64,000 nt of DNA from Streptomyces griseochromogenes. GTDB lineage: Bacteria; Actinomycetota; Actinomycetes; Streptomycetales; Streptomycetaceae. Location: assembly GCF_001542625.1 (NCBI RefSeq), contig NZ_CP016279.1, positions 1,550,001-1,614,000 on the forward strand, given 5' to 3'. The translations under genes and the position numbers were made by a program. Position 1 is the stretch's first letter, and every line of letters begins with the position of its first letter. Below are positions 1-64,000 of this stretch, one piece after another. The notes under the pieces were generated by a model. The model had not been told where the DNA came from. It was given only the letters and a program-made list of their open reading frames with translations, and did no database searches.

Positions 1-73
1 CGAGCAGACGGTTTTCCAGCATCACGACCTTCTTCGGCTGGGCGGACGAATCGTTCTCGCGACGCGACGGCAT
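1..73 (-). CDS. 5' end of an unidentified gene running off the left edge
   Basis: An open frame reads leftward from an ATG at 73 and begins MPSRRENDSSAQPKKVVMLE; only about 24 codons lie in the window. A weak ribosome site (GACGGTGA) precedes the ATG. It diverges from the enediyne operon, sharing the 171-bp spacer 74-244. Too little is visible to name a family. A divergent gene beside a biosynthetic operon is often a regulator or a second operon, but that is only a guess. Confidence 0.5.
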   Translation of the reverse strand, partial: MPSRRENDSSAQPKKVVMLENRLL

Positions 74-192
74 GTTCACCGTCACATGTGCCGGGGTTCT
101 ACCCGGTTGACCGGCGACCGCTGGGTGCGGTTCACCTGTTGGATGCAGGGCAGGTCAGGTGCACTCTTTCGGCGGATCAAGACAACGCCAAG

Positions 193-222
193 TTGCCCCG
201 AGGCTATTAGCCGCAATACATA
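193..222 (+). promoter_or_regulatory. Candidate sigma70-type promoter of the enediyne operon
   Basis: TTGCCC (193-198) and TACATA (217-222) are separated by 18 bp, about 22 bp upstream of the UNBL start. This is the only good hexamer pair in the divergent spacer 74-244. A strong ribosome site (GGAGGGG, about 229-236) follows. No transcript data are available, so this is motif matching only. Confidence 0.4.
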
Positions 223-244
223 AAGCGCTGGAGGGGAAACAATC

Positions 245-1342
245 GTGCCGTTCTTGGTCCCAGGCGCCGGAACGTCGGCAGCAACCTGCGGCGGGCTGCG
301 TTCTCGTGTCGCCCGGACGATGCAACAGGACCTGCGGCAGGTTGATTTCGGAGTACGCCGGTTCAGGCTCCGCTCGGGCCCCGCCCGAAATCGTCTCGAG
401 GATTCCGGAAGAGCTTTTCTCGAGGGATTCAACCACTCGGTGGATGCCCGGAATACGGATGCGCTCGGCGCGGCACTCGACGGTGTCGCCGAAGAACTCA
501 GGGGGTTCGCCTTCGAAGGCGCGGGCATGGGCTGCGCGCTGCTCGATCTGCTGACCCTGTCCCGGGGACGCAGGCTGCGCGAACTCCTCGAAGGAGCCGG
601 TGCCGACTATCCGCATCTCATCCATGTGGGTGCCGGCTGGGCCTTCGGCAAACTGCGCCTGCGCCCCTGGCACGCACTGCGCGCGGGCGATCCCCTGCTG
701 CACTGGCTCGCCTGGGACGGATTCGGCTTCCACCAGGGGTTCTTCGACTCGGATCGCGTCGTGGCGGGGCAGCGGTGGGAGCGGGGCCTCGATGCGCGGC
801 AGCGTGCCGTGCGGGACCAGGGGCTCGGGCGGTGCCTGTGGTTCCACGAATGCGCGGAGCCCGAGGCGCTGGGCCTCAGGGTGGCCGAGTTCCCGCCGTG
901 GCGGCGGGCGGACCTGTGGAGCGGGATCGGCCTCGCGGCGGCGTACGCGGGGGGTGCGGACCAGGACGAACTGCGCGCGCTGGCCGAGGCCGCGGAAGGC
1001 CACCGGGCCCACCTCGCCCAGGGCGCGGCCTTCGCCTGCGCGGCCCGGCTGCGCGCCCCTACGCCCCTGCCCGAGCACTGTGGCAGTGCGGCCCTGGCCC
1101 TCACGGGGGTGCCGCCCGAGACCGCGGCCGACTGGACCGACACCGCACTCGCGGACCTGGGTCCCGGCCCTCACACGGAACAGCACTACGAGCGGTGGCG
1201 GGCCGGGATCAGGCGGCTGTGGGCGGCCCACCACGGCTGCGACTCGACCGGTGACCCCGCGCGGCAGCCCGCCGAGGGCTCCTGGACCACCGAGGCCGCC
1301 GAGGTCGCCGAGGCCGCGCCCCGCTCCCGGAGGAGCCGATGA
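245..1342 (+). CDS. unbL: Enediyne biosynthesis protein UNBL (DUF1702 family)
   Basis: The 365-residue soluble protein matches the DUF1702/UNBL family, one of five genes always found together in enediyne clusters. Recognisable parts are the N-terminal DFGVRRF segment, the RAFLEGF stretch and the conserved GAGMG and HVGAGWAFGKL blocks, ending in a Trp/His-rich tail. Its biochemical role is unknown; family members are thought to support formation or handling of the polyene and warhead core. The GTG start follows GGAGGGG closely. The stop overlaps the next ATG by four bases, so it is translationally coupled to UNBV. The last 30 or so residues are low-complexity Ala/Glu/Arg. Confidence 0.85.
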   Translation: MPFLVPGAGTSAATCGGLRSRVARTMQQDLRQVDFGVRRFRLRSGPARNRLEDSGRAFLEGFNHSVDARNTDALGAALDGVAEELRGFAFEGAGMGCALLDLLTLSRGRRLRELLEGAGADYPHLIHVGAGWAFGKLRLRPWHALRAGDPLLHWLAWDGFGFHQGFFDSDRVVAGQRWERGLDARQRAVRDQGLGRCLWFHECAEPEALGLRVAEFPPWRRADLWSGIGLAAAYAGGADQDELRALAEAAEGHRAHLAQGAAFACAARLRAPTPLPEHCGSAALALTGVPPETAADWTDTALADLGPGPHTEQHYERWRAGIRRLWAAHHGCDSTGDPARQPAEGSWTTEAAEVAEAAPRSRRSR

Positions 1343-3273
1343 ACTCCCTCGCCCGTCATCTGAGGGCGCACGCCGCCAAGGCCGCGGCGCTGTGCTGCTG
1401 TCTCACGGCCTTCTCCCTGGCCCAGCCGGACGCGGTGTCCGCGGACGGCCGGTCGCGGGCGGCCGCGCCCTTCCACTTCACCGCACACCCGCTGAACGCA
1501 CCGGACCGGCCGGGCGAGCGCCGGGTGCGCCCGGTGGCGCCGGCCTACGCCCACATCCGGTCGTGGATCTCCTCGGTCGGGGCCGGCGCCGGGCTGTTCG
1601 CCGCGGACGGCGGGACGGTCTCGCACGACGTGTGCCTGGTCGACCCGCGCACGGACTCCGTCACCGTCCGGCCGGCACCCGGCACCGGGAATCGCTACCG
1701 TCCCTTCGCCCTTGAGGCGAAGAGCCTGTCCATGCCGTCGTACGCGGCCCCGATGGGCTGTATGCCGGCCGACCTGAACCAGGACGGCCGGCAGGACGTG
1801 GTGGTCTACTACTGGGGCCGCTCGCCCGTGCTCTTCCTGCGCCGGCCCGGTGCCGCACCCTCCCGGGCCGCCTTCGTGGCGCGGGAACTGGTGCCCGGCC
1901 ACCCGGTGTGGAGCACCAACGCCATGACCCTGGGCGACTACGACGGTGACGGTCACCCGGACCTGGTGGTGGGAAACTACTTCCCCGACGGCGCACGGGT
2001 CCTCGATCCCACCGCCCGGCAGTCCTCGCTGCAGATGCCGTCCTCGCTGTCCGCCGCGCACAACGGCGGCAGACTGCGCTTCTTCCGGTTCGCCCAGGGA
2101 CGCTCCGGCGGCAAGCCCCAAGCCCGCTTCACCGAGGTCCCTGGCGCCTTCGGTGCTGAGCCGCCGCACGACTGGACCCTGGCCCTCGGCACCCAGGACC
2201 TGGACGGCGACGGGCGGCCCGATCTCTACCAGGCCAACGACTTCGCCCCCGACCGGCTGCTGGTCAACGAGTCCCGCCCCGGTGCCCCGAAGTTCCGCCT
2301 CGCCACGGGATCGCGCCACTTCACCACCCCCAAGTCCAAGGTGGTGGGCAAGGACTCGTTCAAGGGCATGGGGGTCGCCTTCGCCGATCTGGACCGAAGC
2401 GGAGCACCGTCGATCCTGGTCGGCAACATCACCGAGCCGTACGCGCTCCAGGAGAGCAACTTCGTCTACCGGCCCACCGCTTCGGGCAAGCGGCTGGGGC
2501 GGCTGCTGCACCGCGGCGAGGCCCCGTACGACGACCACAGCGAAGACATGGGTCTCGCCCGCTCCGGCTGGACCTGGGACCTGGTCGCCGCCGACTTCGA
2601 CAACTCCGGCTATCCGCAGGTGATGCACGCCACCGGGTTCGTCGCGGGCCGCACCGACCGCTGGGCCCAGTTGCAGGAGGCCGCCATGTCCAACGACCTG
2701 ATTCTGCGGCACCCCGAGCTGTGGCCCGACGTGAAGCCCGGGGACGACCTGTCCGGCCATGACCCCAACACCTTCTTCGCCCGCACCCCGCAGGGCCGCT
2801 ATGTGAACGTCGCCGCGGAGGCCGGCGTCGCCTCCACCGCCGTCACCCGGGGCTTCGCCGTCGGCGACGTCGACGGCGACGGGCGGCTCGACTTCGTCGC
2901 CGCCAACCAGTGGGGACAGTCGGTGTTCTACGCCAACCGCTCCGAGGCCGCGCCGTTCCTCGGCCTGCGCCTCAGGCTGCCGGCGGGCAGGGCCGGCGCG
3001 AGCACGCCGGCCATCGGTGCCGTCGCCCGGCTGCGGCTGCCCGACGGACGGGTCACACAGCAGCAGGTGTACCCCGCCAACGGGCACGGCGGCGTCGCCG
3101 CTCCCGATCTGCTCTTCGGGCTGGGCGGACAGAAGACCGCGGGCCCGCTCCGCGTGGACGTCTCCTGGCGGGACTCCGGCGGAACACCGCACCGGCGCAC
3201 CGCCACCCTCCGGCCGGGCTGGCACGACCTGAAGCTCAGCGCCGACGGAACCATCGCGGAGGTCCCCGCATGA
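1339..3273 (+). CDS. unbV: Enediyne biosynthesis protein UNBV (FG-GAP/ASPIC repeat protein)
   Basis: A 644-residue protein with an N-terminal signal-like segment (residues about 1-36, Ala/Cys-rich core ending near VSADG), so probably exported. It carries several integrin-type calcium-binding loops, for example DLNQDGRQD, DYDGDGHPD, DLDGDGRPD and DVDGDGRLD, forming a beta-propeller, and ends in an ASPIC/UnbV domain with PANGHGG. It is the second member of the conserved enediyne cassette; its role is unproven, but location and fold suggest binding or transport rather than catalysis. The ATG overlaps the UNBL stop, and its own stop overlaps the UNBU start. Confidence 0.88.
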   Translation: MNSLARHLRAHAAKAAALCCCLTAFSLAQPDAVSADGRSRAAAPFHFTAHPLNAPDRPGERRVRPVAPAYAHIRSWISSVGAGAGLFAADGGTVSHDVCLVDPRTDSVTVRPAPGTGNRYRPFALEAKSLSMPSYAAPMGCMPADLNQDGRQDVVVYYWGRSPVLFLRRPGAAPSRAAFVARELVPGHPVWSTNAMTLGDYDGDGHPDLVVGNYFPDGARVLDPTARQSSLQMPSSLSAAHNGGRLRFFRFAQGRSGGKPQARFTEVPGAFGAEPPHDWTLALGTQDLDGDGRPDLYQANDFAPDRLLVNESRPGAPKFRLATGSRHFTTPKSKVVGKDSFKGMGVAFADLDRSGAPSILVGNITEPYALQESNFVYRPTASGKRLGRLLHRGEAPYDDHSEDMGLARSGWTWDLVAADFDNSGYPQVMHATGFVAGRTDRWAQLQEAAMSNDLILRHPELWPDVKPGDDLSGHDPNTFFARTPQGRYVNVAAEAGVASTAVTRGFAVGDVDGDGRLDFVAANQWGQSVFYANRSEAAPFLGLRLRLPAGRAGASTPAIGAVARLRLPDGRVTQQQVYPANGHGGVAAPDLLFGLGGQKTAGPLRVDVSWRDSGGTPHRRTATLRPGWHDLKLSADGTIAEVPA

Positions 3274-4271
3274 CAACAGATCACACCTGCGCCGTCGACT
3301 CCGGCACACCCTGCGGCGCCTGCCGCCGCAGCAAGGCGCTGCGCCGCTTCGCGATGTCCATCACGGCCGCGACGGTGCTCGGCCACACCGTGCTCGGCTT
3401 CGAACAGGCCTATGCCACACCGCTGTTGTCCGTCGTGGCAGCGGTCTGCACCGAACTGCTGCTGGAGACGGTCGAGGCCTGGAGCAGGCGGCGCACGCCC
3501 CGCTACCGGCGGCCCGTCGGCGAGGCGGTCGACTTCCTGCTGCCCGCATACATCGGCGGCCTGGCCTGCGCCATGCTGCTGTACGCCAACAGCCGGCTGT
3601 GGCCGACGCTGCTGGCCGCGGTGGTCGGCGTCTGCAGCAAGTACCTGATCCGGGTGAGGGTGAAGGGCACGGCCCGGCACGTGCTCAACCCCAGCAACTT
3701 CGGCATCGTCACGGTGCTGCTCCTGTTCCCCTGGGTGGGCATCGCGCCGCCGTACGAGTTCAGCGAATGGCTGGGCGGCTGGGCCGACGCGATCCCGCCG
3801 CTGGTGGTGCTGGTCCTGGGCACCCTGCTCAACGGCAAGCTGACCGGCAAGCTGCCGCTGATCCTCGGCTGGGCGGGCGGCTTCGCGGTGCAGGCCCTGA
3901 TGCGCGGCGAACTCACCGGTGTCGCCACCCTCAGCGCCCTGCTGCCGATGACCGGTCCGGCCTTCGTGCTGTTCACCAACTACATGATCACCGACCCCGG
4001 AACGTCACCCTGGCGGCGGCGCAACCAGGTCGTCTTCGGCGCGACCATCGCGGCGGCGTACGGGGTGCTCGTCCAGCTGCACATCGTCTTCGGCCTGTTC
4101 TTCGCCCTCGTCATCGCCTGCGTGCTGCGGGCGGTGCTGCTGGCCGTCCTGTCCGGGCGGGGCCGGGGCAGTGTCCCGGTCCAGCGGCGGGAAGCCGGAC
4201 GGACCGGGGCCCGGCCGGTTCCCGCCGGGGCCGCCTCCGGCGCCGCGGGCTCTGCCGCCGAGGCCCCCTGA
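3270..4271 (+). CDS. unbU: Enediyne biosynthesis membrane protein UNBU (RnfD/NqrB-like)
   Basis: A 333-residue integral membrane protein with about eight hydrophobic helices and an N-terminal CxxC-like pair (GTPCGACRR). The central HVLNPSNFGIV motif and the late TNYMITDPGTSP motif are typical of the RnfD/NqrB superfamily, where the equivalent Thr region carries covalent flavin. UNBU is the third conserved enediyne cassette gene and has been proposed to act in electron transfer or transport. The ATG overlaps the UNBV stop (ATGA) and the stop lies 11 bp before the PKSE start. The C-terminal 35 residues are Arg/Ala/Gly-rich and cytosolic. Confidence 0.88.
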   Translation: MTTDHTCAVDSGTPCGACRRSKALRRFAMSITAATVLGHTVLGFEQAYATPLLSVVAAVCTELLLETVEAWSRRRTPRYRRPVGEAVDFLLPAYIGGLACAMLLYANSRLWPTLLAAVVGVCSKYLIRVRVKGTARHVLNPSNFGIVTVLLLFPWVGIAPPYEFSEWLGGWADAIPPLVVLVLGTLLNGKLTGKLPLILGWAGGFAVQALMRGELTGVATLSALLPMTGPAFVLFTNYMITDPGTSPWRRRNQVVFGATIAAAYGVLVQLHIVFGLFFALVIACVLRAVLLAVLSGRGRGSVPVQRREAGRTGARPVPAGAASGAAGSAAEAP

Positions 4272-4282
4272 GGAGAGCGCAG

Positions 4283-7200
4283 TTGTCCGTGAACGAGACG
4301 CACGACACGGCCCCCCACGACGGCATCGCCGTCGTGGGGATGGCCTGCCGCTACCCCGATGCCGACGATCCCGCGCAGCTGTGGGACCTCGTCCTGCGCA
4401 AGCGGCGCGCGTTCCGGCGGCTGCCCGCGGAACGCCTCGCCGTCGAGGACTACGCCGACCCGACACGCCGCGACCCGGACAGCATCTACGGGACCAGGGC
4501 CGCCCTGCTGGAGGGCTGGCACTTCGACCGGAGCGCCTTCCGCGTTCCCGGCGCCGTGCACCGCGCCACGGACCCCGCCCACTGGCTCGCGCTGGAGACC
4601 GCGGCGCGCGCGCTCGAGGACGCGGGGGTCCCCGGCGGCGCAGGCCTCGACCGGGACCGGGTCGCGGTGGTCATGGGCAACACCCTCACCGGAGAGGTCA
4701 CCCGCGCCCGCACCATGCGGCTGCGCTGGCCGTACGTGCGGGCCGTGCTCGACGCCGTCCTGGCGGAGGAGGGACTCACCGGGACACAGCGCGAGAAGGT
4801 GCTCGCCCGCACCGCCGAGCGCTACCTGGAGCCGTTCCCCGCACCCGACGACGAGTTCCTGGCCGGAGGCCTCGCCAACACCATCGCGGGCCGGATCTGC
4901 AACCAGTTCGACTTCCACGGCGGCGGATTCACCGTGGACGGCGCCTGCGCCTCCTCGCTGCTCGCCGTGACCACGGCCTGCGGGCGGCTGCGTGAGGGCA
5001 GCGCCGACCTGGTGCTGGCCGGAGGCGTGGACATCAGCCTCGACCCGTTCGAACTCGTCGGGTTCGCGCGGCTCGGCGCGCTGGCCGAGGACCGGATGCG
5101 GATCTACGACAAGGAGGCCACCGGCTTCCTGCCCGGCGAGGGATGCGGGGTCGTCGCCCTGATGCGCGGCCGGGACGCGGCCGCCGCCGGGATCCCCGTC
5201 TACGCGGAGATCCGCGGCTGGGGGATCTCCTCGGACGGCGCGGGCGGCATCACCCGCCCCGACCGGCGGGGCCAGCTCCTGGCGCTGCGCCGGGCCTACG
5301 CGCACGCGGGTGTCGACCCGGCCGCCACCGGGCTGGTCGAGGGCCACGGAACCGGTACGGCGGTGGGCGACGCGATCGAGTTGCAGGCGCTGTGCGCCCT
5401 GCGCGCCGGGTCCGCGCGGCCGGCGGCGCTCGGATCGGTCAAGGCCAACATCGGCCACACCAAGGCCGCGGCCGGACTGGCCGGGCTGATCAAGGCGTGC
5501 CTGAGCGTGCACGGCGGTGTGCTGCCGCCGACCACGGGATGCGACAGCCCACGGGACGAACTCGCCGGCGAGGACGCGGTGCTGCGGATCCTCGCCGACG
5601 CGGCCGAGTGGCCGCCCGGGCCGCGCGTCGCCGGGGTGAGCGCCTTCGGGTTCGGCGGCATCAACACCCACGTGGTGCTGGGCGAGCCCCGGCACCCGGG
5701 GCCGCGGGTCACCGCGCTCCCGGCCCTGCCCCGCGCCCGCCGGGCCGACCCGGAACAGGAGCTGATCCTGCTCAGCTCGGACAGCCCCGAGGAACTGTCG
5801 GACCGGCTGCGACGTCTGTCACGGCTGGCCCCGCGGCTGTGCGACGCCGAACTCCACGACCTCGCCTGCGCATGGGGCCGCGAACCCCACCCCGGATCGG
5901 TCCGCGCCGCCCTGATCGCCGCTTCCCCCGAGCAGCTCGCCCGGCGCGCCGAGGCCGCCGCGGACGCCCTCGCCGAGACCGCGCCGGGCACGCTGGCCCG
6001 GCGCCCCGGCGTATGGGCCGCAAACGCCTGCCCGGGCCGGGTCACCCTGCTGTTCCCGGGCCAGGGGGCCCCGCTGCCCGCCGGCCCGGGGGCGATCGGC
6101 GCCGACCTGGCCGAGGACGGGGCGAGCGGGTTCCCGGGCGCCTCCGGCCCCCGCCCGGTCACCGGCACCGCCGCCGCCCAGGCGGTCGTCCACCGGGCCT
6201 CGCTGACGGGCCTGCGCTGGCTCGAAAGACTGGGTGTACGGGCCGAGGCGGCGCTGGGGCACAGCCTGGGCGAGTACGCCGCGCTCGTCTGGGCGGGCTG
6301 TCTGGGCGTGCGGGAGAGCCTGGATCTGGTGGACCGGCGCGGCCGGACGATGGCCGAACTCTGCGCTCCCGGTACCGGGATGCTGGCGCTGACCGCCGAC
6401 GTCGCCGTGGTCGAGGAGCTGTGCCGGGGCACCTCGCTGACGGTGGCCGCGTACAACGGGCCGCTGGCCCAGGTGGTCGCCGGGCCCGCGGGCGCACTGG
6501 CCGCGCTGGCCCGGCGCGCGGCCGAGCGCGGGATCGACGCGCGGCCGCTGCCCGTGGCGCACGCCTTCCACTCGCCCGCCGTCGCCGCCGCGGCCGAGGA
6601 GTTCGCCCCCCTGGTCCGCGCCACCGCGTTCGCGGCGCCCCGTGGCACGCTGCTCTCCGGCGTGAGCGGTGGCGTCTGCCGCACCGGGGGAAGGGAGCTG
6701 CGGGAACTGCTGTGTGCGCAGATGACGGCACCGGTGCGGTTCTGGGAGGCGGTCCGAACGGCCGCCGACCGGACGGACCTGTTCTGTGAGGCGGGCCCGG
6801 GCCGCGCCCTCGCGGCGCTCGCCGCTCCCAGCGGTGTGCCCACGGTGTCCCTGGACGTCGGGGCGCCCGGGCCGGGACCCCGTGCCCAGACGGCGGCCGC
6901 GCTCTTCGCCTGCGGTGCGCTCGCCTCGGCCGAGGCGCTGTTCGAGGGCCGCGAGAGCCGCCCCGTGGACCCGTGGCGGGAGCGGGTGTTCATCGGCAAC
7001 CCCTGCGCCCGGCCAGCGTCCGGGACCGGCACCGCACCGGCCGGCCCTGCCGCACCGGCCACATCGGCCGGATCTGCCGGCCCTGCCGGGCGGGCGGTGT
7101 CCGCCGAGCGGGCCGTACGCGCCGAACGGGCCGTACCCGCACAGCTGTCCGCACCGGCCGAGCCGTTCGCCCTCGTACCCGCCGAGCGGAGCGCACCGGC

Positions 7201-10200
7201 CGGGCCCGCCGGACGGGCCGAGGCCGTCGGGGCGGTCGTACCCGCCGAACGGCCCGCGCGTGCCGAGCCGTTCGCCTCCGTCGTGCCCGACGAGCCCGTC
7301 GTCCGCCCCGCCGGGGAGGACATCGCCGACATCGTCGTGCGCCTGGCCGCCCGGGCCACGGAGTTCGACCCGGAGGCACTCACACCGGACCAGCGTCTGC
7401 TCAGCGACCTGCACCTGTCGTCGCTCAAGGTCACCCAGATGGTCGCCGAGGCCGCCCGCGCGGCGGGCCGTGAGCCCCCGGCCGCACCGCTGACCCTGGC
7501 GGACGCGTCGCTCGCCGAGATCATCGAGGTGGTGCGCGCGCTCCCCGGAGCCGGCAGCGGCGACGAGCCGGAGGCGATCGTGACCGGGATCGCGCCCTGG
7601 ATCCGCTGCTTCGCCGAGCAACTGCGCCCCGTGGCGCCGCCGGCCCCGGACCCCGCCGACCGCCCGGGCCGGATCACCGTCGCGGCACCGCCGGGAGCGG
7701 CGCCCGGCGCCGACGCCCTCAGGCCGCCGCCAGGCGAGCCGACGGGCCGGGCCGAACTGCTCTACGTCCCCGACGCGGAGGCGCCCGAAGGGCTCGCCGG
7801 GATCCTCGGCGCGGCCCGCGCCGCCCTCGCCGGTGACGGCCGGCTCGTCCTGGTCACGCACGGTTCGGGCCTGTCCGGCTTCGCGGGCAGTCTGCACCAG
7901 GAACACCCGGAGCTCGGCATCACCGTGCTCCGGGTCCCGCCGACCGAGGCCGGCCTGGCGGCGGCCGCCGCCGTCGCGGGCGCCGAGCCCGGAGTGCTGC
8001 GGGAGCTGGTGGTGCGCGAGGACGGCACCTGCGCCGAGCCGGTCGCCGTGCCGCTGCCCGAACCGGCCGCCGCCGAACCGGTACTCGGCCCGGGGGACGT
8101 ACTGCTGGTCAGCGGCGGCGGCAAGGGGCTGGGCTTCGAGGCCGCGGCCGCCTTCGCCCGGACGACGGGTGTCCCGCTCGCCCTGCTCGGCCGCGCCGAT
8201 CCGGCCCGGGACACGGTGCTGCGGCGGAACCTGGAACGGCTCGCCGAACTCGGCACCACGGTCCGCTATCAGCGGGCGGACGTCACCGACCCGCACGCCA
8301 CCGCGCACGCGGTCGCCGAGGTGGAGCGCGAACTGGGCCCGGTCACCGCCGTGCTGCACGCCTCCGGGATCAACCGGCCGCGGCGCTTCGACGACCTCAC
8401 CGAGGCCGACGTACGGGCCCACCTGGCACCGAAGACCTCGGGTCTGGCCCATCTGCTGGCCGCGGTGGACCGCGGCCGGCTGCGCCTGCTGATCGGATTC
8501 GGCTCGGTGATCGGCCGCTACGGACTGGCGGGCGAGTGCCACTACGCGCTCGCCAACGGGCGGCTGCGCCAGATGCTCCAGGACGAGGCCCGCCACCTGC
8601 CCGGATGCCGCACCCTGGTGCTCGACTGGTCGGTGTGGGCCTCGGTGGGCATGGGTGAACGGCTCGGTGTGCTGGACCAGTTGGCCCGAAAGGACGTCAC
8701 ACCGATCCCCGTGGAGCGGGGCCTGGACCTGCTGCTGCGGCTGGCCGCCGCTCCGGGCCTGCCCACGGCGGTGACCGTGCACGGACGCATGGGACTGCCT
8801 CCGCGCCCCCTGCCCGCCGACGCGTGCGGCCCCGCGGCCCGGTTCCTGACGCGTCCGCGCATCCACTACCCGGGCGTGGAACTCGTCGTGGACAACGTGC
8901 TGACCGAGGCCACCGACCCGTATCTGCGCGACCACCGCGTCGACGGGCTGCCGGTGCTGCCCGCCGTCGTCGGCCTGGAGGCGATGGCCCAGGCCGCGTC
9001 CGTCCTGGCGGGCCGGCCGCTGCGCCGCTGCCGCGAGGTGACGTTCGATCAGCCCGTCACCCCGGCGGCCGGGGCCCCGCGCGTCCTGCGGCTGTGCGCG
9101 CTCGCCGAGGACGGTGCCGTCACCGTGGCCCTGCGCAGCGACGAGACGGCGTTCGGGGCGGACCACTTCCGCGCCGTGTTCCCGCTGCCGGACGGCGCGG
9201 AACCGGCCGACGCGCCGTCCCTGTCGCCGGTGACCGGCGACGACCCCGAGGTCCTGGCCGCGGACCTCTACGGGCCGCTCTACTTCCACACCGGCCGCTT
9301 CCGGCGGGTCGAGCGGCTGGGCGGCCTGCGGGCCCGGCAGGTCAGGGCCCGGCTCGGCACCGCCGTCGAGGCGGGCTGGTTCGCCCGGGGACTGGCACAG
9401 GGCCTGCTCCTCGGCAGCCCCGGACGCAACGACGCGACCATCCACGCGCTGCAGGCCTGTGTCCCGGGCCGGCGGCTGCTGCCCGTGGGCTGCGAGGAGT
9501 TCCAGGCCGCCGGACAGGTCCCGGCCGGTGCGGACGGTGACGTCACCGTGCATGCCCGGGAACTCTGGTGCGGGGGCGGCGCGTACGAATGGGACGTCGA
9601 GGCCGTGGACACCGACGGGCGGGTCCTGGTCCGCTGGCACCGGCTGCGGCTGCTGGACGTGGGCCGGCTGCCGCGCCGGGAGCGCTGGATCCGGCCGCTG
9701 CTCGCGGTGCACCTGGAACGCGGCGCGCTGGCGCTCGGCCTGGACCCCGCCCTGACGCTCGGCATCGAGTCGGGCGCACCGCGGGAACGCACCGTCCCTC
9801 CGGTGCGGCCGCCGCACGGGACCTCGCGCAGCCACTGCGGTCCGCTGACCCTGACCGCCACGGCCCCGGGCGGTGTCGCCGTGGACTGGCAGCGGATCGC
9901 CCCCGCCGAGGCCGACGGGGTGCGCTCGGCGCTCGGCCCCCCGTACGAGGGCCTGTGGACGCAGCTGCGCCTCGCGCTGGACGAACCGGACCACGCCATC
10001 GCGGCACGGCTGTGGGCGGTGGCCGAGTGCGGCGGCAAGGCTGGGTACGGCCCCACCGCGCCGGTGACCGTGGACGGGGTCTTCGAGGACGGCTGGGTCC
10101 GCTTCCGCAGCGGGCGTTCGCTCGTCGCGACCACGGTGGTCCCGGACCGGCTGGCGCCCGAGGGCGTGCCGGAACCGGAGCCGGGCACCGGCGACGGGCC

Positions 10201-10330
10201 GGGCCCGGTGATCGCCGTGGCCGTGATGACAGGAGCGGGAGGCACACATGTGGCAGCGCGACACGTACAACCACCGGCATCTGGTGATGCTGGAGGAGAC
10301 GAACCTCGTCGGGAACGTGTACTTCAGTAA
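4283..10330 (+). CDS. pksE: Iterative enediyne polyketide synthase PKSE
   Basis: This 2015-residue iterative type I synthase makes the enediyne polyene precursor. Domains in order: ketosynthase (about 10-460) with Cys222, His355 and His392; acyltransferase (about 585-900) with GHSLGEY nucleophile Ser661; acyl carrier domain with Ser1047 in the LSSLK motif; ketoreductase (about 1270-1490) with an SGGGKGLG nucleotide loop and Tyr1421; dehydratase with His1551 in DHRVDG; and a C-terminal phosphopantetheinyl transferase domain with WAVAECGGK near residue 1910. This architecture is specific to enediyne synthases. TTG at 4283 sits 6 bp after AGGAGA; GTG at 4289 is an alternative. A repetitive Ala/Pro linker lies between acyltransferase and carrier. 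The 3' end overlaps the thioesterase by 83 nt. Confidence 0.95.
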   Translation: MSVNETHDTAPHDGIAVVGMACRYPDADDPAQLWDLVLRKRRAFRRLPAERLAVEDYADPTRRDPDSIYGTRAALLEGWHFDRSAFRVPGAVHRATDPAHWLALETAARALEDAGVPGGAGLDRDRVAVVMGNTLTGEVTRARTMRLRWPYVRAVLDAVLAEEGLTGTQREKVLARTAERYLEPFPAPDDEFLAGGLANTIAGRICNQFDFHGGGFTVDGACASSLLAVTTACGRLREGSADLVLAGGVDISLDPFELVGFARLGALAEDRMRIYDKEATGFLPGEGCGVVALMRGRDAAAAGIPVYAEIRGWGISSDGAGGITRPDRRGQLLALRRAYAHAGVDPAATGLVEGHGTGTAVGDAIELQALCALRAGSARPAALGSVKANIGHTKAAAGLAGLIKACLSVHGGVLPPTTGCDSPRDELAGEDAVLRILADAAEWPPGPRVAGVSAFGFGGINTHVVLGEPRHPGPRVTALPALPRARRADPEQELILLSSDSPEELSDRLRRLSRLAPRLCDAELHDLACAWGREPHPGSVRAALIAASPEQLARRAEAAADALAETAPGTLARRPGVWAANACPGRVTLLFPGQGAPLPAGPGAIGADLAEDGASGFPGASGPRPVTGTAAAQAVVHRASLTGLRWLERLGVRAEAALGHSLGEYAALVWAGCLGVRESLDLVDRRGRTMAELCAPGTGMLALTADVAVVEELCRGTSLTVAAYNGPLAQVVAGPAGALAALARRAAERGIDARPLPVAHAFHSPAVAAAAEEFAPLVRATAFAAPRGTLLSGVSGGVCRTGGRELRELLCAQMTAPVRFWEAVRTAADRTDLFCEAGPGRALAALAAPSGVPTVSLDVGAPGPGPRAQTAAALFACGALASAEALFEGRESRPVDPWRERVFIGNPCARPASGTGTAPAGPAAPATSAGSAGPAGRAVSAERAVRAERAVPAQLSAPAEPFALVPAERSAPAGPAGRAEAVGAVVPAERPARAEPFASVVPDEPVVRPAGEDIADIVVRLAARATEFDPEALTPDQRLLSDLHLSSLKVTQMVAEAARAAGREPPAAPLTLADASLAEIIEVVRALPGAGSGDEPEAIVTGIAPWIRCFAEQLRPVAPPAPDPADRPGRITVAAPPGAAPGADALRPPPGEPTGRAELLYVPDAEAPEGLAGILGAARAALAGDGRLVLVTHGSGLSGFAGSLHQEHPELGITVLRVPPTEAGLAAAAAVAGAEPGVLRELVVREDGTCAEPVAVPLPEPAAAEPVLGPGDVLLVSGGGKGLGFEAAAAFARTTGVPLALLGRADPARDTVLRRNLERLAELGTTVRYQRADVTDPHATAHAVAEVERELGPVTAVLHASGINRPRRFDDLTEADVRAHLAPKTSGLAHLLAAVDRGRLRLLIGFGSVIGRYGLAGECHYALANGRLRQMLQDEARHLPGCRTLVLDWSVWASVGMGERLGVLDQLARKDVTPIPVERGLDLLLRLAAAPGLPTAVTVHGRMGLPPRPLPADACGPAARFLTRPRIHYPGVELVVDNVLTEATDPYLRDHRVDGLPVLPAVVGLEAMAQAASVLAGRPLRRCREVTFDQPVTPAAGAPRVLRLCALAEDGAVTVALRSDETAFGADHFRAVFPLPDGAEPADAPSLSPVTGDDPEVLAADLYGPLYFHTGRFRRVERLGGLRARQVRARLGTAVEAGWFARGLAQGLLLGSPGRNDATIHALQACVPGRRLLPVGCEEFQAAGQVPAGADGDVTVHARELWCGGGAYEWDVEAVDTDGRVLVRWHRLRLLDVGRLPRRERWIRPLLAVHLERGALALGLDPALTLGIESGAPRERTVPPVRPPHGTSRSHCGPLTLTATAPGGVAVDWQRIAPAEADGVRSALGPPYEGLWTQLRLALDEPDHAIAARLWAVAECGGKAGYGPTAPVTVDGVFEDGWVRFRSGRSLVATTVVPDRLAPEGVPEPEPGTGDGPGPVIAVAVMTGAGGTHVAARHVQPPASGDAGGDEPRRERVLQ

Positions 10331-10709
10331 CTACTTCCTGTGGCAGGGGCATTGCCGCGAGCGCTTCCTGGCCGAGCGGGCGCCGGGAGTGCTCAGGGCC
10401 CTGAGCGAGGACTTCGCCATGGTCACCGTCTCCAGCCGCTGCGACTTCCTCGCCGAGCTGTACGCCGCCGAGGAGGTGGAGGTGCGGATGTCGCTCGGCG
10501 CACGCGAGTCGAACAAGGTCACCATGCGCTTCGACTACTACCGGCTGCGGGACGGGACGGCTCAGCTGGTGGCCCGGGGAGAGCAGACCATCGCCTGTAT
10601 GCGGCGCGGCGCCGAGGGCATGGAGCCGATCGACGTGCCCGAGGAACTCGCCGAGGCGCTGCGCCCCTACGAGCGGGAACCCGCGCTGGCGGTGGCGCGG
10701 AGTGTCTGA
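10248..10709 (+). CDS. tebC: Enediyne thioesterase TEBC (hot-dog fold)
   Basis: A 153-residue single-domain hot-dog thioesterase of the SgcE10/CalE7/DynE7 type that releases the polyene chain from the PKSE carrier domain. Diagnostic is the N-terminal block ETNLVGNVYFSNYFLWQG followed by HCRERFL, which contains the family's conserved Asn and Arg positions. The ATG lies inside the 3' end of pksE in another frame (83-nt overlap), with GGAGCGGGAGG upstream, and the stop overlaps the following GTG by 8 nt. It completes the five-gene warhead cassette. Confidence 0.93.
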   Translation: MWQRDTYNHRHLVMLEETNLVGNVYFSNYFLWQGHCRERFLAERAPGVLRALSEDFAMVTVSSRCDFLAELYAAEEVEVRMSLGARESNKVTMRFDYYRLRDGTAQLVARGEQTIACMRRGAEGMEPIDVPEELAEALRPYEREPALAVARSV

Positions 10710-11400
10710 ACCGGACATCCGCCCCGGCCGCGACGGATCCGCGGCCTCGCCGCTGCCGGCCCGCACCGCCGTGGTGGGGTGCGGACGCATGGGGTCCGCT
10801 CTGGTGCACGCCGCGCTCCGGCAGGGCCTTCAGGTGCTGGCCGGTGTGCGCGAGCACCGTCGCAGACGGCCCGGTGTGCCGCCGGAGGTGGTCCAGCTGG
10901 CGCCCGGGGAAGCCGCGGCGGCGGCCGAGCTGGTGGTGCTCGCGGTGCCGCCGGGCGAGCCGCTGCGGCAGGTGGCCGAGCAGCTGGAGGCGGTGCTGGC
11001 CGGCAAGGTGGTGCTGGAGCTGTCCAACCCCGCGATGACCCGGCGCGACATGCCCGCACAGCGCGGGCCCTGGGGGCCGAGCGAAGCGGAGCTGCTGGCC
11101 CGGCGGCTTCCCCGAACGCGCGTGGCGAAGGCGCTGAACACGGTCTCGGCCAAAGCCCTCGGGCGACTTGGGTCCGTGCCCTGCGGGGAGTGGCGCCGGC
11201 CGAGCGTACCCGTCGCCGCGGACGATCCGTCGGCGCAGCGGCTGGTCTGCGCCTGGGTGGAGGCGCTGGGCCTGGAGGCGGTGCCGGCCGGACCCCTCGC
11301 GCATGCCCGCTCGCTGGAGCACCTGGCCCAGCTGCTGTGCCACATCGACGCGCAGTCGGGGCGCACGGGGCTGGTGGGCTGCCGGATCCTGCGCCCCTGA
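10702..11400 (+). CDS. NADPH-dependent F420 reductase-like oxidoreductase
   Basis: A 232-residue Rossmann protein with an N-terminal nucleotide loop (VVGCGRMGSAL), the AELVVLAVPP strand-loop and the ELSNP segment. This pattern belongs to the NADP-oxidoreductase, coenzyme F420-dependent family, which also includes ProC-like folds. The KALNTVSAKAL block is also typical of that family. Substrate and cofactor cannot be read from sequence; a role in warhead reduction or F420H2 recycling is possible. GTG starts 8 nt before the thioesterase stop, so it is coupled to the enediyne cassette. The first 20 residues look disordered. Confidence 0.7.
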   Translation: MSEPDIRPGRDGSAASPLPARTAVVGCGRMGSALVHAALRQGLQVLAGVREHRRRRPGVPPEVVQLAPGEAAAAAELVVLAVPPGEPLRQVAEQLEAVLAGKVVLELSNPAMTRRDMPAQRGPWGPSEAELLARRLPRTRVAKALNTVSAKALGRLGSVPCGEWRRPSVPVAADDPSAQRLVCAWVEALGLEAVPAGPLAHARSLEHLAQLLCHIDAQSGRTGLVGCRILRP

Positions 11401-11467
11401 ACGTCGCGGACCGTCCTCGGACAGCCCCTTGATCCACCGACCGCCGACAGCCTGAAGGAGGGCACCC

Positions 11468-12328
11468 ATGTCCGAAACGCTTGACTCCGACCGCGGGGAC
11501 GCAGACGTGCGGACCGTCATCCCCCTGCTGATGCCCGCTCCGCACGGCCCGCTCGCGGGCGTCGAGATCCGCCGCCCGGGTCCGTCCGGCCCCCACTGGA
11601 ACGGCAGCAGAGCGGCGCTGGTCTCCGGAGCGGGGGGCGCCAAGGAGGACTTCCTGCCGCTGATGCACCGTCTGGCCGAGGAGGGACACCGGCTCTTCGC
11701 CGTCGACCTGTGCGGCCAGAACGAGACCCCCGGCCCCGACGACCCCGCCGCGTACGGCATCGACGCGCTCGCCACCGACCTGGCCGTCGCGATGACGGCG
11801 GCGTGCGCCCGCAAGCCCGTGCACCTCGTCGGCCACGGTGCCGGCGCCCTGGTGGCGGCCACCGCCGTGCTCCAGGCCCGCTCCCGGGAGAGGTTCGCGC
11901 CGTCGACGTACCGCAGCCTCACCCTTGTCGCCCCCTGCTGGGACGGGCTCCTGACGGCCGATGACGCGGTGTCCGCCGACTGGGAGCGGCGGATGGCGCG
12001 GCAGCACCGCGGCGGCCTCCTCGCCGGCGAGCGCCGTGCCGTGATCCGGCAACGGCTGGCCCGCAGCCACCCGATGAACCTGGAGCACCTGGCCTCGGCC
12101 ATCGCCGGACCGGAGCTCGCCGCCGGGCTGCGCGCCGCCGGCATCCGGATGCTGGTGGTGGGCGGGGCGGAGGACCCGCTGGTCCCGGTGGACCGCACCG
12201 GGGAACTGGCTCGGCACCTCGGCGCGCGCCACGGTGTCGTCCCCGGGGCCGGACATCTGCCGCACCAGGACAACCCCGGTGCCCTCGCCGGCGTTCTGAC
12301 GGCGTTCTGGGCGGAGGACGGCGCGTGA
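11468..12328 (+). CDS. Alpha/beta-hydrolase fold protein lacking the nucleophile serine
   Basis: A 286-residue alpha/beta-hydrolase. The nucleophile elbow, normally GxSxG, reads Gly122-His-Gly124-Ala-Gly126, so the catalytic serine is a glycine (codon GGT). The acid (GGAEDPLVP) and histidine (PGAGHLPHQ) regions are still present. The protein is therefore probably non-hydrolytic, perhaps a binding protein or a catalyst of another reaction. A strong GAAGGAG ribosome site precedes the ATG, 67 bp after the reductase gene on the same strand. The following 136 bp are AT-richer than the surroundings and may hold a promoter for the tat genes. Confidence 0.75.
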   Translation: MSETLDSDRGDADVRTVIPLLMPAPHGPLAGVEIRRPGPSGPHWNGSRAALVSGAGGAKEDFLPLMHRLAEEGHRLFAVDLCGQNETPGPDDPAAYGIDALATDLAVAMTAACARKPVHLVGHGAGALVAATAVLQARSRERFAPSTYRSLTLVAPCWDGLLTADDAVSADWERRMARQHRGGLLAGERRAVIRQRLARSHPMNLEHLASAIAGPELAAGLRAAGIRMLVVGGAEDPLVPVDRTGELARHLGARHGVVPGAGHLPHQDNPGALAGVLTAFWAEDGA

Positions 12329-12464
12329 CGCGTGCAACGTGTGCGCGGCTCAACGAGTGAATCCCCGGTCGCATAGCGCCCGTTTGAGATGATATGTGGT
12401 GTAAATGTCGTTATGACAGGTGTTCGCCGGATCCAGCGACCTCGCTGTACCTCTTGGAGTGATG

Positions 12465-12971
12465 GTGTTCAACCTGAGCCCGTTCACCCTGGTCGCTCTC
12501 GCACTGATCGCGCTGTTCGTCTACGGCCCCGACAGGCTTCCCAAGGCCGTCGGGGAAGCGGCGCGTGGCCTGCGCAGGCTGCGCACGGTGCTGCGCGGCG
12601 CCACCGACGGGGTCCGGCGGGAGCTGGGTCCCGAGTACCAGGATCTGCGCCTGCGCGACCTCAACCCGCGGGCGTTCGTCACGAAGCACCTGCTGGAGGA
12701 CGGCGAGCCCTGGGACCCGCCGGAGCCGCGGTGGCAGCCGGGTCCGAAGCCCGAGGGCTGGCCGGAGCACGTGCCGTTCCCCTCGGCCGCCGAGATGGGC
12801 ATGGACGAGGGGGCGGACCCGTTCAGAGCCCCCATTCCGCACGACCGGACCTCGCCGCCGGCACGGGACACATCGGCGGACGCGGCGCCCGCTGAGCAGG
12901 CGTCGCGGACGTCCGCCGACCATACGTCCGCGCCTGAGCGCGGCGCGGGCGTACGGATGCACGACCGCTGA
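12465..12971 (+). CDS. tatB: Second TatB-type twin-arginine translocase subunit
   Basis: A 168-residue protein with one N-terminal transmembrane helix (NLSPFTLVALALIALFVYGP), the FGP-like hinge and an amphipathic helix (DRLPKAVGEAARGLRRLR). It then shows the actinobacterial TatB signature ELGPEYQDLRLRDLNPRAF, followed by a Pro-rich disordered tail. TatB forms the substrate receptor with TatC. GTG at 12465 is chosen because it gives the family-like start VFN and sits 5 bp after GGAG; ATG at 12462 is possible. It lies directly upstream of tatC, whereas streptomycete housekeeping tatA-tatC and tatB lie elsewhere, so this is probably an extra copy. Confidence 0.85.
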   Translation: MFNLSPFTLVALALIALFVYGPDRLPKAVGEAARGLRRLRTVLRGATDGVRRELGPEYQDLRLRDLNPRAFVTKHLLEDGEPWDPPEPRWQPGPKPEGWPEHVPFPSAAEMGMDEGADPFRAPIPHDRTSPPARDTSADAAPAEQASRTSADHTSAPERGAGVRMHDR

Positions 12972-13004
12972 TCTCGTCGCTCACGCAAGAGGAGTTCCGC
13001 CCCC

Positions 13005-13892
13005 GTGGACACGACCAGACTCGACAAACCCCGGACCCCGGCCGTGCAGGGCGGCCGGATGCCTCTGCGCGAGCACCTGCGCGAGCTGCGCAACCGCTTG
13101 GCGAAGGTCCTGCTCCTCGTGTTCCTCGGCACGGCGGTCGGCTGGCATCTGCACCCCTGGATCATCACCGAACTGACCGGCCCCAGCTGCCACCTGCCCG
13201 GCCTGCACGGGATCGCTCCGGCCACACCCGCCTGTCCCAACGGGCTGATGGTGATGCAGGGCGTGATGACCCCGCTGACCTTCACCTTCAAGGTGGCCCT
13301 CGCCGCCGGAGTGGTGATCTCCAGCCCGTTCTGGTCGTACCAGCTGTGGGCCTTCGCGGCGCCGGGGCTGCACCGCCACGAGAAGCGCTACGCGCTCGGG
13401 TTCGTCGCCGCCGCCGTGCCGCTGTTCCTGTCCGGGGCAGGGCTCGCCTACTGGGTGTTCCCGCAGGCCCTGCGGATCCTGCTCGGATTCACGCCGGGTG
13501 CCTTCAGCAACTCGCTGCAGGGCGATCAGTTCCTGGATTTCTTCATCAGGATGATCCTGGTGTTCGGCATCTCCTTCGAGATGCCGCTGCTGCTCGTGCT
13601 GCTCAACTTCACGGGCGTGGTGAGCGCCGGGAGCCTGCTGGCCCGCTGGCGGACCCTCGTCATGCTGATCTTCGTGTTCTCGGCCCTCGCCACCCCCACC
13701 GGCGACCCGCTCACCATGATGGTCCTCGCCGTGCCGATGACCGCCTTGTTCGCCCTGTCGCTGGCCGTGATCGTCTGGCGCGACCGGGTGCGCGCACGCA
13801 GGGCGGGACAGGCGGCGCTCTCGCCCGACGAGGCGTCCCCGCTCGACCTGACGCCGTCGCGGACCGAGGTTCCGGCGAGAAGCGGGGACTGA
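13005..13892 (+). CDS. tatC: Second TatC-type twin-arginine translocase subunit
   Basis: A 295-residue polytopic membrane protein with six predicted helices. It opens with the TatC signature MPLREHLRELRNRL, contains the FWSYQLWAFAAPGLHRHEKR cytosolic loop, and keeps the glutamate in FEMPLL that lines the signal-peptide binding site. The first periplasmic loop has two extra cysteines (SCHLPG and ATPACPNG). TatC recognises RR signal peptides. It starts 33 bp after tatB with a GAGGAG site. Position in the enediyne operon, followed by genes for secreted proteins, suggests a dedicated translocon core; no tatA is visible here, so it would have to borrow one. Confidence 0.9.
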   Translation: MDTTRLDKPRTPAVQGGRMPLREHLRELRNRLAKVLLLVFLGTAVGWHLHPWIITELTGPSCHLPGLHGIAPATPACPNGLMVMQGVMTPLTFTFKVALAAGVVISSPFWSYQLWAFAAPGLHRHEKRYALGFVAAAVPLFLSGAGLAYWVFPQALRILLGFTPGAFSNSLQGDQFLDFFIRMILVFGISFEMPLLLVLLNFTGVVSAGSLLARWRTLVMLIFVFSALATPTGDPLTMMVLAVPMTALFALSLAVIVWRDRVRARRAGQAALSPDEASPLDLTPSRTEVPARSGD

Positions 13893-13934
13893 CACGCCGC
13901 CTCCCCCCACCAAGAAGCCGTCTCGGAGCCATCT

Positions 13935-15251
13935 ATGAACACCGACACCGTCCGGCCGCACGCCGACCCGGCCGCCACCGTCCCGCGCCGTGTGCTCGTG
14001 GGACGCGCGGCGGCCGTCCTGCTGATCCTGCTGCGCGGTGGTGCGGCATTCGCCGGACACACGGCCGCCGGGGTCCTGCGCCGCGACCTCCGTACTCGCC
14101 GGGACCGCTGGCTGGTTGACCTGGTCACCCGGCTCGGCCCCGCCTTCATCAAGGCCGCCCAGCTGCTGGCCACCCGGGTGGACGTGCTGCCGCCCCGCGT
14201 GTGCGCCGCGCTCGCCCGCCTGCACGACGGCGTCCGGCCGGTGCCGCTGACGGGCGCGGCCGGCGAACTGCGCGACACCGGACTCGTACTGGACCGGGGC
14301 ACCGACGGGATCGCCCGCCCGGTCGCCGCCGGCAGCATCGCCTGCGTCTACCGTGCGACCGCTCCCGACGGCCGGAGGGTCGCGGTGAAGCTACGGCGCC
14401 CCGGAGTCGCCCGGCAGCTGGCGGTGGACCTGGAACTCATGCGCAGGGGCACCCGGCTGGTGGCCCGGCTGCCCCGGATGCGCGGTCTGCCGGCCGTCGC
14501 GGTCGTCGACCAGATGGCGCAGGCGGTCCACGGCCAGCTGGACTTCGTGAAGGAGGCGCGCTTCCTGGAGGAGTTCCGGGAGAACATGGCGCAGGAGTCC
14601 GGTCTCCGGGTCCCCGCCGTGCACCGGGAACTGAGCCACGACGGCGTTCTGGTCATGGAGTTCGTGGAGGGCCTGCGACGCCGTGAGCCCCACGAGTTCC
14701 CCGAGGGAACCCGTGAGCGGGCGGTGCTGTCGACGCTGCGCGGGATCTACCGGATGCTCTTCATCGACGGGCTGGTCCACTGCGACCTGCACCCCGGCAA
14801 TCTCTACTTCCTGCCGGACGGTGACGTGGTGCTGGTGGACGCCGGCTTCACCGTGCGCCTGGACGAGCAGACCCGCGCCACGTTCGCCTGGTTCTTCCTG
14901 CAGATGTCCATGGGGGACGGGGAGGCCTGCGCCCAGATCGTCCTGTCCACGGCGACCGCCGGGCCGCACGCCGACACGGACGGCTTCACGCGCGAACTCG
15001 CCGCGCTGGTAAGGGCGAACACCGGGGTGTGCGCGGCCGCCTTCGACCTGGTGACGTTCGGCTCCTCGCTCTTCGACATCCAGCGCCGTCACGATCTGTA
15101 CGCCGCACCGGAGTTCGTGTTCCCCCTGCTGTCCCTGCTGGTGCTGGAGGGCACCGTACGAGCCTTCGCCCCGAAGGTGGACTTCCAGAAGGAGGCCAGG
15201 CCGTATCTGATGAAGGCCCTGTTCGGCGACGCCTACCGGCAGACGGCCTGA
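13935..15251 (+). CDS. ABC1/UbiB-family atypical kinase-like protein
   Basis: A 438-residue protein of the AarF/ABC1/UbiB family. Visible are the Ala-rich nucleotide loop (AAGSIACVYRA), the VAVKL lysine, HCDLHPGN (catalytic loop) and VDAGF (metal-binding DFG equivalent). The family's KxGQ motif is altered to Lys73-Ala-Ala-Gln76. A hydrophobic N-terminal stretch (residues about 20-40) could hold it at the membrane. UbiB proteins support lipid and quinone metabolism in other bacteria; here the job is unknown. It starts 42 bp after tatC on the same strand and is the last gene before a strong terminator, so it probably belongs to the enediyne/Tat transcript. Confidence 0.8.
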   Translation: MNTDTVRPHADPAATVPRRVLVGRAAAVLLILLRGGAAFAGHTAAGVLRRDLRTRRDRWLVDLVTRLGPAFIKAAQLLATRVDVLPPRVCAALARLHDGVRPVPLTGAAGELRDTGLVLDRGTDGIARPVAAGSIACVYRATAPDGRRVAVKLRRPGVARQLAVDLELMRRGTRLVARLPRMRGLPAVAVVDQMAQAVHGQLDFVKEARFLEEFRENMAQESGLRVPAVHRELSHDGVLVMEFVEGLRRREPHEFPEGTRERAVLSTLRGIYRMLFIDGLVHCDLHPGNLYFLPDGDVVLVDAGFTVRLDEQTRATFAWFFLQMSMGDGEACAQIVLSTATAGPHADTDGFTRELAALVRANTGVCAAAFDLVTFGSSLFDIQRRHDLYAAPEFVFPLLSLLVLEGTVRAFAPKVDFQKEARPYLMKALFGDAYRQTA

Positions 15252-15299
15252 AGCGGCTCACCTCCCCGGGGCGCGGCGGTGAGCCGCGGGCGCGCGAAG

Positions 15300-15338
15300 G
15301 CCGAGCCCCGCCCACCCGGCTGGTGGACGGGGCTCGGC
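15300..15338. terminator. Bidirectional hairpin terminator between convergent genes
   Basis: An 11-bp perfect stem (GCCGAGCCCCG with CGGGGCTCGGC) encloses a second 5-bp stem (CCACC/GGTGG). It lies between the stop of the ABC1 protein and the stop of the convergent Tat-signal protein, and would serve both strands. Like many Streptomyces terminators it has no T tract. Confidence 0.75.
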
Positions 15339-15349
15339 CTGCCCGGTTC

Positions 15350-16030
15350 TCAGGCGCTCTGGTTGACCGTGACAGGGAAGCCCTGCAGCTCGGCGGCCTG
15401 GTTGCCGTTCTTGTCGAGGAGCGGCACGTTGCCGCCCAGCGTGTACCCCTGGTTGGCCGGCGGGAACGCTTTGAGCACACCCGAGCTCAGCGAGGCGGGG
15501 TTGTTCGGGTCGGTGGACAGGACCAGCGGGGCGCTGCCGTCCTTCCGGTCGATCGTGAGCGTGAAGAGCAGCTTGATGAGCATCTCCGGGAAGGGCGGGA
15601 CCGGAGGGATCGCTGTCGGGTTGCCGGGGTTCATCTGCAGCAGGCTCAGCGGGGTGATCGTGGTGTCCGACTGCTCGATGGTGACCATGAGGTTGGGGGT
15701 GTCCGCGACCACCTTGTGGCCGATGACCTCGATGACGAGACCGGTCTCGTTGCTCGTACGGACGCAGACGTCGATGCCGCCCTTGAAGTCGAGGTTGACG
15801 ACCCCGGTGTCGATCTTCAGCGGCACGTTGGAGGCGTAACAGCTGCACGGGATGTCCACGCCCACGGGCGGCAGCGCGAACGGGAACGGTTGGGCGGCGG
15901 CTCTCTCCGCCGCCTCGGCCTCCGCGGCACCCGGTACCAGAACTCCGGCGCCGACCGCTGCGGCGGTGACCGCCGCTCCCTTCATGAATCCGCGGCGGTC
16001 GCTGCCGCTGATCTCAGCAGACTCAGTCAT
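15350..16030 (-). CDS. Secreted protein with a canonical twin-arginine signal, function unknown
   Basis: A 226-residue protein whose start at 16030 follows GGAGAAAGGAAG. The N-terminus has Asp11-Arg12-Arg13-Gly-Phe-Met-Lys17, then a hydrophobic Ala/Val core and an Ala-rich cleavage region near residue 38: a textbook Tat signal. The mature part (about 190 residues) is rich in beta strands, with a Cys-Ser-Cys pair, one further cysteine (IDVCVR) and Pro/Phe-rich turns; no enzyme motif is evident. I do not recognise the family. It converges on the tatB-tatC-ABC1 genes and is an obvious candidate cargo for that translocon. Confidence 0.75.
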   Translation of the reverse strand: MTESAEISGSDRRGFMKGAAVTAAAVGAGVLVPGAAEAEAAERAAAQPFPFALPPVGVDIPCSCYASNVPLKIDTGVVNLDFKGGIDVCVRTSNETGLVIEVIGHKVVADTPNLMVTIEQSDTTITPLSLLQMNPGNPTAIPPVPPFPEMLIKLLFTLTIDRKDGSAPLVLSTDPNNPASLSSGVLKAFPPANQGYTLGGNVPLLDKNGNQAAELQGFPVTVNQSA

Positions 16031-16365
16031 CCGACTGTTCTTCCTTTCTCCACGGTGAGTGGGCAGCACATGGGCCGTCATGGAAGGCCGCTGCCACCCT
16101 GGTCGCGCATGCCTGGGTCTTACGGCAGCGTCGAGTCACCTATACCGCAGTGAAAGTGACGAACCATCATAATCGTTTCATTTCCTTCGATTGGGTCCGT
16201 TTGTCCTGACTCCGCACTGATGGGTTCGCGCACGAGGAGCCTTGCGTGGGGCCGAACGGGGGAGCGGCGCTTCCTTCATTTGCCGCCGTTCGCCTTCTCC
16301 GGAATGCGCGCGGTGGCTCGGCCACGGCGCGCCGTCACGTCTATTTCCCTTATCCATCCACACTT

Positions 16366-16394
16366 TTGAGACAATTGACGTCAAATCATATTCG
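16366..16394 (+). promoter_or_regulatory. Candidate promoter with embedded palindrome
   Basis: In the 426-bp divergent spacer 16031-16456, TTGAGA (16366-16371) and TATTCG (16389-16394) are 17 bp apart and 62 bp upstream of the ATG at 16457. The 10-bp palindrome TTGACGTCAA (16375-16384) fills part of the spacer, a plausible operator. The rest of the gap is AT-richer than average, with no other clear element; no convincing hexamer pair was found for the leftward gene. Confidence 0.4.
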
Positions 16395-16456
16395 CTGGGG
16401 TCGAATGGCGGCGGAGCCGTCGCGGCCCGCCCAGGGCAAGGGAAAGGCTGTTCCTC

Positions 16457-17170
16457 ATGACGGGTGGACAGGGACCGGCCGGGACCGGGAGATTCGGCCC
16501 GCCGGCGCGCCGAGTCGGAGCCGGCCGGGTCGGAACGTGGTGCGCCGCGGCCGTGCTGGCGGGATCGGCGACGGCCATGGGCGCGAACCCGGCGGCGGCC
16601 GCCGGGAAACCGCATCCCGTGCTGGTCGACCGTCCGCAGAAGCCGCCCGCCGTCATCGCGCCCGGGCATTCGGGCCGGGCGCTGATCCGGCTCGAGAACA
16701 CCGGCCGGGCGAACTCGGCCAACAACGGGCGCATGTACATGGAGATCTGGGCCCCCTACGGCACCCGCTTCACGGACACCAAGCTGACCCCGCTCCACGG
16801 GGCACCCGGCGGATGGTCCTGCAAGGGCGACGCGTACCGGCCGGGCGTACCGTACGAGAGCACCGTCCTGCGCTGCGTCTCCGACCACCACGGGCCGGTC
16901 GTCCGCGCGGGCCGAACGGCGGTCTGGCAGCTGAGGATGAAGGTCGAGCCCGGCACACGGGCCGGAACCACGTTGTCGGCCACCCCCAACAACTATGGAG
17001 CCGCGCTCCACTACAGCTACCACGGCAAGTCCGTCTGGAAGACCCTGTCCCTGGCGGTCAGGACCCCCGGCGGACAGGTGAACCGGGCGGGTGGGCCGGC
17101 GCACCACCAGCGCCACGGCGGATCGCCGGGCCACCACCGCACCACGGCACGAAAGGGGCACATCCGGTGA
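16457..17170 (+). CDS. Secreted Ig-like protein, paralogue of the gene at 17359
   Basis: A 237-residue protein with an N-terminal RR-containing signal (hydrophobic core WCAAAVLAGSATAM, cleavage near AAAAG) and a mature domain of about 150 residues predicted as beta sandwich. It shares with the neighbour at 17359-18009 the sequence DRPQxP, DTKxTP, PGGWSC, a second cysteine about 24 residues later, a Trp strand and the terminal SLxxRTP. The two cysteines probably form a disulfide. The C-terminus is a His/Gly/Arg tail. Function unknown; small beta-sandwich secreted proteins beside an enediyne synthase recall apoproteins, but no sequence match to known ones is evident. Confidence 0.7.
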   Translation: MTGGQGPAGTGRFGPPARRVGAGRVGTWCAAAVLAGSATAMGANPAAAAGKPHPVLVDRPQKPPAVIAPGHSGRALIRLENTGRANSANNGRMYMEIWAPYGTRFTDTKLTPLHGAPGGWSCKGDAYRPGVPYESTVLRCVSDHHGPVVRAGRTAVWQLRMKVEPGTRAGTTLSATPNNYGAALHYSYHGKSVWKTLSLAVRTPGGQVNRAGGPAHHQRHGGSPGHHRTTARKGHIR

Positions 17171-17290
17171 CGGCGGCGCACCCCGCGCGGACCGCGGTGC
17201 GTCCCGCTCCGCCGCGGCACCTCGACCGCGTGGTGCCTGCCGCCTGCCGTTCCCGGTGACCTCCCCCTGCCCCACGGCGTGAAGCGCGCG

Positions 17291-17330
17291 GCCGGATGCG
17301 GTCCGCTCCACGGAGCGGACCGCATCCGGC
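17291..17330. terminator. Perfect 18-bp hairpin between convergent secreted-protein genes
   Basis: GCCGGATGCGGTCCGCTC (17291-17308) and its exact complement (17313-17330) flank a 4-base loop. It sits between the stops of the two secreted paralogues and should end transcription from both sides. Confidence 0.8.
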
Positions 17331-17358
17331 AGGGCCTCGGCCCGGGGCGGGGACGCCG

Positions 17359-18009
17359 TCAGGGCGCCGGCGTACGGGCTTCCAGGCTCATCGAGTTCGA
17401 GTCCCACCAGGTGTCGCGGTCGCGGTCCGGGGAGTGCAGCCGCAAGGCCGCCCAGCCGTTGGCGCTCCTGGTGCCCGCCGGCAGCTCCGCGGGCGCCGCG
17501 ATGTTCACCTTCCAGTGCCATTCCTCGGCAGGCGGCGGCCCGCTGTAGCTGGACGTGCAGATCATGTGGGTGCCGTTGTGCTCCATGGGGGTCATCCCGT
17601 GGAACATCCGGCAGGACCACCCTCCCGGCGCCGTGCCGACCGGGGTCACCTTGGTGTCAGCCAGCCGCATGAGCTCCGGCGAGTACACCGCCAAGGTCAA
17701 CTTGTCGACGCGGGAGGGCAGATTCCCCGTCTTCTTGATCCCGAACGTCACCGGCGCGGACGAGCCCGGCTTGATGAGGGTGGCGGGACTCTGGGGGCGG
17801 TCCGTTCCCCAGTACGGCTGCGGGGTGCCCGTCCTCGGCGCGGCGGTGGCCGGGACGGGGCCGGCGCCCAGGGTGAGTGCGGCGCTCGCCGCAAGGACCG
17901 CGGCGCACCACTTCCCCGCGCGCCGAAGCACGCCCCGGCGGACGGACAGAGGGCGTTCGGCGCCGGGACGCGCCGGCGCCCCGGCCGGCCGTCGCACATC
18001 GGTCATCAT
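17359..18009 (-). CDS. Secreted Ig-like protein with RR signal, paralogue of the gene at 16457
   Basis: A 216-residue protein starting at ATG 18009 (18006 also possible) after GAGGAAGAGG. Its long signal contains Ser-Val-Arg-Arg-Gly-Val-Leu-Arg, close to the Tat consensus, then a hydrophobic core and an ATA-A cleavage site. The mature part aligns with the product of 16457-17170 over about 150 residues, with the same DRPQ, DTKVTP and PGGWSC blocks and two further cysteine-region matches. Function unknown. The pair looks like a local duplication followed by inversion. A 16-bp inverted repeat lies in its leader. Confidence 0.7.
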   Translation of the reverse strand: MMTDVRRPAGAPARPGAERPLSVRRGVLRRAGKWCAAVLAASAALTLGAGPVPATAAPRTGTPQPYWGTDRPQSPATLIKPGSSAPVTFGIKKTGNLPSRVDKLTLAVYSPELMRLADTKVTPVGTAPGGWSCRMFHGMTPMEHNGTHMICTSSYSGPPPAEEWHWKVNIAAPAELPAGTRSANGWAALRLHSPDRDRDTWWDSNSMSLEARTPAP

Positions 18010-18046
18010 CTGTGCCTCTTCCTCGCTTCTGGCGGGTGTAGGTCTT

Positions 18047-18089
18047 CGATCCGACGGGGGGCACACACGCCGCGCCCCCCGTCGGATCG
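18047..18089. repeat. 16-bp perfect inverted repeat in the leader of the secreted-protein gene
   Basis: CGATCCGACGGGGGGC (18047-18062) and its exact complement (18074-18089) are separated by 11 bases, 38 bp upstream of the start at 18009. It may be a terminator for read-through from the right or a structure in the leader of the leftward gene. The remainder of the gap 18010-18369 is simple GC-rich sequence apart from the hairpin at 18313. Confidence 0.6.
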
Positions 18090-18312
18090 GATACTCATCC
18101 CTCCCGTGGCCGCTTCCCGCCGTCCACGCACCGACATGCCGAAGCCTCACCTGATCGCCACGCGTGCCGACGGCCGGACACGCCCGCGTGTCCGGCGGGC
18201 GGCGGCGAGACGGCTCACGCCGACGTGTCTTCGGCCACCCGCCGGGTGACCTCCAGCAGTACCCCGTGGGCCGTACGCCGCAGGCCGCGCCGTACGTCCT
18301 CCCCTCGCGCGC

Positions 18313-18353
18313 CTTCGCCGCCGGCCCGGGAGGTTGCCGGGCCGGCGGCGAAG
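18313..18353 (-). terminator. Terminator downstream of the AhpD-like gene
   Basis: A 17-bp perfect stem, CTTCGCCGCCGGCCCGG with its complement, and a 7-base loop, 17 bp after the stop of the leftward AhpD-like gene. Confidence 0.75.
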
Positions 18354-18369
18354 CAACGCGGGGGTGTCG

Positions 18370-18921
18370 TCAGGGCTGGAGGGGCACGGCTTCGCGGTAG
18401 CCGTGGACGGTGATGTGATCCGCCATCTCGGAGTACGCGGCGGGCTGGTCGGGAGCGATGGTGGCCAGGCCGTCGACGTAGCGGTTGTACATGCAGAACG
18501 CCGCCGCGATCAGGACGGTGTCGTGGATCTCCGTGTCCGTCGCCCCCGCAGCGCGGGCGGTCTTGATGTGCTCGTCGGTGACCGCCCGGCCGCTCTCCTG
18601 GACCGCGTCGGCGACGGCGAGCAGGGCTTTGAGCTTGTCGGAGACGGGCGCCGCGGCCGGGTCGGTGCGCACCTGGTCGACCAGGGGCATGCCCTGGTCC
18701 AGTTGGGCGGCGGCGAACGCGGCGTGGCAGTTGGTGCAGAAGCGGCAGCTGTTGAGGTGGGAGACCCGGGCGGCGATCAGCTCCCGCTCGCCCCGGCTCA
18801 GCGTGCTGGGCCCGCGCAGCAGGATCTCGGCCAGCTCGTTCAGCGGTGCGGCAGTCTCCGGCCGGAACGCGAACAGCGACACGATCCCGGGCAGGTCATT
18901 GCCGAGCTCGATGTGCGGCAT
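18370..18921 (-). CDS. AhpD-like carboxymuconolactone decarboxylase-family protein
   Basis: A 183-residue all-helical protein with the redox motif Cys-Arg-Phe-Cys-Thr-Asn-Cys-His (SCRFCTNCHAAF), typical of the AhpD/CMD peroxidase-like family, preceded by SRGERELIAARVSHLN. The second half repeats the fold (TDTEIHDTVLIAAAFCMYNRYVDGL). Such proteins reduce peroxides using the CxxC pair and a proton-relay His, or act as decarboxylases. The start at 18921 follows GGAGGTATGT. The gene is monocistronic between its terminator and the MetE-like gene. A detoxifying role beside a radical-generating enediyne is conceivable but only inferred from position. Confidence 0.8.
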   Translation of the reverse strand: MPHIELGNDLPGIVSLFAFRPETAAPLNELAEILLRGPSTLSRGERELIAARVSHLNSCRFCTNCHAAFAAAQLDQGMPLVDQVRTDPAAAPVSDKLKALLAVADAVQESGRAVTDEHIKTARAAGATDTEIHDTVLIAAAFCMYNRYVDGLATIAPDQPAAYSEMADHITVHGYREAVPLQP

Positions 18922-19124
18922 ACATACCTCCTTCAGTCGGTTGCGTTTCGGCCGTCCGGCCACCGGTCCCGCCGCCGACACCCGTGTGGCGATCGTCCCG
19001 CCCGACCGGACGGAGCACGACGGGACCGCCCACCACACCGCACCGCTCCGCAGGGGCACGGGGCGGTGTCGACATACGGCGTCATCATGTGGGCGCGACC
19101 AGCCACCCGCGACCCTCGGTCGGC

Positions 19125-20204
19125 CTACTTCGCTTCCGTCGGAACGCCGAGCGCCTGGGAGGCCAGGCCGGTCCCCCGCACGCGTGCCGCGATCTTGGCG
19201 AAGGCCAGGTCGCGCGAGGTGGACGTGTCGTCGGCGAACGGCGAGAAGCCGCAGTCGTCGCAGGTGCCCAGCTGGTCCACCGGGATGTGACGGGCCGCGA
19301 GCAGCACCCGGTCACGCACCTCCTCCGGGGTCTCCACCCTGGGATCGACGGGATCGGTCACCCCCACGAACACCCGGATGCCCGGGCGCAGTTGATCGGC
19401 GATGATGCCGAGGACCCGCTCGGGATCGGCCTCGCTGGCCAGCTGGATGTAGAAGTTGCCCACCTCCAGCCGGAAGAGCTTGGGCAGCAGTCCGGCGTAG
19501 TCGACGTCCAGGCTGTGGGTGGAGTCGTGGTCGCCGCCGGGGCAGGTGTGCACCCCGAGGCGGGCCCGCTCCGCCTCGCCGAACCGGCCGAGCACCTCGT
19601 TGTTCAGGGCGATGAAGTCGTCGAGGAGCGCGCCGCTCGGGTCGAGCTTGAGCGAGAGGCGGCCCTCGGTGAAGTCCAGCTGGACCACGTGTGCGCCCGC
19701 CTCCAGGCAGCCGCGGATGTCGGCCTCCGCCTCGTCGGCCAGGTCCCTCAGGAACGCCTCGCGGGAGTACCCCGCGATGGACTCGGCCGGGTAGAGCAGG
19801 CTGAGCGCCGAGGGCGCGATGACCGCCTGCTTGAGGGGGCGGTCGGTGTGCCGCCGGGCGTCGCGCAGATACGACTCGGCGCGGACCTGGTAGCGGAACG
19901 GCCCCTCGGTCAGATGCGGCAACTGCCGGACGTGGCCGTCGCTGAACGGGATGGTGACACCGTGCGGGGCGAGGCCGGCCAGGCCGGCGATCGGGTAGGT
20001 GGCGAAGCTGGGCTTGGCCTGCTCTCCGTCGACCAGGACGGGACAGCCCAGCTCCTCGAGACGGGCAAGCGTGTCCGCCGCCGCCTGTTCCTGGAGTTCG
20101 GCCAACTCCTTGTCGCTCAACCGGCCTTGGGCGTGCTCACCGAGGGCCTGCTGCAGGGCGCGAGGACGGGGGATGCTGCCGATCGGCTCAGTGGGAATGC
20201 TCAT
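19125..20204 (-). CDS. MetE C-terminal-domain-like methyltransferase (UROD/MetE fold)
   Basis: A 359-residue single-domain protein resembling the catalytic half of cobalamin-independent methionine synthase. It begins IPTEPIGSIPRP (substrate loop) and has DGEQ, a GAHVVQLDFTEGR barrel strand, VHTCPGGDHDS (His/Cys zinc ligands) and TCDDCGFSPF (third Cys ligand region). It lacks the N-terminal half of full MetE (about 750 residues), as do archaeal-type and methylcobalamin-dependent short forms, so the methyl donor is uncertain. Start at ATG 20204; the ribosome site is weak. Two tandem palindromic repeats sit 22-58 bp upstream and probably control it. Confidence 0.8.
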   Translation of the reverse strand: MSIPTEPIGSIPRPRALQQALGEHAQGRLSDKELAELQEQAAADTLARLEELGCPVLVDGEQAKPSFATYPIAGLAGLAPHGVTIPFSDGHVRQLPHLTEGPFRYQVRAESYLRDARRHTDRPLKQAVIAPSALSLLYPAESIAGYSREAFLRDLADEAEADIRGCLEAGAHVVQLDFTEGRLSLKLDPSGALLDDFIALNNEVLGRFGEAERARLGVHTCPGGDHDSTHSLDVDYAGLLPKLFRLEVGNFYIQLASEADPERVLGIIADQLRPGIRVFVGVTDPVDPRVETPEEVRDRVLLAARHIPVDQLGTCDDCGFSPFADDTSTSRDLAFAKIAARVRGTGLASQALGVPTEAK

Positions 20205-20225
20205 AATCCGGAACCATAGGAAGCC

Positions 20226-20262
20226 CCTTGTGCCCCGACAAGAGGCCTTGTGCCCCGACAAG
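20226..20262. repeat. Two 17-bp palindromic direct repeats upstream of the MetE-like gene
   Basis: CCTTGTGCCCCGACAAG occurs at 20226-20242 and 20246-20262, period 20 bp. Each copy is itself a 5-bp dyad (CTTGT/ACAAG around a 6-base centre). The position just upstream of the leftward start at 20204 suggests a tandem operator for a dimeric regulator. Confidence 0.6.
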
Positions 20263-20468
20263 CGAAAATGATCACGCTACACGGCTCTGCTCCCGCTCGG
20301 AGGCACGGACGGCCCCACCGCCAAGATCCGCATCACCGCAGGTCACCAGAGCCCCGGCAGGACCCGGAAGCCGACTCCCGCGGACATCGGCAGACCTGCG
20401 GCGCCTCTGCGGGTTCACCAGTTCGAGATGCCCGTCCGCGCGTCGGGTTGACCCGGGACGCACCCACC

Positions 20469-20520
20469 CGTGGTCGTCACGCGGGGTTGTCGTCTGTGGT
20501 CGTCATCCGTGGTCGTCACC
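20469..20520. repeat. Four tandem 13-bp repeats
   Basis: Contiguous units CGTGGTCGTCACG, CGGGGTTGTCGTC, TGTGGTCGTCATC and CGTGGTCGTCACC form a small degenerate minisatellite in the gap between the MetE-like gene and the SGNH esterase, immediately beyond the stop of the truncated small gene. Confidence 0.7.
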
Positions 20521-20532
20521 ACCGGGATCGTC

Positions 20533-20751
20533 CTACTGCCTCGAACCGTGCGGCGGTTCACTCCGGGTGTCACGAGCGCCCGGATCGGCCCGCTCCCGTT
20601 CCCCCTGCCACTGGGCTCGTGCCGCTCGCTGCTGCCGGTCGAAGTCCGCTGCCAGGGCCTTGGCTTGCGACCGCTGGGGCAACACCGGTGCCGACAACGT
20701 GCCCACCACGCCGAACATCGCGGCGAACGGCGTCATCATCGCGCTACTCAC
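20533..20751 (-). pseudogene. Truncated small gene, N-terminal fragment of a hypothetical Streptomyces family
   Basis: A GTG at 20751 after GAAGGGG opens a 72-codon frame with one hydrophobic segment (MMTPFAAMFGVVGTLSAPVL) followed by QRSQAKALAADFDRQQRAARAQWQGERERAD. This resembles the start of a common longer streptomycete protein with one membrane helix and a charged coiled coil, which normally continues well past this point. Here the frame stops after GSRQ, next to a 13-bp minisatellite that may have disrupted it. The rest of 20205-21029 shows no gene I trust. It could also be an intact small protein. Confidence 0.35.
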
Positions 20752-21029
20752 AGCCGCCCCTTCAGGTGCAGGCGATCGAGAAATGGACAGCCGCCGAGAG
20801 CCCGTGCGCCGGACCGGGGCCATACAGTCGATCAAAGATCTTCCTCGCGTTGTGCAAGTACCGCGCCCGATCTGTCACATATCGACCACGTCTGGTCGAC
20901 ACGTCGAACCGGCCCGCTCACAATGCGCCCCTCTTGCCCGCCGATGACTGTCCGTATTGGATCTAGTGCGTTTAGTGACGATCTCTTTATGGTCAAAGCG
21001 ATGCCAACGCCCCTATCCCTGGAGGATTC

Positions 21030-22004
21030 GTGGCAAGCTTCCGCACTCGTCTGGCCACTCTGTGCTCGGCCGCGGCTCTCGCCGCAGGCGCCCTCGTCCC
21101 CGCACAACTCGCCGCGGCGCAACCCGCCGCCGCGGCGTCCTACGACTGGGTCGCCCTGGGCGACTCCTACACCGCCGGGGTCATCCCCGCCGCGGGCGAC
21201 ACCTTCGAAGTCCCCCGCGACGGCTGCGAGCGCACCGACCAGTCCTACCCGCAGGTGATCGACCGCGACCTCGGCTCGCTCTTCGACCTGACCAACGTCA
21301 GCTGCGGCGCCGCCACCATCGAGAACGTCACCTTCAGGGCCCAGGAACCGATCGGCCGCCACCTGCCGCCCTTCTCCGAGGACCCGGACTACCCGTTCCC
21401 CCCGGTGCCTCCCCAGTCCGCCGCCGTGGGACGGGGCACCGACGTGGTCACCGTCGGCGTGGGCGGCAACACCCTCGGATTCGCCGACATCCTCTTCCAG
21501 TGCCTGCAACTGGGCGCCGGCAGCGGCGGCGAGGGCACCCCGTGCCGGGACGACCTGGCCGCCGACATCCCCGGCCGGCTGAACAAGGCGAGCAGGGACT
21601 ACGACGAGATGCTCACCGTGCTCCACGAGCGCGCCCCGCACGCGAAGATCCTGACCGTCGGCTACCCCACGGTCATCCCCGAGGACACCTCCAAGTGCCG
21701 GTACAACGACCTGGAACAGTTCGGCCCGATCACCCAGGGCGACCTGGACTGGCTGCGCCAGGATGTCCTGCAACCCCTCAACAAGGTCATCGAGAAATCA
21801 GCCGGCACACACGACTCCGCCCGCTTCGTCGACCTCTACGACTCCTCCCGGCACCACAGCGTCTGTGACACCGGCAAGTGGGTGGAAGGCATCTTCACCC
21901 GCGTCCCCGACCAGCCGGCCCTCGTGCACCCCAACGCCCGCGGCCACCGCAACGCCGCTGATCACGTCGCAGCGGCGATGCTGGACGCCATCGGCGTGAG
22001 CTGA
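21030..22004 (+). CDS. Secreted SGNH/GDSL-family esterase
   Basis: A 324-residue protein with a Sec-type signal (cleavage near residue 36, AAAAS). Block I is VALGDSYTAG (nucleophile Ser), block III is VGVGGNTLGF (oxyanion Asn), and block V is ALVHPNARGH with the Asp/His-type dyad region. Six cysteines are spaced as in the streptomycete SGNH lipases that carry three disulfides. It hydrolyses ester bonds outside the cell; the physiological substrate is unknown. GTG start 4 bp after GGAGGA. Stands alone, ending at a bidirectional terminator. Confidence 0.88.
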   Translation: MASFRTRLATLCSAAALAAGALVPAQLAAAQPAAAASYDWVALGDSYTAGVIPAAGDTFEVPRDGCERTDQSYPQVIDRDLGSLFDLTNVSCGAATIENVTFRAQEPIGRHLPPFSEDPDYPFPPVPPQSAAVGRGTDVVTVGVGGNTLGFADILFQCLQLGAGSGGEGTPCRDDLAADIPGRLNKASRDYDEMLTVLHERAPHAKILTVGYPTVIPEDTSKCRYNDLEQFGPITQGDLDWLRQDVLQPLNKVIEKSAGTHDSARFVDLYDSSRHHSVCDTGKWVEGIFTRVPDQPALVHPNARGHRNAADHVAAAMLDAIGVS

Positions 22005-22039
22005 CCCGCACACGGCATCCCCGCCCTCGATCCCGCGGC

Positions 22040-22073
22040 GAACCGCCTCCGGCACCCAAGCCGGAGGCGGTTC
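22040..22073. terminator. Bidirectional terminator between convergent genes
   Basis: A 14-bp perfect stem GAACCGCCTCCGGC with its complement and a 6-base loop, between the stop of the esterase and the stop of the leftward hot-dog protein. Confidence 0.75.
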
Positions 22074-22122
22074 CGTGCACCGGTCGAACTCCGGACCCGG
22101 CTGAACCTCAGCACGCCGAGGG

Positions 22123-22839
22123 TTATCGGGGATCCACCCACAGCGCCGAGGCGACCGCGCAAAGGTCGCCCCCCGCCGTCGCCAGAGCCACACCCATCCG
22201 GTGCTTGCGTCCTTCCTCCGAGAGGACCCACGCGTACGACACCAGCCGTGAGGAAACCGGTACCGGCCGGAGCAACCGTGCCGTGAGCGAGGCCGTCACC
22301 GCCCCCTCCCGCAACCCTCCCCGCAGCCGTCCCGCCGCGTTCCCGGGGCAGTCGAGCGCTCCCCACACCAGCTCCGTCCGCAGCATCCCCTCCGTGTCGG
22401 CGAGCGCGGGCCCGGGCGTCCACGCGGCGGCCACCAGATCCCGCCCCGGCACGACTCCGCAGTGCTGGCGCAACCCGGTGTCGGGCGTGCGGTCGAGCCC
22501 GCACCCGAAGCAGTCCACAGTCCCCTCCGGCGGAGCCGCGCGGTACGCCTCGGCCGCCGCCGACGCCTCGTCCCAGGAGGGCGGTTCGGGGACTTCGAGG
22601 TCCAGCTCGTCGGGCGTGGCCACCGCGAGCACCCCGTCCGCACCGGTCAGCACGGCCCCGCCGTCGGCGGTCTCCGCGATCTCTACCGGTACCTCCACCG
22701 GGGTCGGCCGTCGGAAGTCCACCCGTACGGTCTTGGCCGCCGCCCGCCCGGCGAGCACCCCCGCCACGTATCCGCCGAACGCCACCCCGGGATACCCCCG
22801 CAAATGGCCGGGCACCGTGATCGTCTCGATGTCGGTCAT
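22123..22839 (-). CDS. Hot-dog fold protein, PaaI-like thioesterase relative
   Basis: A 238-residue protein that appears to hold two hot-dog repeats: an N-terminal half with GYPGVAFGGYVAGVLAG and a C-terminal half beginning at the VDCFGCG motif and containing CPGNAAGRLRGG. The CFGCG segment is common in hypothetical PaaI-like thioesterases. Substrate unknown. ATG at 22839 follows GTGGAG; an upstream in-frame ATG at 22857 lacks a site. It faces away from the DinB gene, so 22840-22945 holds both promoters. Confidence 0.6.
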   Translation of the reverse strand: MTDIETITVPGHLRGYPGVAFGGYVAGVLAGRAAAKTVRVDFRRPTPVEVPVEIAETADGGAVLTGADGVLAVATPDELDLEVPEPPSWDEASAAAEAYRAAPPEGTVDCFGCGLDRTPDTGLRQHCGVVPGRDLVAAAWTPGPALADTEGMLRTELVWGALDCPGNAAGRLRGGLREGAVTASLTARLLRPVPVSSRLVSYAWVLSEEGRKHRMGVALATAGGDLCAVASALWVDPR

Positions 22840-22945
22840 GGCCCCACTCCACCACACCCCCGTCCCCGACGGCCGGGGGGACGGGGTACGTTCGACGTCT
22901 CAGCTCGCTTCAGCTCGCCCCGGCTCGCCCCGAGAGGAACCCGCC

Positions 22946-23455
22946 ATGACCGTCGAACGTATCGGCCCGCCCCTGTTCGGCACGGAGCGCGAGACGCTGC
23001 GGGCGTTCCTGGACTTCCACCGGGCGACCCTGGCGATGAAGTGCGAGGGCCTGACGGAGGAGCAGCTCAAGGAACGGTCGAGCCCACCGTCGACCCTCTC
23101 CCTGCTCGCCCTGGTCCGCCACATGGCCGAGGTCGAACGCGCCTGGTTCCGCCGGGTGTTCGACGACAACACCGCCCCGATGGTCTGGTCGGAGAAGGAG
23201 TTCGACTTCCAGGCCGCGTACGACACCACGGGCGCGAGCGCCGAGGAGGCGTTCGCGGTGTGGCAGGCCGAGGTCGAGCACTCGCGTCGCATCGAGCGCG
23301 AGGCCGAGTCCCTGGACCTCGCCGGGCACCAGCCGCGCTGGGAAGAGGACGTGTCCCTGCGGATGGTCATGCTCCACATGATTCTGGAGTACGGCCGCCA
23401 CAACGGCCACGCGGACTTCCTCCGCGAGGGCGTGGACGGCACGGTCGGCGCCTGA
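22946..23455 (+). CDS. DinB-family (DUF664) protein
   Basis: A 169-residue helical-bundle protein with the DUF664 pattern: LRAFLDFHRATLAMKCEGLTEEQL, then LVRHMAEVERAWFRRV (first His metal ligand) and MLHMILEYGRHNGHADFLRE (two further His). These are the three histidines expected to bind a metal. Some DinB proteins are mycothiol- or bacillithiol-dependent transferases; this one's substrate is unknown. ATG follows GAGAGGAA. Confidence 0.82.
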   Translation: MTVERIGPPLFGTERETLRAFLDFHRATLAMKCEGLTEEQLKERSSPPSTLSLLALVRHMAEVERAWFRRVFDDNTAPMVWSEKEFDFQAAYDTTGASAEEAFAVWQAEVEHSRRIEREAESLDLAGHQPRWEEDVSLRMVMLHMILEYGRHNGHADFLREGVDGTVGA

Positions 23456-23456
23456 C

Positions 23457-23490
23457 CCGGGCGCCCGCCACGACTACGCGCGGCGCCCGG
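23457..23490 (+). terminator. Hairpin after the DinB gene
   Basis: CCGGGCGCC (23457-23465) pairs with GGCGCCCGG (23482-23490) around a 16-base loop, starting just after the stop. The following sequence to 23847 (about 360 bp) holds nothing else I can support; its base composition is more even than the flanks. Confidence 0.5.
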
Positions 23491-23847
23491 CTCCCGCCGC
23501 GGACCGCCCGCCAGGACCGTACGGCGCTCAGGAAACCCTGACGCGACGCGGTCTCCGCCGACGCGCCTCCCTGGGTTGGGGTGGCATCTCGACTCTGCGG
23601 CGCATCGCGATCGCGAACCGTCATCGACTCATTACGCATGGCGCAAGTCGGGGTGTTCAAGTACGAATCGCACCTTGGCGCCGACTCGCCGTGTCGCATC
23701 ACGCAAGGCGTTGACCTGCATGATCACGATGTGCCGCCAAGTCGAGTGGCATGGGAGGCAGCGGCGGGCCAAGATTGGCGGCAACTGCAGGTCGCCGTCG
23801 GCGTCACCGGGGGTCCGGGCTCAGAGCGAGAAGGGGCTACCGTCACA

Positions 23848-24378
23848 GTGATCGACACGGACGAGCTAGCCAAGCGGAACGCCAGGTTCGCCGACGGCGG
23901 ATCATTCGCCGACCTGAAGCTCATGCCCATTGGCAGTCTGACGGTCATCGGATGCGTCGACCCTCGTGTCGACCCGTCCGACGTGTTCGGGCTCAAGCCC
24001 GGCGAGGCAGCGGTGATCCGCAACGTCGGGGGGCGGGTCACGCCCACGACACTCCGGACGCTGGAGATGCTCTCGAAGGTCGTCCAGGCCCGCACGGGCG
24101 GCCCTCGCCCGGGCGACGTCCACTATGCGGTCCTGCACCACACCGACTGCGGGATCACGGACCTCACAGCGTTCCCCGAGCTGCTGGCCGATTACTTCGG
24201 GGTTCCGGCCGGAGACCTGGACGCCAAGGCGGTCACCGACCCGGTCGCCGCCGTCCGCGTCGACGCCGAAATCCTCAAGCAGAGGCTTCCGGCCGGAGTC
24301 TTCGTCTCAGGGCTCGTGTACGACGTGGCCACCGGGCTCATCGACGTCGTCGTCCCGTCCGCGCGAGTGGAAGCATGA
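23848..24378 (+). CDS. Beta-class carbonic anhydrase-like protein
   Basis: A 176-residue protein with the beta-carbonic anhydrase zinc site: CVDPRVDP (Cys, with the Asp-Arg dyad) and HHTDCG (His and Cys ligands), plus the GEAAVIRNVGGRV strand. These proteins interconvert CO2 and bicarbonate. GTG at 23848 gives VIDTDELAKRNARF, matching the usual short N-terminus; GAGAAGGGG is 12 bp upstream, a longer spacing than usual. The open frame extends further upstream, but that part does not look coding. Confidence 0.8.
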   Translation: MIDTDELAKRNARFADGGSFADLKLMPIGSLTVIGCVDPRVDPSDVFGLKPGEAAVIRNVGGRVTPTTLRTLEMLSKVVQARTGGPRPGDVHYAVLHHTDCGITDLTAFPELLADYFGVPAGDLDAKAVTDPVAAVRVDAEILKQRLPAGVFVSGLVYDVATGLIDVVVPSARVEA

Positions 24379-24483
24379 CACCGCGCGGCGCCTGCGGCCG
24401 GCGTGACCGCCGTGGGCGGCCTGCGGCTTGTACCGGGATCTGCTTCCCTGGCCGGTCGAATCGGCGGGGAGGCGCTTTCTAGC

Positions 24484-25554
24484 ATGTGCGACGATCACGG
24501 GCACTCGGTGGCCGAGGCGGCGTGGTCAGCGCCTCGCGCCGCGGAGGGACCGGCTGTTGACCCGGTGACGCTGCCCGACGTCGACGAGGTCAGGGTCACG
24601 ACGATGGTCGACAACACCTTCGACGCCCTGCTGGCCTCTGCCGAAGGCGTCACCCGGGCGCCGATGGGCGCCGGGCGGACCGCCGCGCGGCAGTTCGCCG
24701 GCGGCGAGGCCCTCGCGGGGCTGCGTGCCGAGCACGGCTTCTCCGCCCTGGTCACTGTCCAAAGCGGGAACGCGAGCAGCACGCTGCTGTTCGATACCGG
24801 CGCGTCGCCGGACGGGCTGGCGGTGAACGCCGAGCGTCTTGGCATCGATGTCGGCGACCTGCAGGGCGTCGTGCTCAGCCACGGACACTTCGACCACGCG
24901 GGCGGCTTCGACGGCCTGGCCCGGCTGCGCGGGCGCTCTGGCCTTCCGCTGACCGTCCACCCCGCGGTCTGGACGCGCCGCCGCCTGGCACTACCCGCCG
25001 GCCAGGCTCTGGAGATGCCCACGCTGTCACGGGGTGCCCTGGAACGCGAAGGGTTCGAGGTGATCGAGCGGCGGCAGCCGTCGCTGCTGGCCGGCGGCAT
25101 CCTGATCACCGGCGAGGTGGACCGTGTCACCGAGTTCGAGCACGGCATGCCGAAGGCACACCAAGCCTGGGACGGGAACGGCTGGCGACACGACCCCGCC
25201 GTCATCGACGACCAGGCACTCGTCATCAACGTGCGCGGCCGGGGGCTTGTCATCATCACCGGGTGCGGCCACGCCGGAGTGGTCAACATCATCCGCCACG
25301 CCATGAGACTGACCGGCGTCAGCAAACTGCTGGCCCTCATCGGCGGCTTCCACCTGAGCGGCCCCGCCTTCGAGCCGGTCATCGGCCCGACGGTGGCCGC
25401 GCTCACCGAACTCGCACCCGAGCTGATCGTCCCCGGTCACTGCACCGGCTGGCGCGCCCAGCACACCCTCGCCGCAGCCCTCCCGGACGCATGGGTGCAG
25501 ACCAGCGTCGGAACCACCGTCACGCTCACCGCCCCACAGGCGGGTCATGCCTGA
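24484..25554 (+). CDS. Metallo-beta-lactamase-fold hydrolase
   Basis: A 356-residue MBL protein with SHGHFDHAGG (HxHxDH metal site), the third ligand region in TGCGHAGVVN and a late GFHLSGPAF and PGHCTGW. This arrangement matches the subfamily named after 7,8-dihydropterin-6-methyl-aminobenzene phosphate synthase; its reaction is generally unknown in bacteria. ATG at 24484 follows GGGGAGG; GTG at 24403 is an in-frame alternative. It lies 105 bp after the carbonic anhydrase on the same strand. The gap 25555-25972 after it has no convincing gene. Confidence 0.78.
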   Translation: MCDDHGHSVAEAAWSAPRAAEGPAVDPVTLPDVDEVRVTTMVDNTFDALLASAEGVTRAPMGAGRTAARQFAGGEALAGLRAEHGFSALVTVQSGNASSTLLFDTGASPDGLAVNAERLGIDVGDLQGVVLSHGHFDHAGGFDGLARLRGRSGLPLTVHPAVWTRRRLALPAGQALEMPTLSRGALEREGFEVIERRQPSLLAGGILITGEVDRVTEFEHGMPKAHQAWDGNGWRHDPAVIDDQALVINVRGRGLVIITGCGHAGVVNIIRHAMRLTGVSKLLALIGGFHLSGPAFEPVIGPTVAALTELAPELIVPGHCTGWRAQHTLAAALPDAWVQTSVGTTVTLTAPQAGHA

Positions 25555-25882
25555 TCCCGGCTCAGCAGTCCCAGCTCAGGCGCCTTCGAACATCTCGATG
25601 GCAGCTGGGATGGCGCCGCACTCTTCGAGACAGGTGCGCCGGCCCGACCGCCCCTTCCGTGAGGGCCATTCGGGATTATTGGCGACATCGCGGGCGAGGT
25701 AGGCAAATGCCACTCTCACGATCGGCTTGGGTCTTCAACCACGCTGTGAAGCTCATCGGTTTGGGCATGCCCACATCTTTCTGCACAGCTGCCCGACGTC
25801 GTCAGGGGTGCCCTACGGGTGAGTGCGTCGAAGGTGTGTCGCGCGTATCGCAGATGGTGCGCGGACAGTGAGAGACAACGAG

Positions 25883-25919
25883 AAAGAGCGAGAGTCAGTG
25901 AGACTGACTCCCGCTCTCT
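25883..25919 (-). terminator. Terminator downstream of tRNA-Arg
   Basis: A long stem around the 3-base loop 25900-25902 has seven uninterrupted pairs (AGTCAGT/ACTGACT), then GC-rich pairs with one A-C mismatch, reaching about 15 pairs. Read leftward it is followed by the T-rich TTTCTCGTTGTCTCTC. It lies about 54 bp beyond the 3' end of the leftward tRNA. Confidence 0.65.
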
Positions 25920-25972
25920 CAAGTCGGCATTCGCGCTGGTCAGAGCTTGATTCTTGCTGGCTGACCGGCGAG

Positions 25973-26044
25973 TGCCCCCGGCAGGATTCGAACCTGCGCA
26001 CACGGCTCCGGAGGCCGTTGCTCTATCCCCTGAGCTACGGGGGC
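25973..26044 (-). tRNA. tRNA-Arg, anticodon CCG
   Basis: On the minus strand a 72-nt cloverleaf is formed: acceptor GCCCCCG/CGGGGGC with discriminator A, D arm GCTC/GAGC, anticodon stem ACGGC/GCCGT with loop CTCCGGA (anticodon CCG), a 4-nt variable loop and T arm GCAGG-TTCGAAT-CCTGC. CCA is not encoded. It reads CGG arginine codons. It separates accessory DNA on its left from core genes on its right. Confidence 0.97.
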
Positions 26045-26211
26045 GTGTCGGGCGCTTGGCTTCTTGCTCGCGGCGACGGATAGAACCCTAGCAGGTCTTC
26101 CGGGGTGATCAGGAACGGGTTTCCCGGGGCTCGGTGGGGGAGGGTCCCCCGGTGGGGGTGGAAGTGGGGAAAACCCGGACGCGGTGACCGGAGCGGACCT
26201 ACTCTCGACTT

Positions 26212-27147
26212 GTGCCAGGCGCGTCGGGGCGGGTGCTTGTTGTGGACGACAACAAGGTCATCCGGCAGCTGATCAGGGTCAACCTTGAGCTGGAGGGGCT
26301 TGAGGTCGTGACCGCGGCCGATGGTGCCGAGTGTCTGGATGTGGTGCATCAGGTCCAGCCCGATGTCGTGACACTCGATGTCGTCATGCCCCGCCTGGAC
26401 GGACTGCGCACGGCCGCCCGGCTCCGGGCCGATCCCCGTACCCACCACCTTCCCCTCGCCATCATCAGCGCCTGCACGCAGTACGAGGTGGAGACCGGTC
26501 TCGACGTCGGCGTCGACGCCTTCCTCGCCAAGCCCTTCGAACCCGCGGAACTCGTCCGGCTCGTCAAGCATCTGATCGAGCGGAGGCCGGGGGGTAGTAG
26601 GAGCGGGAAGGGAAATAAAGGTGAAGGTGATGAGGAGGGCGGGGGCGGGGGCGATGGGGAGGACGGCGAGAGCGGTGAGGGCGGTCAGGGCCGCGGGGTG
26701 GCCGGCAGGCTTCCCGGCCTGGTGACCAAGATCACCGACTCGACCGTGGCGACCGATGCGGCCTTCGTACGCGACGCTGCCGTGGCGACCGATGCGGCCT
26801 TCGCGCGCGACTCGACCGTGTCGACTGATGCAGCGGTCGTGACCGACACGGCCGTTACGACCGACACGAAGGTCGTCACCGACACGAAGGTCGTCACCGA
26901 CAGGTCCGCCGTACCCCGCTCGACAGCCGCCACCGACGCGACCGCGGTACCCGACACCGCCATGGTGACCGACACCGCCATGGCCACCGACACGGTCGAA
27001 GTGACCCAGGCGACCCAGGCCACCCACGTGGCGCAGGTGCCCCAAACGGCCCAAGCGACCCAGGCCACCCACGTGACGCAGGTGACCCAAGCGACCCAGG
27101 CGACCCACGTGGCGCAAGCGGCCGACGGAGTTTCCTTCGGCGGATAG
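26212..27147 (+). CDS. Receiver-domain response regulator with a long repetitive tail
   Basis: Residues 1-125 form a CheY-like receiver: VVDDN acidic pocket, phospho-acceptor Asp56 (VTLDVVMP), Ser87 and Lys107 (AKPFEP). No DNA-binding domain follows. Residues about 126-180 are Gly/Glu/Lys-rich; about 180-265 repeat a TDxxV/ATDAAF pattern; the last 45 repeat TQATHVAQ-like units. The receiver is family-typical, but the tail looks like a low-complexity expansion. GTG start with only a weak GGAGCGGA upstream. The next gene lies 59 bp on. No histidine kinase is adjacent, so this is an orphan regulator. Confidence 0.75.
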   Translation: MPGASGRVLVVDDNKVIRQLIRVNLELEGLEVVTAADGAECLDVVHQVQPDVVTLDVVMPRLDGLRTAARLRADPRTHHLPLAIISACTQYEVETGLDVGVDAFLAKPFEPAELVRLVKHLIERRPGGSRSGKGNKGEGDEEGGGGGDGEDGESGEGGQGRGVAGRLPGLVTKITDSTVATDAAFVRDAAVATDAAFARDSTVSTDAAVVTDTAVTTDTKVVTDTKVVTDRSAVPRSTAATDATAVPDTAMVTDTAMATDTVEVTQATQATHVAQVPQTAQATQATHVTQVTQATQATHVAQAADGVSFGG

Positions 27148-27206
27148 CGCCGCCCCCGCACAAACCACCTCGCATACCCACCCCCCTCCTCCCCTACGCT
27201 TGTCCC

Positions 27207-28190
27207 GTGACCCCCGTTGAGCTCTCCCGTACCGTGCTGTGCGCGGTGCGGTGTGCTGTTGAGCAGGGGGAGCTGAGTGTGACCGTGCCGGAGCGGGTTG
27301 TGGTGGGGGTGCCGGGGGCCGGGGGGTGCGGGGACTACGCCACCGGTGTCGCGCTGCAGCTCGCCGGGCCGGCCGGCCGGACGCCGCGGCAGGTGGCCGA
27401 GATTCTGCGGGCGCATCTCGTGCGTGCCGAGGGGGTCCGGGACGTCGTCGTCACCGGGCCCGGGTTTCTCAACATCAGCCTCGAGGAACAGGGCGACCTC
27501 GTCGCCGGCCTGGTGGGGGACATCCGTGAGCGCGGTGCCGCGTACGGATGCGGTGACGCGCTCGCGGGGCAGGTCGTGGTGTTGCGCGTGCCCTACGAGG
27601 CGCGCGCCGAGGTCGTCGCCGATGCCGTCGTGCGGATCGTCGCGACCCAGGGCGGTCGCGGTGAGGTCGAGCACGGTGAGCCCGTGAACCTGCGGCCCGT
27701 TCCGGCGCCGGAGGACCCCGCGCCGCTCGGCGCCGACGCCGCCCAGTGGGCCCTGCTGCACCCCGCCGCGCACGACCGGCCCCGGATCACCGCCGATCAC
27801 CTCGTGCAGCGGGAGAGCAATCCGCTGTTCCGGGTGCGGTACGCCCACGCCCGTGTCCGGGCACTGACCCGCAACGCCCGGCGCCTCGGGTTCGGCGGCG
27901 AACCCGGGCCCGTGGCCGTGCACGAAGAGGTGCGTGAGCTGCTCACCGCCCTCGCCGACCACCCCCGTATCCTCACCGCGGCCGCCACCCATCGCGCCCC
28001 GGACCGGCTTGCCCGGCATCTCGTCACCGTCGCCGATGCCGTCCTGCCGCTGCTGCCCTCCGTGCTTCCGCGCGGCGAGGAGAAACCCTCGGCCGCCCAC
28101 CGCGCCCGGCTGGCCCTCGCCGAAGCCGCCGGGACGGTGCTGGCCGGTGGCCTGTCCCTGCTCGGCATCGACGCACCCGAACACCTCTGA
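27207..28190 (+). CDS. nrtL: ArgS-related anticodon-binding protein NrtL
   Basis: A 327-residue protein built from the non-catalytic parts of arginyl-tRNA synthetase. The N-terminal half resembles the Add-1 (arginyl tRNA N-terminal) domain, with [19 protein letters not shown] and [11 protein letters not shown]. The C-terminal half is a DALR-type anticodon-binding helical bundle containing [16 protein letters not shown] and [12 protein letters not shown]. The HIGH and KMSKS catalytic motifs are absent, so it cannot charge tRNA. It precedes lysA as in other streptomycetes, with a tRNA-Arg gene nearby. Function unknown; tRNA binding is inferred from the domains. Confidence 0.8.
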
Positions 28191-28249
28191 GGGCCAAAGG
28201 ACGCACACATGAGGCCCCGGAGAGAGACAGAGAGTCTGAGAGCAACGTC

Positions 28250-29641
28250 ATGAGCCGTTCCGCGCATCCCGCCGGACCCCGTCACGCCGACGTCCTTCCG
28301 GAGGGGCACTACGCCGCTCCGCCCACCGACCTCAACACCCTCGACCCGAAGATCTGGGCGCACACCGTCGGCCGGAACGCCGACGGTGTCCTCACCGTCG
28401 GCGGGATCACCGCGACCCGGCTCGCCGAGGAGTTCGGCACCCCCGCCTACATCCTCGACGAGGCCGACTTCCGCGCCCGGGCGCGCGCCTGGCGCACCGC
28501 CTTCGGCACGGACGCCGACGTGTTCTACGCCGGGAAGGCGTTCCTCTCGCGTGCCGTCGTGCGGTGGCTGTACGAGGAGGGGCTCAATCTGGATGTCTGC
28601 TCGGGTGGGGAGCTGGCCACCGCGCTGTCCGCCGGCATGCCCGCCGAGCGCATCGCCCTGCACGGCAACAACAAGTCCGTCCAGGAGATCACCCGGGCCA
28701 TAGAGGCCGGTGTCGGGCGGATCGTGCTCGATTCGTTCCAGGAGATCGTGCGGGTCGCGCACATCGCCCAGTCCCTCGGCAAGCGGCAGAAGGTCCAGAT
28801 CCGGATCACCGTCGGCGTCGAGGCCCATACGCACGAGTTCATCGCCACCGCCCACGAGGACCAGAAGTTCGGGATCCCGCTGGCCGGCGGGCAGGCCGCC
28901 GAGGCCGTACGGCGGGCCCTCCAGCTCGACGGGCTCGAACTGATCGGGATCCACTCCCACATCGGGTCGCAGATCTTCGACATGTCCGGGTTCGAGGTCG
29001 CCGCGCACCGGGTCGTCGGGCTGCTCAAGGACATCCGGGACGAGCACGGGGTCGAGCTGCCCGAGATCGACCTCGGCGGCGGGCTCGGTATCGCCTACAC
29101 CAGTGACGACGATCCGCGCGAGCCGCACGAGATCGCCAAGGCACTGACCGAGATCGTCAGCCGTGAGTGCGACGCCGCCAGGCTGCGCACGCCGCGGATC
29201 TCGGTCGAGCCCGGGCGCGCCATCGTCGGGCCCACCGCCTTCACCCTCTACGAGGTCGGCACCGTCAAGCCCCTCGACGGGCTGCGGACGTACGTCTCCG
29301 TGGACGGCGGCATGTCCGACAACATCCGGACCGCCCTCTACGACGCCGAGTACAGCGTCGCCCTCGTCTCCCGCGCCTCCGACGCCGGGCCGGTGCTCGC
29401 CCGCGTCGTCGGCAAGCACTGCGAGAGCGGGGACATCGTGGTGAAGGACGCCTTCCTGCCGGCCGATCTGGCACCCGGTGACCTGATCGCCGTACCGGCC
29501 ACCGGCGCCTACTGCCGGTCCATGGCCAGCAACTACAACCATGTGCCGCGGCCGCCCGTGGTCGCCGTGCAGGACGGCGAGGCCCGGGTGATCGTCCGCC
29601 GTGAGACGGAGGAGGATCTCCTGCGTCTCGACGTCGGCTGA
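28250..29641 (+). CDS. lysA: Diaminopimelate decarboxylase
   Basis: A 463-residue PLP enzyme that decarboxylates meso-diaminopimelate to L-lysine, the last step of lysine synthesis. The PLP lysine is Lys96 in VFYAGKAF; the HIGSQ and GGGLGI segments bind phosphate, EPGRAIVG follows, and the CESGD motif (Cys391) supplies the residue used across the dimer. Length is usual for actinobacterial LysA. ATG start with only a weak purine-rich site. It begins 59 bp after nrtL and is closed by a hairpin, which separates it from hom. Confidence 0.95.
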
Positions 29642-29652
29642 CCGAGTGACTC

Positions 29653-29685
29653 CAGGGGTGGAAGATCTGCGGTCTTCCACCCCTG
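29653..29685 (+). terminator. Terminator after lysA
   Basis: A 13-bp perfect stem CAGGGGTGGAAGA with its complement and a 7-base loop, starting 12 bp after the lysA stop. It has no T tract. Confidence 0.7.
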
Positions 29686-29701
29686 CACAAATGAAATAGA
29701 T

Positions 29702-29750
29702 GTCTCACGATCCGGACCAAGGGTAGAAACGCCCGTCCGGTGAGTGAGAC
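29702..29750. promoter_or_regulatory. Long inverted repeat in the hom upstream region
   Basis: The 16-base arms at 29702-29717 (GTCTCACGATCCGGAC) and 29735-29750 match as an inverted repeat at 13 of 16 positions, with the outer GTCTCAC/GTGAGAC perfect. The 17-base centre holds GGGTAGAAAC, which contains a -10-like TAGAAA. It ends 34 bp before the hom start and could be an operator around the promoter or a leader hairpin. Confidence 0.5.
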
Positions 29751-29784
29751 TGGTCCAACCGTAGGTATGAGGAAACGAGGTCGG

Positions 29785-31077
29785 ATGATGCGTACGCGTC
29801 CGCTGAAGGTGGCGCTGCTGGGCTGTGGAGTGGTCGGCTCAGAGGTGGCGCGCATCATGACGACGCACGCCGACGACCTCGCCGCCAGGATCGGGGCCCC
29901 GGTGGAGCTGGCGGGGGTCGCCGTACGGCGGCCTTCCAAGGTGCGTGAGGGCATTCCCGCGGAACTCGTCACCACCGACGCCACCGCCCTCGTCAAACGC
30001 GGTGACATCGACGTCGTGGTGGAGGTCATCGGCGGGATCGAGCCCGCCCGGACCCTCATCACCACCGCCTTCGAGCACGGCGCCTCCGTCGTCTCCGCCA
30101 ACAAGGCGCTGCTCGCCCAGGACGGTGCGGCCCTGCACGCGGCGGCGGAGGAGCACGGCAAGGACCTCTACTACGAGGCCGCCGTCGCCGGTGCCATCCC
30201 GCTGATCCGGCCGCTGCGCGAATCGCTCGCCGGTGACAAGGTCAACCGGGTGCTCGGCATCGTCAACGGCACCACGAACTTCATCCTCGACAAGATGGAC
30301 AGCACGGGGGCGGGCTACCAGGAGGCCCTCGACGAGGCCACCGCCCTCGGGTACGCGGAGGCCGACCCGACCGCCGACGTCGAGGGGTTCGACGCCGCCG
30401 CCAAGGCCGCCATCCTCGCCGGCATCGCCTTCCACACGCGGGTGCGCCTGGACGACGTCTACCGCGAGGGCATGACCGAGGTCACCGCCGCCGACTTCCG
30501 CTCGGCCAAGGAGATGGGCTGCACCATCAAGCTGCTCGCCATCTGCGAGCGCTCCAAGGACGGCGCGTCGGTCACCGCGCGTGTGCACCCCGCCATGATT
30601 CCGCTGACCCACCCGCTCGCCTCCGTGCGCGGCGCGTACAACGCCGTCTTCGTGGAGTCCGACGCGGCCGGACAGCTCATGTTCTACGGCCCGGGCGCCG
30701 GCGGTGCGCCCACGGCCTCCGCGGTCCTCGGCGACCTGGTCGCCGTCTGCCGCAACCGGCTCAACGGCGCAACGGGGCCCGGTGAGTCGGCGTACGCAGC
30801 CCTGACCGTCTCGCCGATGGGTGACGTCATCACGCGTTACCACATCAGCCTTGACGTCGCGGACAAACCGGGCGTACTCGCCCAGGTCGCGACTGTCTTC
30901 GCCGAGCACGGGGTGTCGATCGATACCGTTCGGCAGCAGGGCAAGGACGGCGAGGCCTCCCTCGTCGTCGTCACCCACCGCGCGTCCGACGCATCCCTCA
31001 CCGGGACCGTCGAGGCGCTGCGCAAGCTCGACACCGTGCGGGGTGTCGCCAGCATCATGCGGGTTGAAGGAGAGTAA
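29785..31077 (+). CDS. hom: Homoserine dehydrogenase
   Basis: A 430-residue enzyme reducing aspartate semialdehyde to homoserine with NAD(P)H. It shows the Rossmann loop LLGCGVVGS, the catalytic-domain blocks VNGTTNFIL and EADPTADVEGFDAAAK, and a C-terminal ACT domain (from about residue 350, VADKPGVLAQVATVF) for feedback control, probably by threonine. ATG at 29785 is chosen because GAGG lies 8 bp upstream and MMRTRPLKVALLG fits the family; ATG at 29767 would add six residues. thrC follows 6 bp after the stop. Confidence 0.96.
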   Translation: MMRTRPLKVALLGCGVVGSEVARIMTTHADDLAARIGAPVELAGVAVRRPSKVREGIPAELVTTDATALVKRGDIDVVVEVIGGIEPARTLITTAFEHGASVVSANKALLAQDGAALHAAAEEHGKDLYYEAAVAGAIPLIRPLRESLAGDKVNRVLGIVNGTTNFILDKMDSTGAGYQEALDEATALGYAEADPTADVEGFDAAAKAAILAGIAFHTRVRLDDVYREGMTEVTAADFRSAKEMGCTIKLLAICERSKDGASVTARVHPAMIPLTHPLASVRGAYNAVFVESDAAGQLMFYGPGAGGAPTASAVLGDLVAVCRNRLNGATGPGESAYAALTVSPMGDVITRYHISLDVADKPGVLAQVATVFAEHGVSIDTVRQQGKDGEASLVVVTHRASDASLTGTVEALRKLDTVRGVASIMRVEGE

Positions 31078-31083
31078 CCAGCA

Positions 31084-32142
31084 ATGACCCACCAGTGGCG
31101 CGGAATCATCGAGGAGTACCGGGACAGGCTGCCGGTATCCGACACCACTCCGGTCGTGACGCTCCGCGAGGGCGGCACCCCCCTCGTGCCCGCGCAGGTG
31201 CTCTCCGAGCGCACCGGCTGCGAGGTCCACCTCAAGGTCGAGGGCGCGAACCCGACGGGGTCCTTCAAGGACCGCGGCATGACCGTGGCCATCTCCAAGG
31301 CCAAGGAGGCGGGGGCGAAGGCCGTCATCTGCGCCTCCACCGGCAACACCTCCGCCTCCGCCGCCGCGTACGCGGTGCGGGCCGGCATGGTCTCGGCCGT
31401 CCTCGTGCCGCAGGGCAAGATCGCGCTCGGCAAGATGGGCCAGGCGCTCGTGCACGGCGCGAAGATCCTCCAGGTCGACGGCAACTTCGACGACTGCCTC
31501 ACGCTCGCCCGCGCGCTGAGCGAGAACTACCCGGTGGCGCTGGTCAATTCGGTCAACCCGGCGCGCATCGAGGGCCAGAAGACGGCCTCCTTCGAGATCG
31601 TGGACATGCTCGGCGACGCCCCCGACATCCACATCCTCCCGGTCGGCAACGCGGGCAACATCACCGCCTACTGGAAGGGCTACAAGGAGTACGCCGCCGA
31701 CGGCGTCGCCACCAGGACCCCCCGTATGTGGGGCTTCCAGGCCTCCGGCAGCGCCCCGATCGTGCGCGGCGAGGTGGTCAAGGACCCCTCGACCATCGCC
31801 ACCGCGATCCGCATCGGCAACCCGGCCTCCTGGAAGTACGCGCTGGCCGCGCGGGACGAGTCCGGCGGTGTCATCGACGAGGTGACGGACCGTGAAATCC
31901 TGCGCGCCTACCGGCTGTTGGCCGCGCAGGAGGGCGTCTTCGTGGAGCCCGCCTCCGCCGCCTCCGTGGCCGGTCTGCTGAAGGCCGCCGAGCAGGGCAA
32001 GGTGGACCCGGGCCAGAAGATCGTGTGCACGGTCACCGGCAACGGTCTGAAGGACCCCGACTGGGCCGTGGCCGGCGCCCCGCAGCCGGTCACCGTCCCG
32101 GTCGACGCGGCCACCGCGGCCGAGCGCCTCGGCCTGGCCTGA
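31084..32142 (+). CDS. thrC: Threonine synthase
   Basis: A 352-residue PLP enzyme converting O-phosphohomoserine to threonine. The PLP lysine is Lys62 in GSFKDRGM; the glycine-rich phosphate loop is PVGNAGNI. Length fits the short bacterial class of ThrC. It starts 6 bp after hom with AAGGAG inside the hom 3' end, so the two are coupled. A short tandem duplication begins at its stop codon. Confidence 0.96.
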
Positions 32143-32183
32143 TCTGACCCCTGACCGGTCACTGATCTGACCCCTGACCGGTC
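32140..32183. repeat. Tandem 23-bp duplication at the thrC stop
   Basis: The 21-base string starting TGATCTGACCCCTGACCGG is found at 32140-32160 (including the thrC stop codon) and again at 32163-32183, period 23 bp. It lies in the thrC-thrB spacer, which otherwise shows no terminator. Confidence 0.7.
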
Positions 32184-32440
32184 TGAGCAGGGGCAAACCC
32201 CGACGGGGTGCACAGGGGGCATACGACACGCATCGTGCGCCTCCTGTGCGCCCTATGTCGCCGCAGAACCTTCCTTCGATAGGCTGTACTCAACCCGCCC
32301 ACCGCATATGCCCCCGCGTGTGGCACGGCGCCGCGTCGTCTCCGCGGCCCGACGGGTCTTCGTACATCATCGAAGTACATCATCGGATGTCCATCGAGTG
32401 TCATTCGACAGTCCCGCAGCTCAAGGAGAATCAACGAGCG

Positions 32441-33358
32441 ATGGCCGGTCCAGCGTTCCGCGCCGCCGCCGTCCGGGTGCGCGTTCCCGCCACCAGCGCC
32501 AATCTCGGCCCGGGCTTCGACGCCCTGGGCCTCGCGCTGGGGCTCTACGACGACGTGGTCGTCCGGGTGGCCGATTCCGGGCTGCACATCGACATCGCGG
32601 GTGAGGGCAGCGAGACCCTTCCCCGGGACGAGAGCCATCTGCTCGTCCGCTCCCTGCGCACCGCCTTCGATCTGCTGGGCGGGCAGCCCCGTGGCCTGGA
32701 AATCGTCTGCGCCAACCGCATTCCGCACGGCCGCGGCCTGGGTTCCTCGTCCGCCGCCATCTGCGCGGGCATCGTCGCCGCGCGCGCGGTGACCATAGGC
32801 GGGGAGGCCAGACTGGACGACGCCGCCCTCCTTGAACTGGCCACCGAGATCGAGGGTCATCCGGACAATGTGGCGGCCTGTCTGCTCGGCGGCTTCACCC
32901 TGTCCTGGATGGAGGCCGGCGCCGCCCGGGCGATCAGGATGGAGCCGAACGATTCCATCGTTCCGGTGGTTTTCGTGCCCGGAAAGCCGGTCCTGACCGA
33001 GACCGCGCGCGGCCTGCTCCCGCGCACCGTGCCGCACGTCGACGCCGCCGCCAACGCGGGCCGCGCGGCCCTGCTCGTCGAGGCCCTCACCCGGCGCCCC
33101 GAGCTGCTGCTGCCCGCCACCGAGGACCGCCTCCACCAGGAGTACCGCGCCCCGGCGATGCCGGAGAGCATCGCGCTGGTGGAGCGGCTGCGGGCCGACG
33201 GGGTCCCGGCCGTCATCTCGGGCGCCGGACCCACCGTCATGGCCCTGGCCGACGCCGGCACCGCCGACAAGGTGGAGGCCCTGGCCGGCGCCGACTGGGC
33301 CGCCAACCGGCTGAGCCTGGACGTCCAGGGAGCGAGCGTGCTGCCGCTTGCGACCTGA
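32441..33358 (+). CDS. thrB: Homoserine kinase
   Basis: A 305-residue GHMP kinase phosphorylating homoserine. Motifs: VRVPATSANLGPGFDALG (N-terminal GHMP motif 1), PHGRGLGSSSAAI (ATP-binding motif 2) and ISGAGPTVMAL (motif 3). ATG at 32441 follows AAGGAG by 12 bases; the open frame extends upstream, but without family resemblance. A 298-bp spacer separates it from thrC, so it may have its own promoter. Confidence 0.95.
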   Translation: MAGPAFRAAAVRVRVPATSANLGPGFDALGLALGLYDDVVVRVADSGLHIDIAGEGSETLPRDESHLLVRSLRTAFDLLGGQPRGLEIVCANRIPHGRGLGSSSAAICAGIVAARAVTIGGEARLDDAALLELATEIEGHPDNVAACLLGGFTLSWMEAGAARAIRMEPNDSIVPVVFVPGKPVLTETARGLLPRTVPHVDAAANAGRAALLVEALTRRPELLLPATEDRLHQEYRAPAMPESIALVERLRADGVPAVISGAGPTVMALADAGTADKVEALAGADWAANRLSLDVQGASVLPLAT

Positions 33359-33760
33359 GACACGGTTGCCGGATTTGGAGAGGGGGAATGTTTGTTGGAT
33401 CCGGTAGTGTTAACCTCAAGTCTGCACCCGACCCCACCATGGCGAGGTGCTTCGTGTCCCCGTCCGGGACAGACCTTCTTCCGGGAGCCTCCCGAGCCAC
33501 TCCGTGTTCCGTGCGCCGTACCTGGGCAGTACGACGTATGCGGACACTGAGCGGGACACCGGGCACGCTCCGGAATCGGTGCTACCACGCCACGTGACAC
33601 TGGGTGCCACGGCTCGCGGAAGCGCCATCACCAGAAATCTGTTCCGCCGCCTTTGGCGGACCACCGCCCCGGCACGGTTCACACAGACAGGACCGTATCC
33701 GGACAGCACAACCGGTCGCCGAGCCAGAAGGCCGACGTCCGCTCCAGGGAAGGACCCTTC
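33359..33760 (+). promoter_or_regulatory. Long 5' leader region of rho
   Basis: The 402-bp gap between thrB and rho holds a promoter-like stretch (TTGTTG near 33391 and TAACCT near 33410, spacing short) and then about 340 bp that would be transcribed as leader. A 6-bp hairpin TCCGCC/GGCGGA lies at 33643-33660. An open frame from GTG 33447 to 33764 ends with its TGA inside the rho GTG start. Rho genes elsewhere are attenuated by Rho itself in the leader, so control here is likely. Confidence 0.45.
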
Positions 33761-35815
33761 GTGAGCGACACCACCGATCTGATGGGCGCACGTGTCGAGG
33801 AGACCGCTGCCGCGCCCGCCACGGACGCCTCCGCGCCTGCCACCGGTGCCGGCTCCCGGCGGCGCCGCGGTACCGGCCTCGAGGGCATGGTGCTGGCCGA
33901 GCTGCAGCAGGTTGCCTCGGGCCTCGGCATCAGGGGCACCGCGCGCATGCGCAAGAGCCAGCTGATCGAGGTCATCAAGGAGGCCCAGGCAGGAGGGGGC
34001 GCCGCCCCCAAGGCCGAGGCCGCCACCGAGACCAAGCCCAAGCGCCGGGCCACCTCGAAGGCCCGTACGGGCGAGGCCGCCGCCGAGAAGAAGGCGGAGA
34101 AGGCCGCGGAAGCCCCCGCCGAGAAGGCCGTGGCCCAGCAGCAGATCGAGATCCCCGGCCAGCCGGCCGGCGGCACCTCCCGCGACGGAGGCACCTCCCG
34201 CGCGAGCGCAGCCGAGCGTGGGGCGGAAGCCGAGCGTGGGGGAGACGACGCCCCGACCGAGCGCCGCCGCCGTCGCGCCACCGCCGAGGCGTGCAGCCCG
34301 GCCGCGGGCGGCGCCGAGACCGTTGTCGCCGAGGCCAAGGCCGAGCCCAAGGCCGAGACGCCCGCCCAGCAGCCGCAGGGCGAGGCCCGCGGCGACGCCG
34401 GTGACGGCGAGGGCCGTGGCCGCCGCGACCGCCGCGAGCGCGGCCGGGACCGCGACCGCGACCGCCGGGGCAAGGGTGACGAGCAGCAGGGCCAGGGCGG
34501 CCAGCGCCAGCAGCAGGGCCAGCAGCAGGGCGGCGGTCGGCAGGACCGCAACGCCGGTCCGCAGGACGACGACGACTTCGAGGGCGGCCGCCGTGGCCGT
34601 CGCGGCCGCTACCGCGACCGCCGGGGCCGTCGTGGCCGTGACGAGATGGGTGTCGAGCCGCAGCTCGCCGAGGACGACGTCCTGATCCCCGTCGCGGGCA
34701 TCCTCGACATCCTCGACAACTACGCGTTCATCCGGACCTCCGGCTACCTGCCCGGTCCGAACGACGTGTACGTCTCCCTCGCCCAGGTCCGCAAGAACGG
34801 TCTGCGCAAGGGTGACCACATCACCGGTGCGGTCCGCCAGCCCAAGGAAGGCGAGCGGCGCGAGAAGTTCAACGCGCTGGTCCGCCTGGACTCCGTCAAC
34901 GGCATGGCGCCCGAACACGGCCGTGGCCGCCCGGAGTTCAACAAGCTGACCCCGCTCTACCCGCAGGACCGCCTCCGCCTGGAGACGGACCCGGGCGTGC
35001 TGACCACCCGCATCATCGACCTCGTGTCGCCGATCGGTAAGGGCCAGCGCGGTCTGATCGTGGCCCCGCCGAAGACCGGCAAGACCATGATCATGCAGGC
35101 GATCGCCAACGCGATCACGCACAACAACCCCGAGTGCCACCTGATGGTCGTCCTGGTCGACGAGCGTCCGGAAGAGGTCACCGACATGCAGCGGTCGGTC
35201 AAGGGCGAGGTCATCTCCTCGACCTTCGACCGTCCGGCCGAGGACCACACCACGGTCGCCGAGCTCGCCATCGAGCGCGCCAAGCGTCTGGTGGAGCTGG
35301 GCCACGACGTCGTCGTGCTGCTCGACTCGATCACGCGTCTGGGCCGTGCGTACAACCTGGCCGCGCCGGCCTCCGGCCGCATCCTGTCCGGTGGTGTCGA
35401 CTCGACCGCCCTGTACCCGCCGAAGCGCTTCTTCGGTGCGGCCCGCAACATCGAGGACGGCGGCTCGCTGACCATCCTCGCCACCGCGCTGGTGGACACC
35501 GGGTCCCGCATGGACGAGGTGATCTTCGAGGAGTTCAAGGGCACCGGCAACGCCGAACTCAAGCTCGACCGGAAGCTCGCCGACAAGCGCATCTTCCCGG
35601 CGGTGGACGTGGACGCGTCCGGCACCCGTAAGGAAGAGATCCTGCTCGGCAACGAGGAGCTGGCCGTCGTCTGGAAGCTGCGTCGTGTGCTGCACGCGCT
35701 GGACCAGCAGCAGGCCATCGAGCTGCTCCTCGACAAGATGAAGCAGACCAAGTCGAACGTCGAGTTCCTCATGCAGATCCAGAAGACGACGCCGACTCCG
35801 GGCAACGGTGACTGA
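33761..35815 (+). CDS. rho: Transcription termination factor Rho
   Basis: A 684-residue RNA-dependent hexameric ATPase. The N-terminal Rho domain ([18 protein letters not shown], about residues 45-75) is followed by a large actinobacterial insertion (about 85-290) rich in Ala/Glu/Lys and then Arg/Gly/Gln/Asp. Next come the RNA-binding cold-shock-like domain ([23 protein letters not shown]) and the ATPase core: Walker A APPKTGKT near residue 436, VDERPEEV, and [18 protein letters not shown] at 33761 follows AGGGAAGGA. The insertion is typical of high-GC Gram-positives and binds RNA. Confidence 0.97.
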
Positions 35816-35902
35816 GTGCCGTTGAGGTGACTGTCGTCGGCCGGCCGCGTCCGCGCGGCGGAGCCGCACATTGAATACAGTCCCGCGCCCCCAGGGTGCT
35901 GA

Positions 35903-35941
35903 GGCCGCCCCCCGTCAAGAAGTGACGGGGGGCGGCCTTTT
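35903..35941 (+). terminator. Intrinsic terminator of rho
   Basis: A 15-bp perfect stem, GGCCGCCCCCCGTCA with its complement, a 5-base loop and four T residues, about 90 bp after the rho stop. It is one of the few hairpins in the window with a T run. Confidence 0.9.
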
Positions 35942-36013
35942 GGCGCTGAGGGGTACGGGAGCGCAACACGCGCCCCACCTGTCTCACCTCTTTCTTGGGG
36001 AACTCCCTTGCTC

Positions 36014-37837
36014 ATGCCCCTGCCCGGGCGGCACAGACGGCGTATACGTCTTGCCCTGCCCCTCACCGCGGCCGGTGTCGCCGCCGCCGTGACCGCCGCG
36101 CTGATGACGACCTCCGCCGGTGCGGCCACCGTGCTGCCGACGCCGACCCCCCGGCCCGTCATCAGCCAGCCGTCGCAGGCCACCCTGGAGAAGCGCATCG
36201 CGGGCGCCTCCGGCACCGACGCGTCGACGAAGACCAGCAGCCCCTCCGCCGTCTCGCCGAAGATCATCGGTGGTACCGAGACCACCATCCCCTCGGCGCC
36301 CTGGATGGCCCAGCTCTGGTACTACGACGACAGGAACACCACCGACACCAGCGATGATGTGAGCTTCTTCTGCGGTGGCTCGGTCGTCTCGCCGACGAAG
36401 ATCCTGACCGCCGCCCACTGCCTCAGGAACGACAACAGGGACTACAACTGGCAGGCCCACGGCGCCGTCGTCACGGGTACCGACCAGTTGCCCACCACCG
36501 ACTCCACCGGCACCACGGACCTGCACGGCGGCCAGGCCACGGCCGTGCAGCGCCAGTGGTGGCAACCGGGGTACGACCCGGTGGACAGGAAGGAGGGGAG
36601 GAACCAGGACGACCTCGGCATGCTCACCCTGGCCGTCCCGGTCAAGGCCACGCCGATCCGCATGGTCGGCTACGGCGACACCGCCTCGTACGCCGCCGGC
36701 ACCCAGGCCACCGTCTACGGCTGGGGCCGTACCAGTTCCACCAGCCAGGACATCTCCCAGACGCTGAAGACGACCACGCTGACCCTGCACTCCGACAGCA
36801 CCTGCTCCAGCGTCTACGACACGGGCTTCGTCGCGGGACGCATGGTCTGCGCGGGCACGCAGAGCGGGAGCGACACCGGTACCAGCGCGACCTGCAACGG
36901 TGACTCCGGTGGCCCGCTCGTGGTGGGCGGCCGGATCGTCGGAGTGGTCTCCTGGGGCATCCAGGACTGCGTGGAGAAGGGCTACTACAGCGTCTTCACC
37001 AAGGTCGGCTTCTACGCAGGCTCGGCCTACCACCAGATCGACGACACCAACCTGAGCCTCTTCAACAACAAGCCCGACGGCAAGGCCGACCTGTTCGTGC
37101 GGGAATCCTCCACGAAGACCGGCTACGAGAAGGACTCAAGCGGCAGCTCGTTCGGCACCCGGGCCTCCTGGGGCAACTGGAGCGGAGTGAACCTCGTCCT
37201 CCAGGCCGACCTGAACCGGGACGGCTACCAGGACCTGGTCTACCGGGTCAGCTCCACCGGTGACGTGTACTGGGACCACTTCGCGCTCAACAGCGCCCGC
37301 ACCGATGGCTCCTGGGCCACGACGAAGATCTTCAGCGGCTGGGGCACGCGCAAGCGGATCATCGTCCCGGGCGACCTCACCGGCGACTACAAGCCCGACG
37401 TGCTCTCCGTCGACTCCGGCGGCACGCTGTGGCTCTACCCGGGCAACGGTAACGGCACCTTCGGGTCGCGGGTGAGCGTCGGAACAGGCTGGAACCAGTA
37501 CAACATGGTGCGCGGCCACGGCGACTTCACCGGCGACGGCAAGGCCGATCTGCTCGCCCGCCAGTCCAGCACCGGTGATCTGTACCTCTACAAGGGAACC
37601 GGCAAGTCCGGTTCCGGTGTGTTCTCGGCCCGGGTCAAGGTGCGCAGCGCCTGGACCGGGTACAACGCCTTCGACGCGGTCGGCGACGTGAGCGGCGACG
37701 GCCTGGCCGACTTCCTGGCGCGTACCCCCAGCGGCACGCTCTACCTGTACAAGGGCACCGCTAAGGCCACCAGCGAGATCTTTGCCACACGTGTCTCGGT
37801 CGGTACCGGCTTCCAGCAGTACGACCTATTCGGCTGA
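36014..37837 (+). CDS. Secreted trypsin-like serine protease with FG-GAP repeats
   Basis: A 607-residue exported protein: a signal peptide (cleavage near SAGA-A), a short propeptide, then a chymotrypsin-fold protease starting at IIGGTE. It has LTAAHC (His), QDDLGML (Asp) and CNGDSGGPL (Ser), with three expected disulfides. The C-terminal 240 residues form FG-GAP/VCBS repeats with DLNRDGYQD, DLTGDYKPD, DFTGDGKAD and DVSGDGLAD calcium loops. ATG at 36014 is taken; TTG at 36008 is closer to GGGGAA. It sits between rho and the LCP-rpmE genes and looks like an accessory insertion in a core block. Confidence 0.88.
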   Translation: MPLPGRHRRRIRLALPLTAAGVAAAVTAALMTTSAGAATVLPTPTPRPVISQPSQATLEKRIAGASGTDASTKTSSPSAVSPKIIGGTETTIPSAPWMAQLWYYDDRNTTDTSDDVSFFCGGSVVSPTKILTAAHCLRNDNRDYNWQAHGAVVTGTDQLPTTDSTGTTDLHGGQATAVQRQWWQPGYDPVDRKEGRNQDDLGMLTLAVPVKATPIRMVGYGDTASYAAGTQATVYGWGRTSSTSQDISQTLKTTTLTLHSDSTCSSVYDTGFVAGRMVCAGTQSGSDTGTSATCNGDSGGPLVVGGRIVGVVSWGIQDCVEKGYYSVFTKVGFYAGSAYHQIDDTNLSLFNNKPDGKADLFVRESSTKTGYEKDSSGSSFGTRASWGNWSGVNLVLQADLNRDGYQDLVYRVSSTGDVYWDHFALNSARTDGSWATTKIFSGWGTRKRIIVPGDLTGDYKPDVLSVDSGGTLWLYPGNGNGTFGSRVSVGTGWNQYNMVRGHGDFTGDGKADLLARQSSTGDLYLYKGTGKSGSGVFSARVKVRSAWTGYNAFDAVGDVSGDGLADFLARTPSGTLYLYKGTAKATSEIFATRVSVGTGFQQYDLFG

Positions 37838-37876
37838 AAACGCAGGTGAGCGGGGATCGTCCCGGTTAGGTAACTA

Positions 37877-37915
37877 CGCAGAGTGCCCATCGCCGCACGC
37901 GGTGGGCACTCTGCG
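37877..37915 (+). terminator. Terminator after the protease gene
   Basis: A 13-bp perfect outer stem, CGCAGAGTGCCCA with its complement, and an inner 4-bp CCGC/GCGG helix; about 40 bp after the stop. Confidence 0.75.
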
Positions 37916-38033
37916 TTGTGCAACTCTTTCCCGAGTTTCTCCGTCTGACGTGACGGAGCGACGATGGTGCGGTGATGCCCGCACCCGACCCTGAAAGCAG
38001 GGGGTAGCCGACCGGACGAGACCTAGGAGTGAT

Positions 38034-39170
38034 GTGTCCGCCGAGAGCACGCCGGAGCCCGGCATACCGGAGCCGACCACCATCGGCACCCCGAGCCGTG
38101 GCAAGGGCCGTCGCCGCAAGACCCGCAGCAAGCGCCGTCAGGCCCTGCTCGTCTCGGCCTGGGCGGCCGCGGGCGTGGTGGTACTGGGCGGTACCGGGGC
38201 CGGATACGTCTACTTCAAGCTCAACGGCAACATCAAGAGTGTCGACATCAACCAGGCACTCGGTGCCGACCGCCCGACGAAGGTCGACAACGGCTCGCAG
38301 AACATCCTCGTCCTGGGCTCGGACTCCCGCTCCGGCGGCAACAAGAAGCTCGGGGGCGGCGTCGACGACGGCAGTGCCCGCTCCGACACGGCGATGATCG
38401 TCCACATCTACAAGGGCCACAAGAAGGCCAGTGTGGTCTCCGTCCCGCGGGACACCCTCATCGACCGCCCCGTCTGCACCGACACCAAGGGGCGTACGTA
38501 CCCGGCCGCGTCGGGCGTGATGTTCAACTCGGCCTACTCCACCGGTGGCGCCGCCTGTGCCGTGAAGACGGTCGAGTCCCTCACGGGCATCCGTATGGAC
38601 CATTACCTGGAGGTCGACTTCGCCGGCTTCCAGAAGCTCATCGACGACCTCGGCGGGGTTCAGGTCACCACGACCAAGAACATCGACGACCCGCAGAGCC
38701 ATCTCAAGCTCAAGGCGGGCACCCACACGCTGGACGGGCAGCAGTCCCTCGGTCTGGTCCGCACCCGGCACGGTGTCGGCGACGGCTCCGACCTGGGCCG
38801 CATCCAGCTCCAGCAGGCATTCGTCAAGGCGCTGATCGACCAGGTCAAGCAGGTCGGGGTCCTCAGCGATCCCAAGAAGCTCTACGACCTCGCCGACACC
38901 GCCACCAAGGCCGTCACGACCGACTCCGACCTCGGCTCGGTCAACTCCCTCGCCGACTTCGCGAACGGCCTCAAGGGCATCAGCTCGTCCCACATGAAGA
39001 TGGTCACGATGCCGGTGCGCTACGACCCCGCCGACCCCAACCGGGTCCTGTTGGAGAAGTCCAAGGCCCGGCTGATCTGGACCGCCCTGAAGAACGACCG
39101 CAAGATCCCGGCGTCGGCGACCACGGGCACGGCCCTGGGCGAGGCCAAGGGCGTCGTCACCACGCCGTAG
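38034..39170 (+). CDS. LytR-CpsA-Psr family cell-wall ligase
   Basis: A 378-residue type II membrane protein: a basic cytosolic N-terminus, one helix (LLVSAWAAAGVVVLGGTGA), and an extracellular LCP domain. The domain contains LVLGSDSR, SDTAMIVHI, SVPRDTLI, a conserved FAGFQKLIDDLGGV and VRTRHGVGDGSDLGRIQLQQ, with the Asp/Arg residues that bind the polyprenyl pyrophosphate. Such enzymes attach anionic glycopolymers to peptidoglycan. GTG start after TAGGAG. It precedes rpmE as in other streptomycetes. Confidence 0.9.
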   Translation: MSAESTPEPGIPEPTTIGTPSRGKGRRRKTRSKRRQALLVSAWAAAGVVVLGGTGAGYVYFKLNGNIKSVDINQALGADRPTKVDNGSQNILVLGSDSRSGGNKKLGGGVDDGSARSDTAMIVHIYKGHKKASVVSVPRDTLIDRPVCTDTKGRTYPAASGVMFNSAYSTGGAACAVKTVESLTGIRMDHYLEVDFAGFQKLIDDLGGVQVTTTKNIDDPQSHLKLKAGTHTLDGQQSLGLVRTRHGVGDGSDLGRIQLQQAFVKALIDQVKQVGVLSDPKKLYDLADTATKAVTTDSDLGSVNSLADFANGLKGISSSHMKMVTMPVRYDPADPNRVLLEKSKARLIWTALKNDRKIPASATTGTALGEAKGVVTTP

Positions 39171-39510
39171 CGACCCGGCTCGCCCGAGCCGCGCCGCCCT
39201 GTGCCGATGACGATCCGGCCCGACCGCGCGGAACTCGTCCGACGACGGACACGGGCACGGCGAGGCGAAGGGCGTCCTGACTCCCTGGCCCGGTGGCTCC
39301 GTGCAGGTGCGTACCCGGGCCTGGTGGCGCCCGTGCCGATCACATGGCACCCCCTCGGGCCCGTCCGTCCCCCACCCCAGGGAATAGACAACGCTGCCCC
39401 CCGGTTTTGGGGGATGGCGCCAGTCCTGGCAGACTGGTACGTCGGCTCCGGTTCACGCTTTCGCATCCCGCGGCGGCGACCCGGCGCCCTCCCGGAATCT
39501 AGGAGACACC
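39171..39510 (+). other. 340-bp spacer upstream of rpmE
   Basis: No gene is supported here. A short hairpin CCCCCC-GGTTTT-GGGGG lies near 39397-39415. The stretch CTGGCAGACTGGTACG at about 39424-39440 resembles a promoter region for rpmE. The remainder is GC-rich with no repeats. Confidence 0.4.
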
Positions 39511-39735
39511 TTGAAGCGCGACATCCACCCCGCGTACGTCGAGACGCAGGTCAGCTGCACCTGTGGCGCGTCGTTCACCACCCGTAGCACCATCGAGTCC
39601 GGCACCATCCGGGCCGAGGTCTGCTCCGAGTGCCACCCGTTCTACACGGGCAAGCAGAAGATCCTCGACACCGGTGGCCGTGTGGCCCGCTTCGAGGCCC
39701 GCTTCGGCAAGGCTGCCGCCGGCTCCAAGAAGTAG
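39511..39735 (+). CDS. rpmE: Ribosomal protein bL31
   Basis: A 74-residue 50S subunit protein starting [19 protein letters not shown]. It is the zinc-binding (C+) form: Cys16, Cys18, Cys37 and Cys40 (VSCTCG and VCSECHPF) coordinate zinc, unlike the zinc-free paralogue expressed under starvation. TTG start 5 bp after AGGAGA. prfA follows about 105 bp later. Confidence 0.97.
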
Positions 39736-39840
39736 CGAGCCCGATTTCGCCGGTCCACGGTCACGCCCTCCCCGGGTGTGCCCGGGACCGGCGTTTTTGG
39801 TCGCCCGCCAGCCGTTCACCCGCAGTACAGGAGCCGAAAG

Positions 39841-40917
<1,077 letters not shown>

Positions 40918-40949
40918 AGGCACGTACGAGTACCACACGGAGGACTTGC

Positions 40950-41795
40950 GTGAACCTGCTGCTCGCAGAGGTGGCCCAGGCCACCCAGCGGCTGGCCGAC
41001 GCCGGCGTGCCCTCGCCGCGCACCGACGCGGAGGAGCTCGCCGCGTTCGTGCACGGCGTGAAGCGGGGAGCGCTGCACTCCGTGAAGGACTCCGACTTCG
41101 ACGCCCGCTACTGGGAGGTCGTCGGCCGGCGTGAGCAGCGCGAGCCGCTGCAGCACATCACCGGGCGGGCCTACTTCCGGTATCTGGAGCTCCAGGTCGG
41201 GCCGGGTGTCTTCGTGCCCCGGCCCGAGACCGAGTCCGTGGTCGGCTGGGCCATAGACGCCGTGCGCGCCATGGACGTCGTCGAGCCCTGCATCGTCGAC
41301 CTGTGCACCGGCTCCGGCGCGATCGCGCTGGCCCTCGCCCAGGAGGTCCCGCGCTCCCGCGTGCACGCCGTGGAGCTGTCCGAGGACGCCCTGGTGTGGA
41401 CCCGCAAGAACGTGGCCGGCTCCAGGGTCGATCTGCGCCAGGGCGACGCCCTGACCGCCTTTCCCGACCTCGACGGCCAGGTCGACCTGGTCATCTCCAA
41501 CCCGCCGTACATCCCGCTCACCGAGTGGGAGTACGTCGCCCCGGAGGCCCGCGACTACGACCCGGAGCTGGCCCTGTTCTCCGGCGAGGACGGCCTCGAC
41601 CTGATCCGGGGCATCGAACGCACCGCGCACCGGCTGCTGCGCCCCGGCGGTGTCGTCGTGATCGAGCACGCCGACACGCAGGGCGGCCAGGTGCCGTGGA
41701 TCTTCACCGAGGAACGGGGCTGGGCGGACGCGGCCGACCACCCCGACCTGAACAACCGCCCCCGGTTCGCGACCGCCCGCAAGGCGCTGCCGTGA
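40950..41795 (+). CDS. prmC: Release factor glutamine methyltransferase PrmC
   Basis: A 281-residue SAM-dependent enzyme that N5-methylates the Gln of the GGQ motif in RF1 and RF2. It shows the PrmC N-terminal helical domain, the SAM loop VDLCTGSGAIALALA and the active-site NPPY in VISNPPYIPL. GTG at 40950 follows GGAGGA. It starts 32 bp after prfA, forming the usual prfA-prmC pair. Confidence 0.95.
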   Translation: MNLLLAEVAQATQRLADAGVPSPRTDAEELAAFVHGVKRGALHSVKDSDFDARYWEVVGRREQREPLQHITGRAYFRYLELQVGPGVFVPRPETESVVGWAIDAVRAMDVVEPCIVDLCTGSGAIALALAQEVPRSRVHAVELSEDALVWTRKNVAGSRVDLRQGDALTAFPDLDGQVDLVISNPPYIPLTEWEYVAPEARDYDPELALFSGEDGLDLIRGIERTAHRLLRPGGVVVIEHADTQGGQVPWIFTEERGWADAADHPDLNNRPRFATARKALP

Positions 41796-41856
41796 CCGCC
41801 CCGACGGCAGTGATTCCTGAAGTCCCGCATTACGTGTACGAGGAGGCCCGCTAGAC

Positions 41857-42504
41857 ATGGCACGGCGATACGACACCAACGACGCGACCGACCGCGTGAC
41901 GGGTCTGCGCGAGGCCGCGTCCGCCGTCCGCCGGGGCGAACTGGTGGTGCTGCCGACCGACACGGTCTACGGCATCGGCGCCGACGCGTTCTCCTCGGAG
42001 GCCGTCGCCGATCTGCTCGCCGCCAAGGGCCGGGGCCGCAACATGCCCACCCCCGTCCTCATCGGGTCCCCGAACACCCTGCACGGACTGGTCACGGACT
42101 TCTCCGAGCTGGCCTGGGAACTGGTCGACGCGTTCTGGCCGGGCGCCCTGACGCTGGTCGCCCGGCACCAGCCGTCCCTGCAGTGGGACCTGGGCGACAC
42201 CCGTGGCACGGTTGCCGTGCGCATGCCACTGCACCCGGTCGCCATCGAGCTGCTCACCGAGGTCGGCCCCATGGCCGTGTCCTCGGCGAACCTCACCGGC
42301 CACCCGGCGCCGGAGGACTGCGACGCGGCCCAGGAGATGCTCGGCGACTCCGTCTCCGTCTACCTCGACGGCGGCCCGACCCCCGGCATCGTGCCCTCGT
42401 CCATCGTGGACGTCTCCGGCGCGGTGCCGGTGCTGCTGCGCGAGGGGGCGATCTCCCCGGACGAGCTGCGGAAGGTCGTACCCGACCTCGAGGTGGCGAA
42501 TTGA
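41857..42504 (+). CDS. tsaC: L-threonylcarbamoyladenylate synthase (Sua5/TsaC)
   Basis: A 215-residue YrdC-domain protein that makes threonylcarbamoyl-AMP for the t6A37 tRNA modification. Conserved strand blocks: VVLPTDTVYGIGADA, the KGRGRNMPTPVLI basic loop, WPGALTLV and PMAVSSANLTG. Length is between TsaC and full Sua5, with a short C-terminal extension. It lies 61 bp after prmC; its stop overlaps the next TTG start by four bases. Confidence 0.92.
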   Translation: MARRYDTNDATDRVTGLREAASAVRRGELVVLPTDTVYGIGADAFSSEAVADLLAAKGRGRNMPTPVLIGSPNTLHGLVTDFSELAWELVDAFWPGALTLVARHQPSLQWDLGDTRGTVAVRMPLHPVAIELLTEVGPMAVSSANLTGHPAPEDCDAAQEMLGDSVSVYLDGGPTPGIVPSSIVDVSGAVPVLLREGAISPDELRKVVPDLEVAN

Positions 42505-43178
42505 CGGCCCCTGAGGCGGGGCGTGGCATAGGCAACGGGGAACGTGAGGCGGAGCAGACCACGACGTTCGGGTTTCCGCGCGACACTTTCCGCATCCTCC
42601 ACGTCAGCACCGGCAATGTGTGCCGCTCGCCCATCACCGAGCGGCTGACCCGGCATTTCGTGACGGAGCGGCTCGGCGTGCTCGGCGGCGGGCTGATCGT
42701 GGAGAGCGCGGGCACCTGGGGCCATGAGGGCGCGCCCATGGAGGCCAACGCGGAGGCCGTGCTGGGCGAGTTCGGCGCGGACGCCTCCGGGTTCGTCGGC
42801 AGGGAGCTGCTGGACGAGCACGTGATCATGGCCGACCTGGTGCTGACGGCCACGCGTGACCACCGGGCGCAGGTGATCTCGATGGGGCACTCCGCGGGGC
42901 TGCGGACGTTCACCCTGAAGGAATTCACCCGTCTGGTCCGTGCGATAGATCCGGCCACCCTGCCGCCGCTGGACGGCGGTGTGGTCGCGCGTGCGCGTGC
43001 GCTGGTCCGTGCGGCCGCGGCCCTGCGCGGGTGGCTGCTGGCGCCCAGCGCCGACGCGGACGAGGTGTACGACCCCTACGGTGCGCCGCTGCCGTTCTTC
43101 CGGTCGATCGGGGACGAGATACACGACGCGCTGGACCCGGTCGTCACGGCGCTCACCGGCGTCCCCACGAGGACCTGA
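42501..43178 (+). CDS. Low-molecular-weight phosphatase-like protein lacking the catalytic cysteine
   Basis: A 225-residue protein with the LMW protein-tyrosine phosphatase fold. The signature loop, normally Cys-x5-Arg in VCxGNxCRSP, reads Val-Ser36-Thr-Gly-Asn-Val-Cys41-Arg42-Ser-Pro; codon 36 is AGC, so the nucleophile is serine. The general-acid region DPYGAPLPFF is kept. Classical phosphatase chemistry is therefore not expected; it may be a phosphotyrosine or phosphate binder. TTG start inside the tsaC stop with GAGGTGG upstream, hence coupled translation. The first 25 residues are disordered. Confidence 0.85.
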   Translation: MTAPEAGRGIGNGEREAEQTTTFGFPRDTFRILHVSTGNVCRSPITERLTRHFVTERLGVLGGGLIVESAGTWGHEGAPMEANAEAVLGEFGADASGFVGRELLDEHVIMADLVLTATRDHRAQVISMGHSAGLRTFTLKEFTRLVRAIDPATLPPLDGGVVARARALVRAAAALRGWLLAPSADADEVYDPYGAPLPFFRSIGDEIHDALDPVVTALTGVPTRT

Positions 43179-43247
43179 CCACCGCGCACCCCCTCCGCCC
43201 CGGGCCTACATTGGACCTACGTCACCGTCGACCGCCCGGAGCCCGTC

Positions 43248-44486
43248 ATGTCGGTCACACCCGTCCTAGAGACCGATGTCCTGCGGCGGCAGGACCCGGA
43301 GATGGCCGAGATCCTGCACGGGGAGCTGGAGCGGCAGTCGACGACGCTTCAGCTGATCGCCGCCGAGAACTTCACCTCGCCCGCCGTGCTCTCGGCCCTG
43401 GGCTCGGCGCTCGCCAACAAGTACGCCGAGGGCTACCCCGGCGCCCGGCACCACGGCGGCTGCGAACTGGTCGACGTCGCCGAACGCCTCGCGGTCGAGC
43501 GGGCCAAGGCGCTCTTCGGCGCCGAACACGCCAACGTCCAGGCCCACTCGGGCTCTTCGGCCGTCCTGGCCGCCTACGCCGCCCTGCTGCGCCCCGGCGA
43601 CACCGTCCTCGCCCTCGGGCTGCCGCACGGCGGTCATCTCACCCACGGCTCGCCCGCGAACTTCTCCGGCCGCTGGTTCGACTTCGTCGGCTACGGCGTC
43701 GACGCCGAGACCGGGCTCGTCGACCACGACCAGGTGCGCCACCTGGCCCGCAACCACCGGCCCAAGGCCATCGTGTGCGGCTCCATCGCCTATCCCCGTC
43801 ACTTCGACTACGCCTTCTTCCGCGAGGTCGCCGACGAGGTGGGGGCCTATCTGATCGCCGACGCCGCGCATCCGATCGGCCTGGTCGCCGGGGGAGCGGC
43901 GCCCAGCCCGGTGCCGTACGCGGACGTCGTGTGCGCCACCACCCACAAGGTGCTGCGCGGCCCGCGCGGCGGGATGATCCTGTGCGGCGGCGAGCTGGCC
44001 GAGCGCGTGGACCGGGCGGTCTTCCCGTTCACCCAGGGCGGCGCCCAGATGCACACCATCGCCGCCAAGGCCGTCGCGTTCGGCGAGGCGGCGAAACCGG
44101 CGTTCCGCGTGTACGCCCATCAGGTGGTCGCCAACGCCCGGGTGCTGGCCGGCTGCCTGGCCGCTGAGGGAGTCGCGGTCACCACCGGCGGCACGGACAC
44201 CCACCTGATCACCGCGGACCCGGCCCCGCTCGGCGTGGACGGCCGCACCGCGCGCGGCCGGCTCGCCGCCGCCGGGATGGTCCTGGACTGCTGCGCGCTG
44301 CCGCACGGAGAGGGCCGCGGGCTGCGTCTGGGGACGGCCGCGGTGACCACCCAGGGCATGGCGGAGCCGGAGATGGTCAAGATCGCCGCGCTGATGGCGT
44401 CCGTCCTGCGCGGTGACACGGAACCGGCAAGGTCGCGGGACGAGGTGCGCGAGCTGACCGGTAGATTTCCGCCGTATCCCAGGTGA
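43248..44486 (+). CDS. glyA: Serine hydroxymethyltransferase (divergent GlyA)
   Basis: A 412-residue fold-type I PLP enzyme converting serine and tetrahydrofolate to glycine and methylene-THF. Seen: LIAAENFTSP, KYAEGYPG, AHSGSSA, DAAHPIGLVAGG, PLP lysine in TTHKVLRGPRGG, and GLRLGT carrying the carboxylate-binding Arg. It departs from textbook SHMT at YPGKRYYGG, here YPGARHHGG (His68-His69), and in IASENY, here IAAENF. It may be a second SHMT with shifted substrate preference. ATG 69 bp after the phosphatase-like gene. Confidence 0.9.
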   Translation: MSVTPVLETDVLRRQDPEMAEILHGELERQSTTLQLIAAENFTSPAVLSALGSALANKYAEGYPGARHHGGCELVDVAERLAVERAKALFGAEHANVQAHSGSSAVLAAYAALLRPGDTVLALGLPHGGHLTHGSPANFSGRWFDFVGYGVDAETGLVDHDQVRHLARNHRPKAIVCGSIAYPRHFDYAFFREVADEVGAYLIADAAHPIGLVAGGAAPSPVPYADVVCATTHKVLRGPRGGMILCGGELAERVDRAVFPFTQGGAQMHTIAAKAVAFGEAAKPAFRVYAHQVVANARVLAGCLAAEGVAVTTGGTDTHLITADPAPLGVDGRTARGRLAAAGMVLDCCALPHGEGRGLRLGTAAVTTQGMAEPEMVKIAALMASVLRGDTEPARSRDEVRELTGRFPPYPR

Positions 44487-44636
44487 GAGGGGGTAGGCGC
44501 ACGTCCGTACACCCCCGTGTGACCGTCGTGCACAGCCACCCGTGCAACCATCGTCGCTACCCGGAAGTCCTCATCCATATGCGTCCGTCGCTAGGGTGTG
44601 AGGCTGTGATGGCCAGCGAGACCTGTGGGGAAGCCC

Positions 44637-45983
44637 GTGCGTGAATACCTGCTGACGCTCTGCATCACGGCCGCGGTGACGTATCTGCTGACAGGGCCGG
44701 TACGGAAGTTCGCGATCGTGGCCGGAGCCATGCCGGAGATCCGGGCACGTGACGTGCACCGGGAACCCACTCCGCGCCTCGGCGGGATCGCCATGTTCTT
44801 CGGCCTGTGCGCGGGCCTGCTGGTCGCGGACCACCTCACCAACCTCAACGAGGTCTTCGCCAAGTCCAACGAGCCGCGGGCGCTGCTCTCCGGAGCGGCC
44901 CTGATCTGGCTGATCGGCGTCCTGGACGACAAGTTCGAGATCGACGCGCTGATCAAGCTCGGCGGACAGATGATCGCCGCGGGCGTCATGGTCATGCAGG
45001 GTCTGACGATCCTGTGGCTGCCCATCCCGGGCGTCGGCAACGTGGCGCTGACCCAGTGGCAGGGCACGCTGCTGACGGTGGCGCTGGTCGTCATCACGAT
45101 CAACGCGGTGAACTTCGTGGACGGCCTGGACGGCCTCGCGGCGGGCATGGTGTGCATCGCAGCCGGCGCGTTCTTCCTGTACTCGTACCGGATCTGGTAC
45201 TCGTACGGCATCGAGGCCGCCGCTCCGGCCACGCTGTTCGCGGCGATCCTGATGGGCATGTGCCTGGGCTTCCTGCCGCACAACATGCACCCCGCGCGGA
45301 TCTTCATGGGCGACTCGGGCTCGATGCTGATCGGCCTCGTCCTGGCGGCCGGCGCGATCTCGATCACGGGCCAGCTGGACCCGGACGCGCTGGCCCTGTT
45401 CACCGGCTCGGAGAAGGCGGCCGTGCACCAGACGGTGCCGGTGTACATCCCGCTCCTGCTCCCGCTGACGATCATCGCCGTACCGGCCGCGGACCTGGTG
45501 CTGGCCATCGTGCGCCGCACCTGGCGGGGCCAGTCCCCGTTCGCCGCGGACCGTGGCCACCTGCACCACCGGCTTCTGGAGATCGGCCACTCGCACAGCC
45601 GGGCCGTGCTGATCATGTACTTCTGGTCGGCACTGATCGCCTTCGGCGCGCTCGCGTACTCGGTGAACTCGGCGTCGATGTGGATCGTGCTCGGCGTGGT
45701 CTTCCTCAGCGCGATCGGCCTGGTCCTGCTGCTGCTCCCGCGCTTCACGCCCCGCGTGCCGCTCTGGGCCCAGCACTTCGTACCGCCGCGCTACCGCAGG
45801 CGCCGCAGGCCCGCCGAGCTGCCCGCCGGGGCCTGCGCGGAGGCCGCCGGGACCACCCCGGTCGCCGCCGCGGCCACGGCTTCGGCGGACGCGGAGCGGC
45901 CCCCTGTCACCGCCGGTGTGACAGGCGTCAACGGGGCGACCGCCATCGGCCCCCGTTCGCGTATCGGCAAGGCCACAAGGTAA
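44637..45983 (+). CDS. wecA: WecA/TagO-type undecaprenyl-phosphate sugar-1-phosphate transferase
   Basis: A 448-residue polytopic enzyme (about eleven helices) of the MraY/WecA family. It transfers a UDP-N-acetylhexosamine phosphate to undecaprenyl phosphate, starting wall glycopolymer synthesis. Motifs: GVLDDKFEIDALIKLGGQ (Mg site), NFVDGLDGLAAG, HNMHPARIFMGDSGSM and the cytosolic HLHHRL histidine motif. GTG at 44637 follows GGGGAAG. The cytosolic tail is Ala/Pro-rich. Sits upstream of atpI as in other streptomycetes. Confidence 0.9.
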   Translation: MREYLLTLCITAAVTYLLTGPVRKFAIVAGAMPEIRARDVHREPTPRLGGIAMFFGLCAGLLVADHLTNLNEVFAKSNEPRALLSGAALIWLIGVLDDKFEIDALIKLGGQMIAAGVMVMQGLTILWLPIPGVGNVALTQWQGTLLTVALVVITINAVNFVDGLDGLAAGMVCIAAGAFFLYSYRIWYSYGIEAAAPATLFAAILMGMCLGFLPHNMHPARIFMGDSGSMLIGLVLAAGAISITGQLDPDALALFTGSEKAAVHQTVPVYIPLLLPLTIIAVPAADLVLAIVRRTWRGQSPFAADRGHLHHRLLEIGHSHSRAVLIMYFWSALIAFGALAYSVNSASMWIVLGVVFLSAIGLVLLLLPRFTPRVPLWAQHFVPPRYRRRRRPAELPAGACAEAAGTTPVAAAATASADAERPPVTAGVTGVNGATAIGPRSRIGKATR

Positions 45984-46272
45984 GAATCTGACTAGAGCAT
46001 TGCCAACTCGTGGGGGAGCAAAGTCCCCTAATACCAGACAAGTGGGCGCGGTTTTTGCACAGACGGGCACTGTCACTCTCATGTGTGACAGCAAGCACAC
46101 CCAACAGGTAAAGACCTCATCAAATAGTTTGTGATACGGTTCACGAGAACCCGGGATAGAACCGAAGGACCGTAGTGCGACGGTCCATTGGTGTGAGGTC
46201 TCGATCACTCAGCCCGGGACTACGCTCGTCCATGACGACACCCTGCCCCCTTGTGAAAGCGGAGTTGCCGCC

Positions 46273-46719
46273 ATGCCGTCCAATGACGCCCGGATCCTGG
46301 CTCAGGCCGCCGTACCCACGGCTGTCGCCGGCGCGATTGCCGCCGTCGTCAGTGGTGTGGTCGCCGGTGGCAAGGGAGCCATCGGGGCCGTCGTCGCGAC
46401 GCTGGTCGTGATCCTGTTCATGGGGGTCGGCCTCTACGCTCTGCAGCGCACTGCCAAATCATTTCCGCAGCTGTTCCAGATGATGGGCCTGATGCTCTAT
46501 GCGGCCCAGCTTCTACTGCTGTTCATTTTCGTCGCCGCCTTCAAGAACACGACGTTGTTCAATCCCCGGGCCTTCGCCATCTCTCTCGTGGTCACCACCC
46601 TGACGTGGATCGCCGCGCAGACGCGTGCCCACATGAAGGCCAAGATCCTCTACGTCGAACCCGATTCGTCCTCCTCCTCCCATGACGGAAAGCCCCACAA
46701 GCCGGGGCACTCGTCGTGA
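46273..46719 (+). CDS. atpI: ATP synthase protein I (AtpI-like)
   Basis: A 148-residue membrane protein with four helices and a Ser/His-rich cytosolic tail. AtpI proteins assist c-ring assembly and are encoded at the head of atp operons, as here. Sequence conservation is low, so the call rests on topology and place. The upstream gap 45984-46272 is AT-richer than average and contains a 7-bp hairpin GGACCGT/ACGGTCC near 46169-46188; it probably holds the atp promoter. Confidence 0.8.
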   Translation: MPSNDARILAQAAVPTAVAGAIAAVVSGVVAGGKGAIGAVVATLVVILFMGVGLYALQRTAKSFPQLFQMMGLMLYAAQLLLLFIFVAAFKNTTLFNPRAFAISLVVTTLTWIAAQTRAHMKAKILYVEPDSSSSSHDGKPHKPGHSS

Positions 46720-46944
46720 GAGGTAGGGCCGGGATAAAGCCGCATGAGAGATCCTGCTATCGTCCGGTGCCAACTGCGGCATCGCGGGCGCGGGCATCCG
46801 AGCTGACGCCTGCTCAATCGCGAGGCGAGATGCCCCACAGCCGCCCCCACATCCGTAACACCAGTCCCGTGCCGAACCGCGGCCGCACGCCGCGCCGACA
46901 CAACGAGGTTGCCGTACCCATGCGCCACGCTGAAGGAGTCCGCG

Positions 46945-47772
46945 GTGAGTGCTGACCCGACGCAGACGCTCGCTTTCGACACGAGCTGCCACCTGTTCAA
47001 CGGGTGTGGCTTCGACACTGTCGCTCCGGGCCTGCACTCGTTCCTGTTCAAGCCTCTCTGGGGCGACGGGGACAGCAACGTGTACTTCAACAAGACGATG
47101 CTGCTGGCGCTGCTCGGTTCCATCATCATCGTCGGCTTCTTCTGGGCCGCGTTCGCGAAGCCGAAGGTCGTGCCGGGCAAGCTCCAGCTGGTGGCCGAGT
47201 CCGGCTACGACTTCATCCGCCGTGGTGTCGTCTACGAGACGATCGGCAAGAAGGAAGGCGAGAAGTACGTCCCGCTGGTCGTCTCGCTGTTCTTCTTCAT
47301 CTGGATGATGAACCTGTGGTCGGTCATCCCGATCGCCCAGTTCCCGGTCACGGCGATCATTTCGTACCCCGCCGTACTGGCCATCGGGGTCTACATCCTC
47401 TGGGTCTCGCTGACCTTCAAGCGGCACGGGTTCGTCGGGGCCTTCAAGAACTTCACCGGCTACGACAAGTCGCTCGGCGGGGTCCTCCCGCTGTCGATGA
47501 CGATCGAGCTGTTCTCGAACCTGCTCGTGCGGCCCTTCACCCACGCCGTGCGACTCTTCGCGAACATGTTCGCCGGTCACACCCTGCTGCTGCTCTTCAC
47601 CGTCGCCAGCTGGTACATGCTGAACGGCATCGGCATCGCCTACTCCGCCGTCTCGTTCACGATGGTGCTCGTCATGACGGCCTTCGAGCTCTTCATCCAG
47701 GCTGTTCAGGCGTACGTCTTCGTACTGCTGACCTGCAGCTTCATTCAGGGCGCGCTCGCCGAGCACCACTGA
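46945..47772 (+). CDS. atpB: ATP synthase F0 subunit a
   Basis: A 275-residue proton-channel subunit with five to six helices. The essential arginine lies in FTHAVRLFANMFAGHTLLLL, and the conserved FIQAVQAYVFVLLTCSFI forms the last helix. GTG at 46945 follows GAAGGAG. A 225-bp leader separates it from atpI; it has no clear terminator. Confidence 0.95.
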   Translation: MSADPTQTLAFDTSCHLFNGCGFDTVAPGLHSFLFKPLWGDGDSNVYFNKTMLLALLGSIIIVGFFWAAFAKPKVVPGKLQLVAESGYDFIRRGVVYETIGKKEGEKYVPLVVSLFFFIWMMNLWSVIPIAQFPVTAIISYPAVLAIGVYILWVSLTFKRHGFVGAFKNFTGYDKSLGGVLPLSMTIELFSNLLVRPFTHAVRLFANMFAGHTLLLLFTVASWYMLNGIGIAYSAVSFTMVLVMTAFELFIQAVQAYVFVLLTCSFIQGALAEHH

Positions 47773-48093
<321 letters not shown>

Positions 48094-48127
48094 CCCGACC
48101 TTCGCCCTTTAGACGAAAGGCACTGAT

Positions 48128-48673
48128 ATGAGCCCCCTGGTTCAGCTGGCGGCTGAGGAGGCCGAAAACCCCCTCATCCCGCCGATCCCAGAGCTCGTCA
48201 TCGGCCTGATCGCCTTCGTCATCGTCTTCGGCTTCCTCGCCAAGAAGCTCCTCCCGAACATCAACAAGGTTCTGGAAGAGCGCCGTGAGGCCATCGAGGG
48301 CGGTATCGAAAAGGCCGAGGCCGCGCAGACCGAGGCCCAGAGCGTCCTTGAGCAGTACAAGGCTCAGCTCGCCGAGGCCCGGCACGAGGCCGCGCGCCTG
48401 CGCCAGGAGGCGCAGGAGCAGGGTGCCGCGCTCATCGCCGAGATGCGGGCCGAGGGCCAGCGTCAGCGCGAGGAGATCGTCGCCACCGGTCACTCCCAGA
48501 TCGAGGCCGACCGCAACGCCGCCGCTCAGGCGCTGCGGCAGGACGTCGGCAGGCTCGCCACCGAACTGGCCGGCAAGCTCGTCGGCGAGTCCCTCGAGGA
48601 CCACGCCCGCCAGAGCCGCGTCATCGACCGCTTCCTCGACGAGCTCGAGGAGAAGGCCGAGGCCACGCGATGA
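48128..48673 (+). CDS. atpF: ATP synthase F0 subunit b
   Basis: A 181-residue peripheral-stalk subunit: one membrane helix (LVIGLIAFVIVFGFLAKKLL) then a long charged coiled coil rich in Glu/Ala/Gln. ATG 34 bp after atpE with GAAAGG; the stop overlaps the atpH start (ATGA). Confidence 0.96.
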   Translation: MSPLVQLAAEEAENPLIPPIPELVIGLIAFVIVFGFLAKKLLPNINKVLEERREAIEGGIEKAEAAQTEAQSVLEQYKAQLAEARHEAARLRQEAQEQGAALIAEMRAEGQRQREEIVATGHSQIEADRNAAAQALRQDVGRLATELAGKLVGESLEDHARQSRVIDRFLDELEEKAEATR

Positions 48674-49485
48674 ACGGAGCGAGCCGCGAGGCCCTGGCAG
48701 CCGCACGTGAGCGTCTCGACGCGCTGACGGACTCCACGTCCGTCGACGCCGCGAAGCTCGCCGACGAGCTGGCGGCCGTCACCGCGCTGCTCGACCGCGA
48801 GGCCGGCCTGCGCCGGGTTCTCACCGACCCGGCGCAGCCCGCAGAGGCCAAGGCCGAACTGGTCCGGCGCCTGATCGGCGGGCAGGTCAGCGGCGAGACC
48901 GCCGACCTGGTGGCCGGTACCGCCCGCGCCCGCTGGTCGCAGCCGCGCGACCTGGTCGACGTGCTGGAGGAGCTGGCGAACACCGCCGACCTTACGGCCG
49001 CGCAGACGGGCGGCACGCTCGACGACGTGGAGGACGAGCTGTTCCGGTTCGGCCGGATCGTCTCCTCGAACCTCGAGCTGCGCACCGCGCTGACCGACCG
49101 CAGGGCCGCGGCATCCGCCAAGGTCGACCTGCTGCACCGGCTGCTCGGCGGCCGGGCCAAGCCGGCGACCGAGCGTCTGGTGACGCGCCTGGTGACCGCG
49201 CCGCGTGGTCGTAGCCTGGAGGCGGGACTGGAGTCCCTGTCCAAGCTGGCCGCCGAGCGCCGGGACCGGGTCGTCGCGGTCGTCACGTCGGCGGTGCCGC
49301 TGAGTGACGCGCAGAAGCAGCGCCTGGGCGCCGCCCTCGCGAAGCTCTACGGCCGCCGGATGCACCTCAACCTGGACGTGGACCCCGAGGTCCTCGGCGG
49401 GATCCGGGTGCAGGTCGGTGACGAGGTCATCAACGGCTCCCTCGCGGACCGGCTGGACGAGGCCGCCCGCCGCATGGCGAGCTAG
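48670..49485 (+). CDS. atpH: ATP synthase F1 subunit delta
   Basis: A 271-residue stalk subunit. As in other actinobacteria it is longer than the about 180-residue E. coli protein because of extra N-terminal helical sequence. The C-terminal DPEVLGGIRVQVGDEVINGSLADRL is the family signature. Overlaps atpF by four bases. Confidence 0.95.
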   Translation: MNGASREALAAARERLDALTDSTSVDAAKLADELAAVTALLDREAGLRRVLTDPAQPAEAKAELVRRLIGGQVSGETADLVAGTARARWSQPRDLVDVLEELANTADLTAAQTGGTLDDVEDELFRFGRIVSSNLELRTALTDRRAAASAKVDLLHRLLGGRAKPATERLVTRLVTAPRGRSLEAGLESLSKLAAERRDRVVAVVTSAVPLSDAQKQRLGAALAKLYGRRMHLNLDVDPEVLGGIRVQVGDEVINGSLADRLDEAARRMAS

Positions 49486-49550
49486 CAACTCAAAAGCAGT
49501 ACGTACTGATGACGGCCCTGGTTGGGCCGTGCAGAGGATTCACCTCCTAA

Positions 49551-49573
49551 TGGGGGGAGTCCCCATCCCCCCA
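49551..49573 (+). repeat. Hairpin between atpH and atpA
   Basis: TGGGGGGA (49551-49558) pairs perfectly with TCCCCCCA (49566-49573) around a 7-base loop, 42 bp before atpA. It could trim or pause the operon mRNA, tuning F1 over F0 expression. Confidence 0.5.
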
Positions 49574-49614
49574 AAGTGAAACTTCGGGCCCAACAAGGAG
49601 AGCAGGGAACCCAG

Positions 49615-51207
49615 ATGGCGGAGCTCACGATCCGGCCGGAGGAGATCCGGGACGCGCTGGAGAACTTCGTCCAGTCGTACAAGCCGGACGCGGCCTCGCG
49701 CGAGGAGGTCGGCACCGTCACCTTCGCCGGTGACGGCATCGCGAAGGTCGAGGGCCTCCCCTCGGCCATGGCCAACGAGCTGCTGAAGTTCGAGGACGGC
49801 ACCCTCGGTCTCGCCCTCAACCTCGAGGAGCGCGAGATCGGTGCCATCGTCCTCGGCGAGTTCAGCGGCATCGAGGAGGGCCAGCCGGTCACCCGTACCG
49901 GTGAGGTCCTGTCCGTCGCGGTCGGCGAGGGGTACCTCGGCCGTGTGGTGGACCCGCTCGGCAACCCGATCGACGGCCTCGGCGAGATCGAGACCGAGGG
50001 CCGCCGCGCCCTCGAACTGCAGGCCCCCACGGTCATGCAGCGCAAGTCGGTGCACGAGCCGATGGAGACGGGCTACAAGGCCGTCGACGCCATGACCCCG
50101 ATCGGCCGCGGCCAGCGTCAGCTGATCATCGGCGACCGCCAGACCGGCAAGACCGCCCTGGCCGTCGACACGATCATCAACCAGCGTGACAACTGGCGCA
50201 CGGGCGACCCGAACAAGCAGGTCCGCTGCATCTACGTCGCCATCGGCCAGAAGGGCTCCACCATCGCCGGCGTGCGCCGCGCGCTGGAGGAGAACGGCGC
50301 CCTGGAGTACACGACCATCGTCGCCGCTCCGGCGTCCGACCCGGCCGGCTTCAAGTACCTGGCGCCGTACACCGGCTCCGCCATCGGCCAGCAGTGGATG
50401 TACCAGGGCAAGCACGTCCTGATCATCTTCGACGACCTGTCGAAGCAGGCCGACGCCTACCGTGCCGTTTCCCTGCTGCTGCGCCGCCCGCCGGGCCGCG
50501 AGGCCTACCCGGGTGACGTCTTCTACCTGCACTCCCGTCTGCTGGAGCGCTGCGCCAAGCTCTCCGACGACATGGGCGCCGGCTCGATGACCGGTCTGCC
50601 GATCGTCGAGACCAAGGCCAACGACGTCTCGGCGTTCATCCCGACCAACGTCATCTCCATCACCGACGGCCAGTGCTTCCTGGAGTCGGACCTGTTCAAC
50701 GCCGGTCAGCGTCCCGCGCTGAACGTCGGTATCTCCGTCTCCCGAGTCGGTGGTTCCGCGCAGCACAAGGCGATGCGCCAGGTCTCCGGCCGTCTGCGGG
50801 TGGACCTCGCCCAGTTCCGTGAGCTGGAGGCGTTCGCCGCCTTCGGTTCCGACCTGGACGCGGCCTCCAAGGCCCAGCTGGACCGCGGTCAGCGCATGGT
50901 CGAGCTGCTGAAGCAGGCGCAGTACGAGCCGATGGCCACCGAGAACCAGGTCGTCTCCGTCTGGGCCGGCACCACCGGCAAGATGGACGAGGTCCCGGTC
51001 GTGGACATCCGTCGCTTCGAGAAGGAGCTCCTGGAGTTCCTGCACCGCAAGCACCAGGGCCTGCTCACCTCCATCAAGGAGGGCGGCAAGATGTCCGACG
51101 ACACGCTGCAGGCCATCGCGGACGCGATCGCGGAGTTCAAGAAGCAGTTCGAGACGTCGGACGGCAAGCTGCTCGGCGAGGACGTCCCGGCCACTTCGGG
51201 CAAGTGA
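49615..51207 (+). CDS. atpA: ATP synthase F1 subunit alpha
   Basis: A 530-residue non-catalytic nucleotide-binding subunit with the P-loop GDRQTGKT, the [20 protein letters not shown] block and the arginine finger in [16 protein letters not shown] at 49615 lies 7 bp after AGGG (AAGGAG is further upstream). Full length. Confidence 0.97.
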
Positions 51208-51227
51208 CGACGGAAGGGACCTGACTC

Positions 51228-53581
<2,354 letters not shown>

Positions 53582-53596
53582 GCCCCGCGCTCGTGT

Positions 53597-53623
53597 GAGG
53601 GGGCGGGTGCGTCCCGCCCCCTC
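53597..53623 (+). repeat. Hairpin between atpD and atpC
   Basis: An 11-bp perfect stem, GAGGGGGCGGG with its complement, and a 5-base loop, 15 bp after the atpD stop. It may partly terminate the transcript before atpC or protect the mRNA 3' end. Confidence 0.55.
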
Positions 53624-53691
53624 TCCCACGCCTACTAGAATTGACCCCAACACCCGGCACTACCGCCGGGTGGTGACCCGAGGAGCCACCC

Positions 53692-54069
53692 TTGGCTGCT
53701 GAGCTGCACGTCGAGCTGGTCGCCGCCGACCGCCAGGTCTGGTCCGGTGAGGCCACCCTGGTCGTCGCGCGCACCACGTCCGGCGACATCGGCGTCATGC
53801 CCGGTCATCAGCCGCTGCTCGGTGTGCTGGAGTCGGGCCCGGTGACCATCCGTACGAGTGATGGTGGAACGGTCGTCGCCGCGGTGCACGGCGGTTTCAT
53901 CTCGTTCGCGGACAACAAGCTGTCGCTGCTGGCCGAAGTCGCCGAGCTTTCGGACGAGATCGATGTCCAGCGCGTGGAGCGTGAGCTGGAGCGCGCGAAG
54001 GCGGAGGACGACGCGGAGGCCGAGCGCCGCGCGGATGTCCGTCTGCGGGCGGCGACCGCGGCGCGTTGA
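53692..54069 (+). CDS. atpC: ATP synthase F1 subunit epsilon
   Basis: A 125-residue subunit with the N-terminal beta sandwich (MPGHQPLLGVLESGPVTI, GGFISFADNKLSLLAE) and a helical C-terminal part that regulates ATP hydrolysis. TTG start 6 bp after GAGGAG. Last gene of the atp operon. Confidence 0.96.
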   Translation: MAAELHVELVAADRQVWSGEATLVVARTTSGDIGVMPGHQPLLGVLESGPVTIRTSDGGTVVAAVHGGFISFADNKLSLLAEVAELSDEIDVQRVERELERAKAEDDAEAERRADVRLRAATAAR

Positions 54070-54094
54070 TCCCACGCGCCGTGTGAAGACGTCA

Positions 54095-54141
54095 CTCAGC
54101 CGCGGCCGGCCCGGAGCAATCCGGTGCCGGTCGCGGCTGAG
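54095..54141 (+). terminator. Terminator of the atp operon
   Basis: A 16-bp stem, CTCAGCCGCGGCCGGC with a complement differing at one pair, enclosing a second CGGA/TCCG helix, 26 bp after the atpC stop. A TTTTCC run follows some distance downstream. Confidence 0.8.
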
Positions 54142-54222
54142 CCAGATGTGGGTGTCTTTTCCGTTTCATTACCCTGTTTTGGACTCAGTTCCATTGCCTA
54201 GGAGACGAGGAGGTCGGTGCCG

Positions 54223-54669
54223 ATGGTCCTCGCTCTGACTGTGTGCGGGATCGTGGTCGCGCTCGTGGTGGTGGGGCTGTTCCTGTTCGGACTGCGGCGC
54301 AGACTCATCCAGCGCTCCGGCGGTACCTTCGACTGCTCCCTGCGCTGGGACGTGGCCGAGAAACCGGACGCCAACGGCAAGGGCTGGAGCTACGGCGTCG
54401 CCCGCTACAACGGCGACCGCATCGAGTGGTACCGCGTCTTCTCCTATGCCCCCCGCCCGCGCCGGGTCCTGGAGCGCTCGCAGATCGAGGTGGCCGGCCG
54501 CCGGCTGCCCGAGGGCGAGGAGGAGCTGGCGCTGCTGTCCGACGCGGTGGTCCTCGCCTGTACCCACCGGAGCACGCGCCTCGAACTCGCGATGAGCGAA
54601 GACGCGCTGACCGGTTTCCTCGCGTGGCTGGAGGCAGCCCCGCCCGGTCAGCGGGTGAATGTGGCGTAG
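54223..54669 (+). CDS. DUF2550 membrane-anchored protein
   Basis: A 148-residue actinobacterial protein: one N-terminal helix (LTVCGIVVALVVVGLFLFGL) and a soluble domain with GGTFDCSLRWDV, GWSYGVARYNGDRIEWYRVFSY and LAMSEDALTGFLAWLEA. It follows the atp operon throughout the order; function unknown. ATG at 54223 lies 9 bp after GAGGAGG; GTG at 54217 is possible. Its last codons and stop are part of a 17-bp hairpin. Confidence 0.88.
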   Translation: MVLALTVCGIVVALVVVGLFLFGLRRRLIQRSGGTFDCSLRWDVAEKPDANGKGWSYGVARYNGDRIEWYRVFSYAPRPRRVLERSQIEVAGRRLPEGEEELALLSDAVVLACTHRSTRLELAMSEDALTGFLAWLEAAPPGQRVNVA

Positions 54670-54685
54670 CCACATTCACCCGCTG
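54649..54685 (+). terminator. Hairpin spanning the DUF2550 stop codon
   Basis: CAGCGGGTGAATGTGGC (54649-54665) and its exact complement (54669-54685) flank the loop GTA, which holds part of the TAG stop. The left arm encodes the last codons. It probably terminates transcription; a terminating ribosome would initially cover the stem. Confidence 0.7.
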
Positions 54686-54720
54686 GGTGGGGGTCCCCCC
54701 GGACGAAGTCTGGGGGAGCG
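54686..54720. repeat. Dispersed Streptomyces-type GC-rich repeat
   Basis: GTGGGGGTCCCCCCGGACG followed by AAGTCTGGGGGAG resembles a short palindromic element scattered in intergenic regions of Streptomyces genomes. It sits directly after the DUF2550 hairpin and before the chiC 3' end. Confidence 0.5.
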
Positions 54721-54758
54721 TCAACGTCGCTTAGTGGCTGTTACTTCTCCGAACGGTC

Positions 54759-56582
<1,824 letters not shown>

Positions 56583-56622
56583 GCTGCGCCTCCCTCGTGT
56601 AGGGGGTGGTTCCCCAGGGATG

Positions 56623-56662
56623 TCAGGGGCATGACTGAGCCATCAGGGGCATGACTGAGCCT
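56623..56662 (-). repeat. 20-bp tandem repeat in the chiC leader
   Basis: TCAGGGGCATGACTGAGCCA (56623-56642) is repeated next to itself at 56643-56662 with a change only at the last base. Given the promoter at 56682-56710, both copies lie in the chiC 5' untranslated leader. Confidence 0.7.
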
Positions 56663-56681
56663 TCACGCCCACGGTGCCGCG

Positions 56682-56710
56682 AGAATAGAAAGGTCTGGAC
56701 CACAGGTCAA
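56682..56710 (-). promoter_or_regulatory. chiC promoter
   Basis: Read leftward: -35 TTGACC (56710-56705), exactly 17 bp spacer, -10 TATTCT (56687-56682). The spacer contains one of two chitinase direct repeats and the other lies just upstream of the -35, as in other Streptomyces chitinase promoters. Confidence 0.75.
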
Positions 56711-56723
56711 TAGGTCTGGACCA
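56691..56723 (-). promoter_or_regulatory. Pair of 12-bp chitinase direct repeats
   Basis: TGGTCCAGACCT is present twice on the minus strand, at 56702-56691 and 56723-56712, 21 bp apart (two helical turns). The two copies bracket the -35 box. This is the known regulatory repeat of Streptomyces chitinase genes, mediating chitin induction and glucose repression. Confidence 0.85.
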
Positions 56724-56740
56724 CTCGCCCGGTGGGCCCG

Positions 56741-57391
56741 CTAGATCCCCAACTCCTGTGCCAGCACGGCGGCTTGGACCCGGCTGCGCAGCTCCAGCTT
56801 GTTCAGGAGACGGCTGACGTGCGTCTTCACGGTCCCCTCAGCCATCTCCAGACGCCCGGCGATCTCGGAGTTCGACAGCCCCTCGCCGATGCAGGACAGC
56901 ACCTCGCGCTCGCGCCGGGTCAGCGGCTTCAGCACGGCCGGGTCGGCGCTCGGCCGGCGCACCGGGCCGGCCGCGAACTCCGCGATCAGCCGCCGGGTGA
57001 CGGCCGGTGCGACGATCCCCTCCCCGCGTGCCACCGTCCGTACCGCCTCCAGCAGGTCGCGGGCCTCGGTGTTCTTCAGCAGGAAGCCGGCCGCCCCCGC
57101 CCGCAGCGCCCCGAACACGTACTCGTCAAGATCGAAGGTGGTCAGCACGAGGACGTCCGCGAGCTGCTCCGTGACGATCTGCCGGGTCGCCGACACCCCG
57201 TCCAGGCGCGGCATCTGCACATCCATCAGGACGAGATCCGGCCGTAGTTCCCGGGCCAGTTCCACCGCCCGCTCGCCGTCCGCCGCCTCCCCGGCCACCT
57301 CGATGTCGGGCGCGCTGCCCAGGATGAGCACCAGTCCGGCGCGGACGGCGGACTGGTCCTCGGCGACGAGGACCCGGATGACGGGGCTCAT
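56741..57391 (-). CDS. chiR: Response regulator ChiR (NarL/LuxR type)
   Basis: A 216-residue regulator: receiver domain (VLVAEDQ, phospho-acceptor Asp in LVLMDVQMP, LKNTEA lysine) and a C-terminal LuxR helix-turn-helix (PLTRREREVLSCIGEGLSNSEIAGRL). It lies directly upstream of chiC, as the chitin-responsive ChiR does in S. coelicolor, and probably binds the 12-bp repeats. ATG overlaps the kinase stop by four bases. Confidence 0.88.
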   Translation of the reverse strand: MSPVIRVLVAEDQSAVRAGLVLILGSAPDIEVAGEAADGERAVELARELRPDLVLMDVQMPRLDGVSATRQIVTEQLADVLVLTTFDLDEYVFGALRAGAAGFLLKNTEARDLLEAVRTVARGEGIVAPAVTRRLIAEFAAGPVRRPSADPAVLKPLTRREREVLSCIGEGLSNSEIAGRLEMAEGTVKTHVSRLLNKLELRSRVQAAVLAQELGI

Positions 57392-58584
57392 ACGGGGTCT
57401 CCTTCGGTGAGCGGAAGGGTGGCGTGCACGGCCCATCTGCCGTCCTCGGGCCCGGCCTCGAAGCTGCCGCCGAGCAGCGCGGCCCGCTCTCCCATCCCGG
57501 CGAGACCGTGGCCCGAGCCCGGCGCGCGCGGGCGGTCCCCGGGACGGTAGGGGCTGGTCACCTGGACGTGCAGGCTGTCGCTCCGCCGGCTCAGACAGAC
57601 TCGCACATGTCCCTCGGCCGCGTGTTTCAGCGCGTTGGTCAGCGACTCCTGCACGATACGGTAGGCGGCCAGTTCGACCGGGGCCGGCACCTGGGCGGGG
57701 CCGGCGTCGGCGTCGGCGTCGGGGCCGGTGTCGAGGCTGATGTCGAGGCCGTTGGTGCGGAAGCCCGCGACCAGGGCGTCCAGGCTGTCGAGGGTGGGGG
57801 CGGCGGCCGGTTCGCGGTCGCCGGAGCTGTCCCGCAGGATGCCGATCAGCCGGCGCATCTCGGTCAAGCCCTCGACGCTGTTCTCGCGGATCACGGTGAG
57901 GGCGTCCCGAGAGGTGCGCGGGTCGTCGATGGACAGCGCGGCGGTGGAGTGGATGGCGATCGCCGACAGATGGTTGGCGATCATGTCGTGCAACTCCCGG
58001 GCCATCCTGGCCCGTTCGGCCGTCACCGCCTGCGCGCGGTCCATCTCGGCGAGCAGCGCGGTCTGTTCCGCGCGCAGCCGGGCGGCCTCGGCCGCGTCGC
58101 GGTGGTTGCGCACCACCCAGCCGGTCCCGGCCGGCGCGAGCGCCACCACGCCGACGCCCACCCCGATCAGCAGGCCCTGCGGATCGCGCCAGAGCGCGGC
58201 GGGCACGACTCCGCCGAGGACCGTGAGCAGCGCGGTGATCACGGGGATGCGGCGGGCGGCGGCCGCGCTGCCGTACAGGACGGCGGCGTACATCAGGTCG
58301 GTGTACATCACCACGGTGACGACGTTGCCCAGAGTCACCGTGTCCAGGACCAGCGCGGCCGTGCCGATCAGCAGGCCCACCCGGGGCCGGATGCGACGCA
58401 GCGGCTCGCAGACGACGGTCAACGCCAGCGGCACCAGCGGAGCCCAGGGCGCGTGCCACAGCACGAGGGTGTCCGAGGCCACGCGCGGGTGAAGTCCGAG
58501 CGCCCACATCACCACCCCGCCGAGCAGTCCGCACAGGGCGATACGCAGGTCGTCGCGGTGGGGGCGGGGAAATGCGCGGGCCAT
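57388..58584 (-). CDS. chiS: Sensor histidine kinase ChiS
   Basis: A 398-residue kinase: about five membrane helices in the first 170 residues with little extracytoplasmic loop, a coiled coil, a HisKA_3 dimerisation domain with phospho-His in ARELHDMIANHLSAIAIHS, and an HATPase_c domain (IVQESLTNALKHA, GSGHGLAGMGERAALLGG). Together with ChiR it forms the chitinase two-component system. ATG at 58584. Confidence 0.88.
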   Translation of the reverse strand: MARAFPRPHRDDLRIALCGLLGGVVMWALGLHPRVASDTLVLWHAPWAPLVPLALTVVCEPLRRIRPRVGLLIGTAALVLDTVTLGNVVTVVMYTDLMYAAVLYGSAAAARRIPVITALLTVLGGVVPAALWRDPQGLLIGVGVGVVALAPAGTGWVVRNHRDAAEAARLRAEQTALLAEMDRAQAVTAERARMARELHDMIANHLSAIAIHSTAALSIDDPRTSRDALTVIRENSVEGLTEMRRLIGILRDSSGDREPAAAPTLDSLDALVAGFRTNGLDISLDTGPDADADAGPAQVPAPVELAAYRIVQESLTNALKHAAEGHVRVCLSRRSDSLHVQVTSPYRPGDRPRAPGSGHGLAGMGERAALLGGSFEAGPEDGRWAVHATLPLTEGDPV

Positions 58585-58735
58585 GACTCCATCCAACACG
58601 GTCGTCGGCCCGTCCGCCTGCTCCCCCAGAAGGGTCCTGGACTGCAACTTTGGATTACGGCGAGTTCGCCCGCGACGACGACGAAACCGGAAGGGCCGGC
58701 GGCCAGCCTGGAAGGGTGACGGGAAGGAGCGAGCC

Positions 58736-59269
58736 GTGATCGTCGGGTTGATCGTCGCCTGTGAGGTGGCCTTCTGGGTGTTGCTGGCCGCCGGGCTGGT
58801 CTTTCGGTACGTGTTCAAGATGCCGCGTCTGGGTCTTGCCCTGCTGCTCTGCGAGCCGCTTCTCGAAGTCGTGCTGTTCACCGTGACGGCGATCGATCTC
58901 AAGAACGGCGCGGATCCCGACTGGCGGCACGGCCTGGCCGCCGTCTACATCGGCTTCACCGTCGGCCTCGGCCACTCCACCGTCAAGTGGGCGGACGCCC
59001 GCGTCGCCCACCGCTTCGCCGGTGGCCCGCCGCCCGTCAGGCCCCCGAAGTACGGCACGGCCCGCGCCGTCCACGAGTGGAAGGTCGCGGGCCGCTGGAT
59101 CCTGGCCGCGCTCGTCGCGATCGCGCTGTTGCAGGGCGCGGTCTGGTACGTCGGGGGCGAGGGCGCGACCGGCTCGCTGCGGGCGTGGCAGGAACGCATG
59201 CTGTGGCTGATCGGCATCAACGTGGTGATCGCCGGCAGCTACACGCTGTTCCCCAAGCGGGAACGCTGA
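58736..59269 (+). CDS. Integral membrane protein of unknown function
   Basis: A 177-residue protein with five predicted helices and a cytosolic loop containing HRFAGGPPPVRPPKYGTARAVHEW. It is of a type often met in streptomycetes, with a GxG-rich HSTVKWAD helix, but no known function. GTG at 58736 follows GGAAGGAG. Divergent from chiS. Confidence 0.75.
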   Translation: MIVGLIVACEVAFWVLLAAGLVFRYVFKMPRLGLALLLCEPLLEVVLFTVTAIDLKNGADPDWRHGLAAVYIGFTVGLGHSTVKWADARVAHRFAGGPPPVRPPKYGTARAVHEWKVAGRWILAALVAIALLQGAVWYVGGEGATGSLRAWQERMLWLIGINVVIAGSYTLFPKRER

Positions 59270-59362
59270 CGCCCCCACCGGGCAGCCACAGCACGCCCCC
59301 GCCCTCGCCGGGATGCCGTTCAGCCCGGGGACAACCCCCGGACTCCCGGCCGGGAGGGCGTT

Positions 59363-59938
59363 TCACCCGCGTTCGCCGCCAGGCACCCACAGGACGTCGC
59401 CCGCATCCTTGTTCGCGCCCCTCGCCAGGATGAACAGCAGGTCGGACAGGCGGTTGAGGTAGGTGGCGGTGAGCGGATTCATCGTCTCGCCGTGCACCTC
59501 CAGCGCCGCCCAGGTGGAGCGCTCGGCCCGGCGGACGACCGTGCAGGCCTGGTGCAGCAGGGCCGCGCCGGGCGTGCCGCCGGGGAGGATGAAGGAGCGC
59601 AGCTTCTCCAGCCGCTCGTTGAAGCGGTCGCAGTCCGCCTCCAGCTTGTCGATGTAGAACTGCTCGACCCTCAGCGGCGGGAACTCCGGGTTCTCCACCA
59701 CCGGTGTCGACAGATCCGCGCCCACGTCGAACAGGTCGTTCTGGACACGGGTGAGGACCTTGACGACCTCCTCGTCGAGACCGCCCAGCGCGATCGCGGT
59801 GCCGATCACCGCGTTGGCCTCGTTGGCGTCCGCGTACGCGGAGATCCGCAGGTCGGTCTTGGCGACCCGGCTCATGTCGCCGAGGTTGGTGGTGCCCTGG
59901 TCGCCGGTCCTGGTGTAGATGCGCGTCAGATTGACCAT
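59363..59938 (-). CDS. Cob(I)alamin adenosyltransferase (PduO type)
   Basis: A 191-residue trimeric ATP:corrinoid adenosyltransferase that makes adenosylcobalamin. Motifs: TRTGDQGTTNLG (ATP binding), ADANEANAVIGTA, FILPGGTPGAALLHQACTVVRRAER and a C-terminal LNRLSDLLFILAR. ATG 59938 is 13 bp after the ABC permease gene on the same strand. Confidence 0.93.
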   Translation of the reverse strand: MVNLTRIYTRTGDQGTTNLGDMSRVAKTDLRISAYADANEANAVIGTAIALGGLDEEVVKVLTRVQNDLFDVGADLSTPVVENPEFPPLRVEQFYIDKLEADCDRFNERLEKLRSFILPGGTPGAALLHQACTVVRRAERSTWAALEVHGETMNPLTATYLNRLSDLLFILARGANKDAGDVLWVPGGERG

Positions 59939-59951
59939 ATGGCCAGCGTAG

Positions 59952-60701
59952 TTATGCTCCGGCCGTCCGGAACACCCGTGTGCCCACCGTCACGGCCAGC
60001 GCGGTGAAGCCCACGGACACGAGCGAGCCGTACAGCATGTGCGTGCTCGCGTAGTGGCCGACGTACGCGTCGCGCACCGCGTCCACCAGATAGCGGAACG
60101 GGACGAAGTGCGAGAGCACGTCCAGCCAGGCGGGCGCGAGGGTCATCGGGAGCATCAGGCCCGACAGCAGCATCGACGGCATCGACACCGCGTTGATCAG
60201 CGGGCCGAACTCCTGCGGGGTGCGGACCTTCATCGCCATCGCGTACGACAGCGAGGCCAGCGAGAGCGTGAGCAGGGCGACGAACGCGAACCCGATGAGG
60301 ATGCCCGGCAGGGGCGCGCGCAGGCCCATCACCACCGCCGCGAGCACCAGCAGCACCGCCTGGAAGACGAAGACCGTCGCGTCCCGCAGCACCCGGCCGA
60401 GGAGGAGGGCGAGGCGGCTGACGGGGGTGACGCGCATCCGCTCCACCACCCCCTGGGCGTTCTCCATGATGATCGTGAAGCCCGCGAACAGCGCGCCGAA
60501 CAGCCCGAGTTGAAGCAGCAGTCCGGGCACGAGCACCTGCCACGAACTGCCCTGCTCGCCCAGGTGCAGATCGGTGAGCAGAGGGCCGAAGAAGAGCAGA
60601 TACAGGAGCGGGGTGAGCACGCCGAAGAGCAGGGCGAAGCGGGAGCGAAGGGACTGGCGTAGGTAGCGGCCGTAGATCAGGGCCGTGTCGTGGAGAAGCA
60701 T
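59952..60701 (-). CDS. ABC-2 type transporter permease
   Basis: A 249-residue membrane protein with six helices, of the DrrB-type ABC-2 permease family. Cytosolic ENAQGVVERMRVTPVSR is the coupling segment, followed by PEFGPL-like FGPLINAVSMPSMLLSGLMLP. Pairs with the ATPase encoded 10 bp upstream to export a drug or lipid. Confidence 0.9.
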   Translation of the reverse strand: MLLHDTALIYGRYLRQSLRSRFALLFGVLTPLLYLLFFGPLLTDLHLGEQGSSWQVLVPGLLLQLGLFGALFAGFTIIMENAQGVVERMRVTPVSRLALLLGRVLRDATVFVFQAVLLVLAAVVMGLRAPLPGILIGFAFVALLTLSLASLSYAMAMKVRTPQEFGPLINAVSMPSMLLSGLMLPMTLAPAWLDVLSHFVPFRYLVDAVRDAYVGHYASTHMLYGSLVSVGFTALAVTVGTRVFRTAGA

Positions 60702-60711
60702 TCCGGTGGTC

Positions 60712-61497
60712 CTATACGGCTACGGGGGCGGGGCCGGCCGGGGCGGGGCGGCGGCCGGTGATGGCGAGGAACGTGTCCTGCAGGGTGGCGTCGACCGAGC
60801 CGCCGTGCGCCAGCTTGAGCGCGCTCGGCGTGCCCTCGGCCACGACCACGCCGTGGTCGACGATCACGAGCCGGTCGGCGAGGGCGTCGGCCTCGTCCAG
60901 GTAGTGGGTGGTCAGGAAGACCGTGGTGCCGTACGTGTCGCGCAGCCGGCGGACCAGGTCCCACAGATCGGCTCGGCTGCCCGGGTCGAGCCCGGTCGTC
61001 GGCTCGTCCAGGAACAGCACCTTCGGGCGGTGGGTGAGCGCCATCGCGATGTCCAGGCGGCGGCGCTGGCCGCCGGAGAGGGCTGCCGTCTTCCGGCCGA
61101 GCAGCCCGGTGAGGTCGAGGTCCCGGGCGAGCTCGGCGGTGCGCGCGATCGCCTCGGCCTTCGGAAGGCGGTACATCCGGCCCTGGGTGACCAGCTCCTC
61201 GCGGACGGTGATCTGCGGGTCCACCCCGCCGGACTGCGCCACATAGCCGCAGGCCCGGCGCACCGAGGCCGGGTCGGCCGCCAGGTCGTGGCCCGCGACG
61301 GTGGCCGCGCCGCCGGTCGGCTTCAACAGGGTGGTGAGCATCCGCAGGGTGGTCGTCTTGCCGGCGCCGTTGGGCCCGAGGAACCCGAGGATCTCGCCCT
61401 CGCGGACGGTGAGGTCGATACCGCGCACGGCCTGAACGGGGCCGCTTCTGGTCTGGAAGGTGCGGGCCAGTCCGGCCGCGCTGATGACTGCTGCCAT
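60712..61497 (-). CDS. ABC transporter ATPase (DrrA type)
   Basis: A 261-residue ATPase with Walker A GPNGAGKTTT, Q-loop VAQSGGVDP, signature LSGGQRRRLDIAM, Walker B VLFLDEPTTGLD and H-loop TTHYLDEAD, plus a short C-terminal extension. It energises the adjacent permease. ATG 61497 is chosen; GTG 61503 is possible. No clear ribosome site, so it may be leaderless. Divergent from a TetR gene with a shared operator. Confidence 0.92.
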   Translation of the reverse strand: MAAVISAAGLARTFQTRSGPVQAVRGIDLTVREGEILGFLGPNGAGKTTTLRMLTTLLKPTGGAATVAGHDLAADPASVRRACGYVAQSGGVDPQITVREELVTQGRMYRLPKAEAIARTAELARDLDLTGLLGRKTAALSGGQRRRLDIAMALTHRPKVLFLDEPTTGLDPGSRADLWDLVRRLRDTYGTTVFLTTHYLDEADALADRLVIVDHGVVVAEGTPSALKLAHGGSVDATLQDTFLAITGRRPAPAGPAPVAV

Positions 61498-61517
61498 GCC
61501 CACAGAAAAACAGAGAC

Positions 61518-61550
61518 GCTGAAATTTTGCAATGACACCAAGTTTTCAGC
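61518..61550. promoter_or_regulatory. Probable TetR operator between divergent genes
   Basis: GCTGAAATTTTG (61518-61529) and CAAGTTTTCAGC (61539-61550) form an inverted repeat (10 of 12 positions) with a 9-bp centre, midway between the ATPase and TetR starts. Confidence 0.65.
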
Positions 61551-61576
61551 AGGTCCAGCGAAGTTAGGATGCGGGC

Positions 61577-62218
61577 ATGGCTGAGGGGCTCAGGGAGCGG
61601 AAGAAACGGCAGACCAGGCAGTACATCTCGGATGTCGCCACGGGACTGTTCCTCGAACGCGGCTTCGACGCGGTGACGGTCGCGGAGATCGCGGAGGCGG
61701 CGAACGTCTCGGTCAACACCGTCTACAACTACTTCCCGGCCAAGGAGGACCTCTTCTTCGACCGGTCCGCCGGCCTCGTCGACCGGCTTGCCCGCTGGGT
61801 GCGCGGACGCAACAAGGGCGAGTCCGCGGCCGCGGCCGTGCTGCGCGAGCTGCGCGAGGAGGTCGAGGCGGTTTCGCCCCGGGTCGGCCTGATCTCCGGA
61901 TATGCGAGCTTCATGCGGGTCATCGAGGAGGCCCCCGCGCTGCGCTCCCGGCTGTGGGCCATCGGCCAGGAGGTGCAGGCCGGCCTGGAGCAGGCGCTGC
62001 GCGAGGAGACGGGCGCGGCCGACGACGACGAGCTGCCGAACCTGATGGCCGGTCAGATCGGCTGGGCGCACAGTACGGTCATGGCGGTCATCGGGCGCGA
62101 GATGGTCAAGGGGCGCGAACCGCGCGAAGTATCACGAGAGGTACTCGTCCTGCTGGACGACATCGAGGACCTGTTGAGCGAAAAGGTCCTCAACTACGCC
62201 GTCCGTGGCGCACCCTGA
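61577..62218 (+). CDS. TetR-family repressor of the ABC exporter
   Basis: A 213-residue regulator. The N-terminal helix-turn-helix is GLFLERGFDAVTVAEIAEAANVSVNTVYNYFPAKEDLFF; the C-terminal helical domain would bind a ligand. Its divergent position and the inverted repeat suggest that it represses both itself and the exporter. Confidence 0.9.
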   Translation: MAEGLRERKKRQTRQYISDVATGLFLERGFDAVTVAEIAEAANVSVNTVYNYFPAKEDLFFDRSAGLVDRLARWVRGRNKGESAAAAVLRELREEVEAVSPRVGLISGYASFMRVIEEAPALRSRLWAIGQEVQAGLEQALREETGAADDDELPNLMAGQIGWAHSTVMAVIGREMVKGREPREVSREVLVLLDDIEDLLSEKVLNYAVRGAP

Positions 62219-62340
62219 CCCCTGCCGGTGTGATGTCCGTCAATTGAGACGTGACGCGCGTTACTTACCGGTCACACAGCGGCTCCAGAGCGCTATGGTC
62301 CGCCGAAGAGGCAGACGTCACCAGCGTTCAGGGAGTGGGA

Positions 62341-63189
62341 GTGGCAGGGAAGCTCGCCGTCATCGGAGCCGGTCTCATGGGATCCGGTATCGCCCAGGTC
62401 GCCGCACAGGCGGGCTGGGACGTCGCCCTGCGCGACGTCACCGACGAGGCACTCAAGCGTGGCACCGACGGCATCAAGGCCTCCTACGACAAGTTCGTCG
62501 GCAAGGGCAGGCTGGAGGCGGCCGAGGCCGAAGCCGCCCTCGGTCGCATCACCGCGACCACCGACCTGGACGCCGCCGCCGACGCCGACATCGTCGTGGA
62601 GGCCGTCTTCGAGAAGCTGGAGGTCAAGCACGAGATCTTCCGCGCGCTCGACAAGATCGTGCGCCCGGAGGCCGTGCTCGCCTCCAACACCTCCGCCATC
62701 CCGATCACCAAGATCGCGGCGGCCACCGAGCACCCCGAGCGGGTCGTCGGTGTGCACTTCTTCTCGCCGGTGCCGATGATGCAGCTGGTCGAGCTCGTCC
62801 GCGGCTACAAGACCAGCGACGAAACCCTCGCCACCGCGCGGGAGTTCGCCGAGTCCGTCGGCAAGACCTGCATCGTCGTCAACCGGGACGTGGCCGGCTT
62901 CGTCACGACCCGGCTCATCTCGGCCCTGGTGGTCGAGGCCACCAAGCTCTACGAGTCCGGCGTCGCCACGGCCGAGGACATCGACCTCGCCTGCAAGCTG
63001 GGCTTCGGCCACGCCATGGGTCCGCTCGCCACCGCGGACCTGACCGGCGTGGACATCCTGCTGCACGCCACCAGCAACATCTACACCGAGTCCCAGGACG
63101 AGAAGTTCGCCCCGCCGGAGCTGATGCGCCGGATGGTGGATGCCGGTGACATCGGGCGCAAGAGCGGGCAGGGCTTCTACAAGTACTGA
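62341..63189 (+). CDS. 3-hydroxybutyryl-CoA dehydrogenase
   Basis: A 282-residue NAD(P)-dependent enzyme oxidising or forming 3-hydroxyacyl-CoA. Rossmann loop VIGAGLMGSGIAQ, SNTSAIPITKIA, the catalytic-His region VVGVHFFSPVPMMQLVE and the C-terminal domain VNRDVAGFVTTRL and GFGHAMGPLATADLTGVD. GTG at 62341 after GGGAGTGGGA; a GTG at 62335 is also in frame. Confidence 0.92.
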   Translation: MAGKLAVIGAGLMGSGIAQVAAQAGWDVALRDVTDEALKRGTDGIKASYDKFVGKGRLEAAEAEAALGRITATTDLDAAADADIVVEAVFEKLEVKHEIFRALDKIVRPEAVLASNTSAIPITKIAAATEHPERVVGVHFFSPVPMMQLVELVRGYKTSDETLATAREFAESVGKTCIVVNRDVAGFVTTRLISALVVEATKLYESGVATAEDIDLACKLGFGHAMGPLATADLTGVDILLHATSNIYTESQDEKFAPPELMRRMVDAGDIGRKSGQGFYKY

Positions 63190-63344
63190 TCCGTCCAGAC
63201 CGGAGGCACGCCCCGGGGGGATCACTCCCGGGGATGAATTCGGTATCGGTTCGCTTACAAGCAGCAACCGCACTGCCACCCAGGCAGTCAGACGTTGCAC
63301 AGCACCGTCACGGAGTACGCCACCGCATTCAACGGGGAGCGCAT

Positions 63345-63668
63345 ATGTACATCAGGGGCGACCACGCCGAGCTGGTCGTCGGGGGCCGCCTCGACGTCCG
63401 CAGCGCGGCGGACGCCCGTACGGCCCTGCACTCGGCGGTCGACGACGGAGTCGGCGACCTGGTGCTCGACCTGTCCGAACTGGACTCCTGGGACGCCACC
63501 GGACTCGGGGTGATCATGGGAGCCCACCGGCGGGCCGGCCGCTGCGGTCGCCGCCTGGTGCTGCGCGGCGTCCCGCCGCAGATGCAGCGCCTCCTGGTGG
63601 CCACGCGGCTGCACCGCATCCTCGCCATCGAGGGCGGCATCGGGGCGGAGTCGGCGCCCCGCGTGTAA
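63345..63668 (+). CDS. STAS-domain anti-anti-sigma factor-like protein
   Basis: A 107-residue STAS protein with VVGGRLDVRSAADART and LDLSELDSWDATGLGVI, where the Thr of Asp-Ala-Thr-Gly takes the place of the phosphorylatable serine of SpoIIAA-type proteins. Probably antagonises an anti-sigma kinase. ATG follows GGGGAGCG. No kinase or sigma gene is adjacent. The 272 bp that follow hold no gene I trust. Confidence 0.85.
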   Translation: MYIRGDHAELVVGGRLDVRSAADARTALHSAVDDGVGDLVLDLSELDSWDATGLGVIMGAHRRAGRCGRRLVLRGVPPQMQRLLVATRLHRILAIEGGIGAESAPRV

Positions 63669-63940
63669 GGCGACGATCGGGTGTGAACCGGGCGACGGGT
63701 GAGACCCGGACGCAGCCGCCGAACCGTACCTCGGGGGCAATCCTCACCGGACTGTGACGTCTCGGACGGCGTGGCACCCCGCCCTGTCGGAGATACTGTG
63801 CGAAGGTTTAGGGTTCGCTCGCCCGCTGCCTCGCGACCCTCGATCGAGCGGGCCCGGACCAGAAGCGACAGCGCGGTGTGCAGCAAGGCCGGGAGGGGCC
63901 GGTATGTCAGGGCACACGACGCTTTTGGGGGCTTGAACCT

Positions 63941-64000
63941 ATGGACCCGATCACTCCGGGACCCGAGGAGCACGGCCAGGCTCCGGGCCGCCGCCCTCCT
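63941..64000 (+). CDS. 5' end of an unidentified gene running off the right edge
   Basis: An ATG at 63941 opens MDPITPGPEEHGQAPGRRPP, with TTTTGGGGGCTTGAACCT upstream. Only 20 codons lie in the window, all low-complexity, so no family can be named. Confidence 0.5.
   Translation, partial: MDPITPGPEEHGQAPGRRPP

What the first reader, a model, noticed from the sequence alone, without database searches (positions are those of the whole stretch)
12465..18009. Dedicated Tat translocon and RR-signal cargo attached to an enediyne operon
A second tatB-tatC pair follows the enediyne genes on the same strand. Immediately beyond lie a protein with a perfect Tat signal (Asp-Arg-Arg-Gly-Phe-Met-Lys) and two secreted paralogues, one with a Tat-like signal. 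I know of no enediyne cluster described with its own Tat genes. A self-contained module for exporting folded binding proteins, perhaps already loaded with the enediyne, would explain the layout. It would be a new route to chromoprotein secretion or self-protection.
Basis: partly seen in the sequence, partly recalled or inferred. Interest (0 to 1): 0.85.

Follow-up and report, generated by a model that had tools for sequence, protein, structure and literature searches.

The report
Enediyne cluster with own Tat exporter
A small enediyne-type gene cluster in a Streptomyces carries extra genes for a machine that exports folded proteins, next to an export-tagged protein predicted to be shaped like a lipid-holding protein of a known enediyne pathway, which hints that part of enediyne assembly or handling takes place outside the cell membrane.

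Summary
Beside a complete five-gene enediyne PKS cassette lie tatB2 and tatC2; a divergent tatA2, cut by the window's left edge, completes a TatABC set. Housekeeping tat genes lie elsewhere. Of 44 genomes with related cassettes, exactly five (all Streptomyces) have a second TatC, each at the cassette. TatC2 is one clade apart from housekeeping TatC.

The two secreted paralogues are not convincingly part of it (Ig-like prediction, weak constraint, Tat-like motif not kept). Tat is not general to enediyne clusters. New variant of a known kind.

The parts
1..85 (-). 5' end of tatA2 (111 aa in my gene call; the rest lies left of the window, to about -250)
   Evidence: PF02416 55.9 bits in the whole genome; gene call; present and divergent in 4 other strains
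245..1342 (+). unbL (E3-type, DUF1702); start codon uncertain
   Evidence: PF08012 294.3 bits
1339..3273 (+). unbV (FG-GAP repeats, UnbV_ASPIC) with hydrophobic N-terminus
3270..4271 (+). unbU (NqrB/RnfD-like membrane protein)
   Evidence: PF03116 E 4e-6, just under the cut-off; alignment A1
4289..10330 (+). enediyne-type PKS (KS-AT-ACP-KR-DH); start inferred
10248..10709 (+). E10-type thioesterase
   Evidence: PF13279 50.9 bits
10702..11400 (+). F420-dependent/NADP reductase-like protein
   Evidence: PF03807 39.8 bits
11468..12328 (+). alpha/beta hydrolase
   Evidence: PF00561 54.1 bits
12459..12971 (+). tatB2 (start 12459-12465 ambiguous)
   Evidence: PF02416 21.1 bits, cut-off 21; NCBIfam 94.2 bits, cut-off 96
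13005..13892 (+). tatC2
   Evidence: PF00902 205.6 bits; own clade in tree
13935..15251 (+). UbiB/ABC1 kinase-like protein
   Evidence: PF03109 165.1 bits
15350..16030 (-). RRsec: Tat-signal protein with predicted DynF-like barrel
   Evidence: TIGR01409; model and fold matches; family
16457..17170 (+). secA: secreted protein, predicted Ig-like sandwich; membership in the module doubtful
17359..18009 (-). secB: paralogue of secA; membership doubtful
18370..18933 (-). carboxymuconolactone decarboxylase/AhpD-like protein (start uncertain); present at the IMTB 2501 and S.PB5 loci
   Evidence: PF02627 55.5 bits
19125..20261 (-). MetE-like (cobalamin-independent synthase) protein (start uncertain); also at several related loci
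   Evidence: PF01717 48.9 bits

Best explanation
An enediyne-type PKS cassette that has acquired its own three-part Tat translocon (TatA2, TatB2, TatC2), whose main client is RRsec, a DynF-like barrel with a Tat signal encoded on the opposite strand just past the operon. Shown: the genes, the Tat signal and its conservation, the fold prediction, and recurrence in five strains. Inferred: RRsec folds in the cytoplasm, probably around a hydrophobic polyene or core intermediate made by PKSE/E10, with UbiB perhaps helping to take that lipid-like ligand out of the membrane; Tat then carries the folded, loaded barrel across; outside it meets UnbV and the membrane protein UnbU, or keeps the reactive product away from the cell's DNA. 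Related cassettes without tat genes would use the housekeeping Tat for the same protein.
Against: 15 of the 20 genomes with RRsec have no second TatC, so the cassette Tat is not needed for RRsec in general. Five of 32 RRsec relatives show no Tat motif from the start I chose. RRsec itself is less constrained than tatC2: dN/dS 0.34, 0.46, 0.70. Sequence comparison with DynF is not significant alone (E 1.5; hhalign probability 46%). DynF co-expressed with a PKSE and a thioesterase still carried palmitate (PMC8725005). The five Tat clusters form one clade, so recurrence may reflect one acquisition. Distant RRsec-like secreted proteins occur in Catenulisporaceae; the short stretches held showed no cassette genes.
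Confidence: 0.5

Rival explanations
1. The Tat set is a passenger: a second general Tat translocon gained once by an ancestor of these five clusters and kept for reasons unrelated to the cassette. RRsec is exported by the housekeeping Tat everywhere.
For: RRsec occurs without a second TatC in 15 of 20 genomes; all five Tat clusters form one clade; second TatC genes occur in 7 of 150 relatives searched, the own genome included.
Against: tatA2 is on one side and tatBC2-ubiB on the other side of the cassette in all five, and the tat block kept its place through rearrangement of the CMD/MetE genes. Constraint resembles that of the biosynthetic genes.
Confidence: 0.25
2. RRsec is an extracellular sequestering protein for the finished product (self-protection or chromoprotein-like carrier), not a biosynthetic carrier.
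For: A Tat-signal barrel whose fold relative DynF holds a ligand inside (PMC8725005), encoded in an enediyne-type cluster.
Against: The best fold match is a biosynthetic protein whose orthologue Sgd15 is essential for sungeidine with no intermediates detected in the mutant (PMC8725005). RRsec and DUF6073 seldom share a genome, which points to equivalent roles.
Confidence: 0.2

Closest known systems
Enediyne PKS cassette E3/E4/E5/E/E10 (PMC5181780)
   Same: All five cassette genes are present in one operon.
   Different: Small cluster with TatABC, UbiB and a Tat-signal DynF-like protein; described clusters often span 80-120 kb (PMC5181780, section 8).
DynF / DUF6073 (6UBL)
   Different: RRsec has a Tat signal; no PF19550 match in any of 32 members at E 0.05.
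Bacillus subtilis TatAd-TatCd with PhoD
   Same: A second Tat system encoded beside a Tat-signal protein (PMC3068169, passages).
   Different: Minimal TatAC without TatB, phosphatase substrate, no biosynthetic cluster; here specificity is untested.
Tiancimycin cluster TnmR2/TnmR3 (PMC9464397, passages)
   Same: ABC1/UbiB-family proteins encoded in an enediyne cluster.
   Different: There read as regulators; here ubiB follows tatC2 directly and a lipid-handling role is my inference.

Membership tests
Enediyne PKS cassette | Five genes E3, E4, E5, E and E10 together (PMC5181780) | tested here: met
   UnbU is just under its Pfam cut-off but aligns with UnbU of four other cassettes
Enediyne PKS cassette | Makes an enediyne | not testable with these tools
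   no product data
Tat translocon (TatABC) | TatC, TatB and TatA homologues encoded together | tested here: met
   PF00902 and PF02416 over cut-off; TatB only just; conserved TatC stretches in all five TatC2
Tat translocon (TatABC) | Exports RR-signal proteins | not testable with these tools
   needs an experiment
Tat substrate | Twin-arginine signal sequence | tested here: met
   TIGR01409 over cut-off; 27 of 32 relatives keep the motif; Pfam PF10518 below cut-off; SignalP/TatP not available
DUF6073 / DynF family | Match to PF19550 | tested here: not met
   no member of 32 matches at E 0.05
DUF6073 / DynF family | DynF barrel fold | tested here: met
   predicted model
DUF6073 / DynF family | Sequence homology by profiles | tested here: inconclusive
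   hhalign probability 46%, E 2.1e-4 for one pair; hmmsearch E 1.5
Enediyne chromoprotein apoprotein | Match of RRsec, secA or secB to a curated apoprotein family | tested here: inconclusive
   no Pfam or NCBIfam match beyond Tat-signal models and a weak ribonucleotide-reductase hit; no apoprotein in the 50 rows shown, which does not exclude one

The most novel reading that the evidence does not exclude
Part of enediyne core maturation takes place outside the cytoplasm: Tat exports a folded DynF-like barrel already loaded with the PKSE-derived polyene or a core intermediate, and the exported or membrane cassette proteins UnbV and UnbU act on it there. In one Streptomyces lineage the pathway carries its own TatABC for this, so that Tat moves a hydrophobic small molecule as the passenger of a folded protein.
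Probability: 0.3. Interest if true: 0.9.

Novelty: new variant of a known kind. Interest (0 to 1): 0.72.

Why it matters
How the linear PKSE product becomes an enediyne core is unsettled, and the role of DynF was not confirmed (PMC8725005). A DynF-like protein with a Tat signal, conserved beside related cassettes in Streptomyces and Pseudonocardiaceae and backed by a cluster-borne TatABC in five strains, makes the location of these steps directly testable by gene deletion and fractionation. It would also be a natural case of Tat exporting a ligand-holding barrel.

Tried and rejected
Only tat genes in the genome: rejected, two TatC and five TatA/B. A general enediyne trait: rejected. Of 392 same-genus genomes 38 have a DUF1702 match; of 37 searched (G425, below cut-off, dropped) only G000 and G205 have a real second TatC (G221's extra hit is a fragment at E 9e-4). 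secA/secB as binding proteins of the module: not supported. The secA model is an Ig-like sandwich (mean pLDDT 74.1) with 43 Foldseek matches under 0.001 and no outstanding one; dN/dS is 0.77-0.95 for secA and 0.63-1.10 for secB (an 18-codon comparison left out; the melanogenes secB hit is only a 31% match and may not be an orthologue). Homology to DynF by sequence alone: not significant.

Counts and dropped rows: the UnbU scan gave 50 loci. For one search I gave G000 and 44 loci; L084 was not held, so 44 genomes were searched. Not given were L094 (same strain as L081) and five MAG loci from Planctomycetota, Verrucomicrobiota and a Gemmataceae bacterium (L107, L110, L112, L113, L115). Searches covered the same 44. 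In those, DUF6073 was counted per genome; that it lies in the cassette was seen only for CB03234. The distant RR proteins of L098 and L114 did not reach one search's threshold and count as 'no RRsec'; L080's counts at E 6e-4. The tree left out L115, and 13 of its 50 rows bore no label. The Fisher value 0.0014 ignores relatedness. The RRsec-alanosinicus dN/dS row rests on 9 codons and is not used. One search is a simple hydrophobicity score, not a signal-peptide predictor. Foldseek on the viral library and SignalP/TatP were not run. Papers: PMC5181780 sections 6 and 8 plus passages; PMC8725005 parts 1 and 2 of 4; passages only of PMC9464397, PMC3827258, PMC3068169, PMC11857848; all others only as listings. 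That the link is not in print rests in an open-access library without most subscription journals.
Full report
WHAT IS THERE. The window lies at 1.55-1.61 Mb of a 10.76 Mb single-contig genome. Its first 12 kb hold a compact run of genes: unbL (DUF1702), unbV, unbU, PKSE and E10 thioesterase, then a reductase-like gene and an alpha/beta hydrolase. Then come tatB2, tatC2 and a UbiB/ABC1 gene, all on the plus strand with overlaps or gaps of up to about 130 bases (coordinates). The genes left of the cassette look unrelated to it by eye (not annotated), so the cluster appears small. A TatA gene straddles the window's left edge, divergent from unbL, which makes a TatABC set around the cassette. The other tatC with its tatA lies at 8.036 Mb, a tatB-like gene at 1.370 Mb, and another tatA at 6.092 Mb.

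RECURRENCE. Among 392 same-genus genomes, 38 have a DUF1702 match. Of 37 of them searched with TatC2, only the own genome and G205 have a genuine second TatC. A scan with an alignment of UnbU gave 50 named loci, 45 with a detectable PKSE. Of 44 genomes searched (dropped ones under Tried and rejected), five have two TatC genes: the window's own, Streptomyces sp. IMTB 2501 (taken as G205), S. alanosinicus, S. sp. S.PB5 and S. melanogenes. In each the second copy lies in the cassette locus. All five have divergent tatA2, tatB2-tatC2-ubiB in that order, and RRsec beyond ubiB; in S.PB5 and S. melanogenes a further gene that looks by eye like a flavoprotein lies between ubiB and RRsec. In IMTB 2501 CMD and MetE genes, and in S. 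alanosinicus a MetE gene, sit between hydrolase and tatB2; in S.PB5 both lie left of tatA2; in the window they lie past secB. The tat block thus kept its order through rearrangement.

TAT GENES. The five TatC2 form one clade (100/99) on a branch of 0.7 changes per site, apart from the Streptomyces housekeeping TatC in a tree of 26 rows. They are not recent copies of the housekeeping gene. The HLRELR, AFxAPGLHxxEKRY and ATPTGDP stretches are kept in all five (alignment; that such stretches matter in TatC is recalled). Pairwise dN/dS of the window's genes against the other four strains is 0.23-0.37 for tatA2, 0.48-0.57 for tatB2 and 0.20-0.43 for tatC2, against 0.24-0.39 for unbL, unbU, E10, the reductase and ubiB and 0.46-0.70 for the hydrolase. 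RRsec is 0.34, 0.46 and 0.70 in its three usable comparisons.

THE CARGO CANDIDATE. A search of 5.8 billion proteins found 19 family members, the window's own included. Locus work adds members beside cassettes of Amycolatopsis, Prauserella, Halosaccharopolyspora, Actinopolyspora, Lentzea and Saccharothrix. In an alignment of 32, 27 keep RR-x-F plus a hydrophobic residue; the other five (two Saccharothrix, S. ficellus, S. sp. CB03234, S. exfoliatus) show none from the starts chosen. Three distant relatives with DRRRF signals sit by cassettes of Sinosporangium, Rhizohabitans and Actinomadura (E 4.5e-5 to 0.003). With the signal included, the family's profile matches PDB chains weakly (best E 0.0054), in 33 of 34 rows within the signal region, among them NapA, NosZ and AioB.

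COMPLEMENTARY DISTRIBUTION. In 44 genomes, DUF6073 occurs in 16 and RRsec in 20 (one only a weak distant match), both in 2, neither in 10 (Fisher 0.0014, not corrected for relatedness). One of the two, CB03234, has two cassettes on different contigs, one with each protein. On the UnbU tree of 50 rows the 14 other RRsec cassettes, the five Tat cassettes, two of three distant-RR cassettes and two unlabelled ones form one clade (100/94), next to five DynF cassettes including the tiancimycin one; the labels need 4 changes against 17.7 when shuffled. This fits replacement of one barrel carrier by another.

WHERE THE CHEMISTRY MAY HAPPEN. UnbV proteins have an N-terminal hydrophobic stretch in 44 of 49 loci, E10 in 0 of 39, and UnbU resembles NqrB/RnfD membrane subunits. 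An exported carrier would meet them at or outside the membrane. UbiB-family proteins are in the held stretch of 24 of 49 UnbV loci. In the tiancimycin cluster two UbiB-family genes are known; deleting TnmR3 cut titre about fivefold and its authors read it as a sensor kinase (PMC9464397, passages). A role in moving lipid-like intermediates is my inference from recalled knowledge of the COQ8/UbiB family.

WHAT IS NOT SUPPORTED. secA is Ig-like by prediction; secA and secB evolve with little constraint and have relatives in strains absent from the RRsec list. secB's Tat-like motif is absent in S. alanosinicus and S.PB5. 15 of the 20 genomes with RRsec have no second TatC, so RRsec can presumably use housekeeping Tat.

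KNOWN CONTEXT. A Tat pair beside its substrate gene is known: tatAd-tatCd with phoD in B. subtilis (PMC3068169, PMC3827258, passages). About 5% of surveyed species had more than one tatC (PMC3827258). In the library searched, enediyne with tatC or with twin-arginine gives 4 and 7 papers; the one I opened, PMC11857848, mentions both only in genome inventories, the rest I saw as listings. The 2016 genome-neighbourhood paper does not contain the word stem transloc in its main text.

VERDICT. A real, recurrent association within one Streptomyces lineage and a new variant of the enediyne cassette. The mechanism is plausible and testable but unproven.

Noticed in passing
L063 (G000:C1:4508001-4527900): The genome holds a second DUF1702 gene (447 bits) with a UnbV-like match (41%) about 8 kb away, so probably a second enediyne-type locus.
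   Followed up: partly
L127:4056-6929: Another same-genus genome (G087) has a second tatA-tatC-tatB set beside an alpha/beta hydrolase-like protein with an RR signal (read by eye), a parallel Tat-plus-cargo arrangement.
   Followed up: partly
L059 / L081: The tiancimycin producer CB03234 carries a second cassette (RRsec without Tat motif, UbiB, UnbL-V-U, PKSE, E10) besides its tiancimycin one.
   Followed up: partly
L071:6839-11596 and L085:6026-11635: Two Saccharothrix loci have UbiB, UnbV, UnbU and RRsec (without Tat motif) but no PKSE in the 20 kb held.
   Followed up: no
L068:4333-5031 and L066:19872-20567 (-): A second RR-signal protein (30% identical between the two loci), weakly related to RRsec, occurs at two of the five Tat clusters; not found in the window by tblastn.
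   Followed up: partly
L107, L110, L112, L113, L115: UnbU-containing loci in Planctomycetota, Verrucomicrobiota and Gemmataceae MAGs, three of them (L110, L112, L113) with a PKSE match, so such cassettes are not confined to actinobacteria.
   Followed up: no
L154, L155, L157, L158, L163: RRsec-like proteins that look secreted by eye, in unnamed relatives of the same order; the short fetched stretches show no cassette genes, so the barrel family may have other uses.
   Followed up: partly
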